Shown here: positions 1-64,000 of the stretch, piece after piece | How positions within the stretch are numbered: position 1 is the first letter of the stretch | Layout: every line of letters begins with the position of its first letter | From: Candidatus Jettenia caeni | GTDB taxonomy: Bacteria > Planctomycetota > Brocadiia > Brocadiales > Brocadiaceae | DNA: 64,000 nucleotides | Direction: 5' to 3' | Assembly: GCA_000296795.1 (NCBI GenBank) | Contig: BAFH01000003.1 | Location: 1,240,401-1,304,400, forward strand | The notes under the pieces: model-generated | What the model was told of the DNA's origin: nothing | Databases searched by the model: none | The model's input: the letters and a program-made list of their open reading frames with translations, nothing else | Program-made: the position numbers and the translations under genes

Positions 1-63
1 CCTTACTCCCTTGCGGGAACCAGATTTTGAGTCTGGCGTGTCTGCCAATTCCACCACTCTGGC
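1..63 (-). tRNA. tRNA-Leu (CAA), partial at window edge
   Basis: The minus strand reads as the 5' part of a class II tRNA. An acceptor strand GCCAGAG is followed by TG, the D-arm GTGGAATTGGCAGAC, and an anticodon stem CCAGA/TCTGG closing the loop CTCAAAA, which gives anticodon CAA (leucine UUG codons). A long variable arm (CCCGCAAGGG) follows, as expected of tRNA-Leu. The T-arm and 3' acceptor strand lie outside the window, so the gene is cut by the window boundary and not necessarily broken. The start at 63 is set by the seven-base acceptor strand. Confidence 0.9.
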
Positions 64-278
64 ATATCGCTTATTTCTTGCTTAATCCTTTATTAATGCT
101 TAGTTTGTGATTTGTTTTATGCTTATACACACCTATATTTAACTATATTAAAATATATAAAAATTATTGATTTTAGGGCACAGCTTAGGTACACATATGC
201 TTCTCATGCTTTCTTTTCCCATATTCTATTGTTAAACGTATATAAATTACTACAAAATTATATAAAAATCAATATGTT

Positions 279-581
279 TTAAAAAAGTATATTGAAGGGC
301 GGAAATGGGTCTTTTCTGACTTGTTGATAATAATTGTCACGGCTGTTGCTGCATGACATCATTCCTTCGTAGTACTGTTTTTTTACCCGTAACTGCTTTG
401 CAGTTTTACCTTCTATGCATTTGTTTATCGGATCTCTAGAATGGGATACTTTCGTAAGAATCGTGGGAAGTCCGTCCAGTTTTAACTCATACCACCGATG
501 GTCAGAACTGTGGCTCTTTGCTGGTGTAAAACCGAATTTATGTTGAAGCAAACGCTCTAACTCTTTAGGTTTGATCGGCAT
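279..581 (-). CDS. HicA-like small toxin candidate
   Basis: A 100-residue protein whose first 70 residues have the HicA/YcfA look: an N-terminal helix (KELERLLQHKFGF), a Ser/His-rich strand (SHSSDHRWYEL) and a strand with HSR. HicA proteins are small double-stranded-RNA-binding-fold mRNA interferases that are neutralised by HicB. It is the last gene of a tight three-gene minus-strand operon, 11 bp after a HicB-like gene, and that context supports the toxin reading. It is longer than a typical 60-80-residue HicA, with extra C-terminal residues (RDNYYQQVRKDPFPPF). ATG start at 581. It could instead be an uncharacterised protein that shares only the fold. Confidence 0.5.
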   Translation of the reverse strand: MPIKPKELERLLQHKFGFTPAKSHSSDHRWYELKLDGLPTILTKVSHSRDPINKCIEGKTAKQLRVKKQYYEGMMSCSNSRDNYYQQVRKDPFPPFNILF

Positions 582-592
582 GATACAATGAG

Positions 593-991
593 CTATTTGG
601 TGCTATGAGAGATGTATAATTTGAGATGATGGAATAAAGCTTGATTTTGATCGTCCTTATATGCTTGGATTTCAACGAGTTGGTAATAATCAAGTAATGA
701 TATTCTATAATCCTCTAAAGCCTCACCTTCTGTATCTCCATCGCCATATACACCAAATATATCGTCACTAGCTATATAAAGATCGTCAGATTTCTCAATA
801 GTTATTGGTAAAAATTGAGTACTATATAAATCATCAATAATTTTCCCAAACAAAAAAATCTTCCTTTCTGGTAGTGTAGCAGGTGATGAATTGGTATCTG
901 CTTTAGTATTTATCCTTGTAGTACTCGCCGGAAAGATTTTAAGAGATAACGAAGTTATGTTTGCTGGTCTGATAGCTAATGTATTGGCCAT
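593..991 (-). CDS. HicB-like antitoxin with N-terminal extension
   Basis: 132 residues. Residues about 60-105 match the HicB partial RNase H fold: a strand pair (FLPITIEKSDDLYIASD), a glycine-rich turn (GVYGDGDTEGEAL) and a helix (EDYRISLLDYYQ). HicB family members bind and block HicA and often autoregulate their operon through a C-terminal DNA-binding segment. No clear HTH or ribbon-helix-helix is visible here, and instead there is an unusual Ser/Thr-rich N-terminal extension of about 55 residues. ATG start at 991 has a good ribosome site (AGGAG, 7-nt spacing). It lies 4 bp after the DUF3467 gene and 11 bp before the HicA-like gene. Confidence 0.6.
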   Translation of the reverse strand: MANTLAIRPANITSLSLKIFPASTTRINTKADTNSSPATLPERKIFLFGKIIDDLYSTQFLPITIEKSDDLYIASDDIFGVYGDGDTEGEALEDYRISLLDYYQLVEIQAYKDDQNQALFHHLKLYISHSTK

Positions 992-995
992 CCAA

Positions 996-1310
996 TCACT
1001 CCTGTTGGCTTGATTTTGTCTTATATTTACTTAAATTATCCTGTAAGACTTTCACAAAATCTGACATTCTTTCAGAGGCTACAATAACACGAGCAACACA
1101 TTCAGCTTTAATAGATTTGAGTTGAGCTGCCTTTTCTTTCTGTTCTTCGTCAGGACCTAAAAATATAGGTGGTCTAACCTCAAAGAAGGATAATATGAAT
1201 TCATGTTCAGTATGTTGGACGACCATATTGGTAGCGTATCTAGTTGCAATACCTTCTGAATAATTCCAGTCAATTGGAATGTTAATTGATTGTTCATTAT
1301 TTTCTGACAC
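996..1310 (-). CDS. DUF3467 family protein
   Basis: 104 residues resembling DUF3467. Typical parts are an N-terminal strand region with a Y/N motif (ATRYATNMVVQHTEHEFILSFFEV), and a middle segment in which conserved VARVIVASERM precedes a helix (DFVKVLQDNL) ending in Lys-rich residues. The function of DUF3467 is unknown; members are small, cytosolic and widespread. The first codon is GTG (1308-1310) preceded by AGAGAGGA at good spacing. It is first in a three-gene unit with the HicB-like and HicA-like genes, so it may be co-regulated with them. That association is unusual and its meaning is unknown. Confidence 0.65.
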   Translation of the reverse strand: MSENNEQSINIPIDWNYSEGIATRYATNMVVQHTEHEFILSFFEVRPPIFLGPDEEQKEKAAQLKSIKAECVARVIVASERMSDFVKVLQDNLSKYKTKSSQQE

Positions 1311-1604
1311 GGCATCCTCTCTTTATTGAAAAATATTTTATAAAACACATAGTATACAAGTCTTCCCCGAAAAGCAATTGAGAAATGGAATTGCACAAGG
1401 TAATGCTTGCCCTACCAGTCTGAATTGGACAGATCGGGGCGCTTTTCGCTATCCTCTTTTTTGCTTTTTTTAAGAAATAATTCATTTAGTGAGTCAAACA
1501 TAAAGAGTATAGCTGAAAAAGCCTGAAAAATAGGGGTTGAGAATAGTTCCAAAGTATGGCATTCTTATGGAAGTATTCTAAAGTTTTCATAAGGAGAAGC
1601 CATC
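1311..1604. other. gene-free stretch upstream of the DUF3467 operon
   Basis: No convincing coding region is visible on either strand. It should hold the promoter of the minus-strand DUF3467-HicB-HicA unit, but I see no clear -35/-10 pair. Poly-T/A rich tracts occur at about 1455-1485. Confidence 0.4.
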
Positions 1605-1784
1605 ATGGGAAAACCATTCTCAATCTCCTTGCTCTCACAAATTCTTTTTCACCATACTCCCAAATCTGTTCGGGAACTTAAACAGTATCTCCATTTTGGC
1701 TCGTATCATTTCAGAGATTTTGAATCCTATATGAACCATATTCTCCTGGTAATTCTGGCATATTTATACGCAACTTATGTGTAG
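1605..1784 (+). pseudogene. transposase-like remnant, 59 codons
   Basis: A 59-codon plus-strand reading frame starts at ATG 1605 behind AAGGAG (1591-1596) and ends at TAG 1782-1784. Its product ends in a hydrophobic, aromatic segment (FRDFESYMNHILLVILAYLY) after a YLHFGSYHFRD stretch. This resembles the extreme C-terminus of DDE transposases, where a conserved helix follows the last catalytic Glu. No DDE catalytic core is present, so this would be a large internal deletion or a terminal scrap joined to a translation start. No terminal inverted repeats were recognised. It could also be a chance small ORF. Confidence 0.35.
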
Positions 1785-1816
1785 AATAATCAAGAGTTTT
1801 TTACCTGTTTTGGAGT

Positions 1817-3130
1817 TTAATCAGCATTGCCTGAGATATTTATTGCCTTGAAGTAAAAGGGGGGCACTTTGGTTGAACCATGCCATTCTGCTGTATTACC
1901 TATTGCTACAATATTGTTAAATACTTCGAAGGCATTTCCTGCAAACATACAATCCTTTACCCTGCCTACAATTTCGCCGTTCTCAATTACATAACCAAGA
2001 TCGATGTTTACAGAAAATTCACCCGCAAGAATGTTACTCTGACCGCCACCCAATACCTGATCCACCAGCACGCCGTATTTGATATCTTTGATCATGGTCT
2101 CAAATGGCATGTTTCCCGGGTCAACAGTTACATTTGAATTACCAGGGGATGGTTGGGAAGAAAAACCACGATTGCCATTTCCTGTAGATCTTGTTTTCAT
2201 GATTCCGGCAGTTTGCAAATCGAAGAGGTGATTTTTCAAGATACCCTTTTCAAACAGTACCGTGCGCTGAGCCGGTGTGCCCTCTGCATCCCACGGATAG
2301 CTCGAATCTGCCATATCGATTGTGGCATCATCATAGATATTGATCCTTTCATCGATGATTTTTTCACCCAGTTTATTGGTAAGCGGCGATGCACCTTTCT
2401 GTACCAGTTTCCCATTACAACCGGTTTCAAAGGTTGAAAGCAGGTTCCCCATGGCCTTTGCCGTAACCACTACAGGATAAGCCCCGGTTCTTAGCTTCAG
2501 CTCCTTTTCTGCAAGTTTTAAGCCTTTTAACGCCTTATCAACATGTTTATTCAGATCGGTTACAAGACCTTTTGAGCTTTCACCTTCACCAATCCAAAGC
2601 AGGCTTTGCCCTTTCACTTGTAATATTTCGATACCCATGCTGAAGAATGTCGAGGACAGGGAAAGATTCAGCCCTTTAGAGTTTACGAGTCTCCGCATTC
2701 CATGTCCTTTCCCTATACCAACACTGCAATCATAACCGGGATTTACCGATAATGATTTTTCGATAGCCTCTTTTCCCATATCTACGCATGTATGGATAGG
2801 GTAATCTATAACACGCTGATCAAAAATAGCAACTGTGAGGAAGGTATTTTCAGAAGGGAAATCGAAGGCAGCGGTTTGTCCAAACTTTGCGCTTTCTATT
2901 GCATTGGCGACCAGTTTCTCAGGTTTTCTGAAATCGGTAGTGCTGGAAAATCCGATTCTCCCGTCTTTAATGACACGAAGTCCAATTCCACGAATGGATT
3001 TTGTATTTACTGATTTTAGTTTGTTATTTTCGAAACTTACCGACCGTGTTTCACCCTCTTCATAAAGTACTTCTACGGAAGGGGTATGTTTTAAAGCCAA
3101 TTCTAATATTTTTTCCTCAATTTTATTCAT
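1817..3130 (-). CDS. pmbA: TldE/PmbA-type subunit of the TldD-TldE protease
   Basis: 437 residues, the usual length for PmbA/TldE. The N-terminal domain (SVEVLYEEGETRSVSFENNKL, then GIGLRVIKDGRIGFSSTTD) and the C-terminal domain (GNGNRGFSSQPSPGNSNV and LGGGQSNILAGEFS) are family hallmarks. As expected for the E subunit it lacks the HExxxH zinc motif found in the D subunit encoded two genes upstream. In characterised TldD/E pairs the heterodimer trims peptides in the cytoplasm, for example in modified-peptide maturation and antitoxin turnover. It is the last gene of the ligA-tldD-pilT-pilU-pmbA run, 39 bp after the pilU-like gene. No peptide substrate gene is visible nearby. Confidence 0.9.
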   Translation of the reverse strand: MNKIEEKILELALKHTPSVEVLYEEGETRSVSFENNKLKSVNTKSIRGIGLRVIKDGRIGFSSTTDFRKPEKLVANAIESAKFGQTAAFDFPSENTFLTVAIFDQRVIDYPIHTCVDMGKEAIEKSLSVNPGYDCSVGIGKGHGMRRLVNSKGLNLSLSSTFFSMGIEILQVKGQSLLWIGEGESSKGLVTDLNKHVDKALKGLKLAEKELKLRTGAYPVVVTAKAMGNLLSTFETGCNGKLVQKGASPLTNKLGEKIIDERINIYDDATIDMADSSYPWDAEGTPAQRTVLFEKGILKNHLFDLQTAGIMKTRSTGNGNRGFSSQPSPGNSNVTVDPGNMPFETMIKDIKYGVLVDQVLGGGQSNILAGEFSVNIDLGYVIENGEIVGRVKDCMFAGNAFEVFNNIVAIGNTAEWHGSTKVPPFYFKAINISGNAD

Positions 3131-3169
3131 GAATGTAACCTCTCTTTATGGAAATCGGCATTCGTTAAT

Positions 3170-4276
3170 TTATAATTTTAATTTAAAACGCGCTGTTTTA
3201 TCCTCTTTTGTTTCATCAGATCTTTCCGCTTTTATCTGTAACCGCAAATCATTGGAACTATCGGCATAAGCAATAGCATTTTCGTAGCTGATTCTGCCGT
3301 TTTTATAGAGATTGAACAGGGACTGATCAAAGGTTACCATGCCTTCCTGTGTTCCTTTTGACATTGCTTCTTTTATTAATTCAATTTGCTTCTTAAGGAT
3401 AAGGTCTTTAATCCTGGATGTATCGAGCAGTACCTCGAAGGCTGCAACTCGCTTCCCGTCATTTGATGGCACTAATCTTTGTGAAATAATAGAGCGCAAA
3501 TTCAGTGAAAGGAGCAAATAAATTTGCTCATGACGTTCTGAAGGGAAAAAGTTTATAACCCGTTCAATAGCCTGATTGGCATTGTTAGCATGGAGTGTTC
3601 CCAGGCAGAGATGGCCTGTTTCCGCAAAGGTAATGGCTGATTCCATAGTTTCCGTGTCGCGGATCTCGCCAACGAGGATAACGTCCGGGGCCTGACGTAA
3701 GGTGTTTTTAAGCGCATCATGAAACGATAAAGTGTCGATACCAACCTCCCTTTGTGTAATAACAGATTTCTTATGCCGGTGCACAAATTCTAAAGGGTCT
3801 TCTATCGTGATTATATGTCCCGAATTATGAGTATTTCTGTAATCAACCATGGCAGCCAGAGTAGTAGATTTTCCTGAGCCTGTTGCGCCGACTACAAGAA
3901 TTAATCCTCTTTTCGTCATAGCAATATCTTTAAAAATGTGGGGAAGGTGCAGGTCGTCAATAGTTTGAATATTGATTTTTATCTGCCGGATAACAAGGCC
4001 AATGTTTCTCTGTTGAAAAAATATATTTACCCGAAATCGGCCAAGCTCCGGATAATACAAAGCCAGGTTCATTTCCATTGTTTGATAAAAATCTTTTCTT
4101 TGTTTTTCGCTTAACATATCCTCTGCTAAAGTTCTGGTATCTTCAGCAGTCAAGTTTTTTGTTCCAAACGGGGAGTTAATACCCTCTTTACGGTACATAG
4201 GCGGAAGGTCAACAGTAAGGTAAATATCCGAAGCATCCAGGCGAACCATTTCCTGTAGTAGTTCCTTGATTTCCAT
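3170..4276 (-). CDS. pilU: PilU-like type IV pilus retraction ATPase
   Basis: 368 residues of the PilT/PilU secretion-ATPase family. Visible features are the N-terminal PAS-like domain (DASDIYLTV), Walker A GATGSGKST (about residues 130-138), an Asp-box region (ITIEDPLEFVH), Walker B (VILVGEIRD) and a His box (ETGHLCLGTLHANNA). Such hexameric cytoplasmic ATPases power pilus retraction. It diverges from the neighbouring pilT and has the longer, charged C-terminal tail typical of PilU (ending RSDETKEDKTARFKLKL), so I assign it as the accessory retraction ATPase. It starts at ATG 4276, 42 bp after pilT. No pilin or assembly genes lie in the window. Confidence 0.85.
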   Translation of the reverse strand: MEIKELLQEMVRLDASDIYLTVDLPPMYRKEGINSPFGTKNLTAEDTRTLAEDMLSEKQRKDFYQTMEMNLALYYPELGRFRVNIFFQQRNIGLVIRQIKINIQTIDDLHLPHIFKDIAMTKRGLILVVGATGSGKSTTLAAMVDYRNTHNSGHIITIEDPLEFVHRHKKSVITQREVGIDTLSFHDALKNTLRQAPDVILVGEIRDTETMESAITFAETGHLCLGTLHANNANQAIERVINFFPSERHEQIYLLLSLNLRSIISQRLVPSNDGKRVAAFEVLLDTSRIKDLILKKQIELIKEAMSKGTQEGMVTFDQSLFNLYKNGRISYENAIAYADSSNDLRLQIKAERSDETKEDKTARFKLKL

Positions 4277-4318
4277 TTATCTCCTCATGTAACAGCTCAG
4301 AATTCTCATGCGATAGTT

Positions 4319-5368
4319 TTATCTGATACCGCTCAGTACGCTTGGGTTACTTACCAGTTTTTCAATGGCCTCTTTCGTAACCGAATCCTTCTGATAGAGT
4401 TCGATCATAGCCTGATCCATGGTTTGCATACCGTATTGACGGCCTGTCTGTATGGATGATGGGATTTGAGCTATCTTGTTTTCTCTGATTAAATTCCGTA
4501 CTGCTGATGTGCCAATCATAATTTCTAATGCTGCAACACGTCCTTTTCCATCTTTTCTTTTAAGGAGTTGTTGGGTAAGTACAGCCTGAATAGATTCAGA
4601 GAACATGGTGCGCACCTGTTCCTGCTGTTCCGGTGGAAACACATCTATCACCCGATCGACGGTTTTGGGCGCGCTGGATGTATGTAATGTGCCAAAAACC
4701 AGGTGGCCAGTCTCAGCAGCAGTAAGCGCTAAAGAAATAGTCTCCAAATCCCTCATTTCACCTACCAGGATAACATCCGGATCTTCACGTAAAGCTGACC
4801 TTAAGGCATTGGCAAAACTATGGGTGTGCGGTCCTAATTCCCTTTGGTTAATAAGGCTGTTTTTGGACTGATGAATGAATTCGATAGGGTCCTCAATAGT
4901 AAGGATGTGACATTTCTCCTCACGATTGATAAGGTCAATCATTGCTGCTAATGTGGTCGATTTGCCGCAGCCCGTAGGCCCTGTTACAAGGATAAGCCCC
5001 TTTTCTTTTTTTGTCAGATCGCTTACTATTTTTGGCATACCAAGCTGTTCCAGAGTAGGGATAACGGTAGGTATCGACCTGAATACTATGGACTCTCCTC
5101 TGTTTTGTAAAAAAGCATTTACCCGAAACCTTCCGGTATCGCCAAATGCAATAGCAAAATCCAGCTCATAGTGTTCTTCATACATCTTACGCTGTTGATC
5201 ATTAAGGATATCATAGAGTATCTTGTGTACGTCTTCTTTGCTGAGCGGAGGGACGTCGATCTTCCTTATATCCCCATGGATACGAATCATGAGCGGTTCT
5301 CCGGAGCTTATATGGATATCGGAGGCATTCTCTTTTTTTGCGAATAGCAAAAGATCCAGTATGTCCAT
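4319..5368 (-). CDS. pilT: PilT twitching motility ATPase
   Basis: 349 residues, the usual PilT length. It shows an N-terminal NASDIHIS segment, Walker A GPTGCGKST (about 130-138), ILTIEDPIEFIH, Walker B DVILVGEMRD, the AETGH and HTSSA boxes, and the R-rich oligomer motif. PilT hydrolyses ATP at the base of the type IV pilus and depolymerises pilin for retraction. The gene follows tldD by 5 bp and precedes the pilU-like gene by 42 bp, so the three are almost certainly co-transcribed. Placing pilus motors inside a tldD/pmbA unit is an operon oddity and not evidence of shared function. Confidence 0.92.
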   Translation of the reverse strand: MDILDLLLFAKKENASDIHISSGEPLMIRIHGDIRKIDVPPLSKEDVHKILYDILNDQQRKMYEEHYELDFAIAFGDTGRFRVNAFLQNRGESIVFRSIPTVIPTLEQLGMPKIVSDLTKKEKGLILVTGPTGCGKSTTLAAMIDLINREEKCHILTIEDPIEFIHQSKNSLINQRELGPHTHSFANALRSALREDPDVILVGEMRDLETISLALTAAETGHLVFGTLHTSSAPKTVDRVIDVFPPEQQEQVRTMFSESIQAVLTQQLLKRKDGKGRVAALEIMIGTSAVRNLIRENKIAQIPSSIQTGRQYGMQTMDQAMIELYQKDSVTKEAIEKLVSNPSVLSGIR

Positions 5369-5373
5369 TTCCT

Positions 5374-6735
5374 TTATCTTCCGCCAATGACAACGTTTTG
5401 TATACGAACATGCGGGCCGCCATCTCCGACCCGGAGAGGCGACTGTCCGCTTTTACCACATCCTCCCAGCCCTCCATGTATGTGAAGGTCATTCCCAATG
5501 GCATCAATATTCATAAGTGTCTCAAACACATTTCCTGTAAGGACTACGTCGCGTATTTTTTCCTGTATTTTTCCGTTCTTTATCAGGTAAGCTTCCTCGG
5601 CGCTAAAAGTAAACATTTCCATATTTGTTTGTCCACCGAGGGCGCCGATAGCGTAAATGCCGTTATCGACCTCAGAGAGCATCTTCTCAAAAGTGTAATC
5701 ACGGGGTTCCATATAGGTATTGGTCATACGTACAATAGGTCCATAGGCATAGTTTACAGCACGGGCATTACCTGTGGGTTGCTCATGCATTTTAGCTGCT
5801 GTTTCTCTTGAATGAAGCCGATTGGTCAAAATACCATGTTTAATAAGATAGGTTTTTTGCGTAGGTGTACCCTCATGGTCATATTTATTATATCCCGCTT
5901 CGCCAGCCATAGAGCCGTCATCTATGATGGAAAGGGCATCAATTCCAAATCGTTTTCCAAGAACCATAATTTCCCGCATCTTGGCATTTTCATAAATAAA
6001 ATCAGCCTCACTGAGATGTCCAAAGGCCTCATGAATAAAGACCCCGCAAAGTTTAGGATCAATAATAACGGTATATTTACCGCCCGTTACCGGTTTTGCA
6101 GTAAGGAGGTCAACTGCGCGTTTGGTTACTTCTTCTACGTTTTGCTCTAAATTTTGAACATTGCTAAAACCCTGCAGATCGCCTACAGAATAATAAGCTT
6201 GTTGTACATTCATACCATCCCTTGCCATGGCAAGGAGAGAAATTCCACAAAAAATAGTTTCTTGTACGATAAAGCTGCCATCCGTATTGGCAAAATGTAC
6301 CGTTCCATGTGAATCTAAATACCGTACGTTGGATGTCTGTATTTGTCTCGAGGACAGGATCTTGCTGTTGTACTTGTTACAAATGGCTTGTTTATCAGTT
6401 AACGAGATGTCTGCAGGATCTATTCCTACCTTTGCTTTTACATGATCATGTATAACCGGTATCGGAGCGAGTTGGCTTTCCTGTGTACCAACGAATCGTG
6501 CCTGTTCGCAAGCCATTTCTACATATCTCGGAAGGTTCTCAATGTCGTTAAAGGCAACAAATCCCCAACCGCCTTTGAACAATGCCCTCACACATCCGCC
6601 AAAAATAGTATTCTCGCCGATATTTTCAAGCTCTTTTCCTACATATGCAACGCTCGTATTGACGCCTTCCTGGATTCTTATTTCTGCATAATCTGCTTTT
6701 GCTAATTTTAAGGCATTTTTTATCAGTTTTTCCAT
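5374..6735 (-). CDS. tldD: TldD metalloprotease subunit
   Basis: 453 residues of the TldD/PmbA family. The zinc-binding HExxxH motif is present as HEAFGH at about residues 235-240 (FIHEAFGHLSEAD), which separates the catalytic D subunit from the E subunit encoded at 1817-3130. Downstream family segments are GRFG-like (LGKRFGIDALSIIDDGS), DHEGTPTQKT and the C-terminal GGLGGCGKSGQSPLRVGDGGPHVRI. TldD and TldE act together as a cytoplasmic heterodimeric peptidase. It begins 42 bp after the ligA stop and ends 5 bp before pilT. Confidence 0.94.
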   Translation of the reverse strand: MEKLIKNALKLAKADYAEIRIQEGVNTSVAYVGKELENIGENTIFGGCVRALFKGGWGFVAFNDIENLPRYVEMACEQARFVGTQESQLAPIPVIHDHVKAKVGIDPADISLTDKQAICNKYNSKILSSRQIQTSNVRYLDSHGTVHFANTDGSFIVQETIFCGISLLAMARDGMNVQQAYYSVGDLQGFSNVQNLEQNVEEVTKRAVDLLTAKPVTGGKYTVIIDPKLCGVFIHEAFGHLSEADFIYENAKMREIMVLGKRFGIDALSIIDDGSMAGEAGYNKYDHEGTPTQKTYLIKHGILTNRLHSRETAAKMHEQPTGNARAVNYAYGPIVRMTNTYMEPRDYTFEKMLSEVDNGIYAIGALGGQTNMEMFTFSAEEAYLIKNGKIQEKIRDVVLTGNVFETLMNIDAIGNDLHIHGGLGGCGKSGQSPLRVGDGGPHVRIQNVVIGGR

Positions 6736-6777
6736 TTAGGTTATTCCTTTGAATTTATCTGGTATTATCAAATTTTT

Positions 6778-8799
6778 CTATGGGCTTATCATTTTTTCAA
6801 ATGCTTCTTCATCAAGGATCTGGACATTCAATTCCTTCGCCTTATGTAATTTAGTTCCCGGGTCTTCGCCTGTTATAAGATAGCTTGTCTTTTTGCTCAC
6901 GCTCGATGTAACACGTCCACCTAAGTTCTTAATAAGCGTCTCGGCTTCATTGCGGGAGTATTTTTTTAATATGCCGGTAATAACAAAAGATTTTCCGGAA
7001 ACTTTTGGATTTTTTCCGGTTTTTTGAGTTACTAATTTTTGGGTATTAACCCCTTGTGCTTTAAGCTTTTCAATAATTTCCCGTATACGCTTATTGTGAA
7101 AAAACTCAGCAATGCTCCTGGCAATAGTGGGACCAATTTCATAAATCGCTTCTAATTCATCCTGATTTGCTTTTGCTAACGCACCGAGGGAATCAAAATG
7201 TTCAGCCAAAACTTCTGCGGTATGAGAACCTACATTATTTATCCCCAAAGCAGAGATCAAACGATTTAAATCGCGATGTTTGCTTTCTTCTATGGCATGG
7301 ATTAAGTTTAATGCAGATTTCTTACCCATGCGCTCCAGATTTACCAGATCATCATATTGGAGATAGTAAATATCAGCATAATCTTTTAGTAAATTTTTGT
7401 CAACCAATTGTTCAATAAGTGCAGGTCCTAACCCTTCTATATCCATAGCATTTCGATTTGCGAAGTATTTGATAAGTCTTTTCGTCTGTGCAGGACATAA
7501 GGAATTATAACAGCGCAGGTATACCCCTTCTCTTTTTACCACGCTATTGCAAGAAGGGCAATTTGCCGGTTCTTGAAAAATTTCTTCAGTTCCATTACGC
7601 TTTTCTTTTAAAGCATGTACAACCTGGGGGATAATCTCACCGGCTTTTTGTAGTACAATATGGTCTCCTACCCGTATGTCCTTTCTTTGAATTTCGTCGA
7701 AATTATGGAGTGTAGCGCGGCAAACAATAGTTCCTGCGAGCTGTACAGGAGCAAGATTGGCGACTGGGGTAATGGTGCCGCTTTTTCCTACCTGCACGAC
7801 AATCTCTTCAATTTTTGTAATAGCCTGTTCAGGCTGAAATTTATAGGAGATTACCCATCGAGGTGACTTACTGGTATATCCTAATCGATTGTAAAGGTCG
7901 AGAGAATTGACTTTTATAACCATTCCATCGACCATATAATCCAGTTCTCTGCGGCGTTTATCCCATTCATTACAATATTGAATAACTTCTTCTATATTTT
8001 TACGTAATTGATTATAAGGATTTACCGGAAAGCCGAATTTCTGGATAAGTTCCAAACATTCAGCATGCGTCTTGAGTTCTAAACCTTCGCGGTATGCTAT
8101 GGTATAGGCAAAGATGCGTAAATTTCTCCGCGCTGTAATGCGCGGGTCAAGAAGTTTAAGCGAGCCAGCAGCAGCATTCCTGGGATTCGCAAATTGAGGT
8201 TCACCTTTTTCTTCTTTCTCCTCATTAAGTTTTTGAAACTCCTTATTTGGCAGATAAACTTCTCCCCTGATTTCAATTACTGATGGAATTTTCTGTTTTT
8301 TATCCGAAAATTCAAATCGCAAAGGTACCTGGCGAACGGTTTTAAGGTTTGCAGTTACATCATCTCCCCGAAAACCATCTCCCCTGGTAGCTCCTCGCAC
8401 AAACAAACCCTGTTCATAAAAAAGAGAAACAGCTACTCCATCAATCTTTAACTCAACTACATATTCAATATCGTGATCGTTATCAATTCCCAGTATGCGT
8501 TTTATGCGCCTGTCAAACTCTTTTAATTCCTCTTTTGAATAAGTATTATCAATACTTAACATAGGAATTTTATGCTCTATGGTAGAAAAATGAGTGAGCG
8601 GTTCTCCTCCCACCCGTTGAGTGGGAGAGTCGGGGGTAATGAGATTGGGGTGTAATTCCTCGATATGTTTCAGTTCCTTTATAAGCTGATCATATTCATA
8701 GTCGCTAATCTCGGGATTGTTTTCAACATAATATTTTCTGTCATGGTATTGTATGGCATTACGAAGCTGTTCAATCTTTTCTTTAATCGATAATGTCAT
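6778..8799 (-). CDS. ligA: NAD-dependent DNA ligase LigA
   Basis: Replicative and repair ligase that seals nicks using NAD+. Domains in order are Ia (YHDRKYYVENNPEISD), the adenylation domain with catalytic lysine in LKIDG (residue 118 from this start), the OB fold, a four-cysteine zinc finger (CPSC...CYNSLC), helix-hairpin-helix repeats (ALGINNVG, IYEIGPTIA) and a C-terminal BRCT domain (GKSFVITGILKKYSRNEAE). I start it at ATG 8799 (MTLSIKEKIEQLRNAI), which matches the family N-terminus. An in-frame ATG at 8841 would add 14 unsupported residues. Neither start has a strong ribosome site. First gene of the ligA-tldD-pilT-pilU-pmbA run. Confidence 0.94.
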   Translation of the reverse strand: MTLSIKEKIEQLRNAIQYHDRKYYVENNPEISDYEYDQLIKELKHIEELHPNLITPDSPTQRVGGEPLTHFSTIEHKIPMLSIDNTYSKEELKEFDRRIKRILGIDNDHDIEYVVELKIDGVAVSLFYEQGLFVRGATRGDGFRGDDVTANLKTVRQVPLRFEFSDKKQKIPSVIEIRGEVYLPNKEFQKLNEEKEEKGEPQFANPRNAAAGSLKLLDPRITARRNLRIFAYTIAYREGLELKTHAECLELIQKFGFPVNPYNQLRKNIEEVIQYCNEWDKRRRELDYMVDGMVIKVNSLDLYNRLGYTSKSPRWVISYKFQPEQAITKIEEIVVQVGKSGTITPVANLAPVQLAGTIVCRATLHNFDEIQRKDIRVGDHIVLQKAGEIIPQVVHALKEKRNGTEEIFQEPANCPSCNSVVKREGVYLRCYNSLCPAQTKRLIKYFANRNAMDIEGLGPALIEQLVDKNLLKDYADIYYLQYDDLVNLERMGKKSALNLIHAIEESKHRDLNRLISALGINNVGSHTAEVLAEHFDSLGALAKANQDELEAIYEIGPTIARSIAEFFHNKRIREIIEKLKAQGVNTQKLVTQKTGKNPKVSGKSFVITGILKKYSRNEAETLIKNLGGRVTSSVSKKTSYLITGEDPGTKLHKAKELNVQILDEEAFEKMISP

Positions 8800-8868
8800 A
8801 TCTATAGATTGAAATTGAGATATAAAGAATTTTTTATACACGTAAATGCAAGCTTTAGAAAAGGTCTT

Positions 8869-8874
8869 ATTATA
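8869..8874 (-). promoter_or_regulatory. candidate -10 box upstream of ligA
   Basis: On the minus strand the hexamer TATAAT occurs here, 70-75 bp upstream of the proposed ligA start, in a very AT-rich divergent intergenic region (8842-9071). No good -35 is found at 16-18 bp spacing, so this is a weak call. Confidence 0.25.
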
Positions 8875-8946
8875 TCATACTTTGTATAATTCATATCATA
8901 ATTTGTACAATCATTAATGTATTTCGTATTTAACGATATAAATCAC

Positions 8947-8975
8947 TTGACTTTATAATGTGTTTATTATAGACT
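8947..8975 (+). promoter_or_regulatory. candidate sigma70-type promoter for the 9072 gene
   Basis: TTGACT (8947-8952), a 17-bp spacer, then TAGACT (8970-8975), which is a good -35 with a moderate -10. It lies about 100 bp upstream of the ATG at 9072 and would drive the membrane protein-small basic protein-aminotransferase unit. Confidence 0.4.
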
Positions 8976-9071
8976 CTGAAACGGATGTTGGGCACATTGT
9001 GATTTGTGTCCTTATTAATAAATTCTTATGAATTGAATTTAATAAAACATCCTTAGGAATGGAGTAAATTT

Positions 9072-9974
9072 ATGACTAAAGGAAATGATTCAAGGGAATT
9101 TTTTGAATTATTTAAGGCGCCCCAAAATGTGCAAAAGGAACAGGATAAAGAGGTTAAGCCTGTTACAGAATCGAAAGATGTAAATCAGGAAAAATCCCCT
9201 ATACCAGAAGAAAAGGCGGTAAGTAAACCAATGGTTTCTGCCGATCCCTTAGAATGGATTAAAAATACCCGTAAAGAAGACACCGTTTTCAGGAAAAAAT
9301 TGGAAACGCCCATAGCGCCGCGTGCTATCTCCGGTGTGCCTAAAGATGAGCTTATTCCGCGCAAAGATGAAGTAGTATTACGTCAAGAAACATTAATTAT
9401 AGGTGCTATTGCGGCAACTTTTTTATCTATTGCATGTTTTTTTGTTGGACATAAAGTTGGATATAATAAAGGATTAACAAGCAGGGTAGAAGAATGGGCT
9501 GAAACGATAGAATCTGAAGAGGTAAAAAGTACTCATTTTGGGCAATCCAGGTTTGGAGATGGCGCCCAAAAGGCTGCTAACAAAGCTGTTTCTCAAAAAG
9601 CAGAAAAACAAGCTGAACAGCCCAAACTTATGGAAGTTCCTCAAAAGATTGCAAGCAAAGCAATACAGCAGAAAGCAGAAAAACAACCAGAACAATCCGG
9701 GGCGATCATAAAAGATAAGTGGACAATACGCCTTGTTACGTATAAAAATACGAGTGATAACATTGAAAAAGCAAAAGAGGTAGCCAGTTTAGTTAAGGAT
9801 ACGCTGGGCTATGATGCTTTTGTCGTAAATGCTGGTAAATCAATTTTTGTTTGTGTAGGTGAATTCGAGACGAATGATAGCGCCGATTTAATAAGCACAC
9901 AAAAGGTGTTAGCAGAATTACAGTATGAGAATAAAAAACAATTTGAGGGATGTTATCCCGTACGTATGAAGTAG
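9072..9974 (+). CDS. single-pass membrane protein with SPOR-like C-terminus
   Basis: 300 residues. The first 110 are charged and cytoplasmic. One transmembrane helix follows at about 115-140 (LIIGAIAATFLSIACFFVG), then a low-complexity Lys/Ala/Gln linker with an imperfect tandem repeat (KAVSQKAEKQAEQ, then KAIQQKAEKQPEQ). The C-terminal domain of about 80 residues (WTIRLVTYKNTSDNIEKA...SIFVCVGEF...) has the alternating strand-helix pattern of SPOR peptidoglycan-binding domains. That would suggest a periplasmic domain binding denuded glycan, but family membership is not certain by eye. A good ribosome site (GGAG, 8-nt spacing) precedes ATG 9072. It is followed after 15 bp by the small basic protein gene. 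Confidence 0.7.
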   Translation: MTKGNDSREFFELFKAPQNVQKEQDKEVKPVTESKDVNQEKSPIPEEKAVSKPMVSADPLEWIKNTRKEDTVFRKKLETPIAPRAISGVPKDELIPRKDEVVLRQETLIIGAIAATFLSIACFFVGHKVGYNKGLTSRVEEWAETIESEEVKSTHFGQSRFGDGAQKAANKAVSQKAEKQAEQPKLMEVPQKIASKAIQQKAEKQPEQSGAIIKDKWTIRLVTYKNTSDNIEKAKEVASLVKDTLGYDAFVVNAGKSIFVCVGEFETNDSADLISTQKVLAELQYENKKQFEGCYPVRMK

Positions 9975-9989
9975 AATTCAGGAGGAAAT

Positions 9990-10250
9990 ATGAGTATTGA
10001 TAAGAGTTTAAAAACGAAGGGTAAATTGGTAAGGCCGAGGAATGTGCTTACAAGAATAGAGCGGATTAAACTGCTTAGGGAGGAAAAAAAATGGGAACCA
10101 ACCATATCGGTTTTTGGTATTCCCAAGGTAAAGGTCCTTAAATTAAAACAGAGGGGAAAAGCAGAGAAAAAAGCTAAGCCAGAGGCAACTGCTGCTGCAG
10201 CAGGCGGAGAAGTAAGCGCAACGGCTGGTAAGGAGAAGGCCAAGAAATAA
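9990..10250 (+). CDS. small basic PVC-superphylum signature protein (TIGR04137-like)
   Basis: 86 residues, strongly basic. The first 55 residues (MSIDKSLKTKGKLVRPRNVL, then RIERIKLLREEKKW and SVFGIPKVKVLK) match what I remember of the small basic protein family restricted to Planctomycetes, Verrucomicrobia, Chlamydiae and relatives. The composition suggests nucleic-acid or ribosome binding; the exact role is not established. The C-terminal 30 residues are an Ala/Lys/Glu-rich tail beyond the conserved core. Strong ribosome site GGAGG ahead of ATG 9990. Its stop overlaps the next start (TAATG at 10248-10252), implying translational coupling to the aminotransferase. This is the best taxonomic marker in the window. 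Confidence 0.85.
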   Translation: MSIDKSLKTKGKLVRPRNVLTRIERIKLLREEKKWEPTISVFGIPKVKVLKLKQRGKAEKKAKPEATAAAAGGEVSATAGKEKAKK

Positions 10251-11347
10251 TGATTGCCCACAGGATGTCGAAACTAGACTCCTCCGGAATCAGAAAGGTC
10301 TTTGATCTGGCACAAAAAATGCAAAATCCGGTGAACCTGAGCATTGGCCAACCGGATTTTGATGTTCCTGAGGAGATTAAAACGGAAGCCATTAAGGCTA
10401 TCGGGAATGGCGCTAATAAATATACCGTTACCCAGGGTATACCCGAACTTCGTAATGCACTGCTTAAACAGTTGCAAAAGAGACGTAAGGTAGATGCAGA
10501 GAGTATCATGATCACTTCAGGGGTTTCAGGGGCATTAACGTTAGCCTTTATGGTGTTGATTAATCCTGAGGATGAGGTTATCATTCCTGACCCTTCATTC
10601 GTTAGTTACAAACATTTGACTCATTTTTGTGGCGGGAAGCCGGTATTTGTCGATACGTACCCTGATTTTAAACTAACGGTTGAGCGTATTCAGCCTTGCA
10701 TTACAAAAAGAACAAAGATACTTATTTTAAACAGTCCCGCGAATCCGACAGGAGTAATGTATACTACTCAGGAAATAAAAGAAATTGCAGAACTTGCAAA
10801 AAAGCACAATGTCTTTATTATTTCAGATGAGATATATCATGATTACGATTACAATCATGAATTCGATAGTATTGGTCGGTACTATAAAAATACCCTGATT
10901 CTCGATGGATTTTCCAAATCCTTTGCTATGACAGGGTGGAGAATGGGCTTTGCTGCAGGACCAGCCAGCATTGTTAACGAGATGATCAAGCTACAGCAAT
11001 ATACTTTTGTTTGCGCGCCTTCTTTTGCTCAGTATGCCATCTCCAAATCCTTAGAGACCGATTTAAGCAAATACATTGCCAGCTATGAGAGGAAAAGGGA
11101 TTTGATGTATGATGGGTTAAAAGATACATACCAAATGGTAAAACCAGGGGGGGCTTTTTATTTTTTCCCTCAGGTGCCTTGGGGTACTGATGAAGAATTT
11201 GTAACTGCTGCAATTCAAAAGAACCTCCTTATTATCCCAGGCAGTGTCTTTTCCGAGCGTCATACACACTTCCGAATTTCTTATGCTGCCAGCGATGAGA
11301 CTATCGAGCGTGGCATAGATATCCTTAAGAGCCTTGCCAGACAATAG
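10250..11347 (+). CDS. class I/II PLP-dependent aminotransferase (aspartate aminotransferase-like)
   Basis: 365 residues. N-terminal substrate-binding segment (NLSIGQPDFDVPEEI), cofactor-contact residues in NSPANPTG and ISDEIYHDY, the PLP Schiff-base lysine in LDGFSKSFAMTGWRMG, and a C-terminal FRISYAASDE with the carboxylate-binding Arg. These place it in the aspartate/aromatic/alanine aminotransferase fold-type I group, cytosolic, in amino acid metabolism. The exact donor and acceptor cannot be read from sequence. It is slightly shorter than a typical 390-residue AspAT. Start codon overlaps the previous stop (TAATG), so it is translationally coupled to the small basic protein. Confidence 0.85.
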   Translation: MIAHRMSKLDSSGIRKVFDLAQKMQNPVNLSIGQPDFDVPEEIKTEAIKAIGNGANKYTVTQGIPELRNALLKQLQKRRKVDAESIMITSGVSGALTLAFMVLINPEDEVIIPDPSFVSYKHLTHFCGGKPVFVDTYPDFKLTVERIQPCITKRTKILILNSPANPTGVMYTTQEIKEIAELAKKHNVFIISDEIYHDYDYNHEFDSIGRYYKNTLILDGFSKSFAMTGWRMGFAAGPASIVNEMIKLQQYTFVCAPSFAQYAISKSLETDLSKYIASYERKRDLMYDGLKDTYQMVKPGGAFYFFPQVPWGTDEEFVTAAIQKNLLIIPGSVFSERHTHFRISYAASDETIERGIDILKSLARQ

Positions 11348-11420
11348 CATAATAATGTATAAGAATTAAATATTCTGGTTTAATTGAAAATAACTGAGCT
11401 ATTGAACTGACATTCAAGAG

Positions 11421-11456
11421 GTTCTCTTTTCAGCTAAGCTGAAGAACTATTTTTTA
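11421..11456 (+). terminator. intrinsic terminator after the aminotransferase
   Basis: Stem TTCAGC/GCTGAA around a TAA loop, extended by GTTC/GAAC arms with an internal bulge, followed by ATTTTTT. It lies 75 bp downstream of the aminotransferase stop and would end the 9072-11347 transcript. Confidence 0.55.
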
Positions 11457-11608
11457 ACAGTTGATAGGTTGTACCATCAAAGGCGAAATAATTTCTGAAT
11501 CTTTTTCAGAAGAAATACCCGTTGCATACAAAACATCTCTAAGCCAACTTCCCCATAAGCGTTACCTTAAGAAGTAAAATACATCTTACCTTGATTGTAT
11601 AGTTTGCG

Positions 11609-11698
11609 GTAGGGCGGATTAAGCGATAGCGAATCCGCCTTTTCTGGGAATAGTATTCGTGGATTCGGCGTAAAAACCAACGCCTTAATCCACCCTAC
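11609..11698. repeat. 90-bp palindromic element, copy 1
   Basis: Begins GTAGGGCGGATTAAG and ends CTTAATCCACCCTAC, so the ends are near-perfect inverted repeats. An internal dyad (GCGAATCCGCC...GTGGATTCGGC) is nested inside. A second 90-bp copy lies at 51996-52085. Both copies share a preceding CTTGATTGTATAG segment, so duplicated DNA extends beyond the palindrome. No ORF. It looks like a non-autonomous MITE/REP-type element. Confidence 0.75.
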
Positions 11699-11723
11699 TC
11701 TATAACCACATCTCTCAGGTTGA

Positions 11724-11765
11724 ACACGTACAATCAAGACATACAGGGACATGGTTTGTACGTGC
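11724..11765. repeat. hairpin repeat with TCAAGACATACAGGGACA core, copy 1
   Basis: Inverted arms ACACGTACAA and TTGTACGTGC enclose TCAAGACATACAGGGACATG. The same core recurs within a longer hairpin at 27065-27117 and in degenerate form near 35550. Confidence 0.55.
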
Positions 11766-11924
11766 CATCCCGAATGCTGCTTAAGGTAACGCTTATACCG
11801 ACTTCTCCCGTTGATCCAGTCCAAAATACGGCGCAAAACCGGAGTAGGAGAGAATCTTGTGTTCGCTCTGGTTATGAAAAAACACACCGGTGTTGGATTT
11901 GTATAATCTCCAGTAGTTCTTCCT

Positions 11925-11955
11925 GTCATTCCCGAATGTCTTTATCGGGAATGAC
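11925..11955. repeat. perfect 11-bp inverted repeat (GTCATTCCCGA)
   Basis: GTCATTCCCGA (11925-11935), a 9-nt loop, then TCGGGAATGAC. The right arm plus its downstream text (AAATGGAGAAT, then ATGGCAG) recurs near 35468-35505, so it belongs to a dispersed family. There is no T-run, so it is unlikely to be a simple terminator. Confidence 0.6.
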
Positions 11956-12014
11956 AAATGGAGAATGGGAATGGCAGAAAATACGTGAAGATAGCAGGAA
12001 AACAGACCTTCTTT

Positions 12015-12035
12015 CCCCCCTTTTTTAAAGGGGGG
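12015..12035. repeat. C6/G6 palindrome
   Basis: CCCCCCTTT, a TTT loop, AAAGGGGGG, followed by TTAGGGGGAATTAGAGGGG. Stem of nine base pairs with a long G-rich tail. It has the look of dispersed repeats common in environmental bacterial genomes. Together with 11609-11955 it fills the 860-bp gene-free stretch 11348-12208, where I see no coding region. Confidence 0.5.
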
Positions 12036-12208
12036 TTAGGGGGAATTAGAGGGGAATATGGATACACATTTTTCTTTCTCCAGGGGGATAATCTCTTTTT
12101 TCATGGAACACTATTCTTAGCTTGAGGCATATGGGGTGTGTCGCTGCTACATCAAAAACTGATTACCTCAAAAACATGACACGGAGAAAATTATTCCTAT
12201 CAGATTTC

Positions 12209-12697
12209 TCAATTTTTTAATAATTCATTAATCTCATCTTCAAATTCTTTCTCCGATACGTAACCGATATGCCTGTTCACCTCTTTACCATTTTTACCGT
12301 AGATAATCGTAGAGGGGTAAGCTCGCAGATCATATGCCTCGGCAACATTATCTCCGTGGAGATAAACAGGATAATTGATGCCAGCCTTTTTTATAAACGG
12401 TGGAACTACCTCTGATCCATTTTCATCAAAGGCAATACCGATAATCTCTACGCCTTTATCCTTGTATTTATTGTAAAGGTTAATAAATCCCGGTATCTCT
12501 TTCCTGCAGGGCGGACACCAGGTTGCCCATAAATCAACAAGTATCACTTTACCTTTGTTCTTTTCAAGAATGCTCTTCAGTTCTGTAAAGTTTATCCTCG
12601 TAACGGTATTTTCTGCTTGAGAACTCATTGAAATAGTAAATAAGGTCAAAACGAATAGAAAGCTAAAACATACATGTTTAACTGCCTGTTTATTCAT
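12209..12697 (-). CDS. TlpA-like periplasmic thioredoxin
   Basis: 162 residues. An N-terminal signal sequence (hydrophobic 8-24, then SSQAEN) indicates export. The thioredoxin domain carries the redox motif WATWCPPCRKE with CPPC at residues 61-64, as in TlpA/ResA/CcmG-type thiol-disulfide reductases, and the cis-proline region (AYPSTIIYGKNG). These proteins reduce periplasmic disulfides, often for cytochrome c or copper-centre maturation. No cytochrome genes adjoin it, so the partner is unknown. Starts at ATG 12697; apparently monocistronic. Confidence 0.88.
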   Translation of the reverse strand: MNKQAVKHVCFSFLFVLTLFTISMSSQAENTVTRINFTELKSILEKNKGKVILVDLWATWCPPCRKEIPGFINLYNKYKDKGVEIIGIAFDENGSEVVPPFIKKAGINYPVYLHGDNVAEAYDLRAYPSTIIYGKNGKEVNRHIGYVSEKEFEDEINELLKN

Positions 12698-12829
12698 AGA
12701 TACTCCATTTTGTAAAGATTAACTATGTTATAGTATTAAGATTAAGAATTTTATGTAATTTGAATTATTCGCCTCCGTGACACGGCGATATTTTGTGTAT
12801 CTTCTCCGTGGTGAATGAATATGTAATCC

Positions 12830-15439
12830 TTACACGGCTGTCGGCTCACTTGTAGTAAAGATTACTTTCCCATTATTCATATCCACTTTGATTTCGGAGC
12901 CTTCCGTTAATTTTCCTTCCAGAATTTCTATAGAAAGCGGGTTCTCGATCATCTGTTGAATGGTACGCTTCAGTGGTCTGGCGCCAAAGTGTGGATCATA
13001 ACCTTCCTGCACCAACTTCTCCTTTACCCCATCGGTTATGGTTAATTGCAAATTGTACTTGTTCAGGCGTTTTTGGAGTTCTTTCAATTGTATATTGGCA
13101 ATCTGCTTTATCAGATCTATTGACAAACCGTGGAAGATGATTATTTCATCGATACGATTGAGAAATTCAGGTCTGAAGACTTCTTTCAAAGCCTGTTTAA
13201 TCCGGCTTCTTAATTCCTCCTCATTTTCAGGACCTGTAAGGTCTTGTATCCATTGGCTGGCAATGTTTGATGTCATTACAATGATAGTGTTTTTAAAATC
13301 TACGGTTCGGCCGTGTCCATCTGTCAGCCGGCCATCATCAAACACTTGCAGGAGTATATTAAATACATCCCGATGAGCTTTTTCTATTTCGTCAAACAGA
13401 ATTACAGAATAAGGTCTTCTCCGGATTGCCTCAGTTAAGCGTCCACCCTCTTCATAACCCACATACCCCGGGGGTGCGCCGATAAGCCGTGCTACAGAAT
13501 GGGATTCCATAAACTCAGACATGTCGATGCGTACCATAGCATTTTCATTATCGAACAGGAAAGCAGCCAGAGCCTTGCAAAGTTCTGTTTTTCCAACACC
13601 AGTAGGGCCGAGGAATAGGAATACACCCATAGGACGGTTAGGATCCTGAAGTCCTGCACGGGCGCGCCGGATACAGTTAGAAACTGCCCTGATTGCCTCT
13701 TCCTGACCTACGACTCTTTCCATAAGACGGTCTTCCATTTTTAAAAGTTTTTCCTTTTCACCCTCCATCATTCGGGTAACGGGAATTCCTGTCCATTTCG
13801 ATACAACTACGGCAATATCGTCAGCATCGACCTCCTCTTTGAGAAGGAGTTTATTTTTTTGTAATTCTTGTAATTCCTGATTCTTTTGCTTCAGCTTTTG
13901 TTCACATTCCCGGATAATTCCATAGCGTATCTCGGCAACTTTACCTAAATTCCCTTCTCTTTGTGCAGACTGTTCTTCGATACGTACCTGATCAATCCTC
14001 GCATTCAATTCTTGTATTTCTTTAATAATTTTTTTTTCATTTTCCCATTGCGTACGGAGAACGTTTGATTCTTCTCTCAAATCTGACAACTGTTTTTCGA
14101 TCTTTTCCATACGTTGTTTTGATGCAGGATCTGTTTCCTTTTTAAGGGCTTCTTTTTCTATCTCTAATTGCATGATCTTCCGTTCGATTTCATCCAATTC
14201 AATAGGCATGCTATCAATTTCAATCCTTAGTTTCGAGGCCGCCTCATCAATCAAATCGATGGCCTTATCAGGCAAAAACCGGTCGGCAATATATCGATGC
14301 GATAATGTAGCCGCGGCAACAATCGCTGAATCTTTAATACGCACTCCGTGATGCACCTCATATCGTTCTTTCAGTCCTCTGAGAATCGCAATGGTATCTT
14401 CTACCGACGGCTCACCGATGTATACCTGCTGAAACCGCCTTTCAAGTGCGGCATCCTTTTCAATATATTTTCTATATTCATCGAGGGTAGTAGCTCCGAT
14501 GCAACGCAATTCACCACGCGCTAATGCAGGTTTTAGTAAATTCGATGCATCGACAGATCCCTCAGCCGCCCCGGCGCCTACAACCGTATGCAATTCATCG
14601 ATGAACAGGATAATTTGACCTTCTTTTTCCGTTACCTCTTTAATTACTGCCTTAAGGCGGTCTTCAAACTCACCCCGGTATTTTGTGCCGGCAATCAGCG
14701 CTCCCATATCTAAAGACATAACACGTTTATTTTTCAAACCTTCTGGCACGTCTCCATTGACAATGCGTTGTGCCAGGCCTTCTGCAATAGCTGTTTTTCC
14801 CACGCCCGGCTCTCCTATCAGAACAGGGTTGTTTTTTGTTCTGCGCGATAAAACCTGTATTACCCGTCTTATCTCGTCATCCCGTCCAATAACAGGATCC
14901 AGTTTTCCTTTTCGAGCCAATTCAACTAAATCTTTGCTATATCGCTCAAGGGCCTGGTACTTTTCTTCGGGATTTTGATCAGTAATTCTTTGACCTCCCC
15001 TGATCTCCTTCAGTGCCGTATAAATAGCTTCTTTTTGAACACCAGCTTCGTTTAATATTTTACCAGCAGTAGTATTTCTTTGTCCCGCCAGCGACAATAG
15101 CAAATGTTCTGTGCTTAAATATTCATCCTTTAGTTTACTAGCCTCTTCCCATGCCAAATTAAAGGTATCCCGTAATTCTGCACTTACATACGCCTGCCCC
15201 GGTGCTCCTGATCCGCTTACCTGGGGTAATTTGTTAACAGCCTCGATCGTCTTATCGAGAATAACATTCGTATTGGTTCCCAGCTTTTTCAAGAGTGGGG
15301 CAACAATTCCCTGATCCTGAGTGAGAAGAACCTCTAAGAGATGGATTGCTAATATTTGCTGTTGCCTTTTGGATTCTGCTAATTCCTGGGCTTCTTGTAC
15401 TGCTTCTTGTGCTTTAATAGTAAATTTATCAAATCTCAT
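12830..15439 (-). CDS. clpB: ClpB disaggregase chaperone
   Basis: 869 residues, the usual full length. An N-terminal Clp_N repeat domain ([20 protein letters not shown]) is followed by AAA-1 with Walker A GEPGVGKT and Walker [10 protein letters not shown], the long coiled-coil M domain (about residues 410-520) that separates ClpB from ClpA/ClpC, AAA-2 with [10 protein letters not shown] and [11 protein letters not shown], and the C-terminal D2-small domain. A ClpP-binding loop is not apparent. It solubilises aggregated proteins with DnaK/DnaJ. ATG 15439 has AAAGGG eight bases upstream. No CIRCE or sigma32-like element was recognised in 15440-15607. Confidence 0.96.
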
Positions 15440-15607
15440 AGGTTTGCCCTTTACTCTAAGATAAACTACCTCTGAATACTATAGGTTTTAAATTTAACAT
15501 ACATAGATTGAATCCGGTAGTTCGTGTACCTTATTTTTATCATACGCAGGATTCATGGATTGCGCTCTCGTGGTTGGTAATTTTCGGAACTACGTAATTA
15601 ATCGGTA

Positions 15608-16405
15608 TTACAATGGTATTTGTAAAACATGTGACATTGAATACATCCCGGGAGGCTTTTGTGCTATAAATTTTGCTGCACGGATGGCGCCGCGTACAAA
15701 GGTATCTCTTGTATGTGCTTTATGGGTAATTTCTATACGTTCTCCTAAACTACCAAATACGACTGTATGATCGCCTATAACATCTCCGCTCCGGATTGCA
15801 TGTATACCTATCTGGTTTACAGGTCGTTCACCGGATATACCATGACGGCCATAAATAACGTCTTTACCCGTTTCCCTCCCCGTTGCTTCACAGATCTTCT
15901 CAGCAAGCCGCAAGGCTGTACCACTGGGTGCATCCTTTTTAAATCTATGGTGTGTTTCCAGAATCTCTATATCAAAATCATTTCCCAGCAGCTTTGCAGC
16001 TTTAGCTACAAGATCAGATAGAACATGAACGCCTACACTCATATTGGGTGAAACGAGACACGGAATCTGCTGGGAGATACGGTGTATTTTCTCATAGTGT
16101 TGTGTGTTCAATCCTGTGGTGCCAAGAACGAGAGCCGTATTCTTTTTTGCACAAATTTCAGCAATGTTAATCGCTGATTCGGGTGATGAGAAGTCAATTA
16201 AGACATGTGCATACGTATCTAAAAACGGGGTAATTTTGATACCAGTTTCCCCGTATCCTGCAATTGAACCTACATCTTTCCCAAGTGAGGGATGTCCAAT
16301 CCTTTCCAATGCCCCTACCAATTTTAACTCAGGATCCCCGATGACAAGAGCGGCAATTCTTGATCCCATTCTCCCACAAACACCGTTCACAGCAATAGTA
16401 ATCAT
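15608..16405 (-). CDS. dapB: 4-hydroxy-tetrahydrodipicolinate reductase DapB
   Basis: NAD(P)H-dependent reductase of the lysine/diaminopimelate pathway. From the ATG at 16405 it is 265 residues, the family norm: nucleotide-binding VNGVCGRMG at the N-terminus and the catalytic/substrate motif HHRFKKDAPSGTA in the middle, with GERPVNQIGIHAIRSGD downstream. The frame is open to 16471, but those 22 extra residues are not conserved and would overlap the rhomboid gene. Start 16405 is preceded by AGGATAAAGAGA. It follows the rhomboid gene by 31 bp on the same strand, so they may be co-transcribed. Confidence 0.93.
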   Translation of the reverse strand: MITIAVNGVCGRMGSRIAALVIGDPELKLVGALERIGHPSLGKDVGSIAGYGETGIKITPFLDTYAHVLIDFSSPESAINIAEICAKKNTALVLGTTGLNTQHYEKIHRISQQIPCLVSPNMSVGVHVLSDLVAKAAKLLGNDFDIEILETHHRFKKDAPSGTALRLAEKICEATGRETGKDVIYGRHGISGERPVNQIGIHAIRSGDVIGDHTVVFGSLGERIEITHKAHTRDTFVRGAIRAAKFIAQKPPGMYSMSHVLQIPL

Positions 16406-16436
16406 TTTCTCTTTATCCTGTAACAATCCAATAAAT

Positions 16437-17312
16437 TTAATCCTTATTTTTTTTATACCACTTACTGGCATTTTTGAGAAAGCTGCGTTCCTTACGTGTT
16501 AAATTCTGCAAGCCTTCACGATTTACCTTCTCAAGAATTTCATCCACTTTTGCACGCAGTTCCTGTTTTTTTACGATTTCTTTCTCATGCTGATACATCT
16601 GCCATTTTTGGAGATATTCCGTTACCCGATAAGAATATTGAACAAACAAAAATCCATAAACAAGGCCACCTAAATGGGCAAAATGTGCAATATTGTTATT
16701 CCTGGGGAGGATGCAGTTAAAGATCGTGATGCTCGTAAAAATCATGACTAAATATTTTGCTTTGATAGGGAAAAAGTAAAAGATTACCGTGCTGTTGGGA
16801 AAATACATTGCAAAAGCTATCTCAATGGCAAAGATAGCGCCCGAAGCCCCTACCATAGAAGCCCATGGCGTAAATATACAATTGCATATACCGGCAAAGA
16901 TACCCGCGGTAAAATAGAGCGTTAAAAACCGGCGAGAACCGAGAACCCGCTCAACCTCACTTCCAAACATCCAAAGCACTAACATATTAAAGATCAAATG
17001 CCATGGATTTGCTGTACTATGCAAAAACATGTAGGTAAAAAACTGCCATAGCCATCCATGTCCTAATGCATCAGGTGGATAAAGCCAAAATAATTTTGTA
17101 AATGTATCAAAAGCGGGATAAGACCACTGCTGTACCGGTGTGTATTCCACCTGCACATCTGATACTGTGGTTTGGGGTGACCACTGAGAGCTTACGGTCG
17201 AAAATAACAATTGAAGCATAAACACACTGGCATTGGCAATGATCAAAACCATGATCACCTGTGTCCATTTGCTTCCAATATTTATTCCAAAAATGAGTCT
17301 GTTATTCCGCAT
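16437..17312 (-). CDS. rhomboid family intramembrane serine protease
   Basis: 291 residues with six to seven predicted membrane helices. The catalytic dyad is visible: Ser157 in GASGA and His213 in AHFAHLGGLVYG. The loop-1 region (NPWHLIFNM) and WR-like motif region also fit. Rhomboids cleave single-pass membrane proteins within the bilayer. The insert between TM1 and TM2 (about 45-90) and a charged C-terminal tail (coiled, Lys/Glu-rich, about 235-291) are extras. Substrate unknown. ATG at 17312; dapB follows 31 bp downstream. Confidence 0.9.
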   Translation of the reverse strand: MRNNRLIFGINIGSKWTQVIMVLIIANASVFMLQLLFSTVSSQWSPQTTVSDVQVEYTPVQQWSYPAFDTFTKLFWLYPPDALGHGWLWQFFTYMFLHSTANPWHLIFNMLVLWMFGSEVERVLGSRRFLTLYFTAGIFAGICNCIFTPWASMVGASGAIFAIEIAFAMYFPNSTVIFYFFPIKAKYLVMIFTSITIFNCILPRNNNIAHFAHLGGLVYGFLFVQYSYRVTEYLQKWQMYQHEKEIVKKQELRAKVDEILEKVNREGLQNLTRKERSFLKNASKWYKKNKD

Positions 17313-17402
17313 CCTTAATCATTTTTGTGAAGTACAGGAAATTACTATAAAAATATAGTATCCCTTTTTAGTGAAAAGTCAAGAATGTTATGTAGTAAGT
17401 TC

Positions 17403-18995
17403 TTATTTGATAAGGAGCTTTCTGAAAATAAACATTCCACCCAGAAAAAGAATAATATCTGCGCCCCATAAGATAGGTATTACCGGCATTGATGTATTTT
17501 TTGTTAATGCAATTCCTGTTACCGCTAATGGGTAATAGAGGAATAAAATTATCATAAAACTGGCGCCAAGCCCGACCATGAGATTTCCACTACGCAATTT
17601 GATGCCGAGTGGAATACCGATAATGATGAAAACCAGGCAAGAAAGTGATTGCGATGCCCTTCTATGGATTGTAATATCATTTTCGCGTATTGATTCTTCC
17701 TTGTCAATAATCTCCAAATCATCTTCAATAATAGCGCTTTTTTTCAACAATATCTCTTGTTGTGCATCGATTTTAGAAATAGATTGCGAAAGTGAAGCAA
17801 TGTTTTTCATCTCATCATTCTGTATCTTTTTGGCTGTGGCTGTATTTTGTTCGATGGTATAAATCCTTTGCTTCTCCCTTTCAATCGTTTCCTTAATTTG
17901 CATGATCTTTTTATCTCTGTCTTCATTTATAGATGGACTTATCTTGTTTTGCTTCTTTAATCGGATTAAATTCTCATTGGAAACGAGGATGTAATTTTTA
18001 GCTATTTTATTCTCATTCTCAAATCCATCAATTTTCGATCTTTGTCGTATCAGATTCTCGTTTGATTGCTCTAATTCTATCATGAGCATTTTGCGTTTCC
18101 TCGATAAATCATCGTATTCTTCCTTGCATGCAGCAAATTCTATTGCCAGCTTGTTATTATGCCTTTGGGAATTTGATGAGATTTTTGCATCTCTGATAAC
18201 CTTTTTCAGCTTTTTATTATCTTTACAAAGCTGGAGTATTGTCATATATTTTGTCGAAGAATCCCGTTTCTTTTCCTTTAATGAAATTTCAAAGGTAGTT
18301 TCATTAAATTCTCCTAAACGAGGAGCTTCACCTATTTTTTTGTAATTAGGCTTGATAAACTCTCCGCGACGTAAGGTAAGGAAGATTTTATTCTCAGCCT
18401 CATTCACCTTGATAAACCCCTCTTCAGCAAGGATGACATTGATCACATAATCATTCGCATATTCAATTACTGCTATGTCCTTATTAACGTTATTCTCTAT
18501 GCTTCCGATGTAGATTTGATAGGGATGAAAATCTAATTTCTTTTGGAAGGTTGCCAGGCTTCCTGTCAAAATATTATTTATTGCGCGTTCCTGTAATACG
18601 ATCATTTTATAACATGATCGTGGTAATATCTCTGAGGATAGAGCTAACGTTATTAAGCTGAAGATAATCCCCATCGCTAAAATTGGTGTGATCATTTTAT
18701 AAATATGAATACCACTTGCCTGGATAGCAATAATCTCGCGATCGGCACTCATCCTTCCATAGGTCATAGCCGTAGCAGTCAATAAGGCTGAAGGTATAGA
18801 ATAGGGAAAGGCCTGGATAAAGAGATGGATGATCAGTTCCCTAAGGGCAATAATATCAAGTCCCTTATGCAATAACTGAATAGCGAATCCCAAAAATATC
18901 AGGAACTCAAAACATGCTAAGGATGGCAAAAACGTAGAAAACCACTCTCTAACGAGATACCGTTGTAATGTTTTGTGAGAAAAAAAATTAGGCAT
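17403..18995 (-). CDS. LptF/LptG (YjgP/YjgQ) family permease with coiled-coil insertion
   Basis: About 530 residues, where LptF/LptG proteins usually have 350-400. The N-terminal half has three membrane helices (starting near TFLPSLACFEFLIFLGF) with the family segment YGRMSADREIIAIQASGI. A periplasmic beta domain follows, then about 200 residues of strongly charged coiled coil (roughly 245-440), then the C-terminal helices (RRASQSLSCLVFIIIGIPLG). The family forms the inner-membrane part of the LPS exporter with LptB/LptC. I start at ATG 18995 (MPNFFSHK); an in-frame TTG at 19010 lies 4 bp after the ppcA stop. Neither start has a strong ribosome site. Confidence 0.85.
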   Translation of the reverse strand: MPNFFSHKTLQRYLVREWFSTFLPSLACFEFLIFLGFAIQLLHKGLDIIALRELIIHLFIQAFPYSIPSALLTATAMTYGRMSADREIIAIQASGIHIYKMITPILAMGIIFSLITLALSSEILPRSCYKMIVLQERAINNILTGSLATFQKKLDFHPYQIYIGSIENNVNKDIAVIEYANDYVINVILAEEGFIKVNEAENKIFLTLRRGEFIKPNYKKIGEAPRLGEFNETTFEISLKEKKRDSSTKYMTILQLCKDNKKLKKVIRDAKISSNSQRHNNKLAIEFAACKEEYDDLSRKRKMLMIELEQSNENLIRQRSKIDGFENENKIAKNYILVSNENLIRLKKQNKISPSINEDRDKKIMQIKETIEREKQRIYTIEQNTATAKKIQNDEMKNIASLSQSISKIDAQQEILLKKSAIIEDDLEIIDKEESIRENDITIHRRASQSLSCLVFIIIGIPLGIKLRSGNLMVGLGASFMIILFLYYPLAVTGIALTKNTSMPVIPILWGADIILFLGGMFIFRKLLIK

Positions 18996-19014
18996 TTTTA
19001 CAAGAGGCAAATCT

Positions 19015-20487
19015 TTATCCCAGGAATCTTCTTATTTTTCCGGCAGCAATTATATTCTCTGTCATCGTTTCTTCTTTCTTAGCAAGGAAAGCCTCGACAA
19101 TTTGCGAAGTATATTCACTATGGAGCAAATTCTCGGTGTATTTTATCATACCCAGTACTTTTTCGATCTCCTTTGCAATCTTTGGGGATATCAACTTTGT
19201 GACATCTTTATTATAATACGATGCAGCAAACGAAATATCTTCTAAAAAGTACGGATATGCCTCTTCAAGAAACAATAAATCTTTTTCCGTGAGATAATGT
19301 AATCCCAGGAGTTCTGGCGGCAATCCGATTGAGTATAGCGATGCACAGAAAGAGATTACTCGTGGCAAGGTGACTCCTTTTACGTTTCTTGAATAACCGA
19401 AAAGGCCAATATGGAGTTTACGCATTCTCCGGCGGGGAACAAATCTGGCTATGTCATTGATTAAAGGCGCTAGATTTGTAATTTGTTCCCTGTACGCTGC
19501 CGCCAGTCTTTCTGTAATATCAAGCGCCTTTTCTTCATGTATACCAGGAGGTGGTTTTCTTGTGTGGTTATTGATTTTTTCAATAGCATTTCTCACTTCT
19601 CCTTCATCATAATCATACTTGAAGGCCGATTGAATCGTGAAGGTTTGGACGCTAGGGTATTCTGCCAGGCATTCATCCACGCTGAACGGCGTCAGATTAC
19701 CCCGGAAAGGATTAGAACCTAATCCAAGAATGGGATAGATAGGTACCTTAATCCTTTCTTGCAATGCATACAATCTCTGGAGAGCAATTTTCACAACTAA
19801 TATGGCCGGAAGCATACCGTAATTTAGCGCAGGATCAGAACGGCCGAGAAACACCCTCTGATGCGGGAATTGTTTGTCCTTAAGATAATTCTCTACCATA
19901 GTATCTGCAGAAAGCATATAAGGAATATCCTCGAACAAAGGGATAACTTCTATCGTTTCAGGTTTAAATTCTCCGATCCATTCCTTTATATTGATGTCAC
20001 TCTCAAAGCACTTCTTATGCTGTTTACCTACAACAAAATCGCGATAGTAGTAATATACCCGGTTAATAGATTCTGTGCTGGTAGTCATAGGAAGAATAAC
20101 TTCCGAGATAGGGGGGATATTATCATTCCCGTAGAACAAACTTGCAGTATCATATGAACGTGGCGCGCTTTCCAGTGTTTCCAAAAGGATTTTTGCCTCG
20201 CTTTTTTCAACCATAGGATTAGGCACCCGTAACGTAATAAAGAGGTCTTTGCCGATCCTGTTGTTTTTGAAAAAATTATCATAACGAGATAACAGTTTTT
20301 TTATGACAAACTCATCAACTTCTTTTCCCTCACAATCCCACATTTGCTCATCACAGTGCAGATGCGAGAACACGTAATATGCCTCCTTTATTTCATCCTC
20401 ACCCCGAAAGGAAGTTCCCTCCGTAAAGAATGGCATAGTGACATTATCGGGATGTTGCGTGCTCATGGTTCTTGGTATTTTCTTCAT
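19015..20487 (-). CDS. ppcA: archaeal-type phosphoenolpyruvate carboxylase
   Basis: 490 residues, matching the compact archaeal-type PEPC (PpcA) and not the 900-residue bacterial type. Family segments are MSTQHPDNV at the N-terminus, YVFSHLHCDEQMWD, PMTTSTES, FLGRSDPALNYG and LGLGSNPFRGNL. It carboxylates PEP to oxaloacetate in the cytosol, an anaplerotic step that fits autotrophic carbon flow in an acetyl-CoA-pathway organism. Anammox planctomycetes are among the bacteria reported to carry this type. The LptF/G-like gene follows by only 4-19 bp, so the two probably share a transcript despite unrelated roles. Confidence 0.9.
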   Translation of the reverse strand: MKKIPRTMSTQHPDNVTMPFFTEGTSFRGEDEIKEAYYVFSHLHCDEQMWDCEGKEVDEFVIKKLLSRYDNFFKNNRIGKDLFITLRVPNPMVEKSEAKILLETLESAPRSYDTASLFYGNDNIPPISEVILPMTTSTESINRVYYYYRDFVVGKQHKKCFESDINIKEWIGEFKPETIEVIPLFEDIPYMLSADTMVENYLKDKQFPHQRVFLGRSDPALNYGMLPAILVVKIALQRLYALQERIKVPIYPILGLGSNPFRGNLTPFSVDECLAEYPSVQTFTIQSAFKYDYDEGEVRNAIEKINNHTRKPPPGIHEEKALDITERLAAAYREQITNLAPLINDIARFVPRRRMRKLHIGLFGYSRNVKGVTLPRVISFCASLYSIGLPPELLGLHYLTEKDLLFLEEAYPYFLEDISFAASYYNKDVTKLISPKIAKEIEKVLGMIKYTENLLHSEYTSQIVEAFLAKKEETMTENIIAAGKIRRFLG

Positions 20488-20944
20488 AGGGGTAATTTCT
20501 TATCTCAAAGAGATATTTTCATCCGGTATGTATTCTTAAAGTAATAACTATAAATTTTAAATTATATAAAAAAAAAAGGTATTTTCATTAAATTAATTTA
20601 AAAAATTTTAAATTAATAAGAGATTACAAGGTCGTTTTCTTTCATTTTCTTCAGACAGAAGATGAAATATTTCTATTGCATTTTTTCGCAAAGAATTTGA
20701 TAATTTCATTTTTTGTGACAACTCATAGAGCTACTTTATAGAATTTTATTGAATTAAGGTGTATGATTCGGAGACGTATTTATTTGGACTATAGATAAGT
20801 CCTAAACTATTACGATTTCTACAATACCCACACTGCGTTGTCAAGCTCCAAAACATATTTCTTACTTCCCTTATTCATAAAATGAAGTTATAATTAATTG
20901 TTGATTTTAACAAGATACTATTTTTACCGTAACAAAATAGGAGA
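20488..20944. other. divergent AT-rich intergenic region between ppcA and greA
   Basis: 457 bp without coding potential on either strand. It must contain the divergent promoters for ppcA (minus) and greA (plus). Poly-A and A/T-only tracts run from 20535 to 20625. I see several near-consensus hexamers but no pair I would defend. Confidence 0.5.
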
Positions 20945-20950
20945 ATGAGC

Positions 20951-23179
20951 ATGTCCAATGAGTATTTTACACATGGGAATAAGCTCGATACCAGCGAACT
21001 TATATCTCTTGTTAATACAGAACAATACGATAGATTAGAGGAAGTATGGCTGGGAATTATCGAATCGAATAATAAAAATCTCCAAACGCTCTTCGAGGTA
21101 GTTGATTTACTTGCAAAACGGGAAGAGAAGAAACGGGCGTGCGATTTTTTGATGACACTGATTCCTCACTATAAACAAAAAGGGCTTTATGGTGATGTTT
21201 TAAAGGTCTTAAAAAGGATATTAGAACATAACCCAAACGGGAAAGGATTAGGAAGAGAGATTACTGAGTGTTATTCAAATATTTATAAAGACAGACCCTA
21301 TGCAAAAGCTATGGTTGAGAAGACGTGTGTAAAAGTAGAAACGGCATCCGATATCCATAAGGCCATAGAAAAATTGGAAAGGTACTTCTATCTGGATTGT
21401 GGTGATTATGTCTGCCACAAGAGCTGGGGTGTTGGTCAGGTAGTTTCTGTTGATATAGAAAAAGAAAAAGTAAATATCGATTTTGAGAAAAAGAGCAACC
21501 ATAGCATTGCTATGGATATTGCACCAGATATATTGCAAAAGCTGGATAAAGACGATTTATTGGTGATGATTTATGCTCAAAAAGATGCATTAAATGCCAT
21601 GATTGATGAGGACCCCGTATCCTTGATTAAGCTTACTCTAAAATATTTTAAAGGACGGGCTTCGGTCTCTCATATAAAAAATCGTCTCATATCGGGTGTT
21701 ATACCATCTGAGAAATGGAGTAAATGGTGGACAAGTACGAAGAAATTAATTAAAAAAGATCCTTATATAAAACTTACTGAAGGTACGCCCACTACCTCAT
21801 TTTTAGAATTTCGTACCTCACCTATGACACACCACGAGGAGATACTTGAAAGGCTAACTCAAACCAAAGATACAAGCAAAAAGGCAGAGATTGCCAAAAA
21901 GTATATTTCTGAGTTGAAAGGGGATGAACAATGCAGTGAAACTCTGAATAAAATTATCGATATCTTTACCCAGGAGATTGATACATTATGTACAACAAGT
22001 CCTTCTTTAGCCATCGAATGTCTTTTACTCCTTGAGGAGGCCCAATGCCTTATGAAAGGGGATACTGCAAAATACGGGAAGAACATTGAATCCCTTGTTC
22101 TCTCGAATGAAAATCTCCCGGAACTTATTGATAAGATCAATATATTGGAATACAGAAAACAGGTTCTCATCTTCATGAAAAAGGTTAAGCCGGAACAATG
22201 GCAAGAGGTTTTTGTCTCTCTGTTCTTTATCAACGATGGTAATCTGTGGGAATTTATTATCAAGGAGCTTATTGCAGAAAACAAAGAGCATGCCCTCGAA
22301 GCAATAGCTATCAAAATATTTAATCAATTCAATGCATATCCGGAACAGTATATCTGGTTCTGCAAAAATAGCATGCATGGACGCTACCCTGAATTTTATA
22401 AAAACATTGATCCTGCTACGATGTTTAACCGGTTAATAGAGCTATTGGATAATATCTGCTTTAAGATCCAGAAAGGGCGGGATGGGAATTTAAAAGCCAT
22501 TATGAATAAAATCAAAAACCTCTTAGAGGATAGAGGTACTGATTATGCTGTAAATGTTCTGAACGATGCCAATGCAGAAAGTATTTTTAACATTGTCTCC
22601 AGTAGCAAGGGCTTGGAGGATTGGTTTAAGGTTTCTATTGAAAGTGTTATTCAGGACCGTTTTCCGGATATGTTTGAAGAACAAGGTCCGGCAAAACTTG
22701 ATGAAAATAAGATCTACGTTACAAAAGAAGGATTTGAGAAGAGGAAAAAAGAGTTCGATCATCTCATGAATGTAGAATTTACAGAAAATGCGCGTGATCT
22801 TGGTGAGGCGATTAGCCGTGGCGATCTTCGGGAAAATGCGGAATATAAAGCAGCACGGGAAAAACAGGCAATGCTTGTTGAAAAGGCAGAACGCATGAAG
22901 GCAGAATTGCAGAAGGTTGTTATCATTGAGCCACTCTTCATTCATCCCGATGTCGTTTCTCCCGGGACAAAGGTTACCTTGAAGCAGCAAGGGAAGGTTG
23001 AATTAGAGAGGTATACCCTGCTAGGACCCTGGGATATTGATATTGAGAAAGGCATTATTTCTTATTTATCTCCAATCGGAAAAGGATTACTTGATAAAAA
23101 GGTAGGAGATGTTGTAACAATTAAACTGCCTGAAGGAGAAGTTATTTATGATATCATTAGGGTCGAGAAGGCGTTGTAG
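20951..23179 (+). CDS. greA: long-form transcript cleavage factor GreA with large N-terminal region
   Basis: About 742 residues. Only the last 165 (from YVTKEGFEKRKKEFDHLM) are GreA: the coiled coil that enters the RNA polymerase secondary channel, with the acidic-tip region around DLGEAISRGDLRENAEYKAA, and the C-terminal FKBP-like domain (SYLSPIGKGLLDKKVGDVV). The preceding 575 residues are helical-repeat-like with one strand-rich patch (DYVCHKSWGVGQVVSVDIE) that resembles a small CarD/Tudor-type fold. Chlamydial GreA is similarly long, so this is a PVC-type architecture and not a local fusion. ATG 20951 has AGGAG at 7-nt spacing; ATG 20945 is too close to that site. Cytoplasmic, rescues backtracked RNA polymerase. 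Confidence 0.85.
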   Translation: MSNEYFTHGNKLDTSELISLVNTEQYDRLEEVWLGIIESNNKNLQTLFEVVDLLAKREEKKRACDFLMTLIPHYKQKGLYGDVLKVLKRILEHNPNGKGLGREITECYSNIYKDRPYAKAMVEKTCVKVETASDIHKAIEKLERYFYLDCGDYVCHKSWGVGQVVSVDIEKEKVNIDFEKKSNHSIAMDIAPDILQKLDKDDLLVMIYAQKDALNAMIDEDPVSLIKLTLKYFKGRASVSHIKNRLISGVIPSEKWSKWWTSTKKLIKKDPYIKLTEGTPTTSFLEFRTSPMTHHEEILERLTQTKDTSKKAEIAKKYISELKGDEQCSETLNKIIDIFTQEIDTLCTTSPSLAIECLLLLEEAQCLMKGDTAKYGKNIESLVLSNENLPELIDKINILEYRKQVLIFMKKVKPEQWQEVFVSLFFINDGNLWEFIIKELIAENKEHALEAIAIKIFNQFNAYPEQYIWFCKNSMHGRYPEFYKNIDPATMFNRLIELLDNICFKIQKGRDGNLKAIMNKIKNLLEDRGTDYAVNVLNDANAESIFNIVSSSKGLEDWFKVSIESVIQDRFPDMFEEQGPAKLDENKIYVTKEGFEKRKKEFDHLMNVEFTENARDLGEAISRGDLRENAEYKAAREKQAMLVEKAERMKAELQKVVIIEPLFIHPDVVSPGTKVTLKQQGKVELERYTLLGPWDIDIEKGIISYLSPIGKGLLDKKVGDVVTIKLPEGEVIYDIIRVEKAL

Positions 23180-23579
23180 GAAGGACAAAGTACGTGCTAA
23201 TTCAATACGAGAAGATGTTTTTGCGCCAGGAGGCAAAGGCCTTTCCCCGGGATAATTAATAATTTTTTTACTAGATACCATATTGATACAAGGGTATATA
23301 CTATGCTAAAAATCAGGTCGTAAGTGAATTTTCGTGTAATACTCTTATTCCCAAAATTTCTCATTCCTGACTCAGGGAAAGGTATCATGAATGAGTAAGT
23401 GGATAAAAGCAGATCTGATTTTCCACTTTCTGCCCCTATGCATTTTACAACGAAACATCATTCCTCTTCATGTATCAAAATCCTTACCAAATAGGGGTGA
23501 AGCGTTTGCCTAAATTTAGCAAATACTTCGCCGGTACCATTTGAACGTTTGATTTTGCATATCCTCGTATTCGGGCCAT
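23180..23579. other. intergenic region between greA and mfd
   Basis: 400 bp with no convincing ORF, RNA gene or terminator on either strand. The mfd ATG at 23580 has no visible ribosome site. Confidence 0.4.
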
Positions 23580-26500
23580 ATGAAAAATCTTTTGAAATTA
23601 TTGCATCAAAACAAGCAATACAAGGAGATTGTTTCTCATGTATTGAGAGGGGACGATTGTTCTGTCAATGGACTATGGGGATCATCTGCAAACTTTTTTA
23701 TTGCAGCAATTGCCAATGAGAGGCTGAAGAGGATTGAGAAACAGCCGAAGATCCTTCTTATTGTGCCCACTATAGAAGAGGCTCAGGAGGATCTTGAAGA
23801 CCTGAATACCTTTCTCCAAAACCCTGTCAGTTTATTTCCTGCCAGTGAAAGTATCTTTCCTGAAGATTTCAGTGATAATGATATTTTGGCACAAAGGATT
23901 CATGTCCTTAAGCAGATACTCCACAGCGATAGCAATTCCCGAAGCAAACTGGATATTATTGTATCGCCGGTTCAGGCGCTGTTACAACCCGTGCCGTCTC
24001 CTCAATCCCTTTCTGAAAACATCCTCTGCATCCGGAAGAACCAGGAACACTCCCGTGATAAACTCATTCTATGGTTGCAGGATCACCATTATCAATTGGT
24101 TAGTCAGATAGAAAATGCCGGAGAATATGCCCTGCGGGGCGGTATTGTTGATATTTTTCCTTATGCCTCTGATGTTCCTTACCGTATTGAGTATTTTGGC
24201 GATGAGATAGAATCCATCCGTGGATTTAACCTCGAATCCCAATTATCCGAACAAGATTTAGATACATGTCAAATACTTTCTTTTGATAGGATTCATCATG
24301 CGGCACAGACACACGCTGCCGGATTGAAATCACAAAAAACGTCACTCCTCGAATATCTTAAGAAAGATACCTGGATTATTCTCAAAGAACCTGCAAGCCT
24401 GGAAGATCGGGTGAGAAAGCGATTGATCGATAGAGATAACAGCAGGACATTGCTTACCGCGGATGAAATTTTTGGACAATTAAGTACCTTTACGAAGATA
24501 CACATATCGAAGCTACCCTTTGTACTTGACAACAGGAACTATACATTTCACGTTAAATCGGTGAATGATTTTCCTCAAAATATTCAGGCAATTATACCAG
24601 AATTGAGCACGATAACTGATGTCAACACGAAAACGGTCGTTTTCTGTAATAACAGTGCTGAAGAGCAACGCTTTCAGGAGATTATTCATACTCTGCCCGC
24701 AAAAGAAGATGGACGATTAGAACTCCGTATTGGTCATCTTCACAAAGGATTTCAATTCTCTGATATAGGGATTGCTATCCTTGCGCACCACGAAATCTTT
24801 CATCGTTACAGGCAGCGCCGCGAGCCGAAAAAGCCTATCCAGACCAGGGCAATTGACTCTTTTCTGGAATTGAAAAGAGGCGATTATATCGTTCACATGA
24901 CTCATGGTATTGGGCGCTTTCGGGGGATGGAAACGTTAGAAGAGGAAGGGCATAAAAGGGAATATCTCATAGTGGAGTTTGACGAGGGCACAAAGATATA
25001 TGTGCCTGCTGCTAAAATTGAGCTGGTACAAAAGTATATCGGCAGTTCAGACCACAAACCCAGGCTTGATAAGATTGGTTCAAAATATTGGGAAGTTCGA
25101 AAAAGACGAACGGAAAATGCTGTCAAAGATGTTGCAAGCGATTTGCTTCATATCCAGGCATTGCGCAACGCAAAGGAAGGTATTGTTTATCCGAAAGATA
25201 CAGAGTGGCAGAAAGAGTTTGAAGCGGAATTTATCTACGAGGAAACCCCCGATCAACTCCAAATCATAGAGGATATAAAGCGGGATATGGAATCGGAAAG
25301 ACCTATGGACCGGCTTATTTGTGGAGACGTCGGTTATGGGAAAACAGAGATCGCCATGAGGGCGGCTTTCAAGGCTGTGATGTATGGGAAGCAAGTGGCA
25401 GTGCTGGTACCCACGACTATCCTGGCACAACAGCACTATAGTACCTTTTCAGAACGTATGGCCGATTACCCGGTCAAAACTGAAGTATTAAGCCGGTTCA
25501 AAACGCAAAAAGAGCAAAAGGAGATTTTGGAAAAGACCTCTGCCGGTCTTACTGATATCCTTATTGGTACTCACCGGCTGTTACAAAAAGATGTCCATTT
25601 TAAAGATCTTGGCTTGGTCATTATTGATGAGGAGCAGCGGTTTGGTGTTGAACATAAAGAGCGTCTTAAGAGGTTACGGCAAATGGTAGATGTGCTTACT
25701 TTGACAGCTACGCCAATACCGAGAACGCTCCATATGTCGTTAATGGGAATCAAGGATATCTCTTCACTCAATACACCTCCGTCGGGCAGACAAGCTATCC
25801 ATACACAGATTATCCGATTTGATCCCGCTCGGATCCGGCAAGCCATTATGTTTGAACTCAACAGAGATGGTCAGGTGTATTTTGTTCATAACCGTGTTTA
25901 TAATATCGAGAGGATCGCTCAAACCTTATCCAGGATTGTGCCGGAGGCGAGCATTACAACCCTTCATGGGCAGATGGATGAAAGGTTTATGGAACAAAGA
26001 ATGCATGAGTTTGTAGAAGGTAAGGCAGATATCCTGGTATGTACGACAATTATTGAGTCAGGGCTGGATATTCCCAATGTTAACACGATATTAATCAATT
26101 GCGCTGATACGTTTGGTCTGGCAGATTTACATCAGTTACGGGGCAGGGTGGGGCGGTACAAACACCGTGCCTATGCCTATATAATAGTACCTGTTGATCG
26201 TCCTATTACTCCGGAAGCAGAAAAACGTGTAAAAGCTATTGAGGAATTTGCAGAACTGGGCGCAGGCTTTCGGATCGCTATGCGCGATTTGGAAATCAGA
26301 GGCGCCGGAAACATCCTTGGAACGGAACAGCATGGTCATATTGCGGCTGTAGGTTATGAGATGTATTGCCGGTTATTAGAATTAGCGGTAAAAAAGGCAA
26401 GACACGAAACCGTACATGAGCCTATCGAGGTTTCCATCGACCTTAAACTGGAATCTTTTATTCCTAAAAACTATATTCAGGAAGACACCCTGAAAATGGA

Positions 26501-26843
26501 TATCTATCGGAGATTAAACCGTTCCGTTACTCTCGAGGAAGTACAAGCTATTGCTCATGAAATAGCAGACCGTTTTGGTACTATCCCTCATCCGGTAAAA
26601 AATCTTCTTTCTGAGAGTGAACTGAGGATTATTGCTCAGGGGGCGAAGATTCGCTCTATGGTACGGGTAGATAATATTTTAATTATGCAAGTAGCCGATT
26701 TAAAAAGGGCAGAAACAAATTTGTATAATCTAAAAAAATATATACGGATTATTAATGAAGATACCCTGCATATGAGATTACCCAAGAAAGAGATACGGCC
26801 GGAGGATTTACTGGATTTTTTAAAAAAATCAATTAAAATCTAG
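23580..26843 (+). CDS. mfd: transcription-repair coupling factor Mfd
   Basis: 1087 residues, near the usual 1150. An N-terminal UvrB-homology module (ILLIVPTIEEAQEDLEDL, ALRGGIVDIFPY) is followed by the CarD-like RNA-polymerase interaction domain (LKRGDYIVHMTHGIGRFRGM), the RecG-like translocase with Walker A GDVGYGKTE, DEEQRFG and TATPIPRT, and a C-terminal TRCF domain. It pushes stalled RNA polymerase off DNA and recruits UvrA. Placement next to greA, which acts on backtracked polymerase, and upstream of a PpiC isomerase is suggestive, but 400 bp separate it from greA. Confidence 0.95.
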   Translation: MKNLLKLLHQNKQYKEIVSHVLRGDDCSVNGLWGSSANFFIAAIANERLKRIEKQPKILLIVPTIEEAQEDLEDLNTFLQNPVSLFPASESIFPEDFSDNDILAQRIHVLKQILHSDSNSRSKLDIIVSPVQALLQPVPSPQSLSENILCIRKNQEHSRDKLILWLQDHHYQLVSQIENAGEYALRGGIVDIFPYASDVPYRIEYFGDEIESIRGFNLESQLSEQDLDTCQILSFDRIHHAAQTHAAGLKSQKTSLLEYLKKDTWIILKEPASLEDRVRKRLIDRDNSRTLLTADEIFGQLSTFTKIHISKLPFVLDNRNYTFHVKSVNDFPQNIQAIIPELSTITDVNTKTVVFCNNSAEEQRFQEIIHTLPAKEDGRLELRIGHLHKGFQFSDIGIAILAHHEIFHRYRQRREPKKPIQTRAIDSFLELKRGDYIVHMTHGIGRFRGMETLEEEGHKREYLIVEFDEGTKIYVPAAKIELVQKYIGSSDHKPRLDKIGSKYWEVRKRRTENAVKDVASDLLHIQALRNAKEGIVYPKDTEWQKEFEAEFIYEETPDQLQIIEDIKRDMESERPMDRLICGDVGYGKTEIAMRAAFKAVMYGKQVAVLVPTTILAQQHYSTFSERMADYPVKTEVLSRFKTQKEQKEILEKTSAGLTDILIGTHRLLQKDVHFKDLGLVIIDEEQRFGVEHKERLKRLRQMVDVLTLTATPIPRTLHMSLMGIKDISSLNTPPSGRQAIHTQIIRFDPARIRQAIMFELNRDGQVYFVHNRVYNIERIAQTLSRIVPEASITTLHGQMDERFMEQRMHEFVEGKADILVCTTIIESGLDIPNVNTILINCADTFGLADLHQLRGRVGRYKHRAYAYIIVPVDRPITPEAEKRVKAIEEFAELGAGFRIAMRDLEIRGAGNILGTEQHGHIAAVGYEMYCRLLELAVKKARHETVHEPIEVSIDLKLESFIPKNYIQEDTLKMDIYRRLNRSVTLEEVQAIAHEIADRFGTIPHPVKNLLSESELRIIAQGAKIRSMVRVDNILIMQVADLKRAETNLYNLKKYIRIINEDTLHMRLPKKEIRPEDLLDFLKKSIKI

Positions 26844-27159
26844 CAGGATATTTCCCTATTTAGCGATATGCGGTTGGGTATGCAAGGTTGAGCAAACTGT
26901 GCAGATGTTATCCCAAGACCTTAATTTAGTATCTGGAATCATGTGAGACCTGGTAGGTATAAGGAGAGAATTTTTCATGCTCTGTAAGCCGGTTCCCGGG
27001 GTGGTACTGACAAACTTTGTTTGCCAGTGTTTTGTAATCCATATCCATGTACGTAGATAAATAAGCACGGACAAACTATCCCTGTTCAAGACATACAGGG
27101 ACAGGGTTTGTCCGTGCCAGTCTGATTACTTTTAAAGTTTTATCAAAGGGTAATGAAAA
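26844..27159. other. intergenic region with two hairpin repeats
   Basis: 316 bp without coding potential. It contains a small hairpin at 27005-27028 (ACTGACAAAC, TTT, GTTTGCCAGT) and a longer one at 27065-27117 listed separately. No T-run follows the first, so it is not an obvious mfd terminator. Confidence 0.45.
27065..27117. repeat. long hairpin repeat with TCAAGACATACAGGGACA core, copy 2
   Basis: Left arm GCACGGACAAAC...TCCCTGT and right arm ACAGGGACAGGGTTTGTCCG plus TGC pair over about 20 bp with a two-base bulge. The loop TCAAGACAT is the same as in the copy at 11724-11765. Confidence 0.65.
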
Positions 27160-28158
27160 ATGTTTATAAGATATACCATAATGCTCTTATTGGTTATTTT
27201 TACCGCTCCTTCCTCTTTCTGCTCCGGGGCCATGATTGATATGGATAAAAACAGTATTAATTCAATCAGGGCTATTGTAGATGATGAGATTATTACCCAT
27301 GAAGAAGTTATTAAACATGCTGCAGTAGCCATCAAAGAAGCACAAGAACGATACAGAGAGAATGAATTAATGGATAAAATTGAAGAAATACTGAAAGATA
27401 CGCTGGAGGAAATGATTAACAGGAAGGTGCTTATTAAAGAGGCGAATCGTTTATTTAGTACCAATGAGTTTATGATGAAAGATGTAGAGAAAGATTTGGA
27501 TTCCTTTGTGAAAGGCGCCGTGAAGAAAGTAGGTTCTTTATCAAAATATTATGAAATTGCTGAATCTCAGGGGATCAATCCTATTGAGAAGAGGAATGCA
27601 TTAAAAGAGGATATTATGATAGACAAGATCATGAAGGAGAATGTCTATGACAGGGTTAAAATCCAGCCTAAATTATTGAGGCGTTATTACTGTGAGAATA
27701 TTGATGAATTCCGTCAGAAGAAAGAAGTAAAATTACGACATATCATGATAAAGTTCTCTGCTCATAAGGGCAATAAAGAAGAGACATTCTCTGTAGCACA
27801 ACAGATTATGAGCCGTATCAAAAAGGGTGAGAGCTTCTCAGCCCTGGCTCAGCAATATTCAGAGGGTCCTAATGCAGAAAATGGTGGTTTGTGGAGTTTT
27901 GAAGAAGTTCGTGAGTTAAGAAAAGACCTTAGAGATGTCGTTTATAATCTAAAAGATAATGAGTGCAGCAAGATTACCGAATCATCCGTTGGATATCATA
28001 TTTTTAAAGTGGAACTGATAAAACCAGAAAAGATTCAGGCATTTGAAGCAGTGCAGGATGAAATTTATAAGAAAATTTATCGGGAAGAGACTACGAGGTT
28101 AAAAAATCAATATATCAATAGCTTGAAGACGGGAGTTTTTGTTCAGATTATTGATTGA
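27160..28158 (+). CDS. PpiC/SurA-type periplasmic peptidyl-prolyl isomerase
   Basis: 332 residues. The N-terminus is a signal sequence (hydrophobic 4-20, ending FCSGAM). A SurA-like chaperone region of mostly helices follows, and a parvulin domain lies at about 195-290 (KLRHIMIKF..., FSALAQQYSEGPNAENGGLW, VGYHIFKVE). Such proteins escort outer-membrane proteins through the periplasm. Only one parvulin domain is present, where E. coli SurA has two. Starts at ATG 27160 downstream of AAAGGG. It lies about 300 bp after mfd. Confidence 0.85.
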   Translation: MFIRYTIMLLLVIFTAPSSFCSGAMIDMDKNSINSIRAIVDDEIITHEEVIKHAAVAIKEAQERYRENELMDKIEEILKDTLEEMINRKVLIKEANRLFSTNEFMMKDVEKDLDSFVKGAVKKVGSLSKYYEIAESQGINPIEKRNALKEDIMIDKIMKENVYDRVKIQPKLLRRYYCENIDEFRQKKEVKLRHIMIKFSAHKGNKEETFSVAQQIMSRIKKGESFSALAQQYSEGPNAENGGLWSFEEVRELRKDLRDVVYNLKDNECSKITESSVGYHIFKVELIKPEKIQAFEAVQDEIYKKIYREETTRLKNQYINSLKTGVFVQIID

Positions 28159-28279
28159 TTCTCCTTCGGAATAACGTATTATTGCATGAGAAACTGAACT
28201 TTTTAACCTCAGGGCTGAGGTTGAGAGAGCGAGAGAGCAAAAGTTTGAGCTTGAGCATACAAAAAGCACCATTCTTACT

Positions 28280-30271
28280 ATGATAGAAGAATTACGGGAT
28301 TCCCGAACAGTTATAGAAAGAGCAAAGAGTGAATTGGAGAATACCTTTGATTCCCTCCCAAATCCTATTTTTATCCACGATGAAAAATCAAAGATTATGA
28401 GAGCAAATACCGCATATATTGAGATAGCGGGACTGCCCTTTGATCAGATTATTGGCAAACCTTACTACGAGATCTTTCCAAAAACAAAAGCTCCCTGTGA
28501 AATGTGTCTGAAGATGCTGGAGACGAAAGAGAAGGTAAAAGCAGAAGAAATCTCTGTCCCGTCTTTGGGAAAGGTATTTAAGGATACATCCTATCCAATA
28601 AAAGATAAACATGATAGGTATCTTTACTCTATTCATGTATTGGAAGATATTACCGATTATAAAAAGGAAGTTGAGAAGACAGTAAACCAGGAGAAAGAAA
28701 TAACGGGCAGTCTCCTGATGATTGCCGAAGCTACTGCCTGCGCAACAGATATCGAAAAATTTATGGAGCGGGTTGTCCAGTGTGTCCAGAAGATTATGGG
28801 AAGTACTGTATGCCTTTCCTATCTCTGGGATAGTGATACCAGGATATTTAGACCCAGTCAATCAGCCGGCCTCTCTCAATCCATGGTTCCTTCATTCAGA
28901 ACGGAGACATTGGATGATACGATAGACTTCATCAGGAGGATACGGGAGGAGAAGAGAACAATAATCATGCATGATTCTGGATTTTATCAATGGATTAAGG
29001 ATATACAGGTGATGGCTGTTATACCGATGATAGGCAGAACAAGCTACCTTGGGCTCATCATGGTCATCTATAATGCCCCCCGTCTGATTACTGAAAGAGA
29101 TGAGAAAATTATGGAAGGCATTTCCCATCAGGTCTCTATCGCTCTTGGAGAGGTGAAACATTACAAAGAGTCTATTCGTAAAACAATGGAACTTTCCTAT
29201 GCCATGGAAACTATCCAGGTACTCCATAAGATTGATAAGAGTATCCGCTCCTCAGGAGAACTCCAGGAAATACTGGAAACTGCCACGCATATGATTTCAA
29301 AAATTATTTCATGCGAAAGGGTTACCATTATCCTTGTTGATCAGGAGATGAATAGGTTAAGATATGCGGCCGGGTTTGGAATACCTTTTCTTTCAAAAGA
29401 AACATATATTTCATTCAGTGATACAGATATTACAGAGGTTATTAAAACAGGGGCGCATCAGTACGTTGCGGACATGACAAAGGTTGAGAGATCACGTCCC
29501 TTTGAAGTAAAACTTATTGAAGAGGGGTTTCGATCCCATATAAGAGTTCCCCTGGTTGTGAATGGAGATGTTGTCGGTGTATTAAGTATTGGCGCTAAGA
29601 GGCCGGCTGCCTTTACCCCTGCCGATTTATCTACTGTTGAGAATATTGCCACCCGTATGGCTGTAGCCATAAAGAATGCAAAGTTATTTTTTGATATGGA
29701 AGAGTTATTCCGCTTAATAATCAAATCTCTCTTCTCGGTGATACATTCCGGGTCTGGCTGGTTTGCTGAACATGCAAACCGGGTTGCAAGGTATGCTCTT
29801 GATATAGGGAAGGGAATGGGCCTTTCTGAAAAAGAGCTAAGGGATCTGGAGTTAAGCGGATTTCTCCATGATATAGGCAGTATAGGGACCTCCGAAGCTC
29901 TCCTGGATAAGCCAGGAAAACTCACTGATGAAGAATTAATAACAATAAGGCAGCACCCATTAAAGGGTGAAAAGATTTTAGAACCAATAAAGCACTTAAA
30001 GGAAGCTGTCCAGGCGGTAAAATACCACCATGAGTTTTATAATGGCACTGGTTATCCTGAAGGTCTCAAGGGTGAAGCAATTCCGTTGTTTGCGAGAATT
30101 TTATCCGTTGCAGATGCCGTAGATGCAATGGGTATGGATAGACCGTACCGGAAGAGAAGATCTGCGGATGATATTGTTACTGAGTTGAAAAGATGCTCAA
30201 GGACACAGTTTGATCCAAAAGTAGTAGATGCCTTTCTAAAGATGTATCCAGGCGAAGGTTACTATGGGTAA
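28280..30271 (+). CDS. PAS-GAF-GAF-HD-GYP signalling protein (N-terminus probably incomplete)
   Basis: 663 residues from the first ATG. PAS at about 22-130 (NPIFIHDEKSKIMRANTAYI...), GAF domains at about 145-300 and 315-470, and HD-GYP at about 475-660 with HDIG near 530 and HHEFYNGTGYP near 585. HD-GYP domains hydrolyse cyclic di-GMP. The Lys that normally follows HDxG is Ser here (HDIGSIG), while the downstream paralogue keeps it, so activity may be altered. Coil-like coding sequence continues 30 codons upstream of 28280 to a TGA at 28187 with no start codon, and no ribosome site precedes 28280. Overlaps the next gene by 8 bp. Confidence 0.85.
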   Translation: MIEELRDSRTVIERAKSELENTFDSLPNPIFIHDEKSKIMRANTAYIEIAGLPFDQIIGKPYYEIFPKTKAPCEMCLKMLETKEKVKAEEISVPSLGKVFKDTSYPIKDKHDRYLYSIHVLEDITDYKKEVEKTVNQEKEITGSLLMIAEATACATDIEKFMERVVQCVQKIMGSTVCLSYLWDSDTRIFRPSQSAGLSQSMVPSFRTETLDDTIDFIRRIREEKRTIIMHDSGFYQWIKDIQVMAVIPMIGRTSYLGLIMVIYNAPRLITERDEKIMEGISHQVSIALGEVKHYKESIRKTMELSYAMETIQVLHKIDKSIRSSGELQEILETATHMISKIISCERVTIILVDQEMNRLRYAAGFGIPFLSKETYISFSDTDITEVIKTGAHQYVADMTKVERSRPFEVKLIEEGFRSHIRVPLVVNGDVVGVLSIGAKRPAAFTPADLSTVENIATRMAVAIKNAKLFFDMEELFRLIIKSLFSVIHSGSGWFAEHANRVARYALDIGKGMGLSEKELRDLELSGFLHDIGSIGTSEALLDKPGKLTDEELITIRQHPLKGEKILEPIKHLKEAVQAVKYHHEFYNGTGYPEGLKGEAIPLFARILSVADAVDAMGMDRPYRKRRSADDIVTELKRCSRTQFDPKVVDAFLKMYPGEGYYG

Positions 30272-33200
30272 GAATTTTACCAAAGGTATAACCTTTCAAT
30301 GTACGCTTGCTCTTATTTTTATAGTAATTTTCGGTGTAGCTTCATACGTTATTTTTTCCAGGGGTATAGCACACACTAGGGCTAATGCTGCACAGAGTAA
30401 CACCGGCAGCAGTTTACGTATGCTGTCTCAACACGCAGCAATATACTCCTTGCGTTTAATGAACAGCCAGAATAAGAGTGAGAGAAAGAAGTGCCGCCAG
30501 GAATTGTTGACCATCGCGAAACGTATTGAAAATTCTCACCACAGGTTAATTCATGGTAACCCAGGTATGAATTTCTCTGGTAAGCTTTCGCCTCACCTGC
30601 AGCTTATATATTTCCATCCACCCATACTGCTCGATAAACAGATACGCGACTACATTGCTGAAATTAATGCATTGGCATATGATACAGATAGCAGGCTTAT
30701 CCGGAGTAATCCTCATTTCCGCTCTATCCTTACTGCATCTACATCCAGACTTCTTGAATCTCTCAATACGGTAATAAAAGAATATGAGAAAGAGAGTGAA
30801 GCGGGCAGTACCTACTTGTATAGAGGGGGAATAGGGGTGTTGTGTTTTATCCTCTTTACCTTGTGTATGGAAGTGTTGTTTGTTTTTCGGCCTATTGTTT
30901 TCCGTTTCCTGCGTGTCAAAAACGGAAAAGGAGTTATGAACAACCTTGCGGGAATTCAGGAAGATAGTACCGGACAAAAGCGAATGGAAGCGTTAGTAAG
31001 CGAAGCCGGTCAAAAACTCCATGCGATTGTTCATACTTCGCCATTGGCTATCATATCCATGGATACTGATAGGAATATTAGCAGTTGGAATATGGCTGCT
31101 GAGCGGATTTTTGGCTGGACTGAGCAAGAAGTGCTCGGTTTTCCTTTCCCTGGTATTTTCAGTAAAATGTGCGAAGACTTACGTATACTGCAGGACCGTG
31201 TGCTCCAGGGCGGTTTATTTACGGGTACAGAGGTATACGGAATAAGGCGGGATGGTTTACCTATTGACATGAGTATCTCGATGTCACCATTATATGATGG
31301 CGCTGGTAATATCAATGGCATTATGAGTTTAATTGATGATATTACTGAACGTAAGAGGGTCGTACAACGTTTCAATGTCCGGATTGAAGTGGCGCGGGCA
31401 TTGGCAGAATCTGCTACACCTCATGAGGCTTTTTCGAAAGCCATCCAGGCCATTTGCGAAGGTTTTACCTGGGACTTGGGTGGAATTTGGATAGTGGACC
31501 AGCAAGATACCGTTTTGCGTTGTTTGGATATATGGCATTTACCATCGGTGGAAGCGCGAAAATTTGAGATGGCTGCACGAGAAACTATCTTCTCCCCTGG
31601 TGTTGATTTATTGGGACATGTCTGGGTAAGCGGGAAGTCTGTCTGGATTTCCGATATTATTCAGGATGCTTATTCCCTCAGATCAGGAATTACGGGCGAA
31701 GAGAAGTTTCAGGGGGCATTTTGTTTTCCTCTTAAGAATAAGAATGAAGTCCTTGGCGTTATGGTGCTCTTTAGTTGCGAAATGAAACAATGTGATAATG
31801 ACTTATTGTGTATGATGGCTGATATTGGTAATCAAATTGGTATAGGTATTGAGCGAAAACAGGCTGAGGAAAGTATAAAAGAGGGGGCGGGGGTGAACAG
31901 TGCGCTTCTGCATGTAGCAAAGGTGATTGGTACGATTCTTAATCCGGATGAGGTACTAAGAAAAATTGTGGAGATTGTTCCCAGGGTTTCGGACATCGAT
32001 AGGTGTGGTATTCTCCTCTGGGATGAAAAACAGAATGCCTTTTTGCCAGCCCAGGTCTGGGGAATTGAGAAATCGCTGATGCTGGATTTCTATCAACTGA
32101 AATTTCAACCTGGGATACCGATGATAGATTTGCTCCTCAATGGTGAAATAGTGGTAGTTAATAATGCTATGGAAAACGCTATCCTTCCAAAGGATTTAGT
32201 AAAGACATTTGGTTCGAAGTCTATGATAGCTATCCCTATTGTGAGCAGGGATAAAGTTATTGGTGTTATAGGTGTTGATAGGGTCGGTACTTCAAGACCA
32301 TTTAAGGAACGGGAAAAAATATTCCTCCAGGGAATTTCCCATCAGTTAGCTATTGCTATAGACAATGCAAGGCTTTACCGGGAAGTAGTAGATAGATCTA
32401 TAGAATTAAGCCAAAAGGTAGAAACCATCAAGATCATGCATGAGATCGAGAGAAGCATATTGTCTGCCCTGGAAAGTGATGAAATTTTAGAGACATCGAC
32501 ACGTATGGTATCCAAGCTTATTCCTTCTGATAGGGTTACCATTGCGATGATTGATAAGGAAATGAATGCGTTTGTCTATAAGGCAGGATTTGGAATAAAA
32601 CTGACGAAGGGTAGCAGTATTCCTTTTGAAGATACCTCGGCTACAGACATTATAAAAACGAGAAGGCCTACATTTATATCAGATATGGCGATAAAGGAAA
32701 AGCTGTTACCGTTGGAAGAAGCGCTTCTGTATGAAGGGTATCGTTCACAAATAAGGGTTCCCTTAATTGTTAAGGATGAGATAATAGGCTTGCTTAACGT
32801 AGGAAGTAAACGGGTCGCTGCCTTTACCCCGGAACATCTTTCTATCATAGAAAGGATAGCAGATCAAATAGCTGTGGCGTTAGAGAATGCACGGCTTGTA
32901 TTAGATTTGAAAGAGATGCTTTTTGGGGCAGTAAAAACACTCTCGGCGGCTATAGATGCCAAATCTCCATGGACTGCCGGTCATTCTGAACGTGTTACAA
33001 AATATGCTGTTGCTATAGGAAGGGAATTAGGTCTCTTTGAAAATATGCTTAAAAATCTGGAGCTGGCAGGTCTTCTCCATGATATTGGTAAGATAGGAAC
33101 CTACGAGATAATTCTCGATAAGCCAGGCGGGCTTACTGATGAAGAGTTAAAGATTATGCGGGAACATCCATCAAAGGGTGTAGAGATTTTAGTGCCGATA

Positions 33201-33473
33201 AAACACTTAAGAGAAATTATTCCCGTAGTAAAGCACCATCACGAGTCCTACGATGGTACTGGTTATCCCGAAGGTCTTAAAGGTGAGACAATTCCATTCC
33301 TTTCAAGGATATTAACCGTTGCAGATGCAATAGATGCAATGGGGGAGGACAGGCCGTATCGGAATAAAAAACCGAGAGATGATATCGTTAAGGAATTGAA
33401 AAGATGTTCAGGGAAACAATTTGATCCAAAGGTGATTGATGCTTTTTTAAAGGTTGTTCAAAAATTAGAATAA
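30264..33473 (+). CDS. membrane-bound PilJ_N/PAS/multi-GAF/HD-GYP signalling protein
   Basis: 1069 residues. Membrane helix at about 10-32, then a periplasmic domain resembling the PilJ/NarX-type N-terminal sensor (GSSLRMLSQHAAIYSLRLMN), and a second helix near 185-207. A PAS domain follows at about 245-360 (IVHTSPLAIISMDTDRNISS), then GAF domains at about 370-530, 545-715 and 735-890, and a canonical HD-GYP at about 895-1069 (HDIGKIG near 938, HHESYDGTGYPEG). Predicted to sense an extracytoplasmic cue and degrade cyclic di-GMP. Its GAF/HD-GYP part is paralogous to the preceding gene, which it overlaps by 8 bp, indicating tandem duplication and one transcript. Confidence 0.88.
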   Translation: MGKNFTKGITFQCTLALIFIVIFGVASYVIFSRGIAHTRANAAQSNTGSSLRMLSQHAAIYSLRLMNSQNKSERKKCRQELLTIAKRIENSHHRLIHGNPGMNFSGKLSPHLQLIYFHPPILLDKQIRDYIAEINALAYDTDSRLIRSNPHFRSILTASTSRLLESLNTVIKEYEKESEAGSTYLYRGGIGVLCFILFTLCMEVLFVFRPIVFRFLRVKNGKGVMNNLAGIQEDSTGQKRMEALVSEAGQKLHAIVHTSPLAIISMDTDRNISSWNMAAERIFGWTEQEVLGFPFPGIFSKMCEDLRILQDRVLQGGLFTGTEVYGIRRDGLPIDMSISMSPLYDGAGNINGIMSLIDDITERKRVVQRFNVRIEVARALAESATPHEAFSKAIQAICEGFTWDLGGIWIVDQQDTVLRCLDIWHLPSVEARKFEMAARETIFSPGVDLLGHVWVSGKSVWISDIIQDAYSLRSGITGEEKFQGAFCFPLKNKNEVLGVMVLFSCEMKQCDNDLLCMMADIGNQIGIGIERKQAEESIKEGAGVNSALLHVAKVIGTILNPDEVLRKIVEIVPRVSDIDRCGILLWDEKQNAFLPAQVWGIEKSLMLDFYQLKFQPGIPMIDLLLNGEIVVVNNAMENAILPKDLVKTFGSKSMIAIPIVSRDKVIGVIGVDRVGTSRPFKEREKIFLQGISHQLAIAIDNARLYREVVDRSIELSQKVETIKIMHEIERSILSALESDEILETSTRMVSKLIPSDRVTIAMIDKEMNAFVYKAGFGIKLTKGSSIPFEDTSATDIIKTRRPTFISDMAIKEKLLPLEEALLYEGYRSQIRVPLIVKDEIIGLLNVGSKRVAAFTPEHLSIIERIADQIAVALENARLVLDLKEMLFGAVKTLSAAIDAKSPWTAGHSERVTKYAVAIGRELGLFENMLKNLELAGLLHDIGKIGTYEIILDKPGGLTDEELKIMREHPSKGVEILVPIKHLREIIPVVKHHHESYDGTGYPEGLKGETIPFLSRILTVADAIDAMGEDRPYRNKKPRDDIVKELKRCSGKQFDPKVIDAFLKVVQKLE

Positions 33474-33508
33474 GTTTTTCTTTATGAATATGCTATAGGA
33501 AAAATGGA

Positions 33509-34318
33509 TTGAACATAAGCAAAAGGGGAATAAAATCCGGTATATTTCATGTATGTATCATTATAGGCGCCATCTTATTTTTTGGATTTTTTACCATCGT
33601 TGAAGCGAGACATCTGAAACTCTACGGTCCAAAAAGACCCGAAAAAGGTGTTACCTGGGTGACATACACCAATGATTTTATCCCTTCTTTCGTTGTCCCT
33701 TCATCGGCAGGGGATGTTGGCAACGTTCTATTCCATGAAATTGAAATAGAAACAGGCATTACCGACCGATGGTCACAGTCTCTGTATTTTGATGGTGACA
33801 CTCAATTTGAAAGCCCTGATTCACGCGATAACAATACCAGACTTACTTTAATAAAAACAGAGTTTAATTTTGCCGTATTTGAGTCTAACTTTTTTGATTT
33901 TCGTCTCAATAATGAATGGGCATTCAATACAGGAAATTATTCAGACCCTCTTGCACAGGAGAAATATTCGGATAGCATCGAGTTAAGGCCTATATTCTCA
34001 AAATCTATATATTCATTTACTCTTATCGTTGGTCCGGGGTTCTTTTATCGATATACGAAAGAACCGAGAGAACTCACGTATTTCTATGCAAACGCAATCC
34101 AGTATAGTCCTTCAGACAAAATAACAACCGGATTGGAATTCCATGGAGATTTGGGAGGTCTGAGAACATCCTCTGAACACTCTCATTTTATTGTTCCAAA
34201 TATTGATATTCAGCTACACGAGCAGGTAGTTTTGAGTATCGGTGTTGCGATTGGATTAAATGGCCAAAGCGAAGATTGTGTATTCAGAAATTCATTACAG
34301 TTCAGTTACCAGTGGTAA
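33509..34318 (+). CDS. predicted outer-membrane beta-barrel protein
   Basis: 269 residues starting at TTG 33509 (no usable ATG; GGA-rich stretch upstream). A signal sequence occupies about 1-33 (hydrophobic CIIIGAILFFGFFTIVEA). The rest alternates polar and aromatic residues in beta-strand style (FNFAVFESNFFDFRLNNEWAF, FTLIVGPGFFYRY) and ends QFSYQW, the aromatic C-terminal residue typical of Gram-negative outer-membrane barrels. No enzymatic motif. Family not recognised; transporter or scaffold roles are both possible. It follows the HD-GYP gene by 35 bp, so it may be co-transcribed with it. Confidence 0.65.
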   Translation: MNISKRGIKSGIFHVCIIIGAILFFGFFTIVEARHLKLYGPKRPEKGVTWVTYTNDFIPSFVVPSSAGDVGNVLFHEIEIETGITDRWSQSLYFDGDTQFESPDSRDNNTRLTLIKTEFNFAVFESNFFDFRLNNEWAFNTGNYSDPLAQEKYSDSIELRPIFSKSIYSFTLIVGPGFFYRYTKEPRELTYFYANAIQYSPSDKITTGLEFHGDLGGLRTSSEHSHFIVPNIDIQLHEQVVLSIGVAIGLNGQSEDCVFRNSLQFSYQW

Positions 34319-34404
34319 TCTCTTAAAGATATGAATCTATAACGGACATCGTGATAGGTTGATATACAAGTGTCACTGCCTTTTTTCACCGCATTTTCCA
34401 CAAT

Positions 34405-34965
34405 TTATTGCCTTTTATATTTTCCCATCAACTGGCCCTCAGCTATGATGTGTCCTTCCATTGCCTTCAGTAATTGTTGTTTCGTAATACCAGCGTCGAG
34501 ATTAATTTCTGTATCCAAAGCATAGAACTTGAAATAGTATCTGTGTGTGCCACCGGGTGGACAGGGTCCACCATAACCAATCTTCTTGAAATCGGTTGTT
34601 CCTTGTTTAGCGCCATTTCCCAGGGTTTTCTGATGTGGTATGTTCTCAGATAGCTCCTGAACATTCGCTGGCAGATTAAAAAGTACCCAGTGAACCCATG
34701 TTCCCATGGGTGCATCCGGATCATCACAGATAAGAGCAAGGCTTTTTGTCCCGCCCGGAACAGAACTCCATGATAAGGGAGGGGAGAAGTCCTCTCCGTC
34801 ACAGGTATACTTTTGCGGTATCATGCTTCCTTCTTCGAAGGCTGGACTTTTTATTTCAATTTTCATTTTTTGTTCTCCTGTTGTATTGGCATAAGATTGA
34901 TTTTTGCTTTGACAAAAGCAAAGGGTAATAAGTGTGATGAACAAGCAACAAATTTTTTTAACCAT
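34405..34965 (-). CDS. YbhB/YbcL (PEBP, Raf kinase inhibitor-like) family protein, exported
   Basis: About 186 residues. The hydrophobic N-terminus (VKKICCLFITLITLCFCQS) is a signal peptide or lipoprotein-like leader with several Cys. The PEBP core follows: FSPPLSW, LICDDPDAPMGTWVHWVLFNLP and GGPCPPGGTHRYYFKFYALD, containing the conserved ligand-pocket Asp/His residues. The biochemical role of bacterial family members is unresolved. I start at ATG 34965; an in-frame TTG at 34980 is possible but lacks a ribosome site. Convergent with the preceding barrel gene. Confidence 0.88.
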   Translation of the reverse strand: MVKKICCLFITLITLCFCQSKNQSYANTTGEQKMKIEIKSPAFEEGSMIPQKYTCDGEDFSPPLSWSSVPGGTKSLALICDDPDAPMGTWVHWVLFNLPANVQELSENIPHQKTLGNGAKQGTTDFKKIGYGGPCPPGGTHRYYFKFYALDTEINLDAGITKQQLLKAMEGHIIAEGQLMGKYKRQ

Positions 34966-35000
34966 AGGTAATTTTCCCAATCAATGAGTGTGTTTGGATA

Positions 35001-35041
35001 AGGGCCTATCCGAGACTTTTATAGGTTTTCGGATTGGCTCC
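35001..35041. repeat. short inverted repeat related to 59695-59764
   Basis: GCCTATCCGAGA ... TTTTCGGATTGGCT form imperfect arms. The same GCCTATCCGAAAA motif forms the arms of the longer element at 59695-59764. Confidence 0.45.
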
Positions 35042-35173
35042 GAGAGACTATCTGAAAAGATGCTATGGTGGATTCGCTCTGGTTAATCCTCCCTACCGGT
35101 AATTCTATACTGAGTAAGGTGGACTAAGGCGCTGTCTTTTGCGCTGAATCCACCGCTTTTCAGACAGTCTCTC
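35042..35173. repeat. 132-bp imperfect palindrome with nested GTGGATT arms
   Basis: Left arm GAGAGACTATCTGAAAAG and right arm CTTTTCAGACAGTCTCTC pair with one mismatch. Inside are GGTGGATTCGC and GCGCTGAATCCACC, which pair with each other and resemble the arms of the 90-bp GTAGGGTGGATTAAG element. It looks like a composite or nested non-autonomous element. Confidence 0.6.
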
Positions 35174-35310
35174 AGTTTCTGCAATAAATTATTACTATCA
35201 TAAATTACCCTTTATGTCAATTTATAGTATCCAATAGAAGAAACCGAATATGGTGAAAGCAGAATCCTGGTTGTATGCAGGTGTATAGAACGTGTGGAAT
35301 CCTTAAACAT

Positions 35311-35401
35311 GTCATTGCGCGGGTAGAGACGAAAAATCTTGCGTCTCTACCGAGGCAATCTCTGCCTTTGGGATTGCTTCGGACAATACCCTCGCAATGA
35401 C
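35311..35401. repeat. GTCATTGCG-type repeat with inner GTAGAGACG hairpin
   Basis: Outer arms GTCATTGCG (35311-35319) and CGCAATGAC (35393-35401); inner perfect 9-bp hairpin GTAGAGACG/CGTCTCTAC at 35323-35350. Outer motifs of this type are familiar dispersed repeats in environmental genomes. Confidence 0.6.
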
Positions 35402-35605
35402 TGGTGAGGTAGTCTTTCTCCAGATGGGTATATGTTCGATTTCATCCTTGAAATACTAAAAGACGTTCGGGAATGACAAATGGAGAATAGAGATGGCAGG
35501 AAAAACCCCTGGTGATGATACTCTGCATGGACAAATAATTCCTATTCAAGACATACCGCGATAGGGTGTATCGTCATATACATTAAGCTAAGCGCTACCC
35601 GACTT

Positions 35606-35737
35606 GTTCCCAAACTCTGTTTGGGAACATGCCTGTCCGGGGAACTCTGTTTCTCGAATCAAGAAGGAGCTGATCGTATGATCTCTCAGAACTATGGACC
35701 CTCGAAACAGAGTTTCCAGACAATTGTGTTCCCAAAC
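35606..35737. repeat. nested inverted repeats (GTTCCCAAAC family)
   Basis: A perfect hairpin GTTCCCAAAC-TCT-GTTTGGGAAC (35606-35628), then an outer pair GGAACTCTGTTTCTCGA (35641-35657) with TCGAAACAGAGTTTCC (35702-35717), then another GTTCCCAAAC at the right edge. Non-coding. Together with the neighbouring elements it fills the 1.2-kb gene-free stretch 34981-36173. Confidence 0.6.
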
Positions 35738-35893
35738 CATGTCCTCATGTAAATGGGGAAGAGCTTGGGAATAAGCCACTACAAGCCACAAGAACCATAT
35801 AGGCCAGAAGAGCTGGAAGTCTATAGTTAAAGATGAAGGCTCTCTGGATACAAAAATCCTTGTTTTATAAATACTATAAACCCAGCAGCTAAG

Positions 35894-35963
35894 CCCGAAG
35901 GGTTGATATTTTTATAGAAAAACGAGAAAAGGAAATTAATAAACCCTGAAAGGGTGAAATATT
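35894..35963. repeat. REP-like unit related to the 52-53 kb modules
   Basis: CCCGAAGGGTTGATATTTTT (35894) and AACCCTGAAAGGGTGAAATA (35942) are variants of the arms CCCGAAGGGATGACAT and AACCCTGAAGGGGTGAAATA that flank the IS200-like transposase at 52445-52906. This copy is a solitary remnant next to the left edge of the accessory island. Confidence 0.6.
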
Positions 35964-35974
35964 AAAAAGTTCTT

Positions 35975-36102
35975 AAGTCCTTAGTATTGGGCTGGTTTCC
36001 TGTTTTACCTTGATAATTAAGGAATTGTTAGAATTATATCTATTCTAATGGGTTTGATCAATTCTATCTACTTCAATCATTTATAGCACAAAATTAGCAC
36101 AA
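35975..36102. repeat. 128-bp imperfect direct repeat, left copy
   Basis: Aligns along its length with 36929-37055: shared blocks include TTTCCTGTTTTAC versus TTTTCTGTTTTAC, TCTATTCTA, and the terminal AAAATTAGCACAA. The two copies bracket the 212-residue membrane protein gene. The right end contains the 21-nt sequence repeated inside the integrase gene. Confidence 0.65.
36082..36102 (+). repeat. 21-nt exact direct repeat, candidate left attachment core
   Basis: TATAGCACA...TTAGCACAA, identical over 21 nt to 49921-49941 near the integrase 3' end. A 13-nt truncated match (AAAATTAGCACAA) lies at 37043-37055. A flanking direct repeat with one copy by the integrase is the pattern expected for attL/attR, but target gene and empty site are unknown. 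Confidence 0.45.
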
Positions 36103-36173
36103 CTACAGCGAAAGATCAAATAATAGTTTATAACACTTCTATTTCTTTAGTAGCAATTTAGACAGAATCTTTG

Positions 36174-36812
36174 TTATTTGAATAAATATTTAAAAAATCC
36201 TTCATTTTTAGCATTAAATGCTGAATCAAAGTTATCCCAACTTAATGTTTTCGTTTTTCCGTTATAGATATTAATTAAATCTTTCTCTATGGGTTCTCCT
36301 TCACATTCGGTTATAACGTGAAATGAAAAAGCAATTATACTACCAGGTCTTACATTTTGAAATAATATGCTTAAATAATTATTAGTGTAAACATCATCTT
36401 TTTGAAGACTTGTATATTTTATATTTGGAGGTATTGCAGAATCCAATACTTTGCCATTTATTGGAATGAAGACATCGATATTTTCAGGATTTTCGCCTAT
36501 GTATCCAATTTTCATTTGGATGTTATAAACAGGTTTCCACTTAGTAAATAATACAAATGTTTTATAACGGCCAATCCTTCGATAACTCCAAGAATAATAG
36601 GAAAAAGGTTCTTTTGTATATTTATTTTTGTCTAATTTTGTAATCTCCGTGGACGTCCTTTTTGTTGGGTTAAATAGGCGTTTTGAAAACTCAAAGATGT
36701 TATCTAAGGCTTTTGTCAAAGTACCTAAATAAACAATAATTGCTATTATAATGAAAATAATAACAAATTTGTTTTTCGCCCAATGTATAATTTGATCAAA
36801 TTTATTATTCAT
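36174..36812 (-). CDS. membrane-anchored protein of unknown function
   Basis: 212 residues. One N-terminal transmembrane helix (FVIIFIIIAIIVYLGTLT, about 16-33) leads into a soluble domain of about 150 residues rich in strands and aromatic residues (FSYYSWSYRRIGRYKTFVLFTKW, ENIDVFIPINGK). No motif or family recognised. It is very AT-rich, stands alone, and is bracketed by 128-bp direct repeats at 35975-36102 and 36929-37055, so it may have arrived as a separate cassette. ATG start at 36812. It is not obviously an immunity or toxin protein. Confidence 0.6.
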   Translation of the reverse strand: MNNKFDQIIHWAKNKFVIIFIIIAIIVYLGTLTKALDNIFEFSKRLFNPTKRTSTEITKLDKNKYTKEPFSYYSWSYRRIGRYKTFVLFTKWKPVYNIQMKIGYIGENPENIDVFIPINGKVLDSAIPPNIKYTSLQKDDVYTNNYLSILFQNVRPGSIIAFSFHVITECEGEPIEKDLINIYNGKTKTLSWDNFDSAFNAKNEGFFKYLFK

Positions 36813-36928
36813 ACTTAATTTCGTTATTTAGATAACTAAATATTTTACTATTATAATCTAAGGTAATATCACTGGCGTAGTTTGTGGCTCAATTAACACT
36901 GGAAGCTGGAAAGGTGAAGGAAAATTAT

Positions 36929-37055
36929 AAATCCTTGATGTTGGACTGATTTTCTGTTTTACATTGAAATTAAAGAATTTTTAGCATTATGTCTATTCTA
37001 TATGTTTTAATTAATTGTATGTGTTTTGATTAATTTTAGTATAAAATTAGCACAA
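36929..37055. repeat. 127-bp imperfect direct repeat, right copy
   Basis: Counterpart of 35975-36102, sharing block order and the 3' end AAAATTAGCACAA. The rest of the 36813-37207 gap is AT-rich without coding potential. Confidence 0.65.
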
Positions 37056-37207
37056 ATAATATTTGATTACTTCATTACATATAAAACAATCAATATAAGG
37101 AAAGATGATGTAAAACAAGCATTCTTGAGGATTATTATTTTTTGTAAATCTTATAAAATATCAGTAGAATAATTGCTGATTATATCAATTTGTTAATTCG
37201 ACGTGAA

Positions 37208-38746
37208 CTAGTTCGTTCTATATCCTATACGAACAACAGGTTCAAACCCGGAGTTAGAACACTGTCTTTGCCATTCAGCAAGTTTCATTAAGAAAATGAA
37301 AGATTTGATTTCAGCAATTTTTGTAATGGGAGTTTGTCGCTCAAAAATGAACCATAGACATATCTTTTTTGGTTTAACATCTTGATTATTGATTTGGATT
37401 GATGTGTTTAGATTTTGTAAAATTTTAACTGTTGCAACTGCCTGATCGATTGCATAAGCAAATTTTTGTGTAGTTCCAATTTTAACAAAAAATGCTGTAC
37501 TATCTTTGAATAAATCCAGCTTCTCAATTTTGTATTGTCGTATAGTGGTTAGATGCCTATCTAAATTAACATAACCCTCATTTTCTCTTAAAGAATTGAA
37601 ATAATATTCGGGATAACAATAAACACCACTTTCTTGTCCAGAAAGGCTATTTTGCCACTTTTCAAATGCAGAATTAGAAAAGTTAGTATTTGGATTTTCA
37701 AAAGTAATTTTCTCATCAATTTGTTTCATCAGAAATTCAATATAGTTTTGGTTGAAAACATGCCACTTACCATCAAGTAGAAAGTGCTTCTCGTCATCAA
37801 CGAAATCAAAGAAAAATTTTAATGGTTTTGCATACCCTTTGTTATTTTCATCCGAGACTTTTACTCTGATATTGTTAATATTAGCTACAAGGTTAATATT
37901 GTATCGGTTTATGAAATTGTGAAGAGCGGAAAGGCTAAGTTCTTCTATATCCTGTCTTTGTCGGCCTAATATAAAACTATATTGATTTTTACCCAGAAAA
38001 ATAAAATCAACACCCGAAACCGTTGCCTCTGCTGGCTGTAAACCAGCGTTTGTACTGTTTAGAATTTCCTGTGCAAGTTTTTGATCCAACTCAACTATTT
38101 TTGTACTGTCTACGACAGAAGTTGCTCTGGGTAAAATTATCCTAGGGTTTTTCCGTAGTTCCTCCTCAATAGCCTGTACTAATTCAGGTAAATTATCGGG
38201 TAAGATTTTTAAATGCAACTGTGTTGAATTGCCAAAACTTGCAATCTCTCCCCATTTATCCTTATTAATCGTTTTGGCCTTAACATAATGTATAGATTCT
38301 CCACTATCATATTCAATTTCGCTATTTTCCTGATATGAAATAATTGTTTTGCTTCTCTTGCCCCCAAACAGTTTTGAGTTTTTAAGCTTAAGATTATTAT
38401 CGTCAGCTATTCTCTCAGCAAGATTGATTCCAAAGTCGGTATCACAAAAATCCTTGAGATAAAAATGTGATTTTCCCATGCTGATTGCATATGACAATGT
38501 CGAATTTGAAATTAAAAATACTCCAAAATAAGCCTTGTTCTTTGGTTTATTATCTGAGCTAAAATAATCTTTATATAGATCGACCCACCAAATATCAATG
38601 TCCTCAGGTTCTTTTGAAAAATAAAATGAAAGGGTAAAACCATTGATACTTTTTTTTCTAGCAAGAGAAAGACCGATGGTCTGTAGTTTTTCAATCAAGC
38701 TCGATTCTTTGGACTTTTCGATTCTATATATGTTATATTTGGCCAT
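37208..38746 (-). CDS. DUF6119/TIGR04141-like sporadically distributed protein
   Basis: 512 residues. The N-terminus (YNIYRIEKSKESSLIEKLQT) and the C-terminal block (NLDRHLTTIRQYKIEKLDLF, then AFFVKIGTTQKFAYAIDQAVA) resemble the TIGR04141/DUF6119 family. I remember that family as patchily distributed, 500-550 residues long and often near restriction or mobile genes. No catalytic motif is obvious, so its function is unknown. It is downstream of two DNA methyltransferase genes on the same strand (139 bp gap), which suggests a component of, or passenger on, a DNA-modification defence locus. ATG at 38746. Strongly AT-rich, like the rest of the island. Confidence 0.55.
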   Translation of the reverse strand: MAKYNIYRIEKSKESSLIEKLQTIGLSLARKKSINGFTLSFYFSKEPEDIDIWWVDLYKDYFSSDNKPKNKAYFGVFLISNSTLSYAISMGKSHFYLKDFCDTDFGINLAERIADDNNLKLKNSKLFGGKRSKTIISYQENSEIEYDSGESIHYVKAKTINKDKWGEIASFGNSTQLHLKILPDNLPELVQAIEEELRKNPRIILPRATSVVDSTKIVELDQKLAQEILNSTNAGLQPAEATVSGVDFIFLGKNQYSFILGRQRQDIEELSLSALHNFINRYNINLVANINNIRVKVSDENNKGYAKPLKFFFDFVDDEKHFLLDGKWHVFNQNYIEFLMKQIDEKITFENPNTNFSNSAFEKWQNSLSGQESGVYCYPEYYFNSLRENEGYVNLDRHLTTIRQYKIEKLDLFKDSTAFFVKIGTTQKFAYAIDQAVATVKILQNLNTSIQINNQDVKPKKICLWFIFERQTPITKIAEIKSFIFLMKLAEWQRQCSNSGFEPVVRIGYRTN

Positions 38747-38885
38747 ATATTTAGTTCATAACATTATAAAACCTTTGGATGTATCAATCTGGTAAGGAAA
38801 TTTTAATTATTTGATTTTAATTTGGAAAAAAGCAAATACTTTTTTATCAAAAGTAATATAGTACTTTTAAGGTCTGATAAGTTCA

Positions 38886-40547
38886 TTATTTATTGTGCGT
38901 TCTATTCAATCTTCTTTTAGATAGCTTCCTCCAAATATTCCTTAAAATCTTGATTTTAGATTCAGTAAGCCCATACTGTTTACCCAACAGCTCCTTATCT
39001 GTTAAATCGAGTATATCTTCAATCTTTCGCTCACGGATAAGTTGGTCAACCTTTTTAAAATCGATTCTTTCATTATTAAGAATCGGCAATTGCAGTTCCT
39101 CTATTTCAGAAGGTTCAAAAGTCAATACGCCTCCACCGTAACTCCTACCTGTAATTTCTGAAAAAGCAAAAGTTAATGAGTTTAAAAATGAAAGTGCAAT
39201 TAATTTGGGGTCAATTTTATTTTTGAATTTTACCCTATGAATAGTATCTGTAGATGAGGCGTTAGCAGAGTTTAAAATCAGTTTAGGGTAATCACTTACT
39301 TGCCTCAAAACAAATGCATCTGGTACCCATAGAGAAGGTGTTATATACCATCTCTTACGAATCTTACACTTGTATCCTGTGTGAAATTTTTGTGCTTCTC
39401 CAAACTTTATATAATTATGGCAAACTTTAGGTAAATCTTTTAAATCATTATCTGGTGGTGTAAAGAGATAAATTGGATAACCAGCTTTTGAATTTATTTG
39501 AAAATCATTCTCAGTAAAAATAATTCCTTTAAGATGATTAGATTTGCTTATTACTTTATGTGTATAGGGTTTCAACTCCTTTTCTTCGACCTGTTTTTCA
39601 TTTAACATAAAAAAGTAGTTTCTTCCTGTAACAATGCCTACATCTACTTTCATCACATCACCACAGCGTGGTATATCTTTATTATTCTTTAATTCTCTAA
39701 GCAGACGTATCTCATTTTCTTCAAGGAAATATTTTGTCCATTTTTCATTTGTATGATCAACAGGTTTAACTAGTATATTAGGAATACTTTTGAAATCAAA
39801 CCCTTCAAGATCCGCAAGTGTACTTAGTTCAACCATTCGTATACCCTTATTTTCTGGAGCACTCTTTTCGCAAAGTAACAGAACAACCTCCTGCTGGATA
39901 CCTGTGAATACTAATTTGTTAAAAGTCACAATTGTTATTCTCTCAAAGAAGTTTGAAAGAAAGATTCTCGTTTCAGCAGCATACTTCACTTGAAATAATT
40001 CTGCTGGAATAACCATCCCAAGCTTGCCGATCTTAGATAACAATGTTGAAGAAATTACCAGGAAAGGTACCCAAATATTTGTCAGTTTATTAGGTTTAAG
40101 GCCTAAGGCATTCATCATTTGAATAGCACGTATTCTATGTTCTTCGGGAAAATTTTGGTAGCGAATAAATGGGGGATTGCCGACAACCACATCAAATGAG
40201 CTTTTCCCATTACTTGATAAATATTCAAAGAAGTCAATATTTACAATGGAATCTGAATTAAGTCCAAATTTTGCTGCTCTAGCTTTTGCCTTTTCTGCCT
40301 CTTTCGGAATAATTTCTATGCCTTTGATCAGGTTATAATACTTATTCTTAGGTATCCCAAGTTCTTTGAATCTATCTAGGCAGGCTTCTATAAAGTTACC
40401 ATCGCCACAACTTGGTTCTAGTATTTTTTGTTTAGAGTTAGTAATGGCCCATTTACAGATGAACCATGTTATCTCTTTAGGTGTGTAATAGCCACCTCTT
40501 AATTTTATTTCGTCAATATGCTCTAATACTTCAGCTATTCTGTTCAT
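38886..40547 (-). CDS. N6-adenine DNA methyltransferase (Eco57I-like)
   Basis: 553 residues. The SAM-binding motif I region is EPSCGDGNFI (about 44-53), preceded by the GGYYTPKEI motif X region, and the catalytic motif IV is NPPF (about 124-127). The C-terminal half (from about 300) looks like a target-recognition region (GRSYGGGVLTFEPSEIEELQ is the typical segment after the TRD). It methylates adenine in DNA. No nuclease motif is visible, so it is a stand-alone methylase or the modification partner of the upstream gene. Its start overlaps the 3' end of that gene by 17 bp, indicating translational coupling. Confidence 0.85.
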   Translation of the reverse strand: MNRIAEVLEHIDEIKLRGGYYTPKEITWFICKWAITNSKQKILEPSCGDGNFIEACLDRFKELGIPKNKYYNLIKGIEIIPKEAEKAKARAAKFGLNSDSIVNIDFFEYLSSNGKSSFDVVVGNPPFIRYQNFPEEHRIRAIQMMNALGLKPNKLTNIWVPFLVISSTLLSKIGKLGMVIPAELFQVKYAAETRIFLSNFFERITIVTFNKLVFTGIQQEVVLLLCEKSAPENKGIRMVELSTLADLEGFDFKSIPNILVKPVDHTNEKWTKYFLEENEIRLLRELKNNKDIPRCGDVMKVDVGIVTGRNYFFMLNEKQVEEKELKPYTHKVISKSNHLKGIIFTENDFQINSKAGYPIYLFTPPDNDLKDLPKVCHNYIKFGEAQKFHTGYKCKIRKRWYITPSLWVPDAFVLRQVSDYPKLILNSANASSTDTIHRVKFKNKIDPKLIALSFLNSLTFAFSEITGRSYGGGVLTFEPSEIEELQLPILNNERIDFKKVDQLIRERKIEDILDLTDKELLGKQYGLTESKIKILRNIWRKLSKRRLNRTHNK

Positions 40548-43500
40548 CTTCTATAATTTCCGCTAAAAATAAATTACTATCCTTTATAGCTTCCAATTCC
40601 TCTTTTTTTATTCCATACAACGAATTAATCATTGAAATTATTTCATTATATAAATAATTAAATTTTCTCTGCAAAATGGACTTTTTATTGGCAATATATG
40701 TCTTGTTAATAGTTTGCTTTGTTTTTATAATTTCTTTAGTATTTTTACATATGGAATTATAAAGATTTACTTCTTCTATTGAATCAAAATTTATATTTCG
40801 GATGGGCAAGTTTTCAATAAATTGCTTGCCATGAGAATAATATGATCCACGAAATTCACTGGCTCTTGCTTTAACCATTGCCTCAAAAGCTGGATGTGCC
40901 AATATAGCTAGCAAATAGAAAATAGAATAATTAGAATTCGAAATTAAGGAATAATAAGGACCATTACCACCGCCTGTAAATTGCAAGTTAGCATTATCAT
41001 AAGCATAACTTGATTGTTTGGAAAGTACAGGCCAAATTATTTTAGGATTGTTATGGAACTTTGTTAAACTCTGAGAACGACCGTATTGATACCATTTGAT
41101 TTCCCTTGTACCGTTAATACTTCTTTCTTCTAAATCAGTTTTGTAATGGTTCAAATATTTCCAGCACAGAGGATAATTACTTTTTAATAGTTTTTCTGAA
41201 AAAACTTCTGCCCGATTATTTGAGATAGTATATGGAAAAATTATTAATGCATTTGGCTGTGGTATGTCAAATAGGCTAAAAGACAAATCATAAATGCACG
41301 GAAGTAGTATTGCCTTCTCTATTTCCCATTTCTTTCCTTCTTTCTCAAAAAAAATTGTATACTGCTTTTCTTCGATAGGCTGAATAACATAAATTCTATC
41401 CGCACTTGTTTGGAGCCCGACAGATATCTCTGCAATTTGTTTTAGGGGAACAGTTAATTTACTTTTAATCTTTTTAAAGAGTTCTGTGGCTTCATTAGAT
41501 AAAAATATCCAGGGTTGGTCGGAATAATCTGCAACGTTATATTCTGCGATAGTGGCAGAGTTGAAACTATGCTCAACATTTAATTTAGTAATTCTTTTGA
41601 AAGAAAATTTTTGTTTGGGTCGCTTATCAATTACTAAAATGGCTGTATAGGTTGACCTGCCCGGAAATACTTGTGTAACCCCAAAGTGAACGATTTTAGA
41701 TAATGAGCATTGGCTGGTGATTAAAGCTCTAAGCTTTTTCGCCCCTTTCACGATAAAAAATTTGTGTGGGACAATATAGCCAATAACACCATTTTCGTTT
41801 GTAAGTTCAATTGCTCGTTCGATAAATAGATAATATTTATCAAAGTTGTTACTAGATGCCACAGAGTAAGGAGATTGCTTACTTTGATAATATTGAATCT
41901 CTTCAAAAGAGTATTTAACTAGATTCTGAATACGTACGTAGGGAGGATTTCCGATAACGGCATCAAATCCTTTCTTTTCTTTTAGAAATGGAAATTCAAC
42001 AGACCAATTAAAAGGCTTAAGTTTGTATAAAAGCTCGTCATTTTCTAGTGCGGCTTTATCAAACTCAAAATACTGATCATCTATTAATGAATTACCGCAT
42101 TTGATGTTATTATTCAGGTTCGGTAAAACCTTTCTTTTGTAAGTATTTAAATAGTAGTCAATCGAAGTTGCTTTCTCGTTTTCAAGTAGCTTTAGTAACA
42201 AACTAAACCGAGTTACTTCAATAGCATAAGGGTTTACATCGACTCCAAAAATGTTTTGAAGTAATATTTTTTGTTTTGCTTTCAGAGTTAATCGCCAAGA
42301 TTTATCATAAGTTTGATATGCAATATCATTGTCGATCACATCGGATTGGAGCAAGATATTTATATGTTTCTCTATCAAATAATCAAATAGTGAAATTAGG
42401 AATGTTCCTGAACCACAACAGATATCCACAATCTTTAAATTATTAATTCGCTGTAAGGTACTTCTTTCTAGTAAAGGTTCAAGAGTTTCTCTAATTATTT
42501 GGTCAACTATAAATTTAGGTGTTGGAATGACACCATTGGATGCAATAACCTCTGGTTCCTTTACAATACGGATGGATTTTTCAGATACTAAAGCAATCCT
42601 ACTCCCTAAATATTTCTCATAGATTTGGTTTAAAATATTAGGCTCTATTACAGAAAAGTCGTAAGGACTGGCAGGATAATAAAGCTCATTGAAAATTTCT
42701 ATTAAAAGCTCTGGATCAACTATTATCCCTAAGGATAAATTGTCTTCAATAAAATCAAATAGTCCAGAATTGTATTTTTTATCAGATGCTATAAAAAGCT
42801 TTTTCAGTTCTTCATAATTACTGATTTTCTTTAGTGTTTCGTATTTTTCTATTTCCCTATCCTCACAAATTCTAAGGAAAATAATCCTATTGATCAGACG
42901 TTGAATTAAGAAATTGATTTCTTCCTCTTTAAGGGATTTATTATTTTTAAGAACGTTAATAGCAAGCTTTTCTCTCCATTTCTCAATTTGTAGCAGGAAA
43001 TACTCATCAAAGGGAGTGGTATCTTTCTCCGTAAATGAAAAGTATTCGTCTAAAAAGCCAGAACTAACGGAATTATAAGACAGTAATTGATATAGCTCCT
43101 CAAATTGTTCTAAATAATTCTTAAAATGAAATATTCGATATCTTGCAGATTGTGGGCCATCATCAATATTAGGTTTATATCTGCAATCATACACAATCAA
43201 TTTCTCAAAGTTAGTCAAAATAGATATTCCTAAATTAGCATTCCATCCGTATCGCCTTGTTTGAAATGCTGCGGCTTTGGAATATTCTATATCTATTGAA
43301 ACTTTCTTTGCTTCAACAAATAGTTTCCTATTGCCTAAGATTCTTAGGGTATAATCAGGATTTTTCTTGGTAATGGTGTCATCTTCTTCAATATTAATAG
43401 ATTCTTCTTGGATTACATCTCGGATAAATTGATTTTTTGCCTCTTCATTATTGACATCCCAACCGAAAGTTTTGAGAAAAGCATTTAAAAAATCTATCCT

Positions 43501-43620
43501 TAACTGAGCTTCACTGTATTTATTCTTTTTAAGGTGAGAATATTGCTTTTCAAAAGAAGTAATCAAGCTTGTAAGTTGCTCTAATGCTTTTGCTTTATTT
43601 TTAGTAACAGTATACGACAT
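40531..43620 (-). CDS. type IIG-like restriction-methyltransferase fusion (Eco57I family)
   Basis: 1029 residues combining endonuclease and methylase. The N-terminal region has a PD-(D/E)xK-like nuclease core (PDYTLRI..., then FVEAKK at about residue 100) resembling the HsdR N-terminal fold. A helical linker follows, then a SAM-binding motif I DICCGSGTFL near 400 and catalytic NPPYVRIQN near 560, then a C-terminal recognition region with the typical FRGSYYSHGKQFIENLPI segment. Such single-chain enzymes cut at a fixed distance from the recognition site and methylate one strand, which is why a second methylase (the next gene, overlapping by 17 bp) often accompanies them. First gene of the trio; ATG at 43620. 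Confidence 0.85.
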   Translation of the reverse strand: MSYTVTKNKAKALEQLTSLITSFEKQYSHLKKNKYSEAQLRIDFLNAFLKTFGWDVNNEEAKNQFIRDVIQEESINIEEDDTITKKNPDYTLRILGNRKLFVEAKKVSIDIEYSKAAAFQTRRYGWNANLGISILTNFEKLIVYDCRYKPNIDDGPQSARYRIFHFKNYLEQFEELYQLLSYNSVSSGFLDEYFSFTEKDTTPFDEYFLLQIEKWREKLAINVLKNNKSLKEEEINFLIQRLINRIIFLRICEDREIEKYETLKKISNYEELKKLFIASDKKYNSGLFDFIEDNLSLGIIVDPELLIEIFNELYYPASPYDFSVIEPNILNQIYEKYLGSRIALVSEKSIRIVKEPEVIASNGVIPTPKFIVDQIIRETLEPLLERSTLQRINNLKIVDICCGSGTFLISLFDYLIEKHINILLQSDVIDNDIAYQTYDKSWRLTLKAKQKILLQNIFGVDVNPYAIEVTRFSLLLKLLENEKATSIDYYLNTYKRKVLPNLNNNIKCGNSLIDDQYFEFDKAALENDELLYKLKPFNWSVEFPFLKEKKGFDAVIGNPPYVRIQNLVKYSFEEIQYYQSKQSPYSVASSNNFDKYYLFIERAIELTNENGVIGYIVPHKFFIVKGAKKLRALITSQCSLSKIVHFGVTQVFPGRSTYTAILVIDKRPKQKFSFKRITKLNVEHSFNSATIAEYNVADYSDQPWIFLSNEATELFKKIKSKLTVPLKQIAEISVGLQTSADRIYVIQPIEEKQYTIFFEKEGKKWEIEKAILLPCIYDLSFSLFDIPQPNALIIFPYTISNNRAEVFSEKLLKSNYPLCWKYLNHYKTDLEERSINGTREIKWYQYGRSQSLTKFHNNPKIIWPVLSKQSSYAYDNANLQFTGGGNGPYYSLISNSNYSIFYLLAILAHPAFEAMVKARASEFRGSYYSHGKQFIENLPIRNINFDSIEEVNLYNSICKNTKEIIKTKQTINKTYIANKKSILQRKFNYLYNEIISMINSLYGIKKEELEAIKDSNLFLAEIIEDEQNS

Positions 43621-43688
43621 AGAATAATTGGCTTTTTTATGAAAAGATTTAAAATACTATTCTTTTTGTAATCTATTTTTAGCATCCA

Positions 43689-43805
43689 TTATGAGGACTC
43701 CAATATGTGCTCATTTTTCGTTACCAAGCACCAATCTATAATTTCAACTTCTTTAATTTCATCACAATACAGATTTAAAACAATTTTATTTAACACATCG
43801 TTCAT
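43689..43805 (-). CDS. possible 38-residue leader ORF upstream of the RM gene
   Basis: ATG 43805 to TAA 43689, encoding MNDVLNKIVLNLYCDEIKEV and a further 18 residues. The composition looks protein-like and it sits 68 bp upstream of the RM gene on the same strand, where small controller genes often lie. No HTH is evident and there is no ribosome site, so this may be chance. Confidence 0.2.
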   Translation of the reverse strand: MNDVLNKIVLNLYCDEIKEVEIIDWCLVTKNEHILESS

Positions 43806-43876
43806 AGTTTTATTTTGTAAAAAGTAGAATAGAAATTAAACATAATACCAATTATTTTGCGGAAATGATTATTAAT

Positions 43877-43902
43877 TATCATACAATATATGTTGTATGA
43901 TA
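43877..43902. promoter_or_regulatory. perfect 10-bp operator-like palindrome
   Basis: TATCATACAA, a 6-nt spacer (TATATG), then TTGTATGATA. It lies in the 434-bp divergent region between the RM gene (minus) and the 353-residue gene (plus), five bases upstream of a TTGTCA -35 candidate. This is the geometry of a repressor or controller site. No regulator gene is recognised next to it. Confidence 0.5.
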
Positions 43903-43906
43903 CAAT

Positions 43907-43933
43907 TTGTCAACTTATATATTGTATTATAGT
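43907..43933 (+). promoter_or_regulatory. candidate promoter for the 353-residue gene
   Basis: TTGTCA (43907-43912), a 15-bp spacer, then TATAGT (43928-43933), about 120 bp upstream of ATG 44055. The spacer is short, and the -35 nearly abuts the palindrome at 43877-43902, consistent with repression or activation from that site. Confidence 0.35.
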
Positions 43934-44054
43934 TTTAAAACATGTACTGAGTGAAGTGAGAGCTATGTGAGAGCAAAACAAAGCGTGGTGCAATAGTTAC
44001 GATTAATTATATAATTACTAATATAGATTGGTTTTGTAAAAGGTATAAACAAAT

Positions 44055-45116
44055 ATGAATGATAGTTGGAAAGAGAAAATTGACCCTGCCTTTGATGAAC
44101 TGATTAAGGTTCACCTGGATTTCATAAAGAATACTTGTATTTGCACGAGCGATAAAAAGAAACGATATTTAACGCTTGATGATGAATCACTAAAAGTCTT
44201 GGAGCGTAAAAGATATCCACTTCTCTTAAAAGAATTCAAGCCAAATCAAAGAAATCTGAAAAAGTTAACGAATAATATAATTACCTTAGGCGCAAGTCCT
44301 AATGTTATGCATATATTGGACTTTTTTAAGAATACGGCAAGATTAATTAATATGAATGAGAATAAAAAATCAAAGAGAGAAGATAAAAACAAATGTTTAG
44401 ATGCGTTAAAATGGAATATCATAGGCATGATTAAGGGATTGCCATGGGAAAATAGCAGGAATTATTACAAAAAACGCCTCGAAATTTATTTTTCGCCAGA
44501 AGAGGCTAGGACGTTTGCCGAAGGAAAGACTCAAAAGGAATTGATAAAGGGGTTTTTTGAGATAGGAATGGATATATTTTGTTTGATATTTCAAACAGGA
44601 ATTCGAGGTTATTGGGATCCACTAAGTGAAAGTTATGAGGATAAAAAAATCAATAAATCGAATCTTATCAATATAGGAGCGCAATTAATGTATAATGCCA
44701 TATCAATAATGACTTACAAAAAGACTCTTGATGAGCTACTTGATGAAGCACGAAATAATGATGAATCATTATACAAGGCAATCCATCTTGATAAAACCCT
44801 GTTTGAGGTGGATTGGGTGCGTAAACGCATTAGAAAGGCGTTTTATTCAGGAGATTCTATCTTTTTTAAACAGTTAGGAAGGGCAATAAAAAAACCTCCA
44901 ATACCGGCAAAATTGATGTATGGAGAAGCAATTATAATATTAGCTTCATTGTGGTCTCTTGGTCTATATAGGCTTGACAATAGTGAACTCATGGAGCTAT
45001 TAAAGATATGCAGAGTAACGATACCAGAAGAACCGGAGGCTTTCAGGAAATTTATGGATCGTCTCAAGGATGATAACGTTATTGAGGATTATAACAAGGT
45101 ATTCAATGATTTGTAA
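44055..45116 (+). CDS. hypothetical protein of the accessory island
   Basis: 353 residues, family not recognised. Mostly helical and Lys/Glu-rich; one hydrophobic stretch (FFEIGMDIFCLIFQTGI, about 167-183) is too short and too isolated to call a membrane helix with confidence. No Walker, nuclease, HTH or metal motif is visible. It is transcribed divergently from the RM trio and ends at two strong hairpins, so it is a separate transcription unit. It may be a further defence component or an element maintenance protein; nothing in the sequence decides. Confidence 0.6.
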   Translation: MNDSWKEKIDPAFDELIKVHLDFIKNTCICTSDKKKRYLTLDDESLKVLERKRYPLLLKEFKPNQRNLKKLTNNIITLGASPNVMHILDFFKNTARLINMNENKKSKREDKNKCLDALKWNIIGMIKGLPWENSRNYYKKRLEIYFSPEEARTFAEGKTQKELIKGFFEIGMDIFCLIFQTGIRGYWDPLSESYEDKKINKSNLINIGAQLMYNAISIMTYKKTLDELLDEARNNDESLYKAIHLDKTLFEVDWVRKRIRKAFYSGDSIFFKQLGRAIKKPPIPAKLMYGEAIIILASLWSLGLYRLDNSELMELLKICRVTIPEEPEAFRKFMDRLKDDNVIEDYNKVFNDL

Positions 45117-45122
45117 AAATAC

Positions 45123-45148
45123 GGACATGAAATAATTTTTTCATGTCC
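45123..45148 (+). terminator. perfect hairpin after the 353-residue gene
   Basis: GGACATGAAA, loop TAATTT, TTTCATGTCC: a perfect 10-bp stem starting six bases after the stop codon. The T-run is within the stem and not after it, so it may be a weak terminator or protect the mRNA 3' end ahead of the stronger terminator at 45178. Confidence 0.5.
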
Positions 45149-45177
45149 TGGATATAATTCTCGCTATTCAATACTAT

Positions 45178-45211
45178 AAAGCCACAGTAAAACAAACTGT
45201 GGCTTTTTTAT
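45178..45211 (+). terminator. strong intrinsic terminator
   Basis: AAAGCCACAG, a 9-nt loop, CTGTGGCTTT continuing into TTTTA: a perfect 10-bp GC-containing stem with A-rich left flank and T tail. The symmetrical A/T flanks allow bidirectional function. It insulates the 353-residue gene from the replication module. Confidence 0.85.
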
Positions 45212-45234
45212 TTCATGGTCAGAAGAGATATTTA

Positions 45235-45428
45235 CCGTGCTTCGTGCGCGTGAGCCATGCGGAAGCGCATCGAAGCACGGGCGGGAAAAGAGAACTTCAT
45301 AAGCATAATTTCATTTAAGCTTTTTTGCCCTTGTTCCGCTAAAGTCTTGCGCCATTCCTTAGGTGCGCTGCCCGAAGGAAGAGCAAGCGCACATGTAGTA
45401 TAAATATGTAGGCGCAAGTGCGCTTGCA
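45235..45428. repeat. cluster of GC-rich inverted repeats upstream of rep; possible origin
   Basis: Arms CCGTGCTTCG...GCGC (45235) and GCGC...CGAAGCACGG (to 45280) form a long stem. A second perfect 10-bp pair, GCAAGCGCAC (45383-45392) and GTGCGCTTGC (45419-45428), follows. The stretch is far more GC-rich than the surrounding island and non-coding, and it ends about 145 bp before the predicted replication initiator. An origin is plausible but unproven. The remaining 45429-45573 bases show nothing further. Confidence 0.45.
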
Positions 45429-45573
45429 ATTGGCTTAGACGGACGAGGGCGAAAAAGCGTCAACCAATAATGTTAATACCAGTTATGAAATAGAGATAGG
45501 CAATCTATTGCGGTGCGTACCCAGTAACACAGCACCGCCAAATTACATAATCTTTTTTAAGAGATATTTAGCA

Positions 45574-46665
45574 ATGGAACTAAAAGAACTTTTTAAAGGA
45601 ATCGATAGTTTGTATGTGTCTTATAAAGGTACGCCGAAAGCAGGATTACAAGAACACTTGGAAGAAAAAAAGAAATTGGCTCAATCAGAACAGGAAAAGA
45701 AACAAGCCTTGGCAAGAATAGCCATTAATGATCACTGCTTTGAGGTATTAGATAGAGGCACCAAGTGGTATTCGTTTATTTTGGTAGATAACTGGTATCA
45801 CCTGCAAATATCAGGAAGTAAAAGACAAAAACTTCCCCAGGTATATGTACAGATATCGAGCGAACTCCTTACTTGTTATGGTCTTGATACCTCTATTCAG
45901 GAATTAAGAAAAGTCATAAACATGCTTTTGGAAAAAATAGAAGAAGAGACTATCAGCAGAACCGATATCTTTACTGATTTCGTTACTGATAGAGAATTAG
46001 AAGCCATTGAAAAGGTATCATGGGTAACCAGGGCAAAAAAGACCCATAAGTATTGGGAAGGCGATATATTTACCGGCTGGACAATAGGCCAGGGTGGTGA
46101 CATATCTGCACGACTTTATGAAAAGACCGTTGAACTTGAAAAGAGTCATAAGGACTATCTCAAGGAACTTTGGGAAAAGCAAGGCTGGGACACAATCCAA
46201 AGGGTATGGAGACTTGAATTTCAATTGAGGAGAGAGTTGCTAGCACAAATGGCTATCCATACGTTTTCAGATCTCATGGAAAAAAGGAATGATATTTGGA
46301 AATATTGCACCCACGAATGGCTAAGACTTGCAATAAAAGACACTACGATAAATAGAACACGATGGAAGACAGATTCCGTATGGGAAAGGATTCAGGATGT
46401 AAAATTCGATGATGGCAAATATACAGGTATTTTAAGACAAGTAAACAAGTCAAGGATTCCCAGCGATAAGACGTTATTCCAAAACGGTATTGGCTATATC
46501 ACAGCCTTTGCAGCCCGGGAAGGATTTGAAAACGTTGATAAGGGAACACTCAATGAATATTTAGACAAGGCAAAGAACTATCTCAGAGAACAAACCAACG
46601 GCAGAGATGAAGATTACTTAAAGACAAAGATAGATAATAAAAAGAAGAAATATAACAGGATATGA
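45574..46665 (+). CDS. predicted replication initiation protein (Rep_trans-like)
   Basis: 363 residues from ATG 45574 (MELKELFKGIDSLYVSYKG); the frame is open further 5' but those residues are non-conserved in style. The pattern fits rolling-circle-type replication initiators of plasmids and phage satellites: RTDIFTDFVTD, then GDISARLYEKTVE with the candidate catalytic Tyr, then VWRLEFQLRRELL. Such proteins nick an origin and prime replication. Next to it are an excisionase-like gene (11 bp downstream), a P-loop ATPase and an integrase, which supports the role. The family call is by motif pattern only. Confidence 0.6.
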   Translation: MELKELFKGIDSLYVSYKGTPKAGLQEHLEEKKKLAQSEQEKKQALARIAINDHCFEVLDRGTKWYSFILVDNWYHLQISGSKRQKLPQVYVQISSELLTCYGLDTSIQELRKVINMLLEKIEEETISRTDIFTDFVTDRELEAIEKVSWVTRAKKTHKYWEGDIFTGWTIGQGGDISARLYEKTVELEKSHKDYLKELWEKQGWDTIQRVWRLEFQLRRELLAQMAIHTFSDLMEKRNDIWKYCTHEWLRLAIKDTTINRTRWKTDSVWERIQDVKFDDGKYTGILRQVNKSRIPSDKTLFQNGIGYITAFAAREGFENVDKGTLNEYLDKAKNYLREQTNGRDEDYLKTKIDNKKKKYNRI

Positions 46666-46676
46666 GGTAAGACACC

Positions 46677-46946
46677 ATGAAAATAGTAACCATAAAAGAA
46701 GTATCGGAATTTCTGAAAGTTAAGCAGTCAACCCTCTATTCATGGGTAAACCGAAGATTAATACCCTCATTTAAATTAAACGGCCTTTGGCGTTTTGACA
46801 TGGAAAGGATAGAGGCATGGGTAATGGAATCTCATAGCGTAAAAGTCATGCCTCAAAAGATCACAAAAAAAACAACAAGGAATCAGGATATAAACAGAAT
46901 CATTAAACATGCAATCGAGGCAGTCCATGGAAACGAACAATCTTAA
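46677..46946 (+). CDS. excisionase-like helix-turn-helix protein
   Basis: 89 residues. The first 55 form a winged-HTH of the AlpA/Xis/MerR-like 'helix-turn-helix domain 17' type: TIKEVSEFLKVKQSTLYSWV, RRLIPSFKLNGLWRFD. Such proteins bend attachment-site DNA to favour excision or regulate element genes. It lies 11 bp after rep and overlaps the start of the ATPase gene, so the element genes form one operon. The basic C-terminal tail (KKTTRNQDINRIIKHA) is unassigned. Confidence 0.8.
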   Translation: MKIVTIKEVSEFLKVKQSTLYSWVNRRLIPSFKLNGLWRFDMERIEAWVMESHSVKVMPQKITKKTTRNQDINRIIKHAIEAVHGNEQS

Positions 46947-48402
46947 CCATACAAATAACGAATACGATTATATCATTGCGCATCCTTCGTATGAAGTAAA
47001 CCAGATATTTATGTCATTGGGATTCCGGGAAACGGTGATAACAAACAATCAAGTGGAAAATAAGAATTTTTATATCATATCGGGAAAAGATATATCCATA
47101 CAGAAAGAAAGCGTATTCAAATACGAAAATACGACAATCATATTTCATGAACAAGATAAAATGCTCTTAAGAGTAAATGACCGATGGAATAAAAACAAAA
47201 TATCGAGCTTTATTACCAATCCTGAACCACCAAAAGAACTCTATCAGGAACTAAAACAAACACTCAAAAACTATATCGAGTTTCAGAGAGAGGCTATCTA
47301 CGGCATCATAACAGCATGGATTATAGCAACCTATTTTCATAGATGCTTCCATGCCTTCCCCTTTTTGTTCATATATGGGAAGAAACAAAGCGGTAAGAGT
47401 AGATTCCTGGACTTGCTGGAACGATTATCATTTAACGCCATGAAAGTAAAGGGTGTATCGGTTGCATCCCTTGCCGATAGCATTGATGGAGTACGAGGGA
47501 CATTTTTAAATGACCAGGCAGAAGAACTCAGCAATAAAAAGAATACAGAGATTTTAGGCATCCTTTCGGATAGTTACACAATCGGGGGCGGTAAGAGAAG
47601 AATTGTAAATATGTCAAACAAGGGCCGTAGAATCATAGAATTTGAGACTTTCGGGCCAAAGGCATTTGCAAGCATAAAAGAAATCGATAGTGATCTAAGG
47701 GATAGGTGTATTGAAATAACCATGCTCAGGGCAATCAAGGAATATCCCTATCCCGATGCATACTTACCCATTTGGAATGACTTAAGGGATAGGTTATACC
47801 GGTTACTTTTTACCAGGTGGCATAGAGTAAGAGAACTCTATCAAGAGACAGGAAAAGACGTATCCCACAGGGTAAAGGAACTCTGGAGACCTCTTGAGAG
47901 CATATTACAGCTTGAAAATGTTCCTAGTGAAGAAATGAAAGAGATCAAGGGCTTTTTTCTTGAAAGTATGCAGGAAACCCAAAATGAATTATCCGAATAT
48001 GAGATCAAACTCTTTGAGACATTACAGGAAATCCTCAAGGGAAAAGGTAAAGAGATATTAACCATAACGGATATAGCGGAAAACCTCAAATCAGATTACT
48101 CAACGATGGATGAGAAAGAAAAAAAGAGGTTCCAAATATGGATAGGCAAGATAGTAAAGCAATTAAGCCTTTATGATAAGCCGGTTGGGAGAAAAGACGG
48201 TAAAAGGGCGTATGAATTCAGTGTTGACCGTATTGATAGTATATACCAAAGATACATTACCATGACCATTGATGACCATTGCCCTATTCCTGTAATGGTA
48301 AGTCATAAGTCATCACAAAAGAATGCCCCTGACCATGTGACCATTGGAATGAGTGATTTAGTAGAAGATGAAAATATTCCAGAGAAGGAAATTGAGATTT
48401 GA
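46927..48402 (+). CDS. P-loop ATPase, primase/helicase-like mobile-element protein
   Basis: 491 residues from ATG 46927 (GAGG six bases upstream; an ATG at 46909 lacks such a site). Walker A is GKKQSGKSRFLD at about 150-161, with a Walker B candidate RGTFLNDQAEE and a downstream sensor-like FGPKAFASIKEIDSDLRDRC. This order is typical of DNA-processing ATPases in phages and integrative elements, often annotated as primase or DUF3631-type helicase. The C-terminal about 120 residues (IWIGKIVKQLSLYDKP) look like a winged-helix. Probable role is unwinding during element replication. It overlaps the next gene. Confidence 0.7.
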   Translation: METNNLNHTNNEYDYIIAHPSYEVNQIFMSLGFRETVITNNQVENKNFYIISGKDISIQKESVFKYENTTIIFHEQDKMLLRVNDRWNKNKISSFITNPEPPKELYQELKQTLKNYIEFQREAIYGIITAWIIATYFHRCFHAFPFLFIYGKKQSGKSRFLDLLERLSFNAMKVKGVSVASLADSIDGVRGTFLNDQAEELSNKKNTEILGILSDSYTIGGGKRRIVNMSNKGRRIIEFETFGPKAFASIKEIDSDLRDRCIEITMLRAIKEYPYPDAYLPIWNDLRDRLYRLLFTRWHRVRELYQETGKDVSHRVKELWRPLESILQLENVPSEEMKEIKGFFLESMQETQNELSEYEIKLFETLQEILKGKGKEILTITDIAENLKSDYSTMDEKEKKRFQIWIGKIVKQLSLYDKPVGRKDGKRAYEFSVDRIDSIYQRYITMTIDDHCPIPVMVSHKSSQKNAPDHVTIGMSDLVEDENIPEKEIEI

Positions 48403-48917
48403 ACAATATTCAAAAACTTATCCATACAATTCAATACCTGGGATACAGAGTCTTACTTGAAGGTGACAAGATTAAACTAAAGTTTATAGGCAAGGATGAT
48501 CCTCCAAAAGAGGCTTCAACTATAATCAATGAGGTAAAACAAAATAAAGATATGGTTATAGAATATCTAAGAAATATTTCTCAGATGGATGAAATCTTTC
48601 AACAAGCAGTAAATAAAATAAATGAAGGTTATCCAGATTTAACCATTCGCTATATATCAAAGACATTCCCGAAACTCTATAAGAAAGCCCTCATTGATGA
48701 AGATAAAATTAATACCCTATGGAATGAAGGAAAAGACGTAAAAGCCTTTGAGAAAGCAGTAAATGAATGGCGGAAAACACAGATGAAATTTATCAAACTC
48801 TTTCATGCTAAAAAAAATATTGATGATAAGAAGGATAAGGAATATAATCCATCCAACAGGAAGCCAGACCCATGTCAAGGTCTCGGAAAGGAGGAAAAAG
48901 AACATGGGACTGTATAA
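48399..48917 (+). CDS. TubC-N-like small mobile-element protein
   Basis: 172 residues starting at TTG 48399, which overlaps the upstream stop (TTTGA). The first 58 residues (IQKLIHTIQYLGYRVLLEGD, then a helix NEVKQNKDMVIEYLR) resemble the TubC N-terminal docking fold. That fold is often found as the N-terminal part of phage or plasmid primase and replication proteins. The remainder is helical and Lys-rich with no motif. Its 3' end overlaps the integrase start by 14 bp. Function unknown; probably accessory to replication. Confidence 0.6.
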   Translation: MNNIQKLIHTIQYLGYRVLLEGDKIKLKFIGKDDPPKEASTIINEVKQNKDMVIEYLRNISQMDEIFQQAVNKINEGYPDLTIRYISKTFPKLYKKALIDEDKINTLWNEGKDVKAFEKAVNEWRKTQMKFIKLFHAKKNIDDKKDKEYNPSNRKPDPCQGLGKEEKEHGTV

Positions 48918-49974
48918 AAGAGGTCTGGTCTGGTGGATGAGGTTTACCTATAAGGGCCAACAGGTAAGAAAATCAACAGAGACAACAGATAAGAAGCTGG
49001 CAGAAAGGATTTACCATAAGGTTAAAACTCAAATAACTGAGGGAAAATGGTTTGATGTTGATGAAGGAAACCAAAGAACCTTTGAAGAGCTTGCCGAAAA
49101 ATATGAGACTCAGGTGTTTAGAGAACTCAAGGGCTGGCGTTCTTCAATAAGTTATTTGAACCAACTAAAAGATTTTTTCGGTAAATATAGGCTTGCTGAA
49201 ATTACCCCTGCACGAATAGACGACTTTAGGCAAATGAGAAAGAATAAAGGGGTAAAACCAGCAACCATTAATCGCCAGTTTAAGATACTGCGAAGGATGT
49301 TTAACCTTGCCAAGAAGCGTTGGCAATGGATAAAAGAAACTCCAATAATCGAGATGGAACCAAATGCCGATGTAAAAAGGGTAAGGCATCTCTCATTTGA
49401 TGAGTTTAATAAACTTCTGAACTGTTGTGAGGGCAAGCTTAGGGATATAGTAATTGTTGCGGCCTGGACAGGTCTAAGGCAGAGTAATATCTTAAACCTC
49501 AAGTGGAATCAAGTTGATTTACTGGCAAGGGTAATAGTGTTGAGTAGCGAAGAGACAAAGAATAATGAAAGTTTAAGAATTCCGATTGCTAATCCTGCTT
49601 ACCATGTTTTAGAAGTAACCATGAAGAAAAACAATTCTAAAAGTCCATATGTCTTTTATAGTGACGATGGAATGCCTTTTAAAGCCGGGCGCATTCAAAT
49701 AAATTTTAAAAAGGCTTTGAGGCGTGCAGAAATAGAGGATTTTAGATTCCACGACTTGAGGCATTGTTTTGCATCCTGGAATCGTCAATCAGGAGTTGAT
49801 TTAGATACCCTTGCAGAGCTTATGGGACATAAGGATACACGGATGACGAGAAGATATGCCCATATTACCCCTGTGCATCTAAAAAAAGCCGTTGAACTCT
49901 TAGAGAAAAGCTATAGCGAGTATAGCACAAAATTAGCACAATCAAATATTGATGTGGTTAAGCAAACGGCTTAA
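48904..49974 (+). CDS. tyrosine-type site-specific integrase
   Basis: 356 residues from ATG 48904, which has a strong ribosome site (GGAGG); upstream in-frame ATGs lie inside the previous gene. N-terminal AP2-like arm-binding part (GLYKRGLVWWMRFTYKGQQ), core-binding domain (about 60-150), and catalytic domain with the tetrad: Arg in TGLRQSN, HDLRH, GHKDTRMTRRYAH with the nucleophilic Tyr. It catalyses integration or excision. The last 18 residues (STKLAQ region) are encoded by DNA that includes the 21-nt repeat also found at 36082, so the gene's own 3' end may be an attachment half-site. It is the last gene of the rep-xis-ATPase-int operon. Confidence 0.92.
   Translation: MGLYKRGLVWWMRFTYKGQQVRKSTETTDKKLAERIYHKVKTQITEGKWFDVDEGNQRTFEELAEKYETQVFRELKGWRSSISYLNQLKDFFGKYRLAEITPARIDDFRQMRKNKGVKPATINRQFKILRRMFNLAKKRWQWIKETPIIEMEPNADVKRVRHLSFDEFNKLLNCCEGKLRDIVIVAAWTGLRQSNILNLKWNQVDLLARVIVLSSEETKNNESLRIPIANPAYHVLEVTMKKNNSKSPYVFYSDDGMPFKAGRIQINFKKALRRAEIEDFRFHDLRHCFASWNRQSGVDLDTLAELMGHKDTRMTRRYAHITPVHLKKAVELLEKSYSEYSTKLAQSNIDVVKQTA
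49921..49941 (+). repeat. 21-nt exact direct repeat, candidate right attachment core
   Basis: Identical over 21 nt to 36082-36102 and situated within the last 18 codons of the integrase. Flanking bases differ on both sides, so the match is bounded. Its location fits an attachment core overlapping the int 3' end, but it could also be a scrap of integrase sequence left at 36082 by another element. Confidence 0.45.
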
Positions 49975-50020
49975 ATACTGGTTTTTATGGCTGTTAACGT
50001 ATTAATCCAAGATTATATCG

Positions 50021-50045
50021 ATGCCCTGAAAGGGTGATATAAATA
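50021..50045. repeat. solitary REP-like half unit
   Basis: GATGCCCTGAAAGGGTGATA resembles the AACCCTGAAGGGGTGAAATA arm of the modules around 52-53 kb. It marks the junction between the integrase and the type I locus. The rest of 49975-50346 holds the hsdS-like fragment listed next. Confidence 0.5.
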
Positions 50046-50176
50046 TGATTGATAGAAATCGAATACCACCAAGTTATGAAGCTTGGGTAAAAGTGTGTTT
50101 TTCTCCTCAATATTGTTATACAACCGGTGGTTCTCAAACTGGTAATTTGAAACAAAATGAGCAACACAGACATTAA
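50045..50176 (+). pseudogene. possible remnant of an hsdS 5' end
   Basis: An open frame of 43 codons begins MIDRNRIPPSYEAWVK. The intact hsdS at 50347 begins MIDKSKIPSSWEVVKH, so the first dozen residues and their DNA are similar. After that similarity is lost. It directly abuts a REP-like half unit. It may be the start of a former second specificity gene; the short match leaves room for coincidence. Confidence 0.35.
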
Positions 50177-50346
50177 TTTTCTGACGAAGACCCTAACAGT
50201 AAATCAAGAAAATATGCCAGCTATATTCCCTTTTAGGCTTAAAATCTTATTTGATGGTTATTTGATAGACACCCCGTATTGATTCCGTATTAATTCCAAT
50301 TTTTTACGACATTTTAAGGTGTTTATCCATAAAAAAGCAGTATAAG

Positions 50347-51693
50347 ATGATTGACAAAAGCAAAATACCTTCGAGTTGGGAAGTTGTCAAACATAGTGAA
50401 GTTGCAGAAATAAATCCTAAACTTCCTTTTAAAAATGTTGATGATAACACAGAAGTTTCATTTCTTCCTATGAGATTAATTGAAGAAGAAAAAAACGTAT
50501 TCTATCTTACTGAATTCAGAAAATATAAGGACGTAAAAAAAGGCTTTACCGCCTTTACAGATGGTGATGTGATTTTTGCAAAGATTACGCCATGTATGGA
50601 GAACGGGAAATGTGCTGTTTTACATGATCTGAAAAATGGAATTGGTTTCGGTTCAACGGAGTTTCATGTTTCGCGATCAAGGGAATGTGTTATCGCTAAA
50701 TACATTTTTTATTTCATTGTTCAAAAGCAATTCAGAAGAATTGCAGAAAGTAATATGACTGGTAGTGTAGGACAGAAAAGAGTTCCAACACGATTTTTTT
50801 CTGATTTTGAAATTCCTATTCCTCCACTTCCCGAACAGCACCGCATCGTTTCCAAAATAGAAGAACTCTTCAGCGAATTAGACAAAGGCATTGAAAGTTT
50901 AAAAACCGCCCAGCAGCAACTCAAAGTCTACCGCCAGGCCGTGTTGAAGTGGGCTTTTGAAGGAAGATTGACGCATGAAAATGTAAAAGACGGTGAATTG
51001 CCGGAGGGATGGTGGTGGGTGAAGGTTAAAGATGTTGGGAAGGTTGGGACCGGAACAACACCTTCTAAGAAAAATCCCGAATTTTATTCAAGAGCTTATC
51101 CATTTTATAAACCAACAAATTTGGAAGCAGGAAACAATGTTCAACAATCACTGGATGGTTTGTCCGATCTTGGTATTAAAGAAGCACGATTTGTTCCAAT
51201 AAATTCAACGCTTGTCACTTGTATTGGTGCAACAATTGGTAAAACAGGTTTAATAAAAAAGGGAGGCGGGTTCAATCAACAAATAAATGCAATCATTCCC
51301 TTTAAGGAATACAACCCAAAGTTTATCTACTATCAAGCAATCTCACCGCAGTTTCAAGAGCAGATAAAAGAGAATGCTTCAGCAACAACACTTCCTATAC
51401 TAAACAAAAGAAAGTTTGAAATTCTCTTAATAGCTGTTTGCTCACCTGAAGAGCAAAACCAAATCGTTTCTGAAGTCGAGACCCGCCTTTCAGTATGCGA
51501 TAAATTAGAAGAAACCATAACAACCGCCTTGCAGCAAAGCGAAGCCCTGCGGCAAAGCATCTTGAAAAAGGCATTTGAAGGAAAGCTGGTAGCCCAAAAC
51601 CCAGGAGACGAACCAGCGTCAAAATTATTGGAGAGGATAAAAGTAGAGAGGGAGAAGAATGATACGTGGAAGAAGAAAATCCCGAAGGGATGA
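50347..51693 (+). CDS. hsdS: type I restriction specificity subunit HsdS
   Basis: 448 residues with the standard two-half plan. TRD1 spans about 10-155. The first conserved helix is RFFSDFEIPIPPLPEQHRIV, leading into KIEELFSELDKGIESLK and the KWAFEGRLT segment. TRD2 follows (about 220-370), then the second conserved helix (EEQNQIVSEVETRLSVCDKL) and KKAFEGKLV. HsdS determines the DNA target of the HsdM/HsdR complex. The TGA stop lies inside a REP-like repeat (51678-51705). It is upstream of hsdM, separated by a transposase insertion, and no hsdR is visible. hsdM is broken, so this HsdS probably has no working local partner. Confidence 0.92.
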   Translation: MIDKSKIPSSWEVVKHSEVAEINPKLPFKNVDDNTEVSFLPMRLIEEEKNVFYLTEFRKYKDVKKGFTAFTDGDVIFAKITPCMENGKCAVLHDLKNGIGFGSTEFHVSRSRECVIAKYIFYFIVQKQFRRIAESNMTGSVGQKRVPTRFFSDFEIPIPPLPEQHRIVSKIEELFSELDKGIESLKTAQQQLKVYRQAVLKWAFEGRLTHENVKDGELPEGWWWVKVKDVGKVGTGTTPSKKNPEFYSRAYPFYKPTNLEAGNNVQQSLDGLSDLGIKEARFVPINSTLVTCIGATIGKTGLIKKGGGFNQQINAIIPFKEYNPKFIYYQAISPQFQEQIKENASATTLPILNKRKFEILLIAVCSPEEQNQIVSEVETRLSVCDKLEETITTALQQSEALRQSILKKAFEGKLVAQNPGDEPASKLLERIKVEREKNDTWKKKIPKG

Positions 51694-51705
51694 CATGATT
51701 ATAGG
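51678..51705. repeat. REP-like unit overlapping the hsdS stop
   Basis: AATCCCGAAGGGATGACATG ATTATAGG, the same as the outer left arm of the modules at 52219 and 52924. The hsdS stop codon is the TGA in GGGATGACAT. Confidence 0.75.
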
Positions 51706-51995
51706 ATTGAAATATGTGAAGACGCTTCTCCGTTTGCGATAATTCTGGAAAAAACTACTGCCCACAGCTTGCAGCAAACAGACTGGATCAAATGGATAAT
51801 TTTGCCTTATTTTCTGGGTATTTTCCTCTACTTTATTGGCTAAAAAGAGACAAAATGGGTATAAAAATGGAAATTACCGTAGTTCTTTCCCATTTTGGAA
51901 GCAAAAAAATTCATTTGAGTCAGCCTGAAAGCGAGGCCATACGGTAAAGTATCTTGATTGTATAGGAATTTTCATTTTATGTAAGCGAGTTTACG

Positions 51996-52085
51996 GTAGG
52001 GTGGATTAAGCGGTAGCGAATCCACCTTTTCTGGAAATAGTATTGGTGGATTCGGCGTAAAAAACAACGCCTTAATCCACCCTAC
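51996..52085. repeat. 90-bp palindromic element, copy 2
   Basis: GTAGGGTGGATTAAG ... CTTAATCCACCCTAC, nearly identical over 90 bp to 11609-11698. It is inserted between the hsdS 3' end and its degenerate duplicate. The remaining bases of 51706-51995 show no gene. Confidence 0.75.
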
Positions 52086-52091
52086 TCATAA

Positions 52092-52246
52092 CTCGAAAAA
52101 GGCATCTGAAGGAAAGTTGGTAGCCCAAAACTCCAAAGACGAACCGGCAGCAACTTTTGAAGAGGATAAGGGCAGACAGGGAGAAGGCTGAATTAAAGAA
52201 TGAGACACGGAAGAAGAAAATCCCAAAGGGATGACATGATTATAGG
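52092..52246 (+). pseudogene. degenerate duplicate of the hsdS 3' end
   Basis: Aligns with 51561-51705, the last 44 codons of hsdS plus the REP unit: GAAAAAGGCATCTGAAGGAA versus GAAAAAGGCATTTGAAGGAA, GGTAGCCCAAAAC in both, GACGAACC in both, GAAGAAGAAAATCCC in both. Indels break the frame. It ends with the same REP unit (52219-52246), so gene end and REP were duplicated together, or a second hsdS once stood here and lost its 5' part. Confidence 0.75.
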
Positions 52247-52377
52247 AAAAAACGTAAAATAAATAATTCAACCCCGAAGGGATGATATATAACGGCAAGA
52301 ACGACAATATACCACCCCTTCGGGGTTAAAAATAATTGTGTACCGATATGCTATAATAATGCCATCCCTTCGGGATT
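52219..52377. repeat. nested palindromic module (BIME-like), left of transposase
   Basis: Outer arms AATCCCAAAGGGATGACATG (52219) and CATCCCTTCGGGATT (to 52377) enclose inner arms AACCCCGAAGGGATGATATA (52270) and ATACCACCCCTTCGGGGTT (to 52327). A further half-arm variant (CTATCGGGATT) ends near 52428. A 158-bp equivalent lies at 52924-53081 in the same orientation. Confidence 0.8.
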
Positions 52378-52444
52378 AAAAAATATGCACGTACCGATAT
52401 CCTATAAAAATGATATCCTATCGGGATTGAAAGGGGGGAATTCT

Positions 52445-52906
52445 ATGGCAGGTACATTTTCACAAATTTACATCCAGGTTGTCTTCACGGTAAAAGGATG
52501 GGAAAATCTCATAGGTAAGGAGTGGAAAGATGAATTGCATAAATACATTGCCGGCATCATCAAAGGCAGAGAGCAAAAGCCAATCATTGTCAATGGAATG
52601 CCCGACCATATCCATGCTTTTGTCGGATTGCGGCCTGCTATGGCTATTTCCGATTTGGTTCGCGACATCAAAAACAATTCATCCAATTTTATCAATGAGA
52701 AAAAATTAGTGAAAGGGAAATTTTCCTGGCAGGAAGGATATGGCGCATTTTCCTATTCTCATTCACATATTCAAAATGTTTACGATTACATATTGAATCA
52801 GGAGGAACATCACCGCAAGAAAACCTTCAGGGAGGAATATATTGACTTTTTAAAAAAATTTGAAATTGAATACAATGAAAAATATTTGTTCGAGTGGATG
52901 GAGTAA
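52445..52906 (+). mobile_element. REP-associated / IS200-like Y1 transposase
   Basis: 153 residues from ATG 52445 (GGGGGG ribosome site; the longer frame from 52385 starts inside the repeats). It has the HUH motif as DHIHAFVG (about residues 58-65) and a catalytic Tyr candidate in SHIQNVYDYILNQEEHH, the single-Tyr layout of IS200/IS605 TnpA and REP-associated tyrosine transposases (RAYTs). Those enzymes cut and join single-stranded DNA at palindromes. It is flanked closely by two nested palindromic modules (52219-52377 and 52924-53081) and lies between hsdS and hsdM. No TnpB or IscB partner is present. Confidence 0.9.
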
Positions 52907-52923
52907 TATTTCTCGCATGTATT

Positions 52924-53081
52924 AATCCCGAAGGGATGACATGATTATAGGGGAAAATCATAAAATAATACCAACCCTGAAGGGGTGAAATACAACGGCA
53001 AACCTGAACATATATCACCCCTTCAGGGTTAAAAAACAATCGCGTGCCAATATGCTATAATAATGCCATCCCTTTGGGATT
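52924..53081. repeat. nested palindromic module (BIME-like), right of transposase
   Basis: Outer arms AATCCCGAAGGGATGACATG and CATCCCTTTGGGATT; inner arms AACCCTGAAGGGGTGAAATA and ATATCACCCCTTCAGGGTT. Arm changes are compensatory in part (GGGG/CCCC and CTGAAG/CTTCAG in this copy, CCGAAG/CTTCGG in the left copy), so the folded form seems maintained. Confidence 0.8.
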
Positions 53082-53177
53082 AAGAAGATGAATTACATGT
53101 CTATAAACATCCCATGCTGCCGAAGTTGACGAGTATAAATGGTAACAATATAGCATCATGAAAGAGGAATATTTAAA

Positions 53178-53534
53178 ATGGGGAAAAATACTATGCTACA
53201 ATATTACGAAAATCTCAAACGAACCGCTTTGGTTTTAAAACCGAAGCAACCATTTCTTGATTGGCTGTTAAGCGTTGAGCCGGGAGAAGATTTCCTTGAT
53301 GAGTTGAAAGACGGGGACGTTTACTTATTGTCCGGCTACGAAGAAGTCAGTCAGATGCAAAACTGGTTAAAGAGAAATTTTGACAGTATTTTCACAGATC
53401 AGTTGAACAACTGGTACACAGATGAAGCCTTGTGGCCACAAAACAGAACTATGGAAATGTTTAACGAATGGTTTGAATATTCTTTGTGCACTACGATTTT
53501 GGATACCCAGAAGGGCAGGATTGAAAAAGCATGA
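53178..53534 (+). CDS. small protein upstream of hsdM, function unknown
   Basis: 118 residues, acidic and rich in Trp, Leu and Phe (QPFLDWLLSVEPGEDFLDEL, QNWLKRNFDSIF). No family recognised and no DNA-binding motif seen. Its stop overlaps the hsdM start (ATGA, 53531-53534), so it was translated with hsdM. ATG 53178 has GAGGA upstream. Its open frame is intact although hsdM is broken. A helper or regulator of the type I system is a guess from context only. Confidence 0.6.
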   Translation: MGKNTMLQYYENLKRTALVLKPKQPFLDWLLSVEPGEDFLDELKDGDVYLLSGYEEVSQMQNWLKRNFDSIFTDQLNNWYTDEALWPQNRTMEMFNEWFEYSLCTTILDTQKGRIEKA

Positions 53535-55016
53535 ACAGCATCCACAACACATCCGGTATCATTAGCAAGGTATGGAGCTTTTGCCACACCTTACGGGATG
53601 ACGGCGTAGGCTATGGCGATTACTTAGAGCAACTTACCTATATGTTGTTTCTGAAAATGGCAGATGAGTTTTCCAAACCGCCATATAATCGCAAACTTCC
53701 CATCCCCGGGGAATATAACTGGGAAAGTCTAACCGAAAAGAGGGGTGCTGCGCTGGAACTGCATTACGCCACGCTGCTTCGAGTTATCATAACAAAAAGG
53801 CATCCTTGGACAGATCTTTACCAAGAGCCAAAATAAGATTCAAGACCCTGCCAAACTCTACAAGCTCATTGATATGATTAACAAGGAGCAGTGGAGCATT
53901 ATGGGCACAGATGTGAAGGGACAGATTTACGAAGGGCTATTGGAGAAAAATGCAGAGGATACCAAAAGCGGCGCAGGGCAATACTTTACGCCAAGGGCAC
54001 TGATTAAGGCAATGGTGGAATGTCTGAGACCGGAACCCAATAAAACCATTGCAGACCCGGCTTGCGGAACAGGCGGTTTCTTTTTAGCTGCTTACGATTT
54101 TATTGCTGACAATTATTCATTGGATAAAGAGCAAAAGCAGTTCCTTAAATACAAAACATTTTTCGGCAATGAGATTGTTGCCAGTGCCCGCAGGTCGTGC
54201 CTGATGAATTTGTTCCTGCACAACATCGGTGATATTGACAGCGAGAATACGATTTCTTCCAACGATGCACTGGTTGCCGATGACGGCAGGCGGTATGATT
54301 ATGTCCTCATCAATCCACCTTTCGGAAAAAAGAGCAGCATGACGTTCACCAACGAAGAAGGCGAACAGGAAAAGGAAGACCTGACCTACAACCGGCAGGA
54401 TTTCTGGGCAACTACGAGCAACAAGCAACTCAACTTTGTCCAGCATATCCACACCATTTTAAAAACAACAGGGCAAGCAGCCGTTGTGGTGCCTGATAAT
54501 GTATTGTTTGAAGGAGGGGCGGGAGAAACGGTGCGCAAGAAACTTTTAGAAACAACCGACCTGCATACCATCCTTCGTTTGCCAACAGGGATTTTTTATG
54601 CTCAGGGCGTAAAGGCGAATATGATTTTCTTTGATGCAAAGCCTGCCGGGAAAACAACATGGACGAAGGAAACCTGGTTTTATGATTACCGTACCAATAT
54701 TCACCACACACTGAAAAAAACCCCCTTAAAGCTGGAAGATCTGAAGGATTTCATTGCCTGCTACCATCCAACCAACCGCCACAAACGGAAGGAAACATAT
54801 AATGCAGACACCAATCCGGAAGGCAGGTGGAGAAAATTCACGTATGATGAAATCATCGGCCGTGATAAGACCTCACTCGACATCACATGGATAAAAGATA
54901 AATCATTGGCTGACCTTGATAACCTGCCTGATCCTGATGAACTGGCCGAAGATATTATTGAAAATTTGGAAGCTGGTTTGGAAAATTTCAGAGAGATAAG
55001 GTCAAAAGAGAACTGA
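53531..55016 (+). pseudogene. hsdM: type I DNA methyltransferase HsdM, disrupted
   Basis: The N-terminal part (53531-53836: VWSFCHTLRDDGVGYGDYLE, QLTYMLFLKMADE) and the rest (about 53793-55016) are in different frames. The second frame reads through QKGILGQIF..QNKIQDPAKLYKLID before ATG 53874, then TRALIK-type YFTPRALI, motif I DPACGTGGFF and catalytic NPPFGKKSS. At 53784-53801 the expected frame reads L-S-stop-Q-K-G, so besides an indel just before 53784 there is a TAA at 53790-53792 where family members have a sense codon. Two lesions make a sequencing error an unlikely explanation. An N-terminally truncated product starting at 53874 would lack the N-terminal helical domain. Confidence 0.85.
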
Positions 55017-55047
55017 AATATGAATAAAAAGTATCGGGATAACGAGG

Positions 55048-56214
55048 CTATCTTGCCCTTAATGCCTCTACGATATTCATTTTTGATGCTCGGTATGCAG
55101 GGAGGACTCCTCCTATAAAGCCCATAATCAGGGAAAAGATTATGGATTTATAGGCAATTTCCATGGTTAAGGTAAATGAGAACGCAAGTTCTGAAAAGGT
55201 TTGCCAGTTAAGGGTTGAAATCGTGAGGAATTGCATGAAAGAGGCAAAAAAGAGTCCCAGAGATCCACCAATAAAGCTCATCAACATGGACTCCATCAGA
55301 AAGGCAACCAGGATACTCATCCGTTGAAATCCGAGTGCCCGTAATGTGCCGATCTCACTGGTACGGTTTGCCACCGCAGCATACATGGTAATCGTTGCTC
55401 CAATCATTGCGCCAATTGAGAATATTGCTGTTAGAGATAATCCCAGGATACTGAGGAATTTAGTCATGAGTTCTGACTGATCAGCATAATATTTTACTTC
55501 CCGCTTCGCCTCCAGTGTCAGCCTTGGATCGTTCCCGATTCTCTCTTTAAGTTTATGAAATTCTGAGTAGTCACGAAGTTTAAAGGTAATGGATGAATAG
55601 ACGGGTCTGCGGAATGCCTGCATAAACTGATCGGTATCGCCCCATATCTCCGAGCTGAATCCGGTGTTGCCTGCGCTAAATATACCCACGATAGTCCAAT
55701 TCCTCATACCAAAATAGAGTTTTTCACCAATATCGCATCCCTTAAATCTCCTTGCAATGCTTTCACCTACGGCAATTTCTGATGATCCCATTTTGGGCAT
55801 ACGGCCTTTAACCAATTTTATCTGTTGCCTCAGGAGGAGAGACTGATTGCTAATTCCTCTAATGGTAACATTTGAAGGTTTTTCACTTCCCCTTTTCTGT
55901 AAGTTTATGATAACTACCATTTCTTTGGCGACGAGCCTTTGTCCGTTTTCTCCGATTGCGATTTCGGGCTGAGTTTCAACAACGGAGGCCTGATACCTGT
56001 CTATCCCGCTCTGTATTTCAGAATTGGAGGCACGCCGGAGGACGATTCCATTATCATACGAGCCTGTGTTTACAAGGGTTTTACGAAGTCCTTCAGCAAG
56101 CATGAGGGTTGTGGCAAAAACAAAGGCAACAAGCGCCATTCCCGAAGTAGTCAGAGTTGTTGTAAGACGCCTTGTGCTGAGATTGCGGAGGCTATATGAT
56201 ACCGGTATACCCAT
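55048..56214 (-). CDS. FtsX/MacB-type ABC transporter permease, second copy
   Basis: 388 residues. N-terminal membrane helix after SLRNLSTRRLTTTLTTSGMA, then a large periplasmic domain (about 45-260) of the MacB-PCD type, then three C-terminal helices (IFSIGAMIGATITMYAAVANR... with the conserved RTSEIGTLRALGF). This is the four-helix plan of the MacB/LolC mechanotransmission family. The start at 56214 immediately adjoins the stop of the upstream permease gene. With that paralogue and the ATPase it would form a heterodimeric ABC complex. Confidence 0.9.
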   Translation of the reverse strand: MGIPVSYSLRNLSTRRLTTTLTTSGMALVAFVFATTLMLAEGLRKTLVNTGSYDNGIVLRRASNSEIQSGIDRYQASVVETQPEIAIGENGQRLVAKEMVVIINLQKRGSEKPSNVTIRGISNQSLLLRQQIKLVKGRMPKMGSSEIAVGESIARRFKGCDIGEKLYFGMRNWTIVGIFSAGNTGFSSEIWGDTDQFMQAFRRPVYSSITFKLRDYSEFHKLKERIGNDPRLTLEAKREVKYYADQSELMTKFLSILGLSLTAIFSIGAMIGATITMYAAVANRTSEIGTLRALGFQRMSILVAFLMESMLMSFIGGSLGLFFASFMQFLTISTLNWQTFSELAFSFTLTMEIAYKSIIFSLIMGFIGGVLPAYRASKMNIVEALRAR

Positions 56215-57372
56215 TTATCCTATTCTCCTCAAACCTTCAGCAACCCTGATCTTCACGGCATGCCACGTAGGAAAAATTGCTGCTATCAGACTAACCAGAA
56301 GAGCAGCTCCTATATCAAGGAAAATGGTATTTGCTGATACATGAAATACGGGGAAATAAGCGCCTATTTTAGCGCCAAAGATCTTTGCGCTCGGGAAGGT
56401 AAGAAGAATGCCAAGGGTACATCCAACCATGGTGATAAAAAGGGATTCACCGAATATAAGGATTGCTAAATGCCAGCCACCAAATCCGAGTGTCTTCATG
56501 ATAGCATACTCTCCTATCCGCTCACGCGCAGTCATGACCATGGTATTTGCTACTACTGCTATGATAATGATAATCACCATAAAAGAGACTAATTGGATTA
56601 CCGTGACAATAGCCTCAGTCATGGAAACGAAACTCAATTGGAAAGCTTTTTCCGTCTCGGTCATAGTTTCTGCAAGAGAATTTTTAAATGTCTTATCTAC
56701 TGCCTCAGATACTTCGGGCGCCAGATTAGGATTTGTTATTCCTATTATATAAATACCTACCTGGTCAGCCCGGTTTGGCGCAGTTTTTTTTAAACTTTCA
56801 TTGAGATAATCCCAATGAAAAAACAGTTGCGTTTCGTCAGTGCTTTTTTCAGCCCCGTGGTATATGCCTCGCAAGATGAAATTCCATGTACCCGGGAAGT
56901 TGGTTCCTTTCAAGGGAATGGTATCGCCGATCTTCCATGAGAATCTTTCTGCCACTTTTCTGCCGGCAATAGCTGCCATGCGGTCACGAAAAAATGCGGC
57001 TTTCTGATCCTCAGGCAACGTATATTCCGGATATAATTCCAGGAATGTTTTTGGATCTATAGCAAAATTTGGTATAAAGTTTTTTTCGGATATGTAGGTG
57101 CCATTAAACCATATAGCATAGGATACATTCTTTACCCCTGGGATTCCACGGATCTTCTCTTTATAAGCCAGAGGAAGAGAAAAGACAAGGGATATGGCGT
57201 TTCTCGTGATAAGGCGGGCTGAAGAGGAGGCTTCCACTCCTGAATACCATGCATTTACGAGGGTTCTCAGTATACCGAATGCCAAAATTGCAATAGTTAT
57301 ACCAAGTATGGTTAGACATGTGCGCAATTTATGGCGAAACGCATTCCTGAATATAAGTTTAAGCATGTACAT
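56215..57372 (-). CDS. FtsX/MacB-type ABC transporter permease, first copy
   Basis: About 385 residues from ATG 57372 (a TTG at 57390 would extend it; AAGGG precedes 57372 by nine bases). Same topology as its neighbour: helix after LIFRNAFRHKLRTCLTILGI, a periplasmic domain, then three C-terminal helices including ARERIGEYAIMKTLGFGGWH. It overlaps the 3' end of the ATPase gene by 14 bp, implying coupled translation. Divergent enough from the second permease that the two likely form a heterodimer. Confidence 0.9.
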   Translation of the reverse strand: MYMLKLIFRNAFRHKLRTCLTILGITIAILAFGILRTLVNAWYSGVEASSSARLITRNAISLVFSLPLAYKEKIRGIPGVKNVSYAIWFNGTYISEKNFIPNFAIDPKTFLELYPEYTLPEDQKAAFFRDRMAAIAGRKVAERFSWKIGDTIPLKGTNFPGTWNFILRGIYHGAEKSTDETQLFFHWDYLNESLKKTAPNRADQVGIYIIGITNPNLAPEVSEAVDKTFKNSLAETMTETEKAFQLSFVSMTEAIVTVIQLVSFMVIIIIIAVVANTMVMTARERIGEYAIMKTLGFGGWHLAILIFGESLFITMVGCTLGILLTFPSAKIFGAKIGAYFPVFHVSANTIFLDIGAALLVSLIAAIFPTWHAVKIRVAEGLRRIG

Positions 57373-58051
57373 TAAGGATACCCTTTTCAAGCCTTCTGAT
57401 TATATGTGCCTTTTCTGCTGCATGAGGATCATGAGTAACCATGATAATTGTTTTACCGAATTCATGGTTTAAAATGGCCATAAGCCCTAATATGTCTTCT
57501 GCGGATGTTCTGTCAAGATCACCGGTTGGTTCGTCCGCTACCAGTATTGTTGGGTCAGTGACAATAGCGCGGGCTATGGCAACACGCTGCTGCTGGCCCC
57601 CGGATAACTGACCGGGATAATGGTCCATCCGGTCAGCAAGGTTAACCATATGAAGAGCTGCTTCCACATGTTCCCGTCTTTCTTTTCGGGAAAGCCAGGT
57701 TAAAAGGAGGGGTAGTTCCACATTCTCGAATGCGGTGAGCACGGGAATGAGATTATAAAATTGAAAGATAAACCCTACGTTAACAGCGCGCCATCGGGTC
57801 AGATCAGTTTCTGTCAATGAGGTAATATCTAATCCGCTAACGTGTATAGTGCCACTGTCAGCCTTATCAATACCTGCAATAAGATTGAGCAGGGTACTCT
57901 TGCCTGATCCGGAAGGCCCCATTAAAGCAAGGAACTCCCCTTCGGGGATATCAAAACTGATGTTCTCTAAAACGGGTATTATCTCGGCTCCACGATGGTA
58001 GGATTTTGAGAGATCTCTTATCTCAACGATTGGCTGTTTTGTGTCTTCCAT
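57359..58051 (-). CDS. ABC transporter ATPase, MacB/LolD type
   Basis: 230 residues. Walker A GPSGSGKST, Q-loop region FIFQFYNLIPVL, signature LSGGQQQRV, Walker B ILVADEPTGDLD and switch His in MVTHDPHAA. The sequence order and the EPTGDLD variant are typical of MacB/LolD-type ATPases that pair with FtsX-like permeases and transmit force across the membrane instead of moving substrate through it. Located 9 bp after the adaptor gene and overlapping the first permease gene. Confidence 0.95.
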   Translation of the reverse strand: MEDTKQPIVEIRDLSKSYHRGAEIIPVLENISFDIPEGEFLALMGPSGSGKSTLLNLIAGIDKADSGTIHVSGLDITSLTETDLTRWRAVNVGFIFQFYNLIPVLTAFENVELPLLLTWLSRKERREHVEAALHMVNLADRMDHYPGQLSGGQQQRVAIARAIVTDPTILVADEPTGDLDRTSAEDILGLMAILNHEFGKTIIMVTHDPHAAEKAHIIRRLEKGILNVHA

Positions 58052-58060
58052 GGTATTTCC

Positions 58061-59278
58061 TTATTTTTCTTCGATCTTAATTCTCGATCCATCTTTTAAA
58101 GTTCTCGGTGGGTTTATTACTACCTTATCTCCTGGCTTGACCCCATCTAGTACCTCTACCATATCACCAATCTGAGTACCAGTAGTCAAAGGAACTTTCG
58201 TTACATGATTATCTTTTATAAGAAAAGCGAACTTGCTGCTATTGTATGTCACAACTGTCTCAGTGTTTACTGCAGTTTTTGGTTTTTGTTCTTCTTCTGT
58301 AACAGGCCTTTCAAGAAAGGCTACCTTTGCGCTCATCTCAGGAAGGACACGTTTATCCCTGTCCAAAAATTTAACCTTTATCATAACAGATGCCTTACTG
58401 CGGTCTGCCGTCGGAACAATCATATGTACCTTGCCGCGAAAGCGGGTTTCCGGAAGGGCATCTAACTGTATTTCGCAAGGTTGATCTACCTTTACTTTTT
58501 GTAAATTTGATTCAGAGACATCAGCTTCTACAAGAAGAGAATCCATATCTGCAATAGTTACAACTGCAGCTTTAGCGTTCGCGGCAGCTCCCAGTGGTGT
58601 AATGATATCACCAATATCGGCGTCTTTAGTTAGTACAACAGCATCGAAGGGTGCACGGATATAGGTGTAGTTTACGGCAACATCGGCGGAACGCAACGCC
58701 GCTTTATAAGCGTGTATCGACGATTCTGCAGCCGACACCGCCGCCTTTGCTCTTTTGTAACGCGCTTCTGCAATATCAAATTCAGACTGTGGCACAATCC
58801 CATGAGAAACAAGCTCCTTTTGGCGATTATAATGCAGCAGGGCGTCGTTCATCTCAACCTTTGCTATTTTCAGGTTTGAAATAGCATTATCCAGGTTTGC
58901 TTTTGCCTGCTCACGAGCAGCCCTTGCATCCTTTCCTTCTAGTCTTGCAATTATTTGTCCTTTCTTTACCTGACTCCCTTCTTCTACCCCAAGCCATTCT
59001 ATTTGTCCGGTAATCTTAGATGCCACGGAAGCTTTCCGTTGCGCAACGACATAGCCACTGGCATTTAATAAGGTAAACATTTGCGAAGGATATACTTTAG
59101 AAACGGTTGTTACTTCTACTTCAACAACAGGGTTAAAGATCAATAGATAAAGAATGAGACCTAGTATGGGAATACCTATAAAAGCTAGTATCTTGAAAAA
59201 TAATTTTTTCCGTGTGCTGTGATAATACTTTACGTTGGACTTATCTATTGTTAATTTTGCCAGGTCTTTATTTATCAT
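58061..59278 (-). CDS. periplasmic adaptor (MacA/HlyD-type membrane fusion protein)
   Basis: 405 residues. N-terminal membrane anchor (about 28-49, ILAFIGIPILGLILYLLIF), a biotinyl-lipoyl half motif (GQIEWLGVEEGSQVKKGQII), a long alpha-hairpin (about 110-190), the second lipoyl half (YIRAPFDAVVLTKDADIGDI), beta-barrel and membrane-proximal domains. It would link the ABC permeases to an outer-membrane channel, giving a MacAB-TolC-like exporter for peptides, lipids or drugs; the substrate is unknown. First gene of the operon; no TolC-like gene is in the window. Confidence 0.92.
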   Translation of the reverse strand: MINKDLAKLTIDKSNVKYYHSTRKKLFFKILAFIGIPILGLILYLLIFNPVVEVEVTTVSKVYPSQMFTLLNASGYVVAQRKASVASKITGQIEWLGVEEGSQVKKGQIIARLEGKDARAAREQAKANLDNAISNLKIAKVEMNDALLHYNRQKELVSHGIVPQSEFDIAEARYKRAKAAVSAAESSIHAYKAALRSADVAVNYTYIRAPFDAVVLTKDADIGDIITPLGAAANAKAAVVTIADMDSLLVEADVSESNLQKVKVDQPCEIQLDALPETRFRGKVHMIVPTADRSKASVMIKVKFLDRDKRVLPEMSAKVAFLERPVTEEEQKPKTAVNTETVVTYNSSKFAFLIKDNHVTKVPLTTGTQIGDMVEVLDGVKPGDKVVINPPRTLKDGSRIKIEEK

Positions 59279-59694
59279 TCATCTATCCTTAAGGAATGTA
59301 AATTTTTTATCTTTGCTTTCAATTTGAATCAGATTATATCTTCACGCTTCGTTTAAGAATGTTATTGTAATATCTTCTATGATATTTTTTTAACAATTTT
59401 TTACTTTCATATATTTTTATTTAGCGATAGTGTCTTACGGGGGAATAAAGAAGGCCGGTGAATTCCGTGATATTCTCCTCGCTTGATTTATTCTGTTTGA
59501 AGAATGTCTTATGTGTAGGGTGAATTAAGCGAAGTAAATCTATCAAATGAAATGTATGGACCTGTTACAGAGGAAAGGAATGAAGGTAATGGTAATCGAT
59601 ATCGTATGTTTAAGGCATTCCGTTAATCGGAGGGAATTTTCATGGTATTCAAATCGGCTTTTAGGATACTTGATGCCGTATTTTTTCTGTATTA
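59279..59694. other. intergenic region upstream of the export operon
   Basis: AT-rich, no coding region. It should contain the minus-strand promoter of the adaptor-ABC operon. A partial GTAGGGTGAATTAAGCGAAG fragment at about 59516-59535 is a decayed piece of the 90-bp element. Confidence 0.4.
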
Positions 59695-59764
59695 AGAGCC
59701 TATCCGAAAACCTCTTTTGAAATACATTCTTTCTGTAGCTTATAAGGGTTTTCGGATAGACTCT
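59695..59764. repeat. 70-bp inverted repeat (GCCTATCCGAAAACC)
   Basis: AGAGCCTATCCGAAAACC at the left and GGGTTTTCGGATAGACTCT at the right are near-perfect inverted arms around a 33-nt loop. A shorter relative is at 35001-35041. Non-coding. Confidence 0.7.
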
Positions 59765-59800
59765 AAGGAGTGAGAATTGATATAAGATCCATACCAGTCC

Positions 59801-60412
59801 TCATTCAGGATCTGGCCGTTCTGTGCATGGTTTATCACCAGGTCCGGGTAATGAAGCTTTAGGCCTGCCAATGGTCTCGCCTTCAATAAGGGCTTCTATG
59901 GTAGGATAAGGATAGATTGTTGGTGCACGGTATTGCATCAAGCCGCCGGTATCTGCCGATGGACCATACGTACTATAAATTTCTCTTCCCAGCATGCGAA
60001 GCATTATTGTCTGTTGACCTCTGTGATGTGCTGTATGGGCAATCCTCCTCGTCATAATCCAGGTTCGAGGGCGTTTAACATCAAAGAACGATGTTTCTTC
60101 TTCCCACCAGACTTTATCTTTCTTTCGTAAAGCTGCAAGTCGTTTCCCGGAATCTTCAGCATAGCGTTTCATGAATTCCAGCCGGGCTTCTTGTTTTGGC
60201 AGAGGTGGTGCACCGACATCAATTCCAAGCATATTGCAGAACCAAATATTCTCACTCATACACTGATGTATCATCTGTTCTCTGGCATTTCTTCCCCGTT
60301 TATCATGTGGACGAGGGCGTAGAGAAAGATCTTCATCCTTAAACATACTCCAGACACTGAGTGTTTTAATTCTTTCGGTTTCATACGTATTGACTAGAAA
60401 ATCATATTCCAT
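59801..60412 (-). CDS. DinB superfamily protein
   Basis: 203 residues from ATG 60412, which has an excellent ribosome site (AAGGAGG, 9-nt spacing); the frame is open to 60448 but without such a site. Four-helix-bundle DinB features: SVWSMFKDEDLSLRPRP, first metal His in MIHQCMSEN, and the second pair in IAHTAHHRGQQTIMLRMLGR. These His residues bind a metal in characterised members, some of which are thiol transferases; most have no known substrate. Here the C-terminal tail is Pro-rich. It stands alone. Confidence 0.88.
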   Translation of the reverse strand: MEYDFLVNTYETERIKTLSVWSMFKDEDLSLRPRPHDKRGRNAREQMIHQCMSENIWFCNMLGIDVGAPPLPKQEARLEFMKRYAEDSGKRLAALRKKDKVWWEEETSFFDVKRPRTWIMTRRIAHTAHHRGQQTIMLRMLGREIYSTYGPSADTGGLMQYRAPTIYPYPTIEALIEGETIGRPKASLPGPGDKPCTERPDPE

Positions 60413-60575
60413 AGGGAAATTCCTCCTTACATTTTTAAAATTTAGCAAGGGTTAACAATCTAAGATTATCCATTTCTGAAGGCAGATATCCACAAAATTC
60501 TATGAAGAACATAATTTTGTGTTTCTCATTTCAAATTTTTTCTTATCTTTTATTTGTGTGTCCTCATGATGGTTT

Positions 60576-62687
60576 TTATTTTACCGGTAGAGTAATTATA
60601 ACTTTGGTATATTCTCCGTCAACACTATCAATGGTAAGCTTACCATTATGATCAATAATAATATTGTGACTAATACTTAAACCTAACCCTGTTCCTTCCC
60701 CCGGAGGTTTTGTAGTAAAAAAAGGATTCGTTATTTTATCTTTTATATGGGCAGGTATGCCGGTACCATGATCGTAAAAGGTAATCTTTACATACGGATG
60801 TTTATGTATCGTTATTTCCTCACCTGAGATCTCAAGGATTTTATTATCATGTGCTCCTGGATATCTTTGGTTCAGGGCATATCGTGCATTACTCATGATA
60901 TTCATAAAAATCTGTTGAATTTGTTGAAAATTTGCGTATATTTTTGGCAGGTCTTCAGGAACATTTATCTGGATACGAATGGAGTCCTTTTTCATTTGTT
61001 TCTCCATCAGCACGAGTGTATCAGACACAATTTCATGTATACTCACTATGGTTTTTTTTTCTTCTCTGGGTCTGGCAAAAGAAAGAAGTTTGCTTACGAT
61101 ATTGGCGACGCGGTCCCCTTCCTTCATAATTCGACTGGCAAGGTCTCTTTCTCTACTTCCCTCACTGCTTTTATTAAATAAAATCCGGGCGCAATTAATA
61201 ACACCCGTTATGGGATTGTTAATCTCATGGGCTACTCCTGTTGCTAATTCACCTATCAACGTAAGATGTCTGGACAGTTGTGTCTCCTTTTCCAAATTTA
61301 CCTTTTCCGTGATATCTAAGAAAGAACTCAATATACCAACGACATTTCCTTTCCCGTTTTTTATAGGAACCTTAACGGTATGCACCGTCAGTTCTTGTCC
61401 ATCCTTGATATATTTCTCTTCTATATCTTCTGGTATCCCTGATTCCACAATTCTTTTATCATCAGCCCGGTATTTTTCTGCAAGTTCCCCAGGAAAAAGG
61501 TCATAATCAGTCTTTCCGCTAATTTCACCCGGTCTCATATGGAGATCTCTGGCAAAATTTTCGTTACAGGATATATACACTGAATTCCTATCCTTGTAGA
61601 ATATTCTTAAAGGAAGATTTTCCAGGAGGAATCGGTGCTTATTTTCACTCATACGCAGACCTTCCTCCACTCTTTTGCGCTCAATGATTTGTCGTTGAAG
61701 TTGCTCGTTCAGCGTTTTTAGTTTTGCGGTACGTGCTTTTACTAATTCCTCAAGATGTTCACGGTATTTTTCTAATTTTTCTTCTGCAAGCTTTTGCTTT
61801 GTAACGTCTGCTCCATATAAATTAACATAGGTAGTATCAATTACCGGTACAACGGTAAAAGAGAATATTCGGTCTTTGTGTTTGACTTCAATATTCTCTT
61901 TTATTGATTTCGTATGAAAGGCATCAACAACTGTTTGATATAAGAAATCAGGTACAGATTGACCAATCTTGCAATTCCAATCTTGTAAAAGAGGTATACT
62001 CGATGGACTGGCGTAGAGAATAGTACCGTCTTGTGCTATACGGAGTAGGGGATGTGGGTTCTCATCGGGAAATTTAGCTATATTCTTTATTTCCTCTTGG
62101 ATTCGTTTTTGTTCAGTAATATCTCTCCAAACGGCAACACTACCGATAATGGTACCATTGCGGTCTTGGATTGGACTGGCACTAATAAGTACGGTAATTT
62201 TTTCCCCGGTAGATCTCCGGGCAATCCATTCCTCATTTATTACCACTTCACCCTTTTGGATAGCACGATAGAGGGGTAATTCTTCAGGTATAGCAGGTGT
62301 GACATCATCGGAATGAAAGATATTCAATTTTTTTACAAAGTCTTTATAAGGGATACCCTCAACGTCTTCTCGTATGTGTCCTGCTAATTGTGCTCCATAT
62401 TTACTAACCATACGAATGGTGATATCGGGTACATCATCGGTAGCGATAGCAATAGCAACACCTTCTGGCACACATTCCATGAGAATTTCAAGTGTCTGAT
62501 GACTCTCCTGAAGTTTTCCTTCTATTTGCTTATATTGAGTAAAATCAATTTGACAGGTAGTTAACTCGTGAATAAGTTTCTTAATATTTTCAGTAACTTC
62601 AGTTGAAATGGTATCAATATTTTTAGCTAGTAATTCTTGTGTCTGTTTGAGCAATCTGTTAATTTGTTCAAATTTGTCTTGAATCAT
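60576..62687 (-). CDS. multi-PAS histidine kinase, soluble
   Basis: 703 residues without a membrane helix. A coiled N-terminus is followed by three PAS domains at about 60-195, 205-300 and 340-460 (MECVPEGVAIAIATDDVPDI, then LENLPLRIFYKDRNSVYISC), a coiled coil at about 305-345, the HisKA phospho-acceptor VAHEINNPITGV (His near 487), N box IFMNIMSNARYAL, and G boxes DHGTGIP and GTGLGLSIS. It autophosphorylates and would pass phosphate to a response regulator; none is adjacent, so it is an orphan kinase. Ligand unknown; the PAS domains could bind small molecules or haem. Confidence 0.92.
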   Translation of the reverse strand: MIQDKFEQINRLLKQTQELLAKNIDTISTEVTENIKKLIHELTTCQIDFTQYKQIEGKLQESHQTLEILMECVPEGVAIAIATDDVPDITIRMVSKYGAQLAGHIREDVEGIPYKDFVKKLNIFHSDDVTPAIPEELPLYRAIQKGEVVINEEWIARRSTGEKITVLISASPIQDRNGTIIGSVAVWRDITEQKRIQEEIKNIAKFPDENPHPLLRIAQDGTILYASPSSIPLLQDWNCKIGQSVPDFLYQTVVDAFHTKSIKENIEVKHKDRIFSFTVVPVIDTTYVNLYGADVTKQKLAEEKLEKYREHLEELVKARTAKLKTLNEQLQRQIIERKRVEEGLRMSENKHRFLLENLPLRIFYKDRNSVYISCNENFARDLHMRPGEISGKTDYDLFPGELAEKYRADDKRIVESGIPEDIEEKYIKDGQELTVHTVKVPIKNGKGNVVGILSSFLDITEKVNLEKETQLSRHLTLIGELATGVAHEINNPITGVINCARILFNKSSEGSRERDLASRIMKEGDRVANIVSKLLSFARPREEKKTIVSIHEIVSDTLVLMEKQMKKDSIRIQINVPEDLPKIYANFQQIQQIFMNIMSNARYALNQRYPGAHDNKILEISGEEITIHKHPYVKITFYDHGTGIPAHIKDKITNPFFTTKPPGEGTGLGLSISHNIIIDHNGKLTIDSVDGEYTKVIITLPVK

Positions 62688-62977
62688 TTAAGAACCTTTC
62701 ATGATATACTTGCAATTGTTAAGGATTAAAGATCTTTCTTAACAAATAACGGCTCGAACATTCTTTTGTTATGAAAAAGAGCAAGGAAAAATACTAGAAT
62801 GAGTACTTTTTAGTCGTTATTACCGTATTGGTAGCAATTGCCTCGTATTGATATGTAGGTGAGTTTTCAAACAATGTCTTATGTTTGTCGTTCTTTGGTT
62901 TGATGGGGGATACTTTCATATAACAATGAATCTCCAATTCTTCTGTTAAGATTTTGGATTTAGCTGAACCAAAAAGG

Positions 62978-63775
62978 TTAATTAGGTGTTTGTGTGGGCG
63001 GTTCAATGGCTGATTTTAGTGATAGAGTTTGCCGCATAAGTTGTAACGAACTATTAGGAAACAGTGAACTTGTAGAGGATGACGTTATTCTTAGCCGTAT
63101 GTCTTTCAACTGTGATTCTATATATGATGTGAGTGCATAAATAAAAAGTACAATACCTGTCATCTCAAGGCATTCTTCAATAGTTATTATAATGAAATAC
63201 GTTACGCTACTCTCACCATGTACCTCATAGTAACGTCCGCCAATAAGTTCAAAACCAAAAGCACCTGCTATATATATTACGCCAGAGACAACAAATAGAA
63301 ACCGTGTTTTCTCTGGAAGATGGACTATAAATTTTGTATATGCCGATAAGAAAATAATCAGAGTAATACCATACGGTATAACCCATGCAAAGTAAAGGAT
63401 ACCACTTGTATTCAGTGCATGTTGTAATGGTATGACAAAGCGTTCGTGAATGGCGGCAAATTCATCTATGGATATAAAGAGGAAAATAATTGATAAACCT
63501 AACCAGAAAAAGTATCCTTCCCCGATCTTTTTTCTAGCCAAGGCAATAATAGCAAGTAAGGCTGAACAGAATACAAGTGCTATTGTAGAGCAAAATGTCG
63601 GGATATTTTTCTCTTTATCAAGATCAAATAGGCTAATCAAATCAAAAAGTCCAACCACATGGCGATTTCCAACTAAAAATGAGGTAGATTTCACGGCTAT
63701 GTGAGCAAGAGTAACGAGTATAAAAATTAAAGCAAAAAATTTAGTTACTTTTCTGGGATTTAATATTATATCCAT
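62978..63775 (-). CDS. polytopic inner-membrane protein of unknown function
   Basis: 265 residues with about six to seven predicted membrane helices (KFFALIFILVTLAHIAV, TFCSTIALVFCSALLAIIAL, FFWLGLSIIFLFISI, and others). Acidic/His residues sit near the membrane faces (SIDEFAAIHERFVIP, TIEECLEMTGI), a possible metal or cofactor pocket. The hydrophilic C-terminal 45 residues are Ser/Thr-rich. No family recognised. A broken paralogue lies directly upstream (63792-64000). The preceding 290 bp (62688-62977) hold nothing I can support. Confidence 0.7.
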   Translation of the reverse strand: MDIILNPRKVTKFFALIFILVTLAHIAVKSTSFLVGNRHVVGLFDLISLFDLDKEKNIPTFCSTIALVFCSALLAIIALARKKIGEGYFFWLGLSIIFLFISIDEFAAIHERFVIPLQHALNTSGILYFAWVIPYGITLIIFLSAYTKFIVHLPEKTRFLFVVSGVIYIAGAFGFELIGGRYYEVHGESSVTYFIIITIEECLEMTGIVLFIYALTSYIESQLKDIRLRITSSSTSSLFPNSSLQLMRQTLSLKSAIEPPTQTPN

Positions 63776-63791
63776 TTTTAGCTGTCCTCTC

Positions 63792-64000
63792 TTAAAAGAT
63801 ATGAATTTTGTTTAGAATTTTATTTCTGAACACAGGTAATACAGATTTTATGAATCTGCTTACATGCTCGTGTAAAGTAAAAAGCTTATCTATTGATAGA
63901 AACAAGAAAATGACTACTAAACCAAGCCAGTCGAAGCCGCTTTTCCCAATTTTTTCGAGAAATAGCAATAATCGCAAGAAAGATTGAACAGGATAACAAT
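63792..64000 (-). pseudogene. frameshifted partial paralogue of the 62978 membrane protein, cut by window edge
   Basis: At the window end the minus strand encodes LLSCSIFLAIIAISRKNWEK, similar to VFCSALLAIIALARKKIGEG of the neighbouring gene. The match then continues in another frame as KIGKSGFDWLGLVVIFLFLS, IDKLFTLHEHV, versus the neighbour's FFWLGLSIIFLFISIDEFAAIHER. The switch is at an A6 tract near 63950-63960. The product then ends early in an unrelated tail (NKILNKIHIF). So this is a tandem duplicate that has lost its frame and C-terminal half; its 5' part is outside the window. Confidence 0.75.

Follow-up and report, generated by a model that had tools for sequence, protein, structure and literature searches.

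In the window, the whole 64,000-nucleotide stretch of Candidatus Jettenia caeni DNA that was analyzed, three genes follow one another on the minus strand (Table 1). The first encodes an endonuclease-methyltransferase fusion (R), the second a separate adenine methyltransferase (M), and the third a protein of the DUF6119/TIGR04141 family. The preliminary description of this DNA had placed three open reading frames here, all on that strand, with a 17-bp overlap between the fusion and the stand-alone methylase. The frames are present where it put them and the overlap is exactly 17 bp. Its domain calls (nuclease-methylase fusion, second adenine methylase, and DUF6119-like protein) are upheld by the Pfam, PADLOC, and TIGR04141 profiles. 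The stop codon of M and the start codon of the DUF6119 gene are 139 bp apart on the same strand. We looked for a recognizable terminator in this gap and found none, and an Rfam scan of positions 34000-52000 gave no matches. Open reading frames without a family match lie on either side of the cluster, at 44055-45116 (353 aa) and 36174-36812 (212 aa).

Table 1. Positions of the cluster genes, the island, and the associated sites, counted from the first letter of the window.
Feature	Position	Strand	Basis or remark
R, Eco57I/AcuI-type (type IIG-like) endonuclease-methyltransferase fusion, 1029 aa	40531..43620	-	ORF call, Pfam, PADLOC, motifs
M, M.Eco57I-type protective adenine methyltransferase, 553 aa	38886..40547	-	ORF call, Pfam, PADLOC, motifs
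DUF6119/TIGR04141 protein, 512 aa	37208..38746	-	ORF call, Pfam, TIGR04141
Candidate nuclease signature E408-x2-D411-x10-K422-x12-Q435 of the DUF6119 protein	37442..37525	-	alignment
Promoter-like TTGACA-17-TATATT upstream of R	43878..43913	-	consensus match only
Genomic island carrying the cluster	35405..54997		replaced by ~319 bp in same-genus genome G248
att-like 21-bp repeat TATAGCACAAAATTAGCACAA	36082..36102	+	identical copy in integrase 3' end 49921-49941; near-copy 37035-37055
Replication-initiator/endonuclease-like protein, same element as integrase	45508..46665	+	PHROG 33635 and 20614, weak
P-loop-like protein, integrase element	46909..48402	+	phrog_21086 (unknown function); YGKKQSGKSR seen in sequence
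Tyrosine integrase of the cluster-bearing element	48805..49974	+	PF00589, 125 bits

The R protein has an N-terminal PD-(D/E)XK nuclease motif (P88-D89 and E103-A-K105, spaced as PD-x13-EAK), an adenine methylase core with DICCGSGTF near residue 400 and NPPY at 558, and a TaqI_C-like specificity domain. In Pfam it matches Eco57I with 142 bits, along with N6_Mtase, and the matches to TaqI_C and HSDR_N are weak. The HSDR_N score of 22.9 bits leaves the nuclease domain under the Pfam threshold (25.1), and the PD...EAK motif is nevertheless kept in five homologues. Over its full length, R matches the PADLOC model REase_MTase_IIG (PDLC03604) with 1103 bits. M carries the catalytic motifs EPSCGDGNF and NPPF and matches M_Eco57I_C (PF22837; 152.7 bits, cut-off 27) and the PADLOC model MTase_II (PDLC03267; 686 bits). 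All catalytic residues of both proteins are intact and match those of five plasmid homologues in the alignment. The nearest plasmid relatives are pairs in Xanthomonas, Neorhizobium, and Mesorhizobium with 39-42% identity, and a pair on an E. coli plasmid shows identities of 33% (R) and 36% (M). The domain matches and intact motifs back the earlier view of a IIG-like fusion with a protective second methylase, in the arrangement of Eco57I and AcuI. As predicted from their sequences, the first two genes are a complete and ordinary Eco57I-type restriction-modification system.

Upstream of R, a perfect 9-bp inverted repeat, ATCATACAA-N6-TTGTATGAT (43878-43901), overlaps the strong promoter-like site, with 0.08 such matches expected by chance when up to three mismatches are allowed. 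The repeat is a plausible candidate for an autoregulatory operator.

The cluster lies on a genomic island. In genome G248, window positions 31028-35404 are joined to 54998-58062 with ~319 bp between them, and this joining of the flanks identifies 35405-54997 as the island. Within it, a nested part that encodes the integrase, the replication-initiator-like protein, and the P-loop-like protein is bounded by copies of the 21-bp repeat TATAGCACAAAATTAGCACAA, a putative att site. Since the cluster is carried on an integrase-bearing island, R, M, and the DUF6119 gene probably arrived together as cargo. A dispersed repeat of ~160 bp is present at 35944-36106 and 36930-37058, ends in AAAATTAGCACAA, and has many copies in most genomes of the window's bacterial family; a copy of its final 21 bp is also found in the 3' end of the integrase gene. 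To the right of the integrase are type I HsdS and HsdM genes (50347-51693 and 53874-55016) with no HsdR between them. Genome G328 lacks 35427-50807 and has type I hsd sequences at the same site, including sequence related to the HsdS and HsdM of the window.

The product of the third gene matches the DUF6119 profile PF19614 with 100.3 bits over most of its length (cut-off 27) and TIGR04141 with 71.3 bits (cut-off 35), both above the curated cut-offs and far over chance. It keeps all invariant residues of this family, whose members are named 'sporadically distributed protein', and it stands on a divergent branch, with 100 bits compared to 424-511 bits for canonical members of the same phylum. 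None of the PADLOC 2.0.0 models matches the protein. A tblastn search of plasmids with the window protein or the L014 protein as a query gave no match, and no relative was seen in viral contigs scanned with the window protein, L014, A2, and A3. In the open literature, we found no functional paper on DUF6119/TIGR04141.

L024, L025, L026, and L027 are the closest relatives of the DUF6119 gene in the window, and all four come from the same bacterial family. One, a paralogue in the window's own genome with 80% identity, adjoins type I hsd genes (L024, 9567-11169). Another is 83% identical, and its neighbors encode an SMC-like ATPase, a 1462-aa Eco57I-domain protein, and an SNF2 helicase (L025, 762-2299). 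The other two are remnants that adjoin type I genes. Every one of these copies is frameshifted, truncated, or internally deleted, and an assembly error or phase variation may possibly lie behind the damage. The DNA homology of the window gene to the four relatives runs from 10-12 nt before the start codon to within ~60 nt of the stop codon. Since the homology is confined to the gene and the neighbors are different each time, the DUF6119 gene moves alone. Elsewhere, a DUF6119 gene directly follows rlmH, the SCC attachment gene, in a record that is labelled as a staphylococcal phage and reads as S. aureus chromosome (L015, 11725-13470). On a prophage-like viral contig, a further one lies downstream of a lysozyme-like open reading frame, which is a typical position of moron genes (L035, 7986-9605).

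We aligned 33 DUF6119 proteins with a median pairwise identity of 24%. The sole invariant columns are W54, E408, D411, K422, and Q435 in the window numbering. The E, D, K, and Q residues, present in 33/33 proteins, are located in the C-terminal domain and are arranged as E-x2-D-x(n)-K-x(n)-Q. PD-(D/E)XK enzymes have a conserved acidic residue and a (D/E/Q)xK lysine, often followed by a glutamine, on a core of alpha-beta-beta-beta-alpha-beta order. Two positions ahead of the invariant lysine, where a (D/E)XK site normally has its second acidic residue, most DUF6119 members have H and the window protein has F. Two AlphaFold models, one of L035 and one of the window protein, were of low confidence, with mean pLDDT values of 45.5 and 43.6. 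In the L035 model, the order around the motif is alpha-beta-beta-beta-alpha-beta, and the order in the window-protein model is compatible with a PD-(D/E)XK core. The modelled order is a helix, strands bearing E/D and K, a helix bearing Q, and a strand. On the motif and this predicted arrangement, the C-terminal motif is rather likely to be a PD-(D/E)XK-like nuclease site. Sequence and structure comparisons gave no detectable homology to known nucleases. Foldseek of both models against the PDB returned no match at E<=0.001, and the presence of Cap4, Kpn2I, MspJI, and XPF at E 0.13-0.7 amid unrelated proteins in the L035 list is not evidence. The PDB profile search with the C-terminal domain gave only chance matches (ribosomal protein S3), and the Pfam scan of 28 C-terminal domains gave nothing credible except DUF6119 itself. 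Comparisons of DUF6119 by hhalign with Cap4_nuclease, Mrr, and the N-termini of HsdR gave no signal, nor did those with methylase and SprT alignments as negative controls. We also considered whether the motif could be an HxK of the phospholipase D type and rejected this, since there is no D at the required distance and the H is not conserved.

The tightest link of DUF6119 is with type I restriction operons. In four alphaproteobacterial plasmids (L042, L051, L052, and L053), a DUF6119 gene sits in the slot between hsdS and hsdR. Mameliella, Paracoccus albus, and Mesorhizobium share the gene order S-M-S-DUF6119-R-SprT, in which genes overlap by 1 to 8 bp, and Actibacterium has the S-DUF6119-R-SprT segment of it. 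Related type I operons hold other genes in this slot, a HAD hydrolase in Rhodobacter and a hypothetical protein plus a kinase in Novosphingobium. Between the Mameliella and Paracoccus operons, HsdR, HsdM, and SprT are 96.6%, 96.8%, and 96.6% identical, whereas the DUF6119 proteins are just 33% identical (L042, 7951-9666, compared to L051). The DNA homology of the two operons (90-93%) ends at the end of HsdS2 and restarts 10 nt inside hsdR, and part of HsdS2 is likewise exchanged. The break in homology at the slot, beside near-identical HsdR, HsdM, and SprT, indicates that one DUF6119 gene was swapped for another in place. The window DUF6119 gene is not between hsdS and hsdR and lies beside a type II system instead. 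These data support the view that restriction systems use DUF6119 as an exchangeable accessory, and the support is strongest in type I operons.

Alternatively, DUF6119 could be a partner of restriction systems that is exchangeable and non-nucleolytic, such as an anti-inhibitor or a protein that recognizes DNA. Such a role would account for its swapping like a specificity domain, and it agrees with the precise cassette exchange adjoining a likewise exchanged HsdS segment and with the lack of nuclease homology in PDB profile, Pfam, and hhalign searches. However, four invariant polar or charged residues with nuclease-like spacing, conserved at a median identity of 24%, suggest catalysis, and the solo DUF6119 genes in the prophage-like and rlmH-linked contexts argue for a function that needs no partner. 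We consider a non-nucleolytic partner rather unlikely.

The preliminary description had gone further and proposed a composite defense system in which a IIG-like enzyme and DUF6119 recur side by side. On this reading, DUF6119 would be a dedicated third subunit whose gene is transcribed along with those of R and M and which acts on their recognition site. The shared strand and the 139-bp gap with no clear terminator are consistent with this proposal. The DUF6119 gene also has no conserved promoter of its own, as homology to its relatives starts 10-12 nt before the ATG, and the planctomycete relatives in G068 and G228 have genes for other large Eco57I-domain proteins at distances of 2.8 and 4.3 kb. 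The recurrent adjacency, however, was not found. We built a DUF6119 HMM on 33 family proteins and used it to scan 19 loci that hold relatives of R and/or M, namely five plasmid pairs and 14 planctomycete M relatives, some on short contigs; none (0/19) contained a DUF6119 gene. The four closest DUF6119 relatives have type I or other systems as neighbors and share no flanking DNA, and an adjoining restriction-modification pair of the window kind is absent from all of them. The movement of the DUF6119 gene on its own also argues against a dedicated subunit, and the sole intimate operon linkage found was that with type I systems. The composite system is thus quite improbable, and DUF6119 is probably a portable defense module rather than a fixed third part of an Eco57I-type enzyme. 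In a planctomycete locus (L032, 3514-11390), a 1514-aa Eco57I-domain protein, a GmrSD protein, and a DUF6119 protein are encoded in a row on one strand, possibly another composite arrangement.

Enrichment of DUF6119 beside DNA methyltransferases, the other expectation raised for this locus, was observed. In planctomycetes, 5/12 DUF6119 loci (from 11 genomes) have an N6_Mtase or Eco57I domain at a distance of up to 10 kb, compared to 0.29 expected (P ~3.5e-6); related loci from a single family account for most of this enrichment, and the window itself is one of the five. On plasmids, 10 of the 17 annotated DUF6119 loci, as a raw count, have a type I system or an N-6 methylase no more than 8 kb away, and seven are away from any methyltransferase. 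Further neighbors of DUF6119 genes are Shedu, TIR, NACHT (one directly adjacent), GmrSD, type III restriction-modification, and P-loop NTPase genes, which are typical of defense islands. It is very unlikely that DUF6119 is island cargo functionally unrelated to restriction, as the damage in all four close relatives and the seven plasmid loci away from methylases might suggest, because the methyltransferase enrichment and the keeping of divergent DUF6119 proteins in the type I slot are hard to explain without a functional link.

We therefore favor, with a probability of about 0.6, an Eco57I-type restriction-modification pair accompanied by an independent, mobile accessory DUF6119 protein that is PD-(D/E)XK-like and most plausibly acts as a second-line effector. 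R would recognize an asymmetric site, cut the DNA next to it when it is unmodified, and also methylate it, and M would supply the host methylation that R alone does not give. The DUF6119 gene would be a horizontally mobile accessory defense gene brought on the same island and would not encode an obligate subunit. The nuclease domain, with E408, D411, K422, and Q435, is probably formed by the C-terminal ~180 residues of the protein, and the N-terminal ~330 residues may be a sensor or target-recognition part. Beside a DNA-modification system, such an effector could cooperate with methylation and be triggered by invading or unmodified DNA. Alternatively, the trigger may be phage inhibition of restriction, as for PrrC beside a type I enzyme, an analogy that is our own. 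A broader proposal is more tentative: DUF6119 proteins might in general be defense nucleases that serve type I and further restriction systems as interchangeable effectors, diversify through the exchange of whole-gene cassettes in a fixed operon slot, and guard restriction in a PrrC-like manner. With this analysis, a family of unassigned function gains a testable active site and a testable role as an accessory effector of restriction systems. The two type I operons with HsdR and HsdM 97% identical and with DUF6119 proteins 33% identical in the slot provide a natural experiment.

Among known systems, PrrC is a type I-linked effector that is silenced by its restriction enzyme and freed by a phage inhibitor (PMC2610378). 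The likeness of DUF6119 to PrrC lies in this context, and we claim no relation in sequence to either PrrC or DarTG. Embedding at the hsdS-hsdR position is known from DarTG2 in E. coli (PMC12255303), and this slot is shared with the DUF6119 genes of the four alphaproteobacterial plasmids and not with the window gene. Like the R and M pair of the window, Eco57I, AcuI, and Cac824II consist of two proteins, a type IIG-like R and a separate M, with PD-(D/E)XK, adenine methyltransferase, and TaqI_C-like domains in R and M_Eco57I_C in M. Cac824II of Clostridium acetobutylicum also shares the gene order of the window, R upstream of M on one strand; its M gene is directly downstream of R, was needed for protection, and was therefore expressed first (PMC4736252). 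The plasmid Eco57I-type pairs differ in this respect, with the order M-R or, in E. coli, a convergent arrangement. Unlike all these Eco57I-type systems, the pair in the window is followed by a DUF6119 gene.
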